Source of the DNA: a virus
Length of the DNA: 26,878 bases
IMG/VR virus record: IMGVR_UViG_3300010883_000349
Span: 1-26,878 of that record
Direction: 5' to 3' (one strand)
The translations under genes were made by a program, and so were the position numbers. This document shows, piece by piece, positions 1 through 26,878 of this stretch. The notes under the pieces were generated by a model. That model did no database searches. It was not told the origin of the DNA and saw only the letters and a program-made list of their open reading frames with translations. Position 1 is the stretch's first letter. Every line of letters begins with the position of its first letter.

Positions 1-1
1 T

Positions 2-307
2 GATAACTTTGTGAAATTCAATATTGCACAGCCTGATGGTGACGATAAAAAAGCAGTTTCCCTCGTAAGCGCAGAAAATATAGTATTAATTATTAAAAGC
101 GGTTCTACGGAAAAAAGAATAACGCATGATCCATCTTTTCCGAACATAGATATGGGATTGGGAGAAGTATTCTTTAAAATACCAAAAGCAACTGCAGTCA
201 GATTTGATAAGGCAGACACAAATAAGCAAAGTGACAAATTCTATATTAATATAAAGAACGGAGAAACAGAGTCACTTCTGTATCACGGAAAAGTAGAAAT
301 AATATAA
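2..307 (+). CDS. C-terminal fragment of a phage virion structural protein (5' partial)
   Basis: The frame is open to the left edge of the window, so this is probably the last ~100 residues of a longer protein. A GTG at 11 could also start a 98-residue protein. The visible part is beta-rich and has no recognised catalytic motif. It starts near a KFNIAQPDGDDKKAVS segment, followed by NIVLIIKSGS and a short SLLYHGKVEII end. This resembles C-terminal beta domains I associate with large baseplate or tail proteins of marine T4-like phages, but that is memory of a pattern and not a search result. The stop shares bases with the ATG of the next gene (TAATG at 305-309), so the two are translationally coupled. 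That next gene looks like a tail-tube protein, which supports a virion role. Exact identity unknown. Confidence 0.5.
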   Translation, partial: DNFVKFNIAQPDGDDKKAVSLVSAENIVLIIKSGSTEKRITHDPSFPNIDMGLGEVFFKIPKATAVRFDKADTNKQSDKFYINIKNGETESLLYHGKVEII

Positions 308-864
308 TGATATTAAATAGCAGAAATAATTTATTTAACTTTAAGTTTCCTAGGACATTTATTCCTAAGGAAGTTGCAGATAAGTATAAATCGTACTTAG
401 GTAAAATGCCAGGTAACATAATAGAAGAGCCTATTGATTTTGTCAATTATTCCATACAGGGTTTAAGTTTACCTGGAATTAATTTTGATCCAATTCAACA
501 GTCACCTAATGATGGAACTATTACATATCATAGGGGATCTGTTCCTATTCAAAATACAATTGAAAGACAATTTACAGTTGAGATGCAATTACTAGATGGT
601 TATATTAACTATTGGATAATGCAAGATACTTTATTGTATTATTATTCTAAACAGGTTAGAGAGCCTTTTATCAATGACCTTAAGTTGCAAATAATGGATG
701 CAGAGGGTATTCATTTAATGAGTGCTGTATTTGAAAAACCTATTCTTAATTCAATATCTGAGTTAGAATTAAACATGTCAAGTAACGTCGCAGAATTCGC
801 AACCTTTACACTTAATTTCTTTTATAACAAGTTTAATATCATCTCGGAGATAGACGGTAAATAA
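307..864 (+). CDS. Tail-tube-fold (gp19/gp54-like) virion protein
   Basis: A 185-residue protein with the pattern of myovirus tail-tube proteins. An early strand-rich part contains SLPGINFDP (about residue 53). It is followed by a segment reading RQFTVEMQLLDGYINYWIMQ (about 97-116), then DLKLQIMDAEG and a C-terminal run ending FATFTLNFFYNKFNI. The order 'F-T-V-E … Y-x-x-W-x-x … L-x-I-x-D-x-x-G … F-T-x-x-F-x-Y-N' is typical of the tube fold shared by T4 gp19 (163 residues), gp48 and gp54. Which of these it is cannot be told from the window; the N-terminal ~50 residues are longer than in gp19. It overlaps the upstream structural gene by one base. Role inferred: polymer of the tail tube, or a tube-like baseplate hub or completion protein. 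Confidence 0.5.
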   Translation: MILNSRNNLFNFKFPRTFIPKEVADKYKSYLGKMPGNIIEEPIDFVNYSIQGLSLPGINFDPIQQSPNDGTITYHRGSVPIQNTIERQFTVEMQLLDGYINYWIMQDTLLYYYSKQVREPFINDLKLQIMDAEGIHLMSAVFEKPILNSISELELNMSSNVAEFATFTLNFFYNKFNIISEIDGK

Positions 865-870
865 ACGAGA

Positions 871-878
871 TATATAAT
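871..878 (+). promoter_or_regulatory. AT-box TATATAAT, candidate late promoter -10
   Basis: TATATAAT preceded by GA lies 24 bases before the ATG at 902. The same GATATATAAT decamer lies at 16182-16191, 23 bases before the ATG at 16214, another gene with a capsid-targeting-like N-terminus. The equal spacing suggests a shared element, perhaps the counterpart of the T4 late -10 box. In AT-rich DNA such matches also arise by chance. Confidence 0.25.
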
Positions 879-901
879 CCATAACAATATAGACAACTAT
901 A

Positions 902-1270
902 ATGAAAACATTTTTTGAATACTTAAGCGAAGAGAATATATCTAAAGAGGAAATTACCATTTTAGAAGAATCTCTACAGTCTGAATGGACTGACGAATTA
1001 GAGCAAAAGGTAGATGCTGCATTAGAAGAATTTACTAAACAGTATGCAAACGAAGATGGCACCTTTGATTTTGATAGATTCAATGAGGAATTAACAAATG
1101 AAGGTTTCTTAGGTTCTATATTCGGTGGACTTACTGGATTTGCTTTAGGTAAAACAATTGGTAAAACAGTTGCTAAGGTTTTAGGAATTCAGAAGGGTAT
1201 TTTTTACGATTTATTAACCTCGAGATTAGTTGGTGCTGGATTAGGTGCTGCTATCGGAAAATCATTCTAA
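902..1270 (+). CDS. Small glycine-zipper protein with capsid-targeting-like N-terminus
   Basis: A 122-residue protein in two clear parts. Residues 1-67 are acidic and helical and begin MKTFFEYLSEE, similar to the capsid-targeting start of T4 internal protein I (MKTYQEFIAE as I recall it). Residues 68-120 are hydrophobic and glycine-rich, with G-x3-G spacings (GFLGSIFGGLTGFALGKTIG; later GAGLGAAIG), a glycine-zipper pattern seen in membrane-active peptides. The junction reads LTNE/GFLG. It resembles the prohead-protease rule ([IL]-x-E before G/A/S) but has T at P3. If cut there (base 1103), the hydrophobic half would be released inside the head. It follows a tail-tube-like gene and a candidate AT-box promoter, so it is probably a late virion gene. 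Function is otherwise unknown; alternatives are a prohead core peptide or a holin-like protein. Confidence 0.6.
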   Translation: MKTFFEYLSEENISKEEITILEESLQSEWTDELEQKVDAALEEFTKQYANEDGTFDFDRFNEELTNEGFLGSIFGGLTGFALGKTIGKTVAKVLGIQKGIFYDLLTSRLVGAGLGAAIGKSF

Positions 1271-1271
1271 T

Positions 1272-1937
1272 TTGAATTACGTATCAGTAGACTTTTCATT
1301 AAACTCCCCAGGTATTTGTATATACCAGGACGACACTAACCAATATCATTTTATATCTTATATAAAGGAAGGACAAGGCACAAAGAAAGAACGTGCATGG
1401 CAAGAAGATATATCACACCTCAAAGGCGTAACCCTATTACATCAACCAGATTGGCCTAAATCTTCAGAATACTCAAGTGGAGAACTTTTAAAGATTAGAA
1501 GGTATATAGCAACCGCTGATATTCTGGTTCAACTTATAATAAGCATAACTCAAACTAAACAAGACTATATTATATCTTTTGAAGGATCTTCTTATGGTTC
1601 TGCTATGGGAACTAATAATATTATAGACATGGCGGCAGGAGCAGCAATTCTTAAAGAAAGAATGCTTTCAGACCTCGATGTACATGATATATTTACAATA
1701 GCTCCTACTTCTTTAAAGAAACATGCGGGAAAAGGTAACATGAATAAGTCTGCCCTATGGGATGTCTTTTTAAATAATGTTTTAAAAGATAAAATTTTAG
1801 CTAAACACCCTATATATAATTTTTGTGTTAACGAAATTGGCCCATCTAAAAAGATACCTAAACCGTTTGATGACTTAGTTGACGCTTACTTTCTAACAGA
1901 CTATGTAAGGACCCTTAAAGCTAACACTGTGGAATAG
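1272..1937 (+). CDS. RuvC-like Holliday junction resolvase (RNase H fold)
   Basis: Predicted structure-specific endonuclease that cuts four-way and branched DNA, needed to debranch recombining phage DNA before packaging. The RuvC acidic residues are all visible: Asp in YVSVDFSLNSPG at the N-terminus, Glu in ISFEGSSYGS mid-protein, and the Asp pair spaced by three in PFDDLVDAYFLTDY near the C-terminus. A KKHAGKGNMNK segment matches the conserved Lys/Gly stretch of RuvC. I chose TTG at 1272 because the first RNase H strand then sits at residue 3, as in the family. A GTG at 1245 would add nine residues (MLLSENHSN) read through the end of the previous gene. No ATG is available near the 5' end. 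T4 uses endonuclease VII (gp49) for this job; a RuvC-type enzyme would be an alternative to it. Confidence 0.75.
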   Translation: MNYVSVDFSLNSPGICIYQDDTNQYHFISYIKEGQGTKKERAWQEDISHLKGVTLLHQPDWPKSSEYSSGELLKIRRYIATADILVQLIISITQTKQDYIISFEGSSYGSAMGTNNIIDMAAGAAILKERMLSDLDVHDIFTIAPTSLKKHAGKGNMNKSALWDVFLNNVLKDKILAKHPIYNFCVNEIGPSKKIPKPFDDLVDAYFLTDYVRTLKANTVE

Positions 1938-2019
1938 ATTTACCACTGAGGCTTAAAGACTTAAGTTATACTGTATCTGTCCCATAAAGTTTCATAATAA
2001 TAAAAAAATATAGAATACC

Positions 2020-2211
2020 ATGCAAAACAATACAATGTCATCGGCTAGATTATTAGCCCTTAAGACTATTCTTACAGAGATGTTACATCAAAATAGAATA
2101 ACAGAAACAGAAATGATAGATATTTTAAGGAAAGCCGGTCTCGCAAGGTTACCTGAATCTTCTTCTGAATGGATTGATGAAGAGGGTTCTACATATACTT
2201 CAGTAGATTAA
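2020..2211 (+). CDS. Small helical protein of unknown function
   Basis: A 63-residue protein, helical up to about residue 43 (ALKTILTEMLHQ, ETEMIDILRKAGL), with an acidic Ser-rich tail. No known motif is recognised. It lies alone between the resolvase and gp32, with an 82-base gap upstream and a 135-base gap downstream. The position recalls the small transcription factors near gene 32 in T4 (gp33), but the sequence does not resemble gp33 as I remember it, so I assign no function. The ATG follows an A-rich leader with no Shine-Dalgarno match. Confidence 0.55.
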   Translation: MQNNTMSSARLLALKTILTEMLHQNRITETEMIDILRKAGLARLPESSSEWIDEEGSTYTSVD

Positions 2212-2250
2212 TATAGAAAGCCTGCCGGCCCGATACGGATATATAGATTA

Positions 2251-2346
2251 GTTATAATTGTGAAACCTTTTTAGAATTTCATGTATAACTATTATAAGTT
2301 TTTAAAGATTTAAAGACATTAACGAAAATTAAAGAAAATTAAAGAA
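2251..2346 (+). promoter_or_regulatory. Predicted translational operator in the gp32 leader
   Basis: The leader of gene 32 contains a two-step hairpin. GTTATA (2251-2256) pairs with TATAAC (2284-2289), and TGAAA (2261-2265) with TTTCA (2277-2281). It is followed by an unstructured A/T-rich stretch carrying a tandem GAAAATTAAA (2324-2333 and 2334-2343) that runs up to the ATG at 2347. In T4, gp32 represses its own translation by binding a folded element and then spreading over an unstructured leader to the start codon. The same arrangement here suggests the same control. No T4 sequence identity is claimed. Confidence 0.35.
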
Positions 2347-3291
2347 ATGGCAGAATTTGACATTTTCAACTTAAGCGTAAGCGATGTTGAAACCCACGAG
2401 ACAAAGAGTGCAAACTCTACAAATGAAATCTACAAACCATCAGCAGACGATGGTAAAGATGGTACCTATAAAGCACTTATCCGCTTTGTACCAAATCCAA
2501 CAAACCCAAGAAATTCACTAGTTAAAAAGTATGTACACTGGTTAACTGACGCTAATGGCGATGGAAGACTTATTGATTCACCTTCAACGGTAGGAGATAA
2601 GTGTCCAATTGCAGATGCATTCTTCAAACTTCGTAAGAGTGATTCAGCAGTAGACCGTAAAATGAGCGACAAGCTTAAGCGTAGAGAGCAATACTATTCT
2701 CTTATTAAAATAGTGAAAGACCCTCAGAATCCAGAATTAGATGGTACTTATAAAGTATTTAAATTTGGATATAAGATTAAAGAAAAAATCGAAGAAGAAA
2801 CTAAGCCTGCTTTCGGAGAGCCGACTCAGATTTATGACTTATTTGAAGGAAAGAACTTTGAACTTATTATTACTCGCCAAGGTGAATATAATAACTATGA
2901 TAAGTCTAAATTCTCATCTACTAGATCTGCAATTGCAGTCGATGGTAAACCAGCTGAAAGAAGCAAAGAAGCTATGACAGTTATTAAAACAGAATTAGAC
3001 GCTGCACCTTCATTAGATCCTTATGGATATAAGAAATGGGATGCTGAAACTCTTGACTTTGTTAATGCTATCTTAAGACAATATCTGAATCCAGGTTCTT
3101 CTATGGATTCCGTTATTCCTACTTCAAGACCAGCCGTTAAAAAAGCTGCTGTGCAAGAAGCAGCAACAGGAAACGATAATAGCTTTGAATTCCCTGAAAC
3201 AATGACAGCGAAGCCAACTGCATCAGATACAAAAACTGCATCAACAGATAGCGATGATCTAGATTCTTTCTTAGATGAAATCGGAATCTAA
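2347..3291 (+). CDS. 32: Single-stranded DNA-binding protein gp32
   Basis: Coats single-stranded DNA during replication and recombination and organises the replisome. Length 314 residues against 301 in T4. Matches to the T4 core, in order: [11 protein letters not shown] (about 41-51), a [18 protein letters not shown] block like T4 [33 protein letters not shown], and [11 protein letters not shown] like T4 SGFSNYDESKF. It ends in an acidic tail, [14 protein letters not shown], equivalent to the T4 tail that contacts partner proteins. The zinc site is degenerate: T4 uses one His and three Cys, but here only His64 and Cys86 remain ([11 protein letters not shown] replaces the CPVC end). The gene overlaps the primase start by 17 bases. 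The leader holds a likely autoregulatory operator. Confidence 0.9.
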   Translation: [314 protein letters not shown]

Positions 3292-4357
3292 GAAAATCAC
3301 AGAAGATTTAAAGCAGAAGGTCAGAAGTTTAGTTAAACAAGTTTGTGTAAAAGAGCACGCTGACCCTAACAAGCACATGATTAAGGAAATGCCAGGTCGT
3401 TTAAACCTGGCATGCCCTTATTGTGGTGATTCCCATGGCGAAACTCACAAGAAAAGAGGTAATCTATATTGGGCAACTCTACAATTTCATTGTTTTAACT
3501 GCGGTCAACATTCTGATCTTTATGGTTTCTTAAAAGATCACCATTTAAAATTTCAAGATACTCAAGATTCTATTACAATTATAGAATACATAAAAGATCA
3601 TAAAGTATCTGTAAATGAAGTTGACACTCTTCAACATGGTGTATTTAAAACACTATACGATTTAGCCCCTACTAGAAAAGAACTTAAAGAAGTTTTTAAA
3701 CTTGTAGAAATAGAACCAGGCGATCCGGCTTTTTTCTATTTAAAGAATAGATTTTTACACAAGAAGCTTAACAACTTTCTTTATTCTCCTAGAGATAAAA
3801 GAATTTTAGTTTTAAACTTAGCACCTGAAAATAAAGTCATAGGATTTCAAAGTAGATCTTTAAGAAAAAATAAAAACACAAGGTACTTGACATACGATAT
3901 AGAAAAGATATATCAGGAAATGAATAAAGAATTGCCTCTCCAGGAAGAACAGTTAATATCCTCTAAGAAGTTATCAACTTTGTTTGGTATTATGACTGCA
4001 AACTTTCAAATGCCTTGTACGGTATTCGAAGGACCTTTAGATGCTTTATTCATGCCTAACTCTATTGCACTTGCATCTGTTAGCAGATCAACTGAAGAGT
4101 TAGATGAAATTCCAACAATACGATATATGTTTGATAATGACGAGGCAGGAAAATCAAAGATGATGCAAAAATTAAAAAGAGGTAAAGAAGTATTTACATG
4201 GGAAAAATTCCTATCTGAATCAAAGATGGATAAATATCCTAGCAAGATTAAAGATCTAAACGATCTCGTTATCGCTGCTTGGGAAACAAAAAATAAATGT
4301 TTATCTACAATGGATAAGTATTTTAGTAATTCACGACTAGATGCTTATTACCTATGA
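3275..4357 (+). CDS. 61: DNA primase gp61
   Basis: Makes RNA primers for lagging-strand synthesis, in T4 as part of the gp41-gp61 primosome. 360 residues against 342 in T4. The N-terminal zinc ribbon is intact: Cys47 and Cys50 in CPYCGDSHG, Cys73 and Cys76 in FHCFNCG. The TOPRIM domain shows Glu252 and Asp256 (FEGPLDALF) and the metal-binding Asp287/Asp289 (MFDNDEAGKS), followed by a KDLND segment (about 327-330). The start at 3275 lies inside the end of gp32 (17-base overlap), and the stop overlaps the next ATG by four bases, so expression is probably coupled to gp32. The gp41 helicase partner is not in this window. Confidence 0.88.
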   Translation: MKSESKKITEDLKQKVRSLVKQVCVKEHADPNKHMIKEMPGRLNLACPYCGDSHGETHKKRGNLYWATLQFHCFNCGQHSDLYGFLKDHHLKFQDTQDSITIIEYIKDHKVSVNEVDTLQHGVFKTLYDLAPTRKELKEVFKLVEIEPGDPAFFYLKNRFLHKKLNNFLYSPRDKRILVLNLAPENKVIGFQSRSLRKNKNTRYLTYDIEKIYQEMNKELPLQEEQLISSKKLSTLFGIMTANFQMPCTVFEGPLDALFMPNSIALASVSRSTEELDEIPTIRYMFDNDEAGKSKMMQKLKRGKEVFTWEKFLSESKMDKYPSKIKDLNDLVIAAWETKNKCLSTMDKYFSNSRLDAYYL

Positions 4358-4566
4358 TAGACGATTATGTACAAATGGTAAACGACGAATTAGATCAGTT
4401 CGAAGAAGATGGAAAAAGACACAAGAATCTTAAGATGATTCTAGGATTTGATTCGGCTGACATGACACATAAAGAAAAAAATATAATTATAACTCCTAAA
4501 TATAAAAAGAAATTTAAGAGTGATATTTATGTAAAGAAGAATACTAATAATAATTCATTATTCTAA
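4354..4566 (+). CDS. Small charged protein between primase and uvsY
   Basis: A 70-residue, highly charged protein (MIDDYVQMVNDELDQFEED at the N-terminus; Lys/Asn-rich C-terminus). No family is recognised. Its ATG overlaps the primase stop (ATGA, four bases) and it ends 11 bases before uvsY, so it belongs to the gp32-gp61-uvsY-uvsW transcript. The coupling supports a real gene, perhaps an accessory of replication or recombination, but nothing in the sequence shows a mechanism. Confidence 0.6.
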   Translation: MIDDYVQMVNDELDQFEEDGKRHKNLKMILGFDSADMTHKEKNIIITPKYKKKFKSDIYVKKNTNNNSLF

Positions 4567-4577
4567 AGGCAAATTAC

Positions 4578-5018
4578 ATGACAGAAATACAACAATCAAA
4601 CAAATCTAAGATTGTACAGCTAGATGAATATTTAGCAAAACAAAGGTCAGAGTGGACCTTAAAGATTAAAGCACTTACCGAAAACTTAAAAAAAGGTGTA
4701 TTGCTAGAAGAAGTTAGCGCATACACATTAAGTTATAGGCAAATATTAGTTGAGAATCTTGCAACTATAGCTGGAAAAATCAGAGCACAAAAAGGAACAG
4801 TAGATAAACTGTATAAGCAGAAGTGGATTGAATATTATAAGTTTGATTATAAGATAACGGATAAACAAAGAGAAAGATTTATTGACGCAGATCTTTCAGA
4901 CGATAGACAGATTTTGGATTTACTTGAAAGTCAAAAGGCCTTTATAGAAGGCTCAGTAAAAACTCTCGATAATATGGGCTTTGCAATAAAGAATCGCCTT
5001 GATATTTCGAGACTATAA
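4578..5018 (+). CDS. uvsY: UvsY recombination mediator
   Basis: Loads the UvsX recombinase onto gp32-coated single-stranded DNA. 146 residues against 137 in T4. The similarity is clearest in the C-terminal half: IRAQKGTVDKLYKQKWIEYY matches the T4 stretch around IEAQKKVALKARLDYY. The end DNMGFAIKNRLDI matches T4 SRGFAIKHIQDM, part of the C-terminal oligomerisation region. It sits just before UvsW, as uvsY and uvsW are near neighbours in T4. An AAAGG eight bases before the ATG is one of the few Shine-Dalgarno-like matches in the window. The UvsX recombinase itself is not present here. Confidence 0.8.
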   Translation: MTEIQQSNKSKIVQLDEYLAKQRSEWTLKIKALTENLKKGVLLEEVSAYTLSYRQILVENLATIAGKIRAQKGTVDKLYKQKWIEYYKFDYKITDKQRERFIDADLSDDRQILDLLESQKAFIEGSVKTLDNMGFAIKNRLDISRL

Positions 5019-5035
5019 AAAAAGTTAAATGAAAA

Positions 5036-6544
5036 TTGATTTTAACTCTAACAGATGATAATCAATTCTTACGAATTGACGAAGCAGAGGAACTAGAACT
5101 AGAGCAGATTAAAATATCTTTAACTAAAAGAATTGATAGTTGGAGATTTAATCCTTTAGTTAAAAAGGGAATATGGGACGGGTATGTTTCATACATCAAG
5201 GACGATAAGTGGATTCCCGCTGGTCTTTGGAGATACGTTATGCTCGTTTGTAAGGAATATAAGTATGATCTTAAACTTAACGGAATTGAAAGATTATTTG
5301 ATAGAAACATAAGCGCAGAGGCATTCGAAACATGGGCTTTAGATTTTTTAAAAGGTAGTAAGTTTGTTACAAGAGATTATCAAATAGAAACATCGTTTAA
5401 TATTCTAAAATTTAAAAGATGTCTAGCTGAATTAGCAACATCTGCCGGAAAAACACTTATTAGTTTTTTAACAGTTGCATACATGCTAGAAAAAGAAAAA
5501 GCAGAGAAGATATTATTTATAGTACCTAATGTTTCTTTAGTTGTACAGGCACATGAAGACTTCCACGAATATAATAATAAGAATAGAATAAAATTGAAGA
5601 TTCAGCAGATATATGCAGGTCAAAAAATAAAGTCAGATAGGAACGTAGTAATAGGTACATATCAGTCTTTAGTTAAAAAACCTAAAGAATACTTTCAACA
5701 ATTCGATGCGGTTATTGTAGATGAAACACATAAGGCAAAGTCTAATTCTATTAAGACAATTCTACAAAAATGTACAAGCGCCCACTATAAATACGGTTTA
5801 TCAGGCACAATTCCAAAAGACGGAACATTAGATAAATTAACTCTAATGAGTCAAACTGGTCCTGTTATTAGTGAAGTTAAAGCATCTTTCTTACAAAGTC
5901 AAGGACATATTGCAAAGTGTAAGGTAAAGGTAATTGAAATGAATTACGCTCCTGATTCTGCTAAAAAGGCATTCGAAGAATTAGCATTTAATAAATATGA
6001 TAGGAAGGATGTTTTTCAATTAGAACAGAACTATATTATTAATTCATTCGGCAGGCTAAATTTTATATGCAATGTAATAGGTAAGGTTCCTAGAAACTCG
6101 CTTGTTCTGTTTCACAGGATAGAACATGGTAAAAAAATATACGAACAACTCCGCCAAAACTCAGATAAAAGAGTTTTTTATGTAGATGGAGGAACCGATA
6201 AAGATATCAGAGAAGAATATAAGAAGAAAATGGAAGCAGGTGATGAGGTAGTTATTGTAGCAAGTTATGGTACATTCTCTACGGGAATTTCTATTAAGAA
6301 AATACACAATATATTCTTCACAGAGTCATTTAAGTCCGAGGTGATCATCAGGCAGTCAATTGGTAGAGGTCTAAGACAACATGAGACTAAAGAGGCAGTA
6401 TTAATTGTCGATTTTGTAGATGACATTAGAACTGACGATTGGGATAACTATCTATATAAACATAGTATAGCAAGGCAGAAAATTTATAAACAAGAGAAAT
6501 TTGAGTATAGTATTAAGAAAGTCAAATTTGAAGGAGATATATAG
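5036..6544 (+). CDS. uvsW: UvsW DNA/RNA helicase
   Basis: Superfamily 2 helicase that unwinds R-loops and branched DNA, in T4 shifting replication from origin-dependent to recombination-dependent. 502 residues, almost the T4 length (503). An N-terminal domain contains SWRFNPLVKKGIWDG, like T4 YRFNPRFRYGNWDG. Motifs in order: Walker A ATSAGKT, DETH box (IVDETHKAKS), motif III LSGTIPK, a second RecA domain with VVIVASYGTFSTGIS, and motif VI RQSIGRGLRQH. The start is odd. The only start codon in frame before the conserved region is TTG at 5036, while an ATG at 5029 reads MKIDFNSNR and stops. Removing one base from ATGAAAATTGATTTTAAC would join that ATG to this frame, so a one-base indel or a true TTG start is possible. 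Confidence 0.87.
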   Translation: MILTLTDDNQFLRIDEAEELELEQIKISLTKRIDSWRFNPLVKKGIWDGYVSYIKDDKWIPAGLWRYVMLVCKEYKYDLKLNGIERLFDRNISAEAFETWALDFLKGSKFVTRDYQIETSFNILKFKRCLAELATSAGKTLISFLTVAYMLEKEKAEKILFIVPNVSLVVQAHEDFHEYNNKNRIKLKIQQIYAGQKIKSDRNVVIGTYQSLVKKPKEYFQQFDAVIVDETHKAKSNSIKTILQKCTSAHYKYGLSGTIPKDGTLDKLTLMSQTGPVISEVKASFLQSQGHIAKCKVKVIEMNYAPDSAKKAFEELAFNKYDRKDVFQLEQNYIINSFGRLNFICNVIGKVPRNSLVLFHRIEHGKKIYEQLRQNSDKRVFYVDGGTDKDIREEYKKKMEAGDEVVIVASYGTFSTGISIKKIHNIFFTESFKSEVIIRQSIGRGLRQHETKEAVLIVDFVDDIRTDDWDNYLYKHSIARQKIYKQEKFEYSIKKVKFEGDI

Positions 6545-6576
6545 AATAACGAAACTAAATTAAATAAACAATAAAA

Positions 6577-8799
6577 ATGGCACAAGTTAACAAAATTTCT
6601 TCATTTAAATCGTTTACTGAGATCAGAAAACAGGAATCTGTTAGTAAACTTAGAGAAGAAAATAATTCAAAAAGACAGGATTCTGTTGGTAAAATAGCAG
6701 CAATTCTAGATGAACTAGGATTAACTTCTTTCGAAGGATTAGAAGAAGATCAAAAACAGGCAATTATTTCTAAAATATTTGGAGATGTTTCTGAAGAAGA
6801 AATAGCTGAAATAGAAGTAGAGGTAGAAGATGTTACTGAATCAGTAGTAAACGAATCATACGATTACGATGAAGTAGCACAATCTGAATTTGGAATGGAT
6901 TACGATCAATTAGGTAAAAGTGAAAAAGAATGGGTACGTGATGAAATAGACAACATGTCTGAGACTAACGGATCTGTAGTTACTGAAGGTTCTGAAAAAG
7001 AAGATGCAAAGGAAATCTTTGATGAATTAATGGATGTAAATGGCGAAGAAATCGCTGACATGGATTCACAAGAAGCCATGACTATACTTTCTAAAAGAGG
7101 AATTAGAGGTGGAAAAGCAAATAAGATTGCTAAAGAACTTTTAAAATTAACAGGTGCTATTAACGAAGCAATTGCAGTAGAAGGTAAAAGAGGCGCTAAG
7201 AAAGTATTTACTGCATATCGAAAAATAATGGATTCAATGCCAGGAATATCTCAATCTAGGGACAATAACCTGATTAAAGGATGTATTAAAGTTTTAGGTA
7301 TGTATGCTCTAGAAGATGCTAATTTCCACAGAGAAATGGCATGTATGAATAAGATAAAGGGTTCTATATCTCCTGTAGAAATTAAAGTTGCAGGATTAGC
7401 AAATATGCCAGTGAAGGTAAGTGTTAACAAAATCAAAGATGCATTACAGCAAGTCACTTCTAAAATATCATTAGCAGGTGATTGGACAGGAATCGCAATC
7501 GCAGAAGGAACAGCATTATTTTTAGATTCAATAGGAGCTACTAAAGATGGACAAGCAATGTTAGACGCTTTTAATTCCGCATTCGAATCAACCGACAATG
7601 GTACAGAGAATATGACAGTTGAGTCATTAATATTAGAAGGAACTAGAGGTCAATTTGGTAAAATAGATAATAAAGGAAATATCACATCAGTGTATACTCA
7701 TTATGATTCTTACCCAGACAACATGTTACCAATTATTAAGAAATCTTTTAAAGGTGGTAAGAACGTAGATACTGTTCTTTCTAAAGGTGCTAATTCAGGA
7801 TTAGATAGTGATATAAGTAAAATTAACTTTTATGGTGATGGTTCTGTAGCAAGCAATGGAAATATTAAAAAGATAGACCTTTATCTTAGTTCAGTAAGCG
7901 ATGATGGTGCAGAATACGTTTATTTATGGGATGAAAAGTCTAAAAAATGGATGATGGCAGATATCTACGGAAAAACTGGATTAGTTCCAGCCCTTGAATC
8001 AGTAGTTAACGAAATGAAAAAGCGATCTAAATACATCAAAGATGATTTAGTTTATAATACAAGAACTGAGACTGTTGGTATCGTCAGAATAGGTGATGAT
8101 GGATCAGGTGAAGTGAAAACTGATGCTGATGGTAATGTGAATGTAGATGAATTAGAAGTATATATGCCATTTAAATATAATTACAAAAATGCAAAGATTG
8201 CACCATCTACTAAAAAGGAAGTAATTAAGAGACGTTTATTTTATCCATTCAACGAATCAGTAGTTATTGAATCAGTCGAGATAAATGAAGCTGCTAAATT
8301 AGTAGATGAAGAAACTGGAAAGACTGTTAAATTACCATACAAGACTAAAGACTTTAGAGGAGATGCAATTACAGTTAAAGGTTTTACTGAACCACACAAA
8401 TCAAGCTCAAGTGGTAGAATTCAAACAGACCAAGGTGAGTTTTTCCCTGGCGTTGCCGGAGTTAAGATAGTAGGTCATAAATTTGAATCAGTAGTTATTG
8501 AATCAGAAGAGATAAATGAAGCAAAAATGTTTTACCTCATAGGTGATAAAGAAGTTAGTAGAGACGAAGTACTGACTTATAAATACGATAATAAAGATAA
8601 GCCAGTTGCAAAAACCGGTTGGCCAAAGTGGTTGTATACTAACACGAACTATATGACTAATAAGCCACTCGAATGGGACTCTATCAAAAAAGATATGAAA
8701 GGTCTTGAAAAGAAATATGGAAAAGGTAATGTAGTAGTAGGTGGTGCAACTAACGGAGGAGGAACTTACATAGAGATATACTCAAAATCTCAAAAATAA
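6577..8799 (+). CDS. Modular capsid-internal polyprotein (740 aa) with prohead-protease-like sites
   Basis: No overall family is recognised. The N-terminus has ISSFKSFTEIRKQES, similar to T4-type capsid-targeting sequences. Internal sites fit the T4 gp21 rule ([IL]-x-E before A/G/S): INE/A after residue 197 (base 7167), ILE/G after 354 (7638), INE/A after 571 (8289) and INE/A after 648 (8520). VTE/G after 137 and VNE/S after 93 are near matches. Between sites lie small separate domains. One, just after residue 354, contains VYTHYDSYPDNMLP, like a 'Y-x-H-x-D-x-Y-P' domain seen in many phage proteins of unknown function. The linkers around 560-572 and 637-649 are near-identical at DNA level (8254-8291 and 8485-8522). 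A hairpin terminator follows. Inferred role: packaged, cut and injected host-takeover proteins. The role is a hypothesis; the repeated linkers are directly visible. Confidence 0.65.
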   Translation: MAQVNKISSFKSFTEIRKQESVSKLREENNSKRQDSVGKIAAILDELGLTSFEGLEEDQKQAIISKIFGDVSEEEIAEIEVEVEDVTESVVNESYDYDEVAQSEFGMDYDQLGKSEKEWVRDEIDNMSETNGSVVTEGSEKEDAKEIFDELMDVNGEEIADMDSQEAMTILSKRGIRGGKANKIAKELLKLTGAINEAIAVEGKRGAKKVFTAYRKIMDSMPGISQSRDNNLIKGCIKVLGMYALEDANFHREMACMNKIKGSISPVEIKVAGLANMPVKVSVNKIKDALQQVTSKISLAGDWTGIAIAEGTALFLDSIGATKDGQAMLDAFNSAFESTDNGTENMTVESLILEGTRGQFGKIDNKGNITSVYTHYDSYPDNMLPIIKKSFKGGKNVDTVLSKGANSGLDSDISKINFYGDGSVASNGNIKKIDLYLSSVSDDGAEYVYLWDEKSKKWMMADIYGKTGLVPALESVVNEMKKRSKYIKDDLVYNTRTETVGIVRIGDDGSGEVKTDADGNVNVDELEVYMPFKYNYKNAKIAPSTKKEVIKRRLFYPFNESVVIESVEINEAAKLVDEETGKTVKLPYKTKDFRGDAITVKGFTEPHKSSSSGRIQTDQGEFFPGVAGVKIVGHKFESVVIESEEINEAKMFYLIGDKEVSRDEVLTYKYDNKDKPVAKTGWPKWLYTNTNYMTNKPLEWDSIKKDMKGLEKKYGKGNVVVGGATNGGGTYIEIYSKSQK
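8254..8291 (+). repeat. 38-bp linker repeat, copy 1
   Basis: First copy of a 38-base direct repeat that encodes the linker ESVVIESVEINEA of the 740-residue protein, including a predicted protease site. It differs from copy 2 (8485-8522) at two adjacent positions near the middle (TC against AA). The 193 bases between the copies encode one complete small module. Confidence 0.9.
8485..8522 (+). repeat. 38-bp linker repeat, copy 2
   Basis: Second copy, encoding ESVVIESEEINEA, in the same reading frame as copy 1. The spacing from copy 1 is 231 bases, a multiple of three. Recombination between the copies would therefore remove or duplicate exactly one module (77 codons) without shifting the frame. 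Confidence 0.9.
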
Positions 8800-8807
8800 A
8801 AAAAAAA

Positions 8808-8840
8808 TAAACTGACCTGGATTTTTCCGGGTCAAGTTTA
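8808..8840 (+). terminator. Hairpin, probable transcription terminator
   Basis: TAAACT-GACCTGG (8808-8820) pairs with CCGGGTC-A-AGTTTA (8827-8840), with one bulged base and one G-U pair, around a six-base loop (ATTTTT). It follows the stop of the 740-residue gene by 8 bases. There is no long U-tract, so termination may be partial. Confidence 0.6.
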
Positions 8841-8861
8841 TTAATTATATTAGCTATATAC

Positions 8862-10241
8862 ATGGAACTAAATAACAACTTTGTAGATTTTATTCAACAT
8901 CATGCAGACTCACATGGTATGACAAGAGAAGAATATGTTGCACACTATTTAAGTGAGAACAAAAGGAAAGTCTTATCGTTTGACGAATATATTGTTGAGA
9001 AGTATACTGTACTTAAAGAAGAATTAATTCTAGAAGGCGGTGCAGCAGGTCACATGTCACATCCATTCGATGAAAGAGATTTAACATTTGCAGATTTTAA
9101 AAAGATCGTAACATCAGGTCTTCAAGGAGAATTAAACTTCGAAGAAGAACCTACTGAAAAAACAGATGGACAAAATGTATTTGCAACAGTACAAGATGGC
9201 GAAGTAAAATTTTCAAGAAATAAAGGTGGTTTAAAAAATCCTATGGATTTAAAATCATTTAAAGATAAATTCGAAGGACACGCTAGTAAATTAGTTCAAG
9301 ATACTTTTCAATTTGCTGCTGAAGATTTAGCAAATGCTTTAATAAAATTATCACCTAAAGATTTAGAAGTTTTTGATAATGGTAAAAACTGGATGAACAT
9401 GGAATTAATTTATTCTAAGAATCCAAACGTTATCTACTATGATCGTGATGTTATTCAATTTCACGGTATTAAGAAAACTGACGGAGAAGGTAATTTTATC
9501 GGAGATGATAATAAATCAGCCGCTGCAATAGTTAAAGCGCTAGAAGGTGTTAAAGCTAATATAGGAAAGATATTCACCGTAATTCCCCCACAAATTGTTA
9601 AAATAGGTAAAGATCTTAATTTTGATAAAAATCAATCTAAATTTATAAAACAAATAGAAACATTAAGAGATCGTTATAATTTAACAGATGCTGATGAAGT
9701 TTCTAGATATCACGAAATGTGGTGGAGAGAAACGATAGATACAAATTTCCCTGATTTACAACAAGACTATAAAGAAGGTTTATTATTAAGATGGGCGTAT
9801 GCTGACAAAAAGACACTTAATTTAAGATCTTTAGATAAAACATTAGGAAAAGACAAATCAGCTCTTATTAAGAAATTTGATAAAGAAGATGTTAAAAAGA
9901 AATATAAAGAAAACATTAGACCGTTTGAAGATTTGTTCTTAGAACTAGGATCTATAATTCTTAAAAATGCTTCTAATTTTGTAGCAGCAAATCCTGACAA
10001 GGAGATGCAAAGACTGCATAATCAGATTAGAACAGAAGCAGACAAGATCAAAAAAGGAGGTGAAGTTGACCAGGTTAATAGAGTAATGAAAGAACTTGAT
10101 AGACTTGATAGAATTGGAGGAATAGAATCTATCATACCAACTGAAGGAATAGTTTTTGTATATAAAGGAAAGACTATGAAATTAACAGGAACTTTTGCTG
10201 CCATCAATCAGTTGATGGGAATCATAAAGTACGGAAGATAA
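8862..10241 (+). CDS. Ligase-type nucleotidyltransferase with cleavable capsid-targeting leader
   Basis: A 459-residue protein of the covalent nucleotidyltransferase (DNA/RNA ligase) fold. Motif I is K100-T-D-G (PTEKTDGQN), where Lys100 would carry AMP. SRNKG (about 118-122) supplies the motif Ia-like Arg. Glu181 in WMNMELIY fits motif III, E428-G-I-V-F fits motif IV and K440-L-T-G fits motif V. Which nucleic acid it joins, or whether it ligates at all, is not shown. Residues 1-58 form a leader containing VLSFDEYIVEK and ending ILE/GGAAGHMSHPFD. A prohead-protease cut after Glu58 (base 9035) would release a mature enzyme starting at Gly59. A GGAAGHM-type start and K-T-D-G-Q-N are, as I recall, also found in T4-like marine phages. 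It lies beside a second ligase-like gene. Confidence 0.65.
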   Translation: MELNNNFVDFIQHHADSHGMTREEYVAHYLSENKRKVLSFDEYIVEKYTVLKEELILEGGAAGHMSHPFDERDLTFADFKKIVTSGLQGELNFEEEPTEKTDGQNVFATVQDGEVKFSRNKGGLKNPMDLKSFKDKFEGHASKLVQDTFQFAAEDLANALIKLSPKDLEVFDNGKNWMNMELIYSKNPNVIYYDRDVIQFHGIKKTDGEGNFIGDDNKSAAAIVKALEGVKANIGKIFTVIPPQIVKIGKDLNFDKNQSKFIKQIETLRDRYNLTDADEVSRYHEMWWRETIDTNFPDLQQDYKEGLLLRWAYADKKTLNLRSLDKTLGKDKSALIKKFDKEDVKKKYKENIRPFEDLFLELGSIILKNASNFVAANPDKEMQRLHNQIRTEADKIKKGGEVDQVNRVMKELDRLDRIGGIESIIPTEGIVFVYKGKTMKLTGTFAAINQLMGIIKYGR

Positions 10242-10251
10242 ATAATATAAT

Positions 10252-12123
10252 ATGGCACTTAAAAAACTAAGACAAGTATTTCAGGAAACTAACATCAATG
10301 CATTTCAAGATATGTTGAATAGCAGGGTTCTAGTAACTGAAAAAATACAAGGAGCTTCATTTCACGTTAGAAGAAACCAGACTAAATTCGAATACTATAA
10401 ATCTGGAGATTCTAGAATGAACATGATAGATAGAACGATAGTAGGTTTATATGAAACAGGTGTCAAGCACATTCAAAGTTTAGATCCTAGTATAAAGGAA
10501 CAAATGCCACATGATTGGAAATTTGGTTTTGAATATTTACCTGAACTAAATGTTTCAGACTATAAATATTCTAAACTACCTAAAAATAATTTAATACTTA
10601 CTCACATTCAAACTATGAATGAATCTGGTAAGATTAAAAAAACAATCAGCGATCCAGTTATATTAAATAAATGGTCTAAGATATTAGAAGTACAAGGACC
10701 CAGTATCATATTTGATGGTATGCTATCTCAACTTCAAAAGGAAGAATTAATAACTATTTTATCTATGTCAGATAAAGAGTTTTCAGAAGCATTTGATTAT
10801 GACCCAAACACGGATTCAAAGTTATCATTTACACAAAGGATAATTAAGACATTTAATCAAAACGCGGTTTCTCCTACTCTAAATGAAGATTTTGAAGTAG
10901 AGATTGACGGATTAATAGTTTCATTTATCGATGAGAAAAAATCTAGATCTTTTAAATTAGAAGATTTCAAAAGAACTGTAGATGAAAATAAGAGATCTAG
11001 CCACATGTATCAGATTACAATAGCTGGTCTTATAGAGTTTATTTCTACATTTGAAATGAAAGATATTCAATTAAACGAAGAAAATGCAGATTGGAGATAC
11101 ATTGAATTAATGTCAGTATTGTTTAACACATACGTTAAAGAACATTCTGCTAAATTCATTGGAGTTAATTTCGAGTCAGCTGATTTTGCTGATTCAGATT
11201 CTTTTAAACTAAATACTAAATACATTAAGAATGAAACAACTCTTTCTTATGTTGAAAACTCAATACTTGCAGAATTATTTAAAATAACACTAGGTTCTTT
11301 TAGAAAAAAGAGAAGTAAAGAAAGTGATATTATAAATGCAGAAATGTTAGAGCATTTAAATCAAATAGTAGAAACTATAGACAAGAAAGTATTTGTTGAA
11401 AACACAGATGAAAATTCAATATATGATTTTAATAATTTTATATTACATAATAGAGTAAAGTCAAGTGTTAATTTAAATGAAGCTCTTAAAGTAGATCATC
11501 CTGAACAAGGAGGAGAATTAGTGAATATGTTTGTTGGTAGATTTCAACCATTTACACTTGGACATGCCAAGGTATTAGAAACTATTCATAAAGAAAACGG
11601 CCATCCTGTTGTAGTTCTATTAGTAAAAGCTAAGAACAAGAAAAAGGAAGATGCATTTAAGAGACCTTATGACGAGAAGACACAATTAGATATGTTCAAA
11701 GCAGTTCAAAGACAATATCCATTCCTAAAAGAAATTTTTGTAATTCCAACTGGAGGTATTGATACTATGTTCAACGCAATGAGACCTAAATATGAACCCG
11801 TATTATGGGGAACAGGAAGTGATAGAATGAAAACCTATGGATTCCAAGTAAATAAAGATTCTTATAGAGAAGATCTTGGAGTTAGAAGTGATTTTGGATT
11901 ATTTGAAATTCCAAGAACAGACGATAATATTTCAGCTACTCAGGTTAGAAATGCGATGTTAGACGGAGATGAAAAACTATTTAAGTCTACAACACCAAAG
12001 GCCTTACATAAAATGTATGGTGAACTTAAGAAAAAATTAGAAGATTCAGTAGGTACTTCAGAATCAAATGAAGTTACAGAATCATTATTAACATTTAAAC
12101 AATTTTTAGAAAACAATGGATAG
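10252..12123 (+). CDS. Fusion of ligase-type nucleotidyltransferase and NMNAT-like adenylyltransferase
   Basis: A 623-residue two-domain protein. Residues 1 to about 400 look like an RNA-ligase-type nucleotidyltransferase: motif I K31-I-Q-G (VTEKIQGASFHVRR), motif III with Glu94 (FGFEYLPE), motif IV EIDGLIVSF (217-225) and motif V around Lys235 (RSFKLEDF). Residues about 422-600 are an NMN adenylyltransferase-like domain with GRFQPFTLGH (429-438; Thr replaces the first His of HxGH) and the ISATQVR signature (560-566). Between them lies LNE/A (after residue 410, base 11481), a perfect gp21-type cleavage site, so the two enzymes may be separated in the capsid. The last 14 residues (ESLLTFKQFLENNG) resemble a capsid-targeting segment placed at the C-terminus. 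The stop overlaps the next gene by 8 bases. Substrates are not shown by the sequence. Confidence 0.7.
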   Translation: MALKKLRQVFQETNINAFQDMLNSRVLVTEKIQGASFHVRRNQTKFEYYKSGDSRMNMIDRTIVGLYETGVKHIQSLDPSIKEQMPHDWKFGFEYLPELNVSDYKYSKLPKNNLILTHIQTMNESGKIKKTISDPVILNKWSKILEVQGPSIIFDGMLSQLQKEELITILSMSDKEFSEAFDYDPNTDSKLSFTQRIIKTFNQNAVSPTLNEDFEVEIDGLIVSFIDEKKSRSFKLEDFKRTVDENKRSSHMYQITIAGLIEFISTFEMKDIQLNEENADWRYIELMSVLFNTYVKEHSAKFIGVNFESADFADSDSFKLNTKYIKNETTLSYVENSILAELFKITLGSFRKKRSKESDIINAEMLEHLNQIVETIDKKVFVENTDENSIYDFNNFILHNRVKSSVNLNEALKVDHPEQGGELVNMFVGRFQPFTLGHAKVLETIHKENGHPVVVLLVKAKNKKKEDAFKRPYDEKTQLDMFKAVQRQYPFLKEIFVIPTGGIDTMFNAMRPKYEPVLWGTGSDRMKTYGFQVNKDSYREDLGVRSDFGLFEIPRTDDNISATQVRNAMLDGDEKLFKSTTPKALHKMYGELKKKLEDSVGTSESNEVTESLLTFKQFLENNG

Positions 12124-13195
12124 GTACGATTTCGAAAGAGCACTTCATAATGCTGCAAAAACCAATGCTGAAAATGAAGCATTAATTATAGAATCCTATA
12201 TTGGAGCTGCATCGACAGGGAGTAAAGCTAGCCAACAGAATTTATTTAATTCAATTAATAAAAATTTTAAAAAGAATATATGTCCATGGCAAGGTGTTAA
12301 GTTTACTTCAACATCAGATGTTAAACAACAACCCGATGGCAGGTTGTGGATTTCTAAAATGGATGACAATACATTCGGAGTAGTTTTTAATTATTTAAAT
12401 TTAAATAAAAAAGAAGCAAACGAATTGTTTAATATTGGAAGAGACGATAATGGAATTGGTGCTGGAGAAATAATGCTAGCATATATTGTAGAAAATATAA
12501 AAATAGGTGGAGGTTCTGCCGATACTGATTTAGAATTATTCAATGAAAAGTGGGCACCAATTAGTCCACCGAATGGTAAATGTGAGTTAAAAGAAGCTCA
12601 ATCGTCAAAGGGCATGTTACAGAATTGGAGAACAGGTGCAAAACACCAGAAAATTAATAGTGATTATGTACCAGAGCTTACGGCATTATACGACGCAGTA
12701 AAACATAAAATTAAAGAAATCAACCCTGATGGAGATGGTAAAGATATGGCTGCCTCTGGCGGTTGGATAAATGAATGGGGAACCGTTGGTGGAAAAAGAT
12801 TTAAGCATATTCAAAATTTAACTAAGGAAGATATTCAAGCCCTTTCTTCTAGTGAAAGAGATTTTAAAATAGGTCCTGGAGAAGAAGACAATGGTGCATT
12901 AGTAATTAAATATAATGACGTAGAATTAGGAAAACTAAGTGACTCTAAAACTGCAGAAAAAATTAAAAAAATATTAGATACTTCAGCTTCTGTTAGAACA
13001 TTTACTGAAATACAAGACGATGTAATATCAGCAGTAGGAGATATCGATACCCCATTCCTTTATATAGAGTCTAAGGCACATAAAATGGTAGCTTTTCATT
13101 ATTATAAGAGATTACCTAGTAAAACTAGCGAACTACAAATCTATTCTATTACACAGGGTAAATTTAAATATAAAATAAAGCCTAAAAGCGTTTAA
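12116..13195 (+). CDS. Unknown internal-protein-cluster member, possible PD-(D/E)XK nuclease fold
   Basis: A 359-residue protein of no family I can name. It starts in the last 8 bases of the ligase/NMNAT gene. An early IIE/S (after residue 26, base 12193) fits the prohead-protease rule, as in its neighbours. Residues 116-160 read GAGEIML, then an Asp (136 or 138), then KCELKEAQ (about 155-162), a spacing compatible with the E…D…ExK core of PD-(D/E)XK nucleases. The match is short and could be chance. The rest has basic and aromatic segments (SGGWINEWGTVGGKRFKHIQ at about 214-233) but no diagnostic motif. It is probably co-expressed with the two ligase-like genes upstream; whether they act together is not known. 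Confidence 0.55.
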   Translation: MDRYDFERALHNAAKTNAENEALIIESYIGAASTGSKASQQNLFNSINKNFKKNICPWQGVKFTSTSDVKQQPDGRLWISKMDDNTFGVVFNYLNLNKKEANELFNIGRDDNGIGAGEIMLAYIVENIKIGGGSADTDLELFNEKWAPISPPNGKCELKEAQSSKGMLQNWRTGAKHQKINSDYVPELTALYDAVKHKIKEINPDGDGKDMAASGGWINEWGTVGGKRFKHIQNLTKEDIQALSSSERDFKIGPGEEDNGALVIKYNDVELGKLSDSKTAEKIKKILDTSASVRTFTEIQDDVISAVGDIDTPFLYIESKAHKMVAFHYYKRLPSKTSELQIYSITQGKFKYKIKPKSV

Positions 13196-13215
13196 ATAAA
13201 TAAATATAAATAAAA

Positions 13216-16179
13216 ATGAGCACTAAAAAAACATTTGAAAGTTTTGTAAATTCCGTGAATGAAAACGTGGATGCATACAAAGTATACAAGAAAGTTTCCG
13301 GAAAATATTCTCTGAGAAAACCTTCATACTGGGGAGATCTATTTAATAGTAGCGCTTCGATACCATATAAAGAATTAAGAAAATTCGATAAAGAATTAAA
13401 TTCTTTAGACGTATATACGACTAGAGAACTAGGATGTCATAGTGAATATCCTATGCAAGCTAATTTTAAAGTTCAAGTACCTCAGGTTTTTGTGCTATAT
13501 TGTAATACTGAAGGCGGAGAGCTAGGTGAATTTTACGGAATGAGTATTCTAGTAAATACAGAAGGTGCAACGTATCCAAGATATGCATGTGGTATGCCAG
13601 ACTTTGAACCAGAATTACATAATTTCGCAAATGGAATTCCTGAAAGCTATTTAGATATCGTAACAACAGGTGCTCAATTACTGTACGAATCTATTGATAA
13701 AACATCTGATGAAGATAGACAACATTATGATTTTCTATTAACACTAAGGGACTCTGGTAAAACTAACATGTTTGGTGCAGCTCCTTATTTGCAAAAAGAA
13801 TTCGGTATGAGTAAGAAAGAAGCTAGGGAAGTATTATCAAAGTGGATGAAAAGATTTAATGAAGGTAAGTTAACTGAAGCTAAAAGAGCTGGTCTTTCTA
13901 AAAAAGAAACTTTAAAAGTTGCACAGAAATTTGCGGATGCTCTTACCAAATTAGATGGTAAAAAATATACAGTTAGTTCTGATTATGAAGAAGATTCATT
14001 TGATCTAGATATTGACGGTGATGAATATGCAGGTGGTTCATATAATATTAATGATGATGGTTCAGTAGTTAACATGGCAACATGGAACCGTAAAACAAAC
14101 GTATCACCAACTTACGGTAATATGGATGATGATATTAAAACTATTATAAAGACTATTAAAAACATAAAAGAATCATCAGTTACTGAAGCAACTGTAATAA
14201 TGGATGCAATAGATCCTAAATCAAATGTACTTAAAAAACTTTTAAAGAAACATAATGTTAAAATGAAAGTTTTAACAATGAATGGACCAGGTGGTGGCCA
14301 CCCAGAAGTTGAAATGACAGGTTCACGTGAAGATTTGCAAGCAGTATTAGCTGATCCTAACGGATGGGATGATGCAGACCTAGGAGAGTATATTGAAGAA
14401 TCTAATATATTAGAAGCTAGATCTATTAATAAGATTTCAAAAGAGTTTGGAGAAACTGTAGGAAAGATGAAAGATATTGTAAAGATATACATCGCTGCAG
14501 CAGATGGAAGTGATGAGAAAGCAACAACTAGACAGCAGCTAATAGATCTAACACAAAAGAAGAAAGCTCTTGTAAAAGAACTAGATGACGCCGTAGCTGG
14601 TAAAAACAAAGATGTAAAATTAGTTATTAGCGAAGGTGTTATGTCTGACATTCACCAGATGATAGGTAATCACAAATCCTTTGATACTTTTCAGAAAGAA
14701 TTCTTTAAAGAATATGGACATAAGAAAGTGATGAAAAAAACTCCAGAGTTTTTAGAATGGTTAAAGGCACTATATAACGATTTTGAATATGCCGTTGAAG
14801 AAAAGTATACTAAAAAGTCATTATTAAAAAAATTAGGAGATGCAGACGATGCAATGATTCAAACCGGAAACGGAAAAGAATACATCATCTATAATCCCGA
14901 TTCTAATAACGATGATAATGCTGCAATGTGGCATGATAAATCAGTATTTGCCGTAGACCAAGACGGAGAAGAGCATGAAATATCATATAAAGATATAGGA
15001 TTAGTAATGGTAGAATCTATAGTTACTGAAAATTCAGTTACGTTTACATTGGATGATGGTGATTTAGACGATAAGTTTTTATCTGACAAGAGTCTTTCTA
15101 GAAATCTAGATTATAAAGAGGATGGTCGTGATACTTATTATGTTTTACCAAAAAGAGATTTTGATAGATTACAGGATTGGGCAGATACTAGTGGATATGA
15201 TACTGATGAAGTAATCGAAGTAATAGAAGAATCAGTAATTACTGAAGCTAATGGACAAACAGTAAAGGAGTTTGGCGATCTTCTTGCATTATTATTAGAT
15301 GAAGATAGCGGACTCGATATTGAACGTGCTATTATCGCAATGGCTCCAAACAAGGCCAGAGTTTTAGAAAAGCAAATTTCTACGTTGTATAAAAAACTAT
15401 TTGATCTTACAAACCAAGGGTTTGATTTAAGAGAAGTTACTGAATCTAAAATTCAAATAAAAAGAAGATATACTGATAATCATCCTGCACAAACTTCTGG
15501 TAGAAAAGCCACAGTTAGAAATGCAATGATAGAAGCTTTAGCCGATAGCGTATTAACAGAAGAAGAGTTTAATAATATTCTAAAAGAAAAATCCATTGAC
15601 AATAAAAGATGGATGAGAAGAAATTCTAAATACTTTAAAGTAAGTGAAGGTGGAATTACTCTTTCTAAATTTGGAAAAAGAATATTGACTGGAATTAAAC
15701 CAGTTGTTAATTTAACATTAGAATCTTTTATTACAGAAAAAGCTAATATATCAGGAGCTTATAATGATTTAGAAAATTTATTAGGAACTGACATGGAAAC
15801 CATGGATGATTTTCAAAGAATTGAAAATGATGGTACATGGGAAGAAATGTCAGATTTTATAGAAATGGCCGGAGATGCTGAAGTATTAAGAAGACATAAA
15901 TTTAAATCACAAAAAGATATCGATAAATTAGCTAAATATGTTATGGGAGAATCTGTAGTTAATGAAGCTAATTATATCAAATTTAAAGGAAAGAAAGTAG
16001 ATATTAGTTCATTAGAAATGGAAGATGTTGATATGAAAGATTATCCAGATTTTTCTGATGCATACTTTAGTTATGGAGAATATTCTAATGGAAAAGAAAT
16101 GACTGACGAAGAATTATCAGATTTTACAGATGATAATTTAGATCTAGCTAATGAATTAGCGCATGACTCCTTACATTAA
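13216..16179 (+). CDS. Large modular capsid-internal polyprotein (987 aa), about nine predicted modules
   Basis: The N-terminus (KKTFESFVNSVNE) is capsid-targeting-like. Internal linkers of the type E-S-x-[VI]-x-E precede predicted prohead-protease sites. They lie after residues 221 (LTE/A), 324 (VTE/A), 400 (ILE/A), 473 (ISE/G), 677 (ITE/A) and 917 (VNE/A), with variants at 605 (VTE/N), 743 (VTE/S) and 841 (ITE/K). The intervening pieces are about 70-130 residues, mostly acidic, and look like independent domains; the first (1-221) is larger. Module 228-325 is homologous to residues 18-118 of the next protein. The last module (918-987) contains KDYPDFSDAYF. No enzymatic motif is recognised. 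The leader is a pure A/T stretch with no Shine-Dalgarno match. Inferred role: store of small proteins packed in the head and released after cleavage. Confidence 0.65.
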   Translation: MSTKKTFESFVNSVNENVDAYKVYKKVSGKYSLRKPSYWGDLFNSSASIPYKELRKFDKELNSLDVYTTRELGCHSEYPMQANFKVQVPQVFVLYCNTEGGELGEFYGMSILVNTEGATYPRYACGMPDFEPELHNFANGIPESYLDIVTTGAQLLYESIDKTSDEDRQHYDFLLTLRDSGKTNMFGAAPYLQKEFGMSKKEAREVLSKWMKRFNEGKLTEAKRAGLSKKETLKVAQKFADALTKLDGKKYTVSSDYEEDSFDLDIDGDEYAGGSYNINDDGSVVNMATWNRKTNVSPTYGNMDDDIKTIIKTIKNIKESSVTEATVIMDAIDPKSNVLKKLLKKHNVKMKVLTMNGPGGGHPEVEMTGSREDLQAVLADPNGWDDADLGEYIEESNILEARSINKISKEFGETVGKMKDIVKIYIAAADGSDEKATTRQQLIDLTQKKKALVKELDDAVAGKNKDVKLVISEGVMSDIHQMIGNHKSFDTFQKEFFKEYGHKKVMKKTPEFLEWLKALYNDFEYAVEEKYTKKSLLKKLGDADDAMIQTGNGKEYIIYNPDSNNDDNAAMWHDKSVFAVDQDGEEHEISYKDIGLVMVESIVTENSVTFTLDDGDLDDKFLSDKSLSRNLDYKEDGRDTYYVLPKRDFDRLQDWADTSGYDTDEVIEVIEESVITEANGQTVKEFGDLLALLLDEDSGLDIERAIIAMAPNKARVLEKQISTLYKKLFDLTNQGFDLREVTESKIQIKRRYTDNHPAQTSGRKATVRNAMIEALADSVLTEEEFNNILKEKSIDNKRWMRRNSKYFKVSEGGITLSKFGKRILTGIKPVVNLTLESFITEKANISGAYNDLENLLGTDMETMDDFQRIENDGTWEEMSDFIEMAGDAEVLRRHKFKSQKDIDKLAKYVMGESVVNEANYIKFKGKKVDISSLEMEDVDMKDYPDFSDAYFSYGEYSNGKEMTDEELSDFTDDNLDLANELAHDSLH
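13897..14190 (+). repeat. Duplicated protein module, copy 1
   Basis: Residues 228-325 of the 987-residue protein. Shared with copy 2: AQKFAxAL, then DGK, then DLDxDGDExAGGxY, a short turn, VNxAT, YGxxDD and a final linker with a predicted protease site. The similarity is plain at protein level but DNA identity is only moderate, so the duplication is not recent. Confidence 0.85.
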
Positions 16180-16183
16180 AAGA

Positions 16184-16191
16184 TATATAAT
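16184..16191 (+). promoter_or_regulatory. AT-box TATATAAT, candidate late promoter -10
   Basis: Second copy of the GATATATAAT decamer also found at 869-878. It lies 23 bases before the ATG at 16214 and 4 bases after the previous stop. Candidate promoter or mRNA start for the 448-residue gene and those after it. Confidence 0.25.
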
Positions 16192-16213
16192 ACTATAAAC
16201 AAAACAATATAAA

Positions 16214-17560
16214 ATGAAACTATACACTAACTTCGATAATTTTATCAATGAAGCACAGGTTATAAAGCAGAAAGATACTGCTAAAATAGCACAAAAATTT
16301 GCATCTGCTCTTTCAAAGTCGGATGGTAAGGAATTTACAATTTCTAAAGATTCACTAGATGCTGGAGGATGGGATTTAGATATGGATGGTGATGAATTTG
16401 CCGGAGGAACTTATTTTATCGGAGATGCTGGTGAAATAGTAAATGCAGCAACAAGCAATGATGTATATGGCCACATTGACGATAGCGAAGCTGAATTAAT
16501 TAAGACACTTAAAAAAGGTAAATTTGCAAAATACAGAGCAACTGAATCTTTAGAACTTAATGAGGCTCTAGCTTCTTCTAAGTTAAGAGGATTAATAGAC
16601 ATCAAAAAAGGTGGTAAGGAATTAATTAAAGGTATATATGGTCTTGCTAAAATAGCACTAGATAAAGTCACCGATGACATGATAATTTCTAATAGCAACC
16701 CGGTTGAAGTATATAAGAAAGCAAAAACATTCGGAAACGTAATTGTATTTTGGATTTCTAGAAATGAAAAAGAAAATGAGTATGCACCTGATAGTGGATA
16801 TGCATCTAATAAGGATTATCGCGAAATGATTCCTGGAAATTGCTTATTAGCTGTTTCTAATGGAAAAAATGAAATGTTTCAGAACGATTCAATATGGACA
16901 AGAGACGAAAGCGGAAAAAGCAGAATAAACTCTAGAAGACTTAAGAACATGGGTAAATATCCTGGATCTAAAGATACTGTCGGTGTTAACAAATCACACA
17001 ACCAATATAGTGGTACCGGATTAGGTAACATTAAAAGAATTGCAGAAGTGTCTGATGAATGTTACATTATTAATCTAGACGCATTAAGAGATTCTTTATC
17101 TACTAATGACAAGACAACTTCAAGAGCAGAGGCAAAGTCTGGTGCTACGGCACTGACAGATCCTAAGAAAGTTAAAGAGGCAAACATGACAAGATACAAT
17201 GAAATTCTTGCTAAGAGAGCCGATAACCCAGATGCAATAGATAAAAAAGTTAAAGAAATTATCGAAGATGCACACCAATTCTTAATGGCTGGTTTAGCGA
17301 AGAAAGAACTTGGAAATTATAATGAATTGACAATAGGAAAAGATCCAAAAGGAAGAGAAATCAGACCAAGAGATTTAAATAACTATATTTCAAATATATT
17401 GTCAGATTATCAAGGATATGTATCAGCATACGTTAATATGAAAACTGAAGAAGAACAATACGGAACAGCCTCTTCATATTATATGAGAGATGCTAAGCGT
17501 AAAGCCCTAGAGCTTAAGCAAAGAATAGCTAAATGGGATAATAAAAATATAGTATGGTAA
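16214..17560 (+). CDS. Modular capsid-internal protein (448 aa)
   Basis: Begins MKLYTNFDNFINE/AQV. This is very close in form to the T4 internal protein I start, with a perfect gp21-type site after residue 13 (base 16252). A second site, LNE/A, follows residue 117 (base 16564). Residues 14-117 are homologous to module 228-325 of the preceding 987-residue protein. Residues 118-448 form one larger domain with no recognised family. It has a FGNVIVFWISRNEKE strand region, a Tyr/Gly-rich stretch (NQYSGTGLGNIKRIAE) and a long charged helical C-terminus. The stop overlaps an ATG of the next gene (ATGGTAA). Function unknown. The organisation suggests two mature products after prohead cleavage: a small duplicated module and a larger domain. 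Confidence 0.65.
   Translation: MKLYTNFDNFINEAQVIKQKDTAKIAQKFASALSKSDGKEFTISKDSLDAGGWDLDMDGDEFAGGTYFIGDAGEIVNAATSNDVYGHIDDSEAELIKTLKKGKFAKYRATESLELNEALASSKLRGLIDIKKGGKELIKGIYGLAKIALDKVTDDMIISNSNPVEVYKKAKTFGNVIVFWISRNEKENEYAPDSGYASNKDYREMIPGNCLLAVSNGKNEMFQNDSIWTRDESGKSRINSRRLKNMGKYPGSKDTVGVNKSHNQYSGTGLGNIKRIAEVSDECYIINLDALRDSLSTNDKTTSRAEAKSGATALTDPKKVKEANMTRYNEILAKRADNPDAIDKKVKEIIEDAHQFLMAGLAKKELGNYNELTIGKDPKGREIRPRDLNNYISNILSDYQGYVSAYVNMKTEEEQYGTASSYYMRDAKRKALELKQRIAKWDNKNIVW
16265..16567 (+). repeat. Duplicated protein module, copy 2
   Basis: Residues 18-118 of the 448-residue protein, homologous to copy 1 at 13897-14190. Here the module sits directly behind a capsid-targeting leader; in copy 1 it sits in the interior of a polyprotein. 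In both cases predicted protease sites flank it. Confidence 0.85.
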
Positions 17561-17562
17561 TT

Positions 17563-17805
17563 ATGAAACACATTAAATTATTTGAACAATATATTAACGA
17601 AGGCGCTATAGATCTATTAGCCGATGAAATAGAAGATGCAAAAACATATGACGCATTTTCTGATGGAAATTCAGTTCAAGCAAGATCAACTAAAAAAACA
17701 TGGGACGACGGTGTTCCAGTTTTAAAGTATATCGCTAGAGCTCCAAAGAAATCTGTTAAACTACCTAAGGAATTTAAAGTAGTAGACGATACTAAATATG
17801 GATAG
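17563..17805 (+). CDS. Short capsid-internal protein, possibly truncated by an in-frame TAG
   Basis: An 80-residue protein starting MKHIKLFEQYINE/GAID, a capsid-targeting leader with a perfect gp21-type site after residue 13 (base 17601). I chose the ATG at 17563 over an in-frame ATG at 17554 because it gives the leader the same form as its neighbours; the upstream start would add MVI. The frame ends at TAG (17803-17805), but the codons after it stay open for 25 more and read like protein (see 17806-17880). The full-length ancestral protein was probably about 105 residues, ending three bases before the next gene. Function of the domain is unknown. Confidence 0.55.
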   Translation: MKHIKLFEQYINEGAIDLLADEIEDAKTYDAFSDGNSVQARSTKKTWDDGVPVLKYIARAPKKSVKLPKEFKVVDDTKYG

Positions 17806-17880
17806 TGGTATTTACAAATATCAGGAGTATGGTACGGTATTGAACAAGACGATTACGGAACTCCACCCTTTGAATATTAA
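17806..17880 (+). other. In-frame continuation past TAG: readthrough tail or decayed 3' end
   Basis: After the TAG the same frame encodes 24 residues starting WYLQISGVWYGIEQ and ending YGTPPFEY, then TAA at 17878-17880. The stretch is rich in Trp, Tyr and Gly, unlike non-coding DNA of this AT-rich genome. It ends three bases before the next ATG, the tight spacing typical of this cluster. It may be a nonsense mutation, TAG readthrough or a sequencing error. Confidence 0.5.
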
Positions 17881-17883
17881 GAT

Positions 17884-19455
17884 ATGGAATTAAACGAAAA
17901 CTTATCACTAGGCGATATGGCCGGAATGGGAGAAGTCTCTCTACCAACTGAAACATCAGTTGGATCAGGGGATATTCCAGCTGGAAAAGGAGATGCTGAA
18001 GAAGAGTATAAGAAAAAGAGGAATAAAAAGAAACAAAAGGAAATGAAGAACATACACTCATTTGAATCTTTCAATGAATCAATCAATGAAGGTAAATTTG
18101 ATAATATCGCTGACTTAGCTAAATCTTTACATTTCGAAATGGATCCTAAAACTGCCGAAGAAAAGAAAATCGAACTAGGTAGAAGACAAGGTGAGATTAG
18201 CAAAAGAAAGCAAATTGAAGGAGGTAACTATTCACTAAGAAGATTTAGAAAAGAGATTGGATATTGGAACGGTAATAAAAGAGACCAAGAATGGGCAGAA
18301 GATGTATTTGCTGGACCAGAACATTATAATACTGTAAAGTCAACTTTAGGTGCAGGGCCACATGCAAAAGCTGCTAAGAAAGTAAAATGGACTCAAAAGA
18401 AATATGACCAATGGTTAGAAGATGTTGCATCAAATGACGGTTGGAAGAATGCTTTTGATATGGCACAGAATGCTAAGAACGAACCAGGACTTATTGATTG
18501 GGTGAAAAAGAATAATAGAGGTGAAGATGCAATGCAAAGAATCCAATGGGATATTGAAGCATTTGCAGAATCAACAGTTACTAAGTTGACTCATTTAAAA
18601 TCTATTAATGAATCAGCTGTTATTGATAAGACAACAGATGATGAGATATTTGATTCAGAGGAATTATATACTATAAGTAAAGTTTTAGCTATTGCTAGAA
18701 AATATAAATTAGCTAAAAACGAAGGAGGTAACTTCGAAGATGGAATTGCAATGGCTGAAAAGTTAAAAAAAGAATTACCACAACATAAATTTCAATGTAT
18801 AGTTTATAGAACAGAATGGAACTATGGAGGTAATTTAGTATTAACGATTGCATTAAGAGGTAATTCTTACAACACTGAAGTATTTAAATTTAATTCTAAC
18901 AATTCAACAAGACAACCTAATTATTCTTTTTCAAAGTTATTTAATGGAACTATTAAACCATCTGATGGCAAAGTAGAAGACGAATGGGGTATGGGAATAG
19001 TTCATGGTGGATATCAAGCTATTTCTAGCTTTGATAAATTCATGGATGATGTCGTTGGAGTATTTAAAGATTATAAAAGAGTAAATGGAAAAGAATTTGA
19101 CATGAAAGTTGCTTTAGCACAGTTTAAAGCCGGCGCTAAGATATTAGACGAGTGGAAAAGACTTAAGCCAAGAATAGAAAAGCAATATGAGGTTGCAAAG
19201 GCAAGCGGAAGAAAAGCACATAGAAATATTGAGATCAGACTGCCTTATATTAGAACAGCTGAAAAGAAGGTTTATTATAAGACAGACGAGCCAAGAGAAT
19301 TAAGACATCCTGACGAGTATGGAGAAAGAGCTTATGATATTATAGATGGAAAAGACTATGCTAAATATGAAGCAGCACAGGCTAAGATATCAGATATAAT
19401 TGAAAAATTCTGTAAAAAACACAAATTTGAATTTGTATGGGCTGCTAGCTGGTAA
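17884..19455 (+). CDS. Capsid-internal protein (523 aa) with an extra N-terminal extension
   Basis: Residues 1-53 are unlike the rest: MELNENLSLGDMAGMG, then a Ser/Gly-rich stretch ending GSGDIPAGKGDAEEEY and a poly-Lys/Arg run. Met54 (base 18043) then starts MKNIHSFESFNESINE/GKF, a typical capsid-targeting leader with a gp21-type site after residue 69 (base 18090). This looks like two genes joined in frame, the first ending in the basic run. A second site-like INE/S follows residue 243 (base 18612), after a leader-like THLKSINES. It would divide the protein into a Trp/Lys-rich domain (70-243) and a C-terminal domain (244-523) containing WNYGGNLVLTIALRG and ending FVWAASW. No family is recognised. 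A strong terminator follows, closing the internal-protein cluster. Confidence 0.6.
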   Translation: MELNENLSLGDMAGMGEVSLPTETSVGSGDIPAGKGDAEEEYKKKRNKKKQKEMKNIHSFESFNESINEGKFDNIADLAKSLHFEMDPKTAEEKKIELGRRQGEISKRKQIEGGNYSLRRFRKEIGYWNGNKRDQEWAEDVFAGPEHYNTVKSTLGAGPHAKAAKKVKWTQKKYDQWLEDVASNDGWKNAFDMAQNAKNEPGLIDWVKKNNRGEDAMQRIQWDIEAFAESTVTKLTHLKSINESAVIDKTTDDEIFDSEELYTISKVLAIARKYKLAKNEGGNFEDGIAMAEKLKKELPQHKFQCIVYRTEWNYGGNLVLTIALRGNSYNTEVFKFNSNNSTRQPNYSFSKLFNGTIKPSDGKVEDEWGMGIVHGGYQAISSFDKFMDDVVGVFKDYKRVNGKEFDMKVALAQFKAGAKILDEWKRLKPRIEKQYEVAKASGRKAHRNIEIRLPYIRTAEKKVYYKTDEPRELRHPDEYGERAYDIIDGKDYAKYEAAQAKISDIIEKFCKKHKFEFVWAASW

Positions 19456-19482
19456 CCTTTAAAAATATTTAAACAATTTAAG

Positions 19483-19512
19483 AATGCTCTGTATAACTAC
19501 AGAGCATTTTTT
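19483..19512 (+). terminator. Rho-independent terminator
   Basis: AATGCTCTGTA (19483-19493) pairs perfectly with TACAGAGCATT (19498-19508) around a four-base TAAC loop, followed by TTTT. It lies 27 bases after the stop of the 523-residue gene and 11 bases before methylglyoxal synthase. It therefore separates the internal-protein cluster from the metabolic genes. Confidence 0.85.
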
Positions 19513-19523
19513 ATTTATACAAT

Positions 19524-19916
19524 ATGGACAGGATGAGATTCGCATTAATAGCGCACGATAATAAGAAAGCAGACATGGTAGCCTTTGTCTCTAAGAGATT
19601 AGATTTTTTTAATAATGAAGCAGTAGATATAGTTACGACTGGAACAACTGGTGAAAAGGTTAGGCATGCTGGAATTAACAGGGTTGCCACAGTAAATAGT
19701 GGACCTTTAGGCGGAGATGCAGAAATAGCGGCAATGGTAGTCAGAGGAGAAATCACAGGCGTGATATTCATGAGAGACCCTCTGGATAAACATCCACATG
19801 ATGTAGATATATCAATGTTAATGAGACTTTGCGATGTCCATGACATCCCCTTGGCTACCAACTACAGCATGGCAAGCATTCTTATCAAGTGGTATCGATC
19901 TAGGTATAAAATATAA
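19524..19916 (+). CDS. mgsA: Methylglyoxal synthase
   Basis: Converts dihydroxyacetone phosphate to methylglyoxal and phosphate, a bypass of lower glycolysis. 130 residues against about 152 in E. coli, with a shorter C-terminus. Key features are present: an ALIAHDNKK start (His11, Asp12, Lys15), the phosphate-binding TGTTG (39-43), SGPLGGD with the catalytic Asp65, and RDPL followed by HPHDVD with His92 and Asp95. These correspond to E. coli Asp71, His98 and Asp101. IPLATN near 108-113 matches the family end. All catalytic residues are kept, so it is probably active. It directly follows a terminator and is first in a short metabolic segment. In a phage this is an auxiliary metabolic gene; its benefit (phosphate release, toxicity or diversion of triose phosphate) is not shown. 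Confidence 0.88.
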   Translation: MDRMRFALIAHDNKKADMVAFVSKRLDFFNNEAVDIVTTGTTGEKVRHAGINRVATVNSGPLGGDAEIAAMVVRGEITGVIFMRDPLDKHPHDVDISMLMRLCDVHDIPLATNYSMASILIKWYRSRYKI

Positions 19917-19946
19917 ACAATTTAGTTTTTTAAAGTATAATACAAT

Positions 19947-20192
19947 ATGGATAACATTATCTTCAGACCCGAAAATTTTGAAACATGGTCAATTCAGGCG
20001 ATAAATAAAATCGAAACTGTAATTGATTCATGTTCTAGTCTTTCTCATCTAGATGGAGCTAAAAAATTAGTTGATAACTTTACTATTATCACTGCGCTCG
20101 AAGAAGATGACGAAAAATCTATCGAAATAATTATTCATCAATTGTGGCTTAGAGTTAAGCTACAAGAAAACAAAATATATGGATCAAACTAA
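19947..20192 (+). CDS. Small protein of unknown function
   Basis: An 81-residue acidic protein, probably all helical (NFETWSIQAINKIETVIDS; later SIEIIIHQLWLRVKLQE). No family is recognised. It ends inside the start of the cytidylyltransferase-like gene (14-base overlap), so the two are coupled. TATAAT at 19936-19941 lies only 5 bases before the ATG, too close for a normal promoter of this gene. Confidence 0.55.
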   Translation: MDNIIFRPENFETWSIQAINKIETVIDSCSSLSHLDGAKKLVDNFTIITALEEDDEKSIEIIIHQLWLRVKLQENKIYGSN

Positions 20193-20679
20193 AGGTAAAA
20201 TAGGATTCACTGCAGGGAATTTCGATCTCCTTCATCCCGGTTATATTTACACATTCGAAACAGCAAAGGAAAATTGTGACTATTTTATGGTATTTCTGCA
20301 AAGAGATCCTTCAGAAACTAGATTTACTAAATATAAGCCAGTAATTCCACTATATGAAAGATACAAAACGTTAATGGCTATTAAATACGTAGATGAAGTA
20401 GTTACGTATCAAACTGAGGAAGATCTTATTAACCTAATGGAATTTTATAAACCAGATGTTAGAATCTTAGGAGACGATTATATTGGTAAGAGATTTACAG
20501 GAGATCACATGCCAATCGAAGTTATTTATACAACTAGATCTCATAACTGGTCTACTACAAGAATTAAAGATTTAATAACCAAACAAACTATTCCACAAAA
20601 CCCTTCTATTATAGAAGAAGATAATGTAAAATCAGTAACAGCAGCTGAAGCTGAAGAACTAATAAATAAAAATAAATGA
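20179..20679 (+). CDS. Cytidylyltransferase-like protein (TagD/RfaE C-terminal type)
   Basis: A 166-residue member of the HxGH nucleotidyltransferase superfamily, related in form to glycerol-3-phosphate cytidylyltransferase and the ADP-heptose synthase C-terminal domain. It shows GFTAGNFDLLHPGY at the N-terminus, an ERYKTLMAIKYVDEV block, RILGDDYIGKRFTG, and WSTTRIK in place of the family ISTT-x-x-[RK]. The second catalytic His of HxGH is replaced by Tyr (H19-P-G-Y22), so activity or substrate may differ; I recall HPGY in some T4-like marine phage homologues. It overlaps the dehydratase by four bases. This suggests both act in making an activated sugar or polyol, but the actual substrate is unknown. 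The last ~25 residues are an acidic tail. Confidence 0.72.
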   Translation: MDQTKGKIGFTAGNFDLLHPGYIYTFETAKENCDYFMVFLQRDPSETRFTKYKPVIPLYERYKTLMAIKYVDEVVTYQTEEDLINLMEFYKPDVRILGDDYIGKRFTGDHMPIEVIYTTRSHNWSTTRIKDLITKQTIPQNPSIIEEDNVKSVTAAEAEELINKNK

Positions 20680-21605
20680 GAATAATTGTAACAGGAGGTT
20701 TCGGATTTATAGGATCTGAATTTGTAAACACGATTGGTAGAAAAAACCCAACAGCAGAAATAGTCGTAGTTGATAAAATGACGTATGCTGCCAATCCAAA
20801 TAACATTAAAACTAAAGTAACATTAATTCAGAAAGATATTTGCGAAGTAACAGTAGAAGATCTAGGAGAATATGATTTCCTTGTTCACTTCGCAGCTGAG
20901 AGCCATGTTGATAATTCTATTAAAGACGGTAGACCTTTCGTTAGAACAAACGTCGAAGGAACCTTTAATCTTTTAGAATGCGCCAGACAAAACCCTAATC
21001 TTAAGAAGTTTATTCATATTTCTACAGATGAAGTTTACGGAGACATGGACGATATTAGTAAGGACGTATTAGCGGATGAACAATTTCCGTTAGTAGCTTC
21101 TTCTTATTATTCGGCGACTAAGGCATCCTCCGATATGCTAGTCCTTTCAGCCAACCGAACGTTTGACCTTCCATATATTATTACCAGAACATGTAATAAT
21201 TATGGTGCTCATCAACATAAAGAAAAATTTATCCCAACTATAATGAGATCCATTAAGGAAGGAAAGAAAATTCCAGTATATGGCGATGGAAAACAAGTCA
21301 GAGAATGGATGGACGTAACAGACAACACTTTAGTTATTTATAACTTAATGATGTCAGATCAAGTTAATGAAGTATTTAATATTGGTTCAAATGAAAGATA
21401 CACTAATTTAGAAGTTATTGAAATGATAGGAAATATCATGGGAAGAACTCCTGAATTTGAATTTGTAGCAGACCGACTTGGACATGATAGACGATACGCA
21501 CTTAATAGCTCAAAGGTAAATGCTATTTTAGGAGAAATGATTCCCCTATCCTTTGAAGAATTTTTAAAAGAAGAAACAATTAAACTACTAGAAACTCAAT
21601 TATGA
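20676..21605 (+). CDS. rmlB: dTDP-glucose 4,6-dehydratase-like sugar nucleotide dehydratase
   Basis: Extended short-chain dehydrogenase of the RmlB type, which converts dTDP-glucose to the 4-keto-6-deoxy sugar using bound NAD+. The N-terminal Rossmann motif is GGFGFIG (7-13). The catalytic Thr-Asp-Glu is at 117-119 (STDEVYG) and Y145-x3-K149 (SYYSATKAS) is intact. NNYGAHQHKEKFIPT matches the RmlB substrate-loop signature (NNYGPYQFPEKLIP). RPFVRTNVEGT and VREWMDVTDN are also typical. Length is 309 residues, somewhat shorter than bacterial RmlB (about 350). It overlaps its neighbours by four bases on both sides. In the phage it may make a deoxysugar for DNA or virion glycosylation, or alter host surface sugars; none of this is shown here. 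Confidence 0.85.
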   Translation: MRIIVTGGFGFIGSEFVNTIGRKNPTAEIVVVDKMTYAANPNNIKTKVTLIQKDICEVTVEDLGEYDFLVHFAAESHVDNSIKDGRPFVRTNVEGTFNLLECARQNPNLKKFIHISTDEVYGDMDDISKDVLADEQFPLVASSYYSATKASSDMLVLSANRTFDLPYIITRTCNNYGAHQHKEKFIPTIMRSIKEGKKIPVYGDGKQVREWMDVTDNTLVIYNLMMSDQVNEVFNIGSNERYTNLEVIEMIGNIMGRTPEFEFVADRLGHDRRYALNSSKVNAILGEMIPLSFEEFLKEETIKLLETQL

Positions 21606-21817
21606 ATAAGAAATTAATCGAAATGCTAAGAGCAAGCGCCTTAGCTGAAAAATCAAAAGCGCTTTTATCTCTAGATCTTTTAGGAAACAAAGGGACAGGT
21701 ATCGGAGATCACTCAACGGGTGATTTTTATAAGAACGCTGAAGAAGCTCTATCAATGTTAGTTGATGCTGATGATAAATTAGCAGCACTAGACAGGTATT
21801 TTCCAGAAGATTTGTAA
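21602..21817 (+). CDS. Small conserved-looking phage protein of unknown function
   Basis: A 71-residue protein: an N-terminal basic helix (MNKKLIEMLRASALAEKSKA), a central GNKGTGIGDHSTGDFY, then a helical end (DADDKLAALDRYF). The GIGDHST segment is one I associate with small proteins in T4-like marine phages, but no function is known to me. Its ATG overlaps the dehydratase stop by four bases and it is the last gene before a strong terminator. Confidence 0.65.
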   Translation: MNKKLIEMLRASALAEKSKALLSLDLLGNKGTGIGDHSTGDFYKNAEEALSMLVDADDKLAALDRYFPEDL

Positions 21818-21846
21818 AAAATTACACTTTTTTTGAAAATAAACAG

Positions 21847-21875
21847 CCCGAGATTTTTTTATCTCGGGTTTTTTT
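21847..21875 (+). terminator. Rho-independent terminator
   Basis: CCCGAGAT (21847-21854) pairs perfectly with ATCTCGGG (21861-21868) around a T6 loop, followed by seven T. It closes the transcript carrying mgsA to the 71-residue gene. Confidence 0.92.
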
Positions 21876-21911
21876 GTTATATTAGTATAGTAATTAATAA
21901 ACAAGCAATAA

Positions 21912-22853
21912 ATGAAAAGATATTCGAAAGGAATTAAAACCAATGACCACACTTTAACAGATGTATTTTCAGCCTATGAATGTAATAGAGAAACTCAATT
22001 CGTAGAAGCCTTTTTTGGCAAAGAAGAAATGAACACTGTAATCGAAGCATGTGGTTTATCTAACATTGAAGATATAGATAGAAAATTAGAAACTCCGATA
22101 ACAATCGGAATGGCAACTAAAAGAGCCGACCTTACGTTTGAAGACGAAGGACAGATGTATTACTTTGAAGTGATGAGTCAATCTCAAAAAGGTAAATGGG
22201 ACAATGATCACCATGAACAGTTCTATCTTAAATCTAATAGACTTAAACAAGATTACGAACAAGTATATTCCTTTGCTATCGCGTTTAAAGAATTCGATGC
22301 ACCTTATCTTAATGAATTTTCTAAGATGGAAGATTCTTATGCAATTCACTTAAGATTTAATGACCAAGGTTATTTTGCAGATGTATACGGAATAGAAGAA
22401 AAGAAGGAAAAGGTTACAGTTAAACTCGCTTCACTTGAAGAACTTGGTTTAAAATGGATGAAAGTTGCTTCATCTGAAATGGGATTCAAGAATAGAAAAG
22501 ACTTACCACACCGTAGCAGATACCTTTATATTGGAAAGGCATACACCGGTTCCAGATTAGGTATAGAATGGGTTATTAATCAAAAGAACAATGACCTTGG
22601 AATTAAAATATCTGGATATTTAGTTAGAGATCATGGACTTAATAGAATTATAGATGAAACAGGAAAGATCATTGACAGTATAAAATCTAAAGTTCCCGGT
22701 TTTGAATTCGTAAAAGAAAGTTCAGGTGCAAATGATAAAACAATTTCATTTAAATTTGACAACACTGATTTCTCAGAAGAAAATGTAAAGTTATTGAAAG
22801 ATATTACAGTTGCTTTCGCCGAAGAATTAGGAATAGAAAACTTATTAAAATAA
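21912..22853 (+). CDS. Possible PD-(D/E)XK-like / DUF4268-like protein
   Basis: A 313-residue protein with two apparent parts. Residues about 60-110 contain KRADLTFED, a short turn and YYFEVMSQSQ. This has the shape of a PD-(D/E)XK nuclease core, but the usual Lys is Met (E-V-M), so catalysis would be impaired if the assignment is right. The C-terminal ~120 residues (YIGKAYTGSRLGIEWVINQK, then GYLVRDHGLNRIID) resemble the DUF4268 domain that often follows such nuclease cores. It starts a new transcript 36 bases after a terminator, with an A-rich leader. Possible roles are DNA processing or defence against competing DNA; these are inferences. The family assignment rests on pattern memory alone. 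Confidence 0.45.
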   Translation: MKRYSKGIKTNDHTLTDVFSAYECNRETQFVEAFFGKEEMNTVIEACGLSNIEDIDRKLETPITIGMATKRADLTFEDEGQMYYFEVMSQSQKGKWDNDHHEQFYLKSNRLKQDYEQVYSFAIAFKEFDAPYLNEFSKMEDSYAIHLRFNDQGYFADVYGIEEKKEKVTVKLASLEELGLKWMKVASSEMGFKNRKDLPHRSRYLYIGKAYTGSRLGIEWVINQKNNDLGIKISGYLVRDHGLNRIIDETGKIIDSIKSKVPGFEFVKESSGANDKTISFKFDNTDFSEENVKLLKDITVAFAEELGIENLLK

Positions 22854-22864
22854 AACAAAGAAAA

Positions 22865-23053
22865 ATGGAGAATACTAGAAAAAAAGAAGTCATAAAGGAA
22901 TTACAAATATTATTAGAAAATGCATCAGGTGATATTAAATTTGCACAGCCATCTGATGAAACCCAATTCGCATATAATGAAGGTATTGAAGATCTATCAA
23001 TTAAACTAGAAGAAATGATAACCAATAGAATTGAAGAAAATGGCATACTATAA
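22865..23053 (+). CDS. Small helical protein of unknown function
   Basis: A 62-residue charged helical protein (MENTRKKEVIKELQILLEN at the N-terminus; LSIKLEEMITNRIEENG at the C-terminus). No family is recognised. It follows the DUF4268-like gene by 11 bases and overlaps the next gene by 14 bases, so it is part of the same transcript. Confidence 0.55.
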   Translation: MENTRKKEVIKELQILLENASGDIKFAQPSDETQFAYNEGIEDLSIKLEEMITNRIEENGIL

Positions 23054-23249
23054 CGGACCTCGTAGAAAAAAGAAAGTAGATAAGAGCATTGTTAGGAGTA
23101 GAACAACGTCTGATGATTTTGAAAATGCTAAACAACGTGCTCTTGGAAATGAGGAAAAGAAGGTCATGACATCGGGCTTTATTTTTAAAAATGGAATCCC
23201 ACATAAACTAGTAAATGGAATATTAACGCCACTTACTAAATTATCTTAG
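23040..23249 (+). CDS. Small basic protein of unknown function
   Basis: 69 residues from the ATG at 23040; an in-frame TTG at 23031 would add three residues. The N-terminus is strongly basic (MAYYNGPRRKKKVDKSIVRS), and the end is a short beta-like stretch (GFIFKNGIPHKLVNGILTPL). The basic start suggests nucleic acid binding, but this is only composition. It overlaps the preceding gene by 14 bases. An AT-rich 43-base gap with TATAAT (23271-23276) separates it from the next gene. Confidence 0.5.
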   Translation: MAYYNGPRRKKKVDKSIVRSRTTSDDFENAKQRALGNEEKKVMTSGFIFKNGIPHKLVNGILTPLTKLS

Positions 23250-23292
23250 AAACAAAACACATATATAGAGTATAATAACTAAATACATTCTT

Positions 23293-23562
23293 ATGAAAAA
23301 TATTCTCGAAGAAGCAAACGAAATCGTAAACAATAGAAGTGAAGAAGCAGATCGTAATTACGGTCCTTTTTCAGAAGGTATGGACAGGGCCGCCCTCATA
23401 TTTAAAGGTATGACAGGCCATGATGTAAATGGCGCTGATATGTTTAAGGCATTAGTTGCTCTTAAGTTCTCAAGAGAAAGTTACAATCATAAAAGAGATA
23501 ATCTTTTAGATGCAGTAGCATATATTCAAGGTTTAGATAACTACGTAAACGAAAATAAATGA
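23293..23562 (+). CDS. DUF6378-like phage protein
   Basis: An 89-residue protein with the pattern I associate with DUF6378: an ILEEANEIVNNR start, DRNYGPFSEGMDRAA (R-x-x-x-Y-G), then MFKALVALKFSRE and a DNLLDAVAYIQGL helix. The Asp and Glu positions in helical segments recall all-alpha nucleotide pyrophosphohydrolases, but no enzymatic activity is established for the family as far as I know. It overlaps the next gene by four bases. TATAAT 17 bases upstream of the ATG is a possible promoter -10 element, though a matching -35 is not evident. Confidence 0.6.
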   Translation: MKNILEEANEIVNNRSEEADRNYGPFSEGMDRAALIFKGMTGHDVNGADMFKALVALKFSRESYNHKRDNLLDAVAYIQGLDNYVNENK

Positions 23563-23912
23563 AAGTAGAAGTAAGAAGAACAGAATATAGATACATTGCC
23601 GAGGCAGGGCCTATAGTATCACTAGACACTGCCAAATTTCCAAACTTTAAAGGAACTACTGAGGAAGAATTTACTGACTATCTCGCAGAAAACTATTGGG
23701 AAATAGATGGAATGGATGAACTAATAGGTTCCAGTCTAGGAATCAGCGATGACCAAACACATTCCGCATTAGCAGATTTAGTTTATTCTGATTTAGACAT
23801 ATACTCAGACTCATCTAATAAAGGATATGAAGGAGAAATACAATTAGGAGAAAAAGACGAATCTTATAGTAAACACGGAGGATTTAAAATTAAACACGGA
23901 TCACAAATATGA
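23559..23912 (+). CDS. Acidic protein of unknown function
   Basis: A 117-residue acidic protein starting MKVEVRRTEYRYIAEAGPIV, with a helical acidic middle (EEEFTDYLAENYWEIDGMDE) and a Gly/Lys-rich end. No family is recognised. Four-base overlaps on both sides (ATGA type) place it firmly between the DUF6378-like gene and the DNA glucosyltransferase in one transcript. Confidence 0.55.
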   Translation: MKVEVRRTEYRYIAEAGPIVSLDTAKFPNFKGTTEEEFTDYLAENYWEIDGMDELIGSSLGISDDQTHSALADLVYSDLDIYSDSSNKGYEGEIQLGEKDESYSKHGGFKIKHGSQI

Positions 23913-25132
23913 AAATAGCATTAGTATTAGCAAAAGGAGTTGAAGGTTGTGGACTCACAAGACACACAATCGAATTTTATAATTGGCTTATTAAAGAAGG
24001 TCACGATGCCACAATATATGCGGCAGTTGAAAAGAAATGGCCCCGCCATAAAACAACAGATATAGTTTGTACCGAATTTAAGAGAAAAGATATTCCTAAC
24101 ATTGCTAAAGAACTTGAAAAGAGTGATGTTGTATATTATACATCATATCCTCATAAATCAGTAGGTGATGAATTCAATGAAGACTTTATTGCACATTGTA
24201 TTTATGGTTTAGAAAATCCTATTAAAATAGGAAATTGCTTAGATCATAATACTGCAAACTTAGCTAAGAATTACAAGTATTGGGAAATCATGAAATCCAT
24301 GGATGCCATGTTTAATTATTCTGCAAGATCTAATTTTGCAAATAAACTAAGAGAACATGCACCTGATACTCCTTTAATCGAAATGAACCTTAATCCTTAT
24401 GATTACGATGCATGGTCTAATACTGTAGTTCCAGTAGAGGAACAAGAGAGAAGAGCTACATATTTTGGAAGATTCGCTGGATTTAAAGATCCTTTTAGAA
24501 TGTTCGATATTATGGAACTATTAAAAGGTAATAATTTCGTAACAGAATGTAGAGGAGTTGAAAGATCTATTGGTGCCCTTCCAATGTTTTTACAAGAAGA
24601 TAGAAAAACTCTAAGAGAAGATATCTTTGAAGTTCATCCAATTAAAAATCCAGTTACATATCCACAGGTTGAAGATAAAATGTATATGTATGGGCCTTAT
24701 AATTTAGCAGAAGGAATGACGGAACTAGGAAAGTCTATGTTTGGTGCTGAATTCTTTAATCTTCCTGAAAGACTATATGGATCAATGATAGAATATGCAA
24801 TGTGTGAAGTTATTGCAGCGGGAACTATACCGTTATTTGACAAACACTGGGGAACTCACGTTATTCATAGAACCGAAGGAGTCCCGTTCATACAACTTAA
24901 GGATTTTGCAATCTTCGTAGACAAAGAAGATATTGCTGCTTCGATTCCAGAAATTTTAGAATTAGCAAACAATAACGAAAGAAGAGATGAATTTAGAAAA
25001 AACTCTCTAAGATTAGCTAAATTACACAACGCACCAGAAGTTGTTAACAATGATCTATTCGATGCAATAAGCATTGTTAATAAAAGATCAGTAGAAAAAC
25101 CAGTAGAATTAAAAACAGATTCATTGTTTTAA
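23909..25132 (+). CDS. agt: DNA alpha-glucosyltransferase (T4 Agt-like)
   Basis: GT-B fold glucosyltransferase. In T4, Agt moves glucose from UDP-glucose to 5-hydroxymethylcytosine in phage DNA, protecting it from restriction. 407 residues against 400 in T4. The start MKIALVLAKGVEGCGLTRHT aligns with T4 MRICIFMARGLEGCGVTKFS, followed by EFYNWLIKEGHDATIYAA against EQRDWFIKNGHEVTLVYA. YFGRFAGFKDPFRMFDI matches T4 IGRTTTWKGFYQMFDF, and IEYAMCEVIAAGTIPLFDKHWG matches T4 YTHLELGACGTIPVFWKSTG. It lies just upstream of gp56, the enzyme that removes dCTP, so the modification pathway is clustered. The acceptor base and the sugar used here could differ from T4. dCMP hydroxymethylase (gp42) is not in this window. 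Confidence 0.83.
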   Translation: MKIALVLAKGVEGCGLTRHTIEFYNWLIKEGHDATIYAAVEKKWPRHKTTDIVCTEFKRKDIPNIAKELEKSDVVYYTSYPHKSVGDEFNEDFIAHCIYGLENPIKIGNCLDHNTANLAKNYKYWEIMKSMDAMFNYSARSNFANKLREHAPDTPLIEMNLNPYDYDAWSNTVVPVEEQERRATYFGRFAGFKDPFRMFDIMELLKGNNFVTECRGVERSIGALPMFLQEDRKTLREDIFEVHPIKNPVTYPQVEDKMYMYGPYNLAEGMTELGKSMFGAEFFNLPERLYGSMIEYAMCEVIAAGTIPLFDKHWGTHVIHRTEGVPFIQLKDFAIFVDKEDIAASIPEILELANNNERRDEFRKNSLRLAKLHNAPEVVNNDLFDAISIVNKRSVEKPVELKTDSLF

Positions 25133-25169
25133 GTAGAATAATAAATAACATTAAAAAGTAGCGAAAAAT

Positions 25170-25637
25170 ATGGCAAATATTGACAACGAATGTAAAGATC
25201 TAGAAGTTAAAGATTTTTACGACAAATCAACAACACACTTGGCAGATATCATGGAAAACCAAAAGAAGATGCAAGAGCAGACTTATGGTTTTAACTTTAA
25301 TGATATGACAATTAGAGAAATTATGGATTTCTGGCACTGTAATACACACGCAGTTGTAGATGAAATTCATGAAATGACAGATGCCCTAGGTGGCATTAAA
25401 GACGGAAGTGGAAATGCAGTATGGAAATACTGGAAAAAAGACTTTACAAAATACGATACATTAAAGATTTCTGATATGTCCGAAGGCGACAAAAAAGAAT
25501 TGTACATGGAATGGGTAGACATTCTACATTTCTTTATTAATTATGCCGCTTCAATTGGGCTAGACGCTAAAACAGCATACAATTACTACTTCGCAAAAGC
25601 AGAAGAGAATGTTAACCGCCAGAAAAATAATTATTAA
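25170..25637 (+). CDS. 56: dCTPase/dUTPase gp56
   Basis: All-alpha NTP pyrophosphatase that hydrolyses dCTP and dUTP (and the diphosphates in T4), keeping normal cytosine out of phage DNA and feeding dCMP to hydroxymethylation. 155 residues against 171 in T4. Predicted metal-binding residues are Glu65 and Glu68 (VDEIHEMTD) and Glu114 and Asp117 (EWVDILHF). AVWKYWKKDF matches T4 AVWKKWKARY, SDMSEGDKKE matches DEMSPEDQLE, and the end YYFAKAEENVNRQKNNY matches YYLKNAENFARQDRGY. This makes a gp56 assignment better than a generic dimeric dUTPase. The stop shares a base with the ATG of DNA polymerase (TAATG), coupling precursor clean-up to synthesis. Confidence 0.87.
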   Translation: MANIDNECKDLEVKDFYDKSTTHLADIMENQKKMQEQTYGFNFNDMTIREIMDFWHCNTHAVVDEIHEMTDALGGIKDGSGNAVWKYWKKDFTKYDTLKISDMSEGDKKELYMEWVDILHFFINYAASIGLDAKTAYNYYFAKAEENVNRQKNNY

Positions 25638-26878
25638 TGATATTAGATATTGAACAAAGAGATAAAGACGTTATTATCTCATATTACGACACCGAAGGTA
25701 AAGTAGCATTTAAACAATATCCAATTTCACAATACCAAAACTGGTATGTATGCAATGACAATGATAAAGGTAGAAGCCTAGATCATAAAAATTGGGATGG
25801 CAGATCAGTTAAACTAGGAGATGCAAGACGATACAACAAGTTTTCTTTAACATATTTTCTAGATTCATTACCTGCAAAAGACAAAGAACTTATCTTTGCA
25901 TATAACATGCCAAAGACATACTTCGTAGATATTGAAACAGAAATAGTAGATGGATTTCCAAAGGCAGAAGAAGCAAAGAGTAGAATTCTATCTTTTTCTA
26001 TCATTACACCTGAACATAAGGCAATAGTATTAGGATTAGAAGACATGGATTCTAAGAGTATTCAGAAGATTGAAGACGATACTAATAAGTATTTTAAAGA
26101 TTTTGATCAAGACTGGGAATTCAAATACCAGAAGTTTGAGTCTGAATATGACATGGTTTATACATTCCTAATGAAGTTTTTACCTAAGTTTCCAATGATG
26201 ACAGGCTGGAACTTTATTAATTATGATTGGCAGTATATTGTAAATAGGTGTAAAAGATTACAGATTAATATCGCTGAAGTTTCAATGACACAATCTTTAG
26301 ATAGAAATGACAGCAGACCCTTACATATTGGAATTTTAGATTACATGCAATTATATGATAAGTATGATAGAAGTGTAAAGGTAAAAGAATCTAATGCACT
26401 TGATTATGTTTCAGGTCAGGTTCTTAATGTTAATAAGATCAAATTCACGGGCTCCTTACAGGATCTGTATAGAGATGATTTTGTTAAATACATTTACTAT
26501 AATGTGGTCGATTCTGTTTTGGTTTATTATATAGATCAGAAGTTGAAATCCATGGAAGTCCTTTTAACTCTTGCAAATATTACAAAGATGCCTTTATATA
26601 AAGCAGCATCGCCAGTGGCAGTTACAGAGTCCTTGATTGCAAGAAAACTATCAGAAGAAGGTAAACGAATTGGATCTGAAAAGAAAGAAGACAGTGAAAA
26701 GACTACACAGTATGCAGGTGCTTATGTAAAAGAGCCAATTGTAGGATATTATGCTGGTGTAAGTGCATTTGATTTTGCTTCACTATATCCTTCAATCATG
26801 AGACAATTTAATATTTCACCAGAAGCTTTTATTGAAAAAGTAGAAAAGCACGAAGTAGCCGAAAGAAGAAAGGACAAA
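25637..26878 (+). CDS. 43: DNA polymerase gp43, N-terminal part (3' partial)
   Basis: Family B replicative polymerase with 3'-5' exonuclease. The frame is open from the ATG at 25637 to the window edge: 414 codons of about 900 in T4. Exonuclease residues are kept: Asp98 and Glu100 in YFVDIETEIVDGFP (T4 ANCDIEVTGDKFP), TGWNFINYDWQYI (T4 TGWNIEGFDVPYI) and the Asp of YYNVVDS (T4 YNIIDVE). Polymerase motif A, FDFASLYPSI (about 378-387), is present just before the cut. The other polymerase motifs lie outside. The extreme N-terminus is shorter than in T4: the exonuclease Asp is at 98 rather than 112. It follows gp56 with a one-base overlap. Confidence 0.92.
   Translation, partial: MILDIEQRDKDVIISYYDTEGKVAFKQYPISQYQNWYVCNDNDKGRSLDHKNWDGRSVKLGDARRYNKFSLTYFLDSLPAKDKELIFAYNMPKTYFVDIETEIVDGFPKAEEAKSRILSFSIITPEHKAIVLGLEDMDSKSIQKIEDDTNKYFKDFDQDWEFKYQKFESEYDMVYTFLMKFLPKFPMMTGWNFINYDWQYIVNRCKRLQINIAEVSMTQSLDRNDSRPLHIGILDYMQLYDKYDRSVKVKESNALDYVSGQVLNVNKIKFTGSLQDLYRDDFVKYIYYNVVDSVLVYYIDQKLKSMEVLLTLANITKMPLYKAASPVAVTESLIARKLSEEGKRIGSEKKEDSEKTTQYAGAYVKEPIVGYYAGVSAFDFASLYPSIMRQFNISPEAFIEKVEKHEVAERRKDK

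Follow-up and report, generated by a model that had tools for sequence, protein, structure and literature searches.

Among the closest described systems are the internal proteins of phage T4, which are matured under the cleavage rule L/I-x-E, the first 10 residues of one of them, IPIII, being sufficient for packaging (PMC9026906). Each of the T4 proteins Ip1, Ip2 and Ip3 inhibits a single GmrSD restriction enzyme (PMC12373910), and the packaged cargo therefore decides which hosts are open to the phage. Another example is gp154 of cyanophage S-CREM2, a virion cytidylyltransferase that has been detected in virions, with co-purification considered possible by its authors (PMC10665884). This protein is NMNAT-like, is encoded downstream of UvsW, and starts with MKNFSSFLTE↓A (here and below, the arrow marks a putative cut). 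The literature consulted (open-licence papers only) yielded no description of polyproteins such as those considered here.

The DNA analysed (the window, 26,878 nucleotides of one viral record) contains UvsW and gp32 (PF08804) genes, and its relatives encode S77 and Gp23 (PF07068) proteins; judged on these UvsW, gp32, gp21 and gp23 homologues, the virus group meets the criteria for a T4-like myovirus. The cluster comprises eight ORFs, P1 to P8, listed below with the other features referred to in the text.

902-1270, + strand: extra ORF outside the cluster with the T4-like leader MKTFFEYLSE↓E
5036-6544, + strand: UvsW helicase (PF21241/phrog_16), the cluster's upstream neighbour, which anchors synteny with the S-CREM2 locus, a source of proteins detected in virions
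6577-8799, + strand: P1, polyprotein of 740 aa, supported by breakpoints, shuffled-module architecture and a structure model
6838-6987, + strand: 45-residue P1 module YDEVAQSEFGMDYDQLG...EKEWVRDEIDN with flanking linkers VVNE↓S and VVTE↓G
7639-8013, + strand: P1 module GTRGQFGK... (phrog_1987), between LILE↓ and VVNE↓
8862-10241, + strand: P2, 459 aa, a leader followed by a nucleotidyltransferase-like enzyme
10252-12123, + strand: P3, 623 aa, an N-terminal domain with an EKIQG motif, the junction LNE↓A (11479-11481) and an NMN adenylyltransferase-like domain
12116-13195, + strand: P4, 359 aa, with a site after E26
13216-16179, + strand: P5, polyprotein of 987 aa in nine segments, with the leader KKTFESFVNSVNE↓N
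14170-14207, + strand: one linker in DNA (GAATCATCAGTTACTGAAGC, ESSVTE↓A), a member of the largest direct-repeat families
16214-17560, + strand: P6, 448 aa, the leader MKLYTNFDNFINE↓A, a module shared with P5, the junction LNE↓A (E117) and a C-terminal module
17554-17805, + strand: P7, 83 aa, a single module with the leader MKHIKLFEQYINE↓G
17884-19455, + strand: P8, 523 aa, with the internal leader MKNIHSFESFNESINE↓G (18088-18090) and the junction INE↓S (18610-18612)

The cluster most probably encodes internal proteins of the T4 type, joined into polyproteins whose domains have been shuffled and which the head protease separates, packaging and cutting both being inferred. A leader at or near the start of most chains, resembling T4 capsid-targeting sequences, would guide the chain to the core of the prohead. 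The folded modules are joined by E-S-x-x-[ILV]-[N/T]-E↓[A/G/S] linkers, themselves similar to the cleavable end of the leader. As the head matures, the phage's S77 (gp21-type) protease would cleave behind these Glu residues, and the leaders and modules freed inside the head would then be ejected with the DNA. With one short sequence shared by all junctions, the linkers allow modules to be acquired, dropped or swapped. In the absence of cleavage or virion data, packaging, cutting, ejection and any host-takeover or anti-defence role of the modules remain inferences, and we see an even chance that the linkers serve both as head cutting sites and as recombination joints for the combinatorial delivery of swappable anti-defence or host-takeover payload cassettes. 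What is observed is the junction motif and the conservation of its position, the exchange of modules, low model confidence at the junctions, and a protease in near relatives.

The initial annotation had listed 18 cleavage-type sites, and all of them exist, each coordinate marking the last base of a Glu codon in the reading frame: 16 match the gp21-type rule [IL]xE before A/G/S, while 14187 (VTE↓A) and 15966 (VNE↓A) are close variants. They fall in eight ORFs and not in the seven proteins counted then; the prefix E-S-[VI]-[VI], said to precede many of them, is found in strict form at only four (the looser form E-S-x(1-3)-[ILVM]-x-E applies more widely); and the segments, put at 70-130 residues, in fact range from about 40 to 410 residues across the eight proteins. 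The nine-part count for P5, by comparison, is reproduced by the module architecture. The rule alone is enriched only modestly, about 2.5-fold, with 23 strict matches in the eight cluster ORFs against 9.4 expected from residue shuffles (10 against 7.9 in the ORFs outside the cluster), so that some matches must be due to chance, for example E310 of P1, located inside a helix in the structure model. For three of the listed sites (12193, 15246 and 8520), the comparative tests offer scant separate support or none. At the DNA level, the linkers form the largest direct-repeat families of the cluster (GAATCAGTAGTTAATGAAGC-like), the linker at 14170-14207 grouping with those at 6838, 7995, 8254, 8485, 15004, 15220 and 15940.

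Comparison with related proteins gives far stronger evidence than the site count. Homology breakpoints coincide with the sites, 34 out of 83 in the window proteins lying within 5 aa of one (null 18.3). Across 135 related proteins, 423 of 1448 breakpoints lie within 6 aa of [ILV]xE↓[AGS], against 191 expected (z 17.6), and control motifs with D, K or S/T/N replacing E give z values of -3.2 to 0.6; overall, z for this coincidence is 15-18, with clean controls. An [ILVM]xE junction is retained in 102 of 108 distinct upstream contexts from 11 module families, compared with 23% by chance in the same search window. At least three members are found in 64 module families, and at least two different neighbours on each side in 49. 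Free-standing homologues of the phrog_1987 module exist in Streptococcus phage Javan123 and in two cyanophages. Their residue 2 lines up with the first residue of the module, so that a cut after E354 of P1 would recreate their N-terminus. With cognate protease sites sitting at domain junctions, the chains fulfil one of the criteria for a proteolytically separated polyprotein. A position-specific retention test supports the junction sites only weakly: diverged sites are retained little more than their flanks (0.64 versus 0.47 for E, 0.69 versus 0.60 for the hydrophobic residue), and other [ILVM]xE[AGSN] matches behave almost like junction sites. Breakpoints, junction conservation and free-standing homologues favour the original reading of the cluster, with packaging and cleavage still inferred.

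The junctions of P1 follow E93, E137, E197, E354, E479, E571 and E648, its homology breakpoints fall at 89-93, 194-197, 349, 479 and 566, and its structure model has disordered stretches at most junctions; E93, E137 and E479 were absent from the initial list. Its phrog_1987 module keeps the junction site in 12 of 12 distinct upstream contexts, and its 45-residue module occurs in about 50 proteins, in varied and mostly xNE-flanked contexts, including a single-module protein (L116) that starts with MKTFKEFINE↓G. P5 has junctions after E221, E324, E400, E473, E605, E677, E743, E841 and E917, supported by breakpoints, junction contexts, low-pLDDT sites and module replacement in two relatives (L001 and L014); E16, E605, E743 and E841 are further supported junctions missing from that list. 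In the P5 model, all 12 linker sites lie in low-confidence stretches, as against none of eight other [ILV]xE matches, which places them between domains and outside buried elements, as the structural check proposed at the outset required. Low confidence at the linkers is likely to reflect disorder, as far as the models can tell.

P6 is homologous to P5 through their common module; its leader is conserved, and its E117 site is kept in 12 of 12 distinct contexts. The P7 domain reappears inside polyproteins of 446-507 aa (L048, L040 and L042), the match beginning at the site. Relatives of P8 carry roughly 60-200 additional residues at E69, a site kept in nine of 10 contexts. P1, P5, P6 and P8 are multi-module, and P7 alone is single-module, so that the small, single-cargo format of T4 internal proteins is not met. 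The junction of P3, [LIV]xE↓A, is kept in nine of nine distinct contexts, and its residues 426-567 match PF01467 (E 1.3e-8). In P2, the targeting-like leader (KVLSFDEYIVE...LILE↓GG), at which its relatives begin, ends at E58, a site (ILE, VLE or VME before GG) kept in all homologues listed, down to 71% identity; the enzyme that follows is putatively nucleotidyltransferase-like, a class assigned from its EKTDG, EGIVF and KLTG motifs only. A relationship of P2 to the DUF6267 protein of phage Melnitz was considered and dropped for lack of significant similarity. Both proteins lie beside an NMNAT gene and have a K-x-DG-like motif. P4 is the weakest member of the cluster, conservation of its E26 site being seen only in close homologues.

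The search for a gp21 homologue suggested earlier was successful outside the window, which is a fragment and has no protease gene in its 27 kb: 15 of 16 large relatives encode an S77 (gp21-type) protease, at E values reaching 2.8e-33, that shares the motifs GELDHP and SSR with T4 gp21 and aligns with it at the active-site motifs. The sixteenth also lacks a recognisable major capsid gene, and its contig is therefore probably incomplete. In several relatives (G001, G007 and others), the S77 domain is fused in one frame, of about 680-830 aa, to a region whose scaffold role is inferred from position and composition, and in which VNE↓S, ISE↓A and VNE↓A occur; in G001, the frame of this fusion lies at 125939-127999 and adjoins the portal and major capsid genes. 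A capsid-targeting-type leader is present in P6 and P7, as a variant in P5, internally in P2 and P8, and partially in P1; no N-terminal targeting leader was seen in P3 and P4. Leaders of the relatives resemble MKTYQEFIAE↓A of T4 IPII/IPIII, and in G001 they are found at the N-termini of 10 of 177 ORFs, versus three of 1008 internal Met-led 26-mers; the ORF at 902-1270 has a counterpart among them. In another relative (L053), a leader with its own Met lies inside a polyprotein. The cultured Flavobacterium phage immuto was rejected as an example of a large polyprotein: it has an S77 protease and only a two-module relative.

Could these proteins be modular and yet remain uncut, as multidomain virion or cytosolic proteins in which E-S-x-x-x-E is only a flexible linker and a short DNA repeat for recombination? 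The linkers are indeed the cluster's largest DNA repeats, breakpoints alone prove recombination and not cutting, P3 has no leader, and the retention signal is weak. We nevertheless find this unlikely, since upstream sequences that otherwise differ come together in [ILVM]xE↓[AGS] precisely where the domain starts, with cleavage positions P3 and P1 fixed and P2 free, as in the gp21 rule and not as in a DNA repeat; moreover, the N-terminal leaders terminate in this motif, which is also found in the protease-scaffold fusion, and free-standing homologues begin directly behind the site.

A weak three-residue rule applied to Glu-rich proteins will by itself yield many matches, and the 9.4 expected here, together with the listed sites that lack independent support, leave room for chance at individual positions; for the site set as a whole, chance is already contradicted by breakpoints and junction contexts, as well as by a P5 homologue with seven linker motifs against 0.33 expected in a genome-wide scan, and is scarcely credible. 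It is also very doubtful that the chains are scaffold-like prohead core proteins, fragmented and expelled instead of delivered as payload. In T4, the core proteins are broken down by several cuts and most of the pieces exit the head (PMC9026906), and the site pattern matches 11 times in gp22 and four times in gp68, but the linker sites spare folded modules, some of them enzyme-like (NMNAT), module content turns over fast between close relatives, unlike scaffold, and the genes for portal, capsid and scaffold are located at another place, where the head has a scaffold of its own.

Under the reading preferred here, that of cleavable cargo chains, the function of the modules can barely be assigned: Pfam, PHROGs and NCBIfam gave almost none except the NMNAT-like domain of P3, with otherwise weak or unknown families, and the PADLOC defence models matched none of seven cluster proteins, defence inhibitors not being the main content of that library. 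A tblastn search of P5 against 50,697 phage records gave no match, and the phage collection searched contains no isolate with a cluster of this kind. Foldseek and VIA-align returned no significant fold match for two protein models, an absence of little weight given the size of these models and their low mean confidence (54 and 57). In the polyprotein format, a phage could load many factors at a fixed ratio behind a single targeting leader and trade them one cassette at a time. With the junction motif, dozens of unknown, probably packaged domains can be located and delimited easily from sequence for functional tests, which makes the old open question of the non-DNA material injected by large phages directly testable.

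Taken together, marine T4-like phages seem to assemble many small, exchangeable proteins into long chains, joined at sites for their own head protease. RNA virus and retrovirus polyproteins are likewise separated at short linkers by the virus's own protease, but this is an analogy without relation: cutting would here occur inside a DNA phage prohead, and the extensive module shuffling is a feature of the cluster. The head and ejection proteins of phiKZ and SPN3US are processed by S77-type proteases (gp175 / gp245), a type that the cluster's relatives also encode. These enzymes cut after Glu by a short rule (S/A-x-E, A-x-E) and several times per protein; their multiple cuts, however, remove long N-terminal propeptides that are lost, and do not fall in inter-module linkers (PMC10052503). 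T4 gp22, gp67 and gp68 also have many [IL]xE sites per chain, but are degraded and mostly expelled, and are not shuffled folded modules. S-CREM2 gp154 shares its NMNAT-like domain with P3, and its T4-like leader and its position downstream of UvsW with the cluster, but is a single protein outside any polyprotein; its detection in virions bears only indirectly on the packaging of the cluster proteins. The T4 internal proteins IPI, IPII, IPIII and Alt resemble the cluster in their MKxYxxFIxE↓A leader, the [LI]xE rule, fast cargo turnover, a gp21-type protease (here in the relatives' genomes) and some single-module members (P7, L116). They are, however, small individual proteins cut once, at the N-terminus (Alt is cut at the C-terminus too, PMC9026906), whereas the cluster has up to about ten modules per chain, sites at the junctions, and shuffling between chains.

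The 26,878-base virus record encodes homologues of gp32 and UvsW, and its source, to judge from sequence, is a T4-like phage. The initial annotation had described seven successive proteins bearing sites that match the T4 gp21 rule ([IL]xE before A/G/S) or close variants; the ORFs carrying them are indeed consecutive from 6577 to 19455, and number eight:

6577-8799, P1, 740 aa
8862-10241, P2, 459 aa
10252-12123, P3, 623 aa
12116-13195, P4, 359 aa
13216-16179, P5, 987 aa
16214-17560, P6, 448 aa
17554-17805, P7, 83 aa
17884-19455, P8, 523 aa

Each of the 18 cleavage positions proposed there is the third base of an in-frame Glu codon, and 16 of the 18 fit the strict rule, the other two being V variants. 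By itself the rule is modest evidence, since strict matches number 23 against 9.4 in shuffles for the eight cluster ORFs, and 10 against 7.9 for ORFs beyond the cluster. When the large related contig G001 was scanned for the E-S linker, the P5 homologue (7 vs 0.33 expected) and P1 homologue (5 vs 0.45) ranked highest, with the major capsid protein next (2 vs 0.07). The linkers are the largest DNA repeats in the cluster, and would make module exchange easier.

Used as queries against viral contigs, P5 (987 aa) and P1 (740 aa) matched 130 loci, several of them on 160-178 kb contigs. In one (L014), P2 and P3 are 96% identical to those of the window, yet the polyproteins differ by whole blocks; similarly, P5 and its 1072-aa L001 counterpart have window residues 1-160, 321-606, 716-841 and 912-987 in common, with different intervening parts. 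In the window proteins, 34 of 83 homologous-block ends lie within 5 residues of [ILV]xE (rotation null 18.3 +/- 4.0; 0 of 1000 as high). Across 1448 breakpoints in 135 non-redundant proteins, with a limit of 6 residues, [ILV]xE/[AGS] (the slash marks the putative cut) was found at 423 (null 191 +/- 13), [ILVM]NE/[AGSQ] at 202 (null 69) and E-S-x(1-3)-[ILVM]-x-E at 179 (null 63), while control patterns at the same breakpoints (site position P1 = D, K or S/T/N; P3 = polar or Gly) gave z of -3.2 to 0.6. Linker contexts by breakpoints have L/V/I at site position P3, mostly N or T at P2 and mostly S, A or G at P1'; E and S are over-represented from P6 to P4.

Junctions are kept even where their surroundings change: among 108 distinct contexts upstream of eleven window modules, searched across all loci, 102 have [ILVM]xE before the module (chance level in the same search window, 23%), and the upstream sequences are frequently unrelated to each other, with the reservation that close relatives make some contexts redundant, so that the 108 are not independent events. 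The GTRGQFGK module follows ESLILE/, STVLNE/, NYVINE/, SFMLTE/, VLIEE/, SALLLE/, EELNE/ and AIIEE/, and makes up a protein of its own in three phages (Streptococcus phage Javan123, cyanophages ACG-2014f and S-T4), its first residue aligning in all three with residue 2, just past the initiator Met; for the cyanophages the similarity is weak (E 0.01-0.02). The N-terminus of these proteins would be the product of a hypothetical cut after E354. Segmentation at linker-type sites gave 232 families, 64 with at least 3 members and 49 with at least 2 different neighbours on each side. The module ATVIMDAI... is found in chains resembling P5, P1 and P6; another, of 45 residues, is shared by about 50 proteins with varied neighbours, in one case a short leader-bearing protein (MKTFKEFINE/G...). 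P7 is a single module with a leader (an N-terminal capsid-targeting-like sequence), and its domain recurs within 446-507 aa chains. In the relative L053, a leader including its Met (MKTKFIYESFGDFINSLNE/S) is internal to a chain, and P5-type and P6-type parts are joined; these are, on sequence grounds alone, traces of once-separate internal proteins being fused.

The placing of sites between folded domains, also claimed initially, is supported for P5 by its predicted structure. Mean model pLDDT was 57 for P5 and 54 for P1, with compact domains where the alignment was deep (in P5, 325-393, 404-462, 473-530 and 533-600). All 12 linker-type sites past residue 187 of P5, chosen by motif and breakpoints independently of the model, have a stretch of pLDDT <50 no more than 3 residues away (5.5 expected by rotation, P 0.003), against 0 of 8 other [ILV]xE; several of the 12 are closely adjacent, and hence not independent of one another.

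A gp21 homologue, the S77 prohead protease, is absent from the window fragment, and present in 15 of 16 large relatives and, by a second search, in 7 of 10 contigs (one genome overlapping with the first set). In the group nearest to the window it forms a long protease-scaffold frame between the portal and major capsid genes, with the T4 gp21 motifs GELDHP and SSR and its own sites VNE/S, ISE/A and VNE/A. At G001:125939-127999 (L146:5940-8000), protease and scaffold, separate genes in T4, are apparently fused in one 686-aa frame divided by a VNE/S site. The N-termini of T4 IPII and IPIII are MKTYQEFIAE/A, and the leader pattern occurs in 10 of 177 G001 ORFs (two of the ten doubtful) vs 3 of 1008 internal Met-led stretches. 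Beyond the cluster, another N-terminal site-like leader, MKVEVRRTEYRYIAE/AG, is seen at 23559-23912 and is kept in G001. A small protein encoded at 902-1270 combines the T4-like leader MKTFFEYLSEE with a region resembling a glycine zipper, and may be membrane-active and packaged. In the Kyanoviridae phages Melnitz and HTVC008M (L154:1574-6237, L153:589-5833), unannotated proteins following the primase-helicase have leader-like N-termini (MQGFKTFLSE/A, MLSFTGYSNLSE/A, MKKFSEIIE/A), the NMNAT/DUF5824 protein of Melnitz being among them.

Purified virions of cyanophage S-CREM2 contained the NMNAT-like gp154, as well as gp155, gp156 and gp160, co-purification being allowed for by the authors (PMC10665884). 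The gp154 N-terminus is MKNFSSFLTE/A, and its gene, like the window cluster, lies downstream of UvsW, at a short distance. P2 (8862-10241) and the N-terminal part of P3 (10252-11400) show motifs of the kind seen in ligase/capping nucleotidyltransferases (KxDG/KxxG-like and EG), adjoining an NMNAT-like domain, and their homologues are adjacent in an uncultured phage of 462 kb; they may be RNA-repair or NAD enzymes that are packaged. Immediately past the cluster, 19524-19916 encodes a methylglyoxal-synthase-like protein (PF02142, E 6e-13), kept in G001. Flavobacterium phage immuto (L151/L163), which has one of the modules, is annotated with queuosine-type genes and DpdA, suggesting 7-deazaguanine-modified DNA.

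From the observed motif, its position, module exchange, low model confidence at junctions, and protease and leaders in relatives, it is inferred, as the best reading, that the leader would direct the whole chain into the core, thus packaging it, that the S77 protease would cut every linker at maturation, and that the released modules would then be ejected. The first ten residues of T4 IPIII are enough for packaging, with L/I-x-E as the site rule (PMC9026906). T4 Ip1-3 are inhibitors of GmrSD enzymes (PMC12373910); module function is likewise inferred, a similar role being suggested, not demonstrated. The open-licence papers searched gave no description of packaged polyproteins that have a site at each junction. 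Several cuts each, as proposed here, are known for T4 scaffold proteins and phiKZ-type propeptides, whose pieces are mostly discarded. T4 internal proteins are single cargo, a feature that the cluster proteins lack, whereas they share the targeting and protease features; the cluster is accordingly classed as a variant of the T4 internal-protein kind.

Follow-up and report, generated by a model that had tools for sequence, protein, structure and literature searches.

A methylglyoxal synthase of Bacteroidia type predicted in a lineage of T4-like phages

A 26,878-nucleotide stretch of viral DNA (the window; its source record is a 26.9-kb fragment of a virus that infects aquatic bacteria) almost certainly encodes a methylglyoxal synthase (MGS), an enzyme that converts dihydroxyacetone phosphate (DHAP) into toxic methylglyoxal and free phosphate. 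The open reading frame is intact, starts with ATG and specifies 130 amino acids (Table 1). An earlier note on this DNA had proposed an MGS with intact catalytic residues at this position, and profile searches, fold comparison and residue alignment all agree with that proposal. The protein scores 49 bits against the Pfam MGS family (cut-off 24.1) and passes the NCBIfam equivalog NF003559 (methylglyoxal synthase) with 146.2 bits against a cut-off of 84. It narrowly misses TIGR00160 (137.7 bits, cut-off 146.9), where the alignment stops at position 120 of the 143 in the model, the C-terminus of the window protein being short. A phage-specific C-terminal truncation was considered and rejected because the MGS enzymes of Bacteroidia hosts are equally short. 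Solved MGS chains align in phmmer with nearly the full length of the protein (Borrelia 8u2v, E=5e-32; E. coli 1b93, E=9e-21), and a match by chance is excluded.

Residues were mapped from the phmmer ranges, which set positions 3-122 of the window protein against 11-128 of 1b93. The alignment confirms the numbering given previously for Asp65, His92, Asp95 and the TGTTG motif: Asp65 corresponds to D71 of E. coli, His92 to H98 and Asp95 to D101, with further active-site equivalents at His11 (H19), Lys15 (K23), T39-G43 (T45-G49), Ser59 (S65) and Gly60 (G66). In E. coli numbering, the catalytic Asp71, His98, Asp101 and His19 are all present, and the phosphate site of Lys23, TGTTG and Ser65-Gly66 is complete. 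D71 is the catalytic base of the E. coli enzyme, with H19 and H98 as helpers, while K23, S65 and T45-G49 make up its phosphate site (PMC7843640). In a residue check of 48 distinct phage sequences, Asp65, His92, Asp95 and His11 never varied. An AlphaFold (AF2) model built from 28 phage sequences has a mean pLDDT of 88 and resembles the MGS structures of B. subtilis, Thermus and E. coli with TM 0.84-0.90; all 26 of its top PDB fold matches are MGS, and CarB and PurH domains score far lower. The MGS fold is common to CarB and PurH, and some phages have IMP dehydrogenase (IMPDH) genes beside MGS, which could point to a non-enzymatic protein or one with another substrate, sensing nucleotides as CarB does or acting as an IMP cyclohydrolase as PurH does. 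However, such a function is highly improbable, given that CarB/ATIC structures are 14-18% identical to the window protein versus 35-48% for true MGS, a difference on which a CarB/PurH-type domain was rejected, and that every catalytic residue of MGS is kept.

Table 1. Features at and around the methylglyoxal synthase gene (window coordinates)
Feature	Position	Strand	Evidence or remark
Hairpin of an intrinsic terminator, immediately before the MGS gene	19480..19511	+	Terminator scan: stem of 14 pairs followed by a run of T
Methylglyoxal synthase (MGS) gene	19524..19916	+	Pfam, NCBIfam and PDB sequence/fold matches; catalytic residues kept; dN/dS 0.04-0.08
Conserved 81-aa protein o81, function unassigned; marks where the MGS insertion site ends downstream	19947..20192	+	Found in relatives with or without MGS
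Cytidylyltransferase-like nucleotidyltransferase (HldE/TagD-like), next in the gene run	20179..20679	+	Pfam CTP_transf_like, phrog_7878; TIGR01518/TIGR02199 below cut-off
Nucleotide-sugar dehydratase/epimerase (dTDP-glucose 4,6-dehydratase-like)	20676..21605	+	TIGR01181 319 bits, below cut-off 365; PF01370
T4-like family-B DNA polymerase, truncated by the window end; lineage marker	25637..26878	+	phrog_2062/phrog_262

That the gene is phage-encoded, as also claimed previously, is borne out by its surroundings. Pfam and PHROGs place a T4-like primase, a UvsW-type helicase, a RuvC-like resolvase, a DNA alpha-glucosyltransferase and a family-B DNA polymerase on the same strand, and the gene order of the window recurs in contigs of up to 179 kb. 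The genes keep a fixed order throughout the window's lineage, running from MGS through o81 (no Pfam or PHROG match), the nucleotidyltransferase and the dehydratase to AGT, o155 and the DNA polymerase, with the exception of one short contig, L014, that stops ahead of the last genes. The cytidylyltransferase-like nucleotidyltransferase recurs close to MGS in other phage loci as well. The closest polymerases in the phage collection belong to uncultured huge phages, Sphingomonas phage PAU, Chryseobacterium phages and Prevotella Lak phages, and in other phages a type IX secretion signal domain is present in the products of two genes adjoining MGS; together these suggest that the host is most likely a member of the Bacteroidota.

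Other genes of the window merit brief mention. The DNA alpha-glucosyltransferase relative (23909-25132; PF11440 61.5 bits, phrog_2888) suggests that the phage DNA is glucosylated. A 623-aa protein (10252-12123) carries a C-terminal cytidylyltransferase/NMN-adenylyltransferase-like domain according to Pfam and PHROGs, and its N-terminal part resembles, by eye only, an RNA-ligase adenylation domain. Several proteins begin with an FxxF/Y-[VIL]xE motif (902-1270, 16214-17560 and 17554-17805), examples being MKTFFEYLSEE, MKLYTNFDNFINEA and MKHIKLFEQYINEG, and the 987-aa protein at 13216-16179 repeats ESV[VI]xEA; there are 1-2 motifs per protein where 0.02-0.15 would be expected. We take these motifs to resemble the capsid-targeting sequences and prohead-protease sites of T4, and for this reason the variable gene block that bears them may encode internal head proteins.

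The MGS gene is a single-gene insert between a terminator and o81, since relatives that lack it join the upstream gene and its hairpin terminator directly to o81. The hairpin in the window has a folding z-score of -4.24, and a comparable one with altered stem sequence occupies this junction in every relative folded, whether or not MGS is present. In the window and in L009, L004, L284, L289, L294, L295, L303, L306, L315 and L328 the loop region is similar (TATAA/TATAAT-type) while the stem bases vary. The motif TACAATATG, which occurs only twice within the window, precedes both MGS and o81 and gave no further lead. Relatives for the comparison were gathered by similarity of their DNA polymerase. 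Among those with a polymerase identity of 89% or more, MGS is present in 22 of 22 informative contigs, which are not 22 independent observations because many are near-identical genomes; at 80-85% polymerase identity it is found in only 1 of 25, the junction being otherwise the same, and contig L288 holds one further copy, cut at the contig end. The gene is thus stably held cargo in the window's lineage. The earlier note had named presence in this genome only as the case that would count against its reading; the relatives in IMG/VR and the close contigs dismiss such a single-genome curiosity. The precise insertion site, occupied or empty, also supplies natural genome pairs for testing MGS function.

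Against relatives of the same lineage, dN/dS of MGS is 0.037-0.083, with synonymous sites saturated in the more distant pairs; neighbouring enzymes give similar values. This rules out a decaying gene. It also bears on whether the gene might have been captured from a host and do nothing for the phage, a view to which the accessory status of the insertion at the level of the wider lineage could lend some weight. Such a capture is already disfavoured and scarcely credible, even less so than a CarB- or PurH-like function, in view of the strong purifying selection, the many phage types that carry the gene and the 20-row phage-only clade described below.

In a tree of 99 MGS sequences, where many forks are unresolved because the alignment has only 125 columns, the phage copies and a few Bacteroidia copies form one clade (100/96) inside Bacteroidia MGS, and the window protein sits in a phage-only clade of 20 rows (100/99). 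This supports an origin of the phage gene in cellular metabolism, probably with Bacteroidia-type ancestry. The chromosomal copies in this set share about 60-70% identity with the window protein, and copies from marine Bacteroidia and relatives on bacterial contigs (L083, L091, L094 and L145-L147), which fall in the same clade at that identity, are chromosomal with other neighbours, unlike the phage gene. Any MGS at all was found in only 66 of 395 Bacteroidia genomes. The short-type bacterial MgsA enzymes of Thermus (1wo8/2xw6), Borrelia (8u2v) and B. subtilis (6f2c) are like the window protein in fold (TM 0.86-0.90), 45-48% identical to it and have all active-site residues in common with it. 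The window protein differs in being phage-borne; at 130 aa it has no C-terminal tail of the E. coli type, as in Bacteroidia hosts. Two observations concern the bacterial sequences themselves. Flavobacterium loci L101-L117 carry a tandem second MGS paralogue whose phosphate-site residues are lost (across 16 sequences T41, T42 and S59 are altered, as is G60 in most, with D65, H92 and D95 kept), which is possibly a regulatory or new-substrate copy. The MGS of L087 (PBNL01000050), labelled a Euryarchaeota MAG, clusters with a Crocinitomicaceae copy, so this contig is probably mis-binned.

The description of the gene as uncommon stands for named and cultured phages and fails for uncultured ones, in which two IMG/VR scans recovered 171 and 219 viral stretches encoding close MGS relatives. 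A second search with other bacterial MGS types returned 165 viral stretches, possibly overlapping the earlier scans and including contigs of 200-370 kb; in a quick tree their MGS fall in at least two further groups, and D65 and D95 are kept in 47 of 47 full-length sequences. Some of these contigs, whose neighbours were examined in only about a dozen cases, may be prophage or host DNA. In the cultured-phage collection all MGS matches are below 46% identity: seven lie on unannotated records of 1.7-20 kb named as Listeria or Enterococcus phage, another on Enterococcus phage IME_EF3 (4.3 kb) and the remainder on fecal scaffolds, and we suspect that these are bacterial DNA. PHROGs has no family matching MGS, and when the fold was compared with BFVD, no viral MGS structure matched at E values up to 0.001. 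MGS is frequent in uncultured phages yet missing from phage protein libraries, and annotation based on such libraries therefore overlooks it. In the literature searched, the only explicit mention of a viral MGS is a listing of auxiliary metabolic genes from Lake Baikal, where the scaffold bearing mgsA is 120 kb long and is placed in the Caulobacter phage Cr30 virotype (PMC8066274); the passage is a one-line entry without residue, selection, synteny or phylogeny analysis. A brine-pool study mentions 'mgsA' in passing, filed under methane metabolism. As far as could be checked, the spread and constraint of MGS in uncultured phages are undescribed, the enzyme itself being ordinary.

The genes found beside MGS across phages bear on what it may do. 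In L057-L059 and L064, MGS is followed by DNA polymerase and class I ribonucleotide reductase (RNR), and in G001, which is closely related to the window, an RNR gene is found about 8.4 kb past MGS. Each of the seven phages in which IMPDH matches over its full length has that gene no more than about 2.5 kb from MGS, one arrangement placing it upstream and another downstream, and two contigs have thymidylate synthase and NAMPT close by. Of the 80 loci in the second set, 32 have an MPPED2-like metallophosphoesterase gene downstream of MGS, mostly 0-21 bp behind it and within 2 kb in others, and this pair occurs in mostly large contigs. The tight pairs, nearly all at 0-21 bp, are those of L361-L364, L366, L376-L377, L381, L383, L387, L389-L392, L394-L398, L400, L402 and L407; L393 is an exception at about 1.1 kb. 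These neighbours are weak evidence because large phages commonly carry genes of nucleotide metabolism and the counts have no matched control. Only 7 of the 36 records with MGS, many of which are fragmentary, have a PhoH match above the family cut-off, so a phosphate-stress signature is not clear. Glyoxalase, aldo-keto reductase and DJ-1 were each absent from the 36-39 MGS phage records searched, while most control genomes were positive; the host must therefore process the methylglyoxal.

Sequence analysis supports the identity of the enzyme, its residues, selection on it, its phage location, its Bacteroidia-type ancestry and its wide occurrence; from these we infer its activity, the timing of its expression and its benefit. 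In the role we prefer, a T4-like phage whose host is most likely a member of the Bacteroidota would express a catalytically competent MGS during infection, and this would turn host DHAP into methylglyoxal and inorganic phosphate, with Asp65 as the base, His11 and His92 assisting, and the DHAP phosphate held by Lys15, Thr39-Gly43 and Ser59. The gain would be phosphate freed and sugar phosphate drained at a time when nucleotides and DNA are being made at full speed, with detoxification left to the host. We favour this use of MGS, in which liberated phosphate and drained sugar phosphate would serve nucleotide synthesis, because of the nucleotide and phosphoester neighbours together with the lack of detoxification genes, and we stand evenly divided on whether this role is the true one. 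Among the three functional ideas of the earlier note, phosphate release for nucleotide synthesis is the best supported, circumstantially, by the IMPDH, RNR, thymidylate synthase and phosphoesterase genes adjoining MGS, ahead of uncoupling and late toxicity. Any benefit is probably conditional, since most relatives with 80-85% identical polymerases do without the gene, and the net gain in phosphate may be small because the host first spent the phosphate in DHAP.

The main rival to phosphate release is a methylglyoxal bypass for energy and redox, in which host enzymes would carry DHAP through methylglyoxal to lactate and pyruvate and so sustain metabolism when GAPDH is short of phosphate or sugar phosphates accumulate. 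This bypass is established for MGS (PMC7843640), the mgsA of Flavobacterium hosts adjoins pfkA and gapA, and the phage records without a detoxification gene are consistent with it. However, it depends on host glyoxalase or reductase activity, and the neighbours of phage MGS are nucleotide and phosphoester genes, not carbon-metabolism genes; we consider it unlikely. A late toxin, with methylglyoxal building up at the end of infection to harm host macromolecules or exclude competitors, is more improbable still. It would fit the toxicity of the product and the lack of a known detoxification gene in the MGS phages searched, but phage DNA and proteins would also be damaged, and MGS adjoins replication and sugar-nucleotide genes, with a terminator separating it from the upstream block.

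The gene lies among phage genes in a phage genome and appears to derive from cellular metabolism, two of the marks of a phage auxiliary metabolic gene. It resembles carbon and nucleotide genes of this kind (cyanophage talC, RNR, PhoH) in being a host-type metabolic enzyme kept by phage; unlike them, it yields a toxic aldehyde along with phosphate, and it lacks the library matches noted above. We also offer the tentative and rather doubtful suggestion that several lineages of large phages hold MGS as a dedicated phosphate-salvage module at the cost of toxic methylglyoxal, the 200-370 kb contigs often having the MGS-metallophosphoesterase pair. If the enzyme acts as predicted, a central-metabolism step that liberates phosphate and makes a reactive toxin would be added to the reactions that phages impose on aquatic bacteria.
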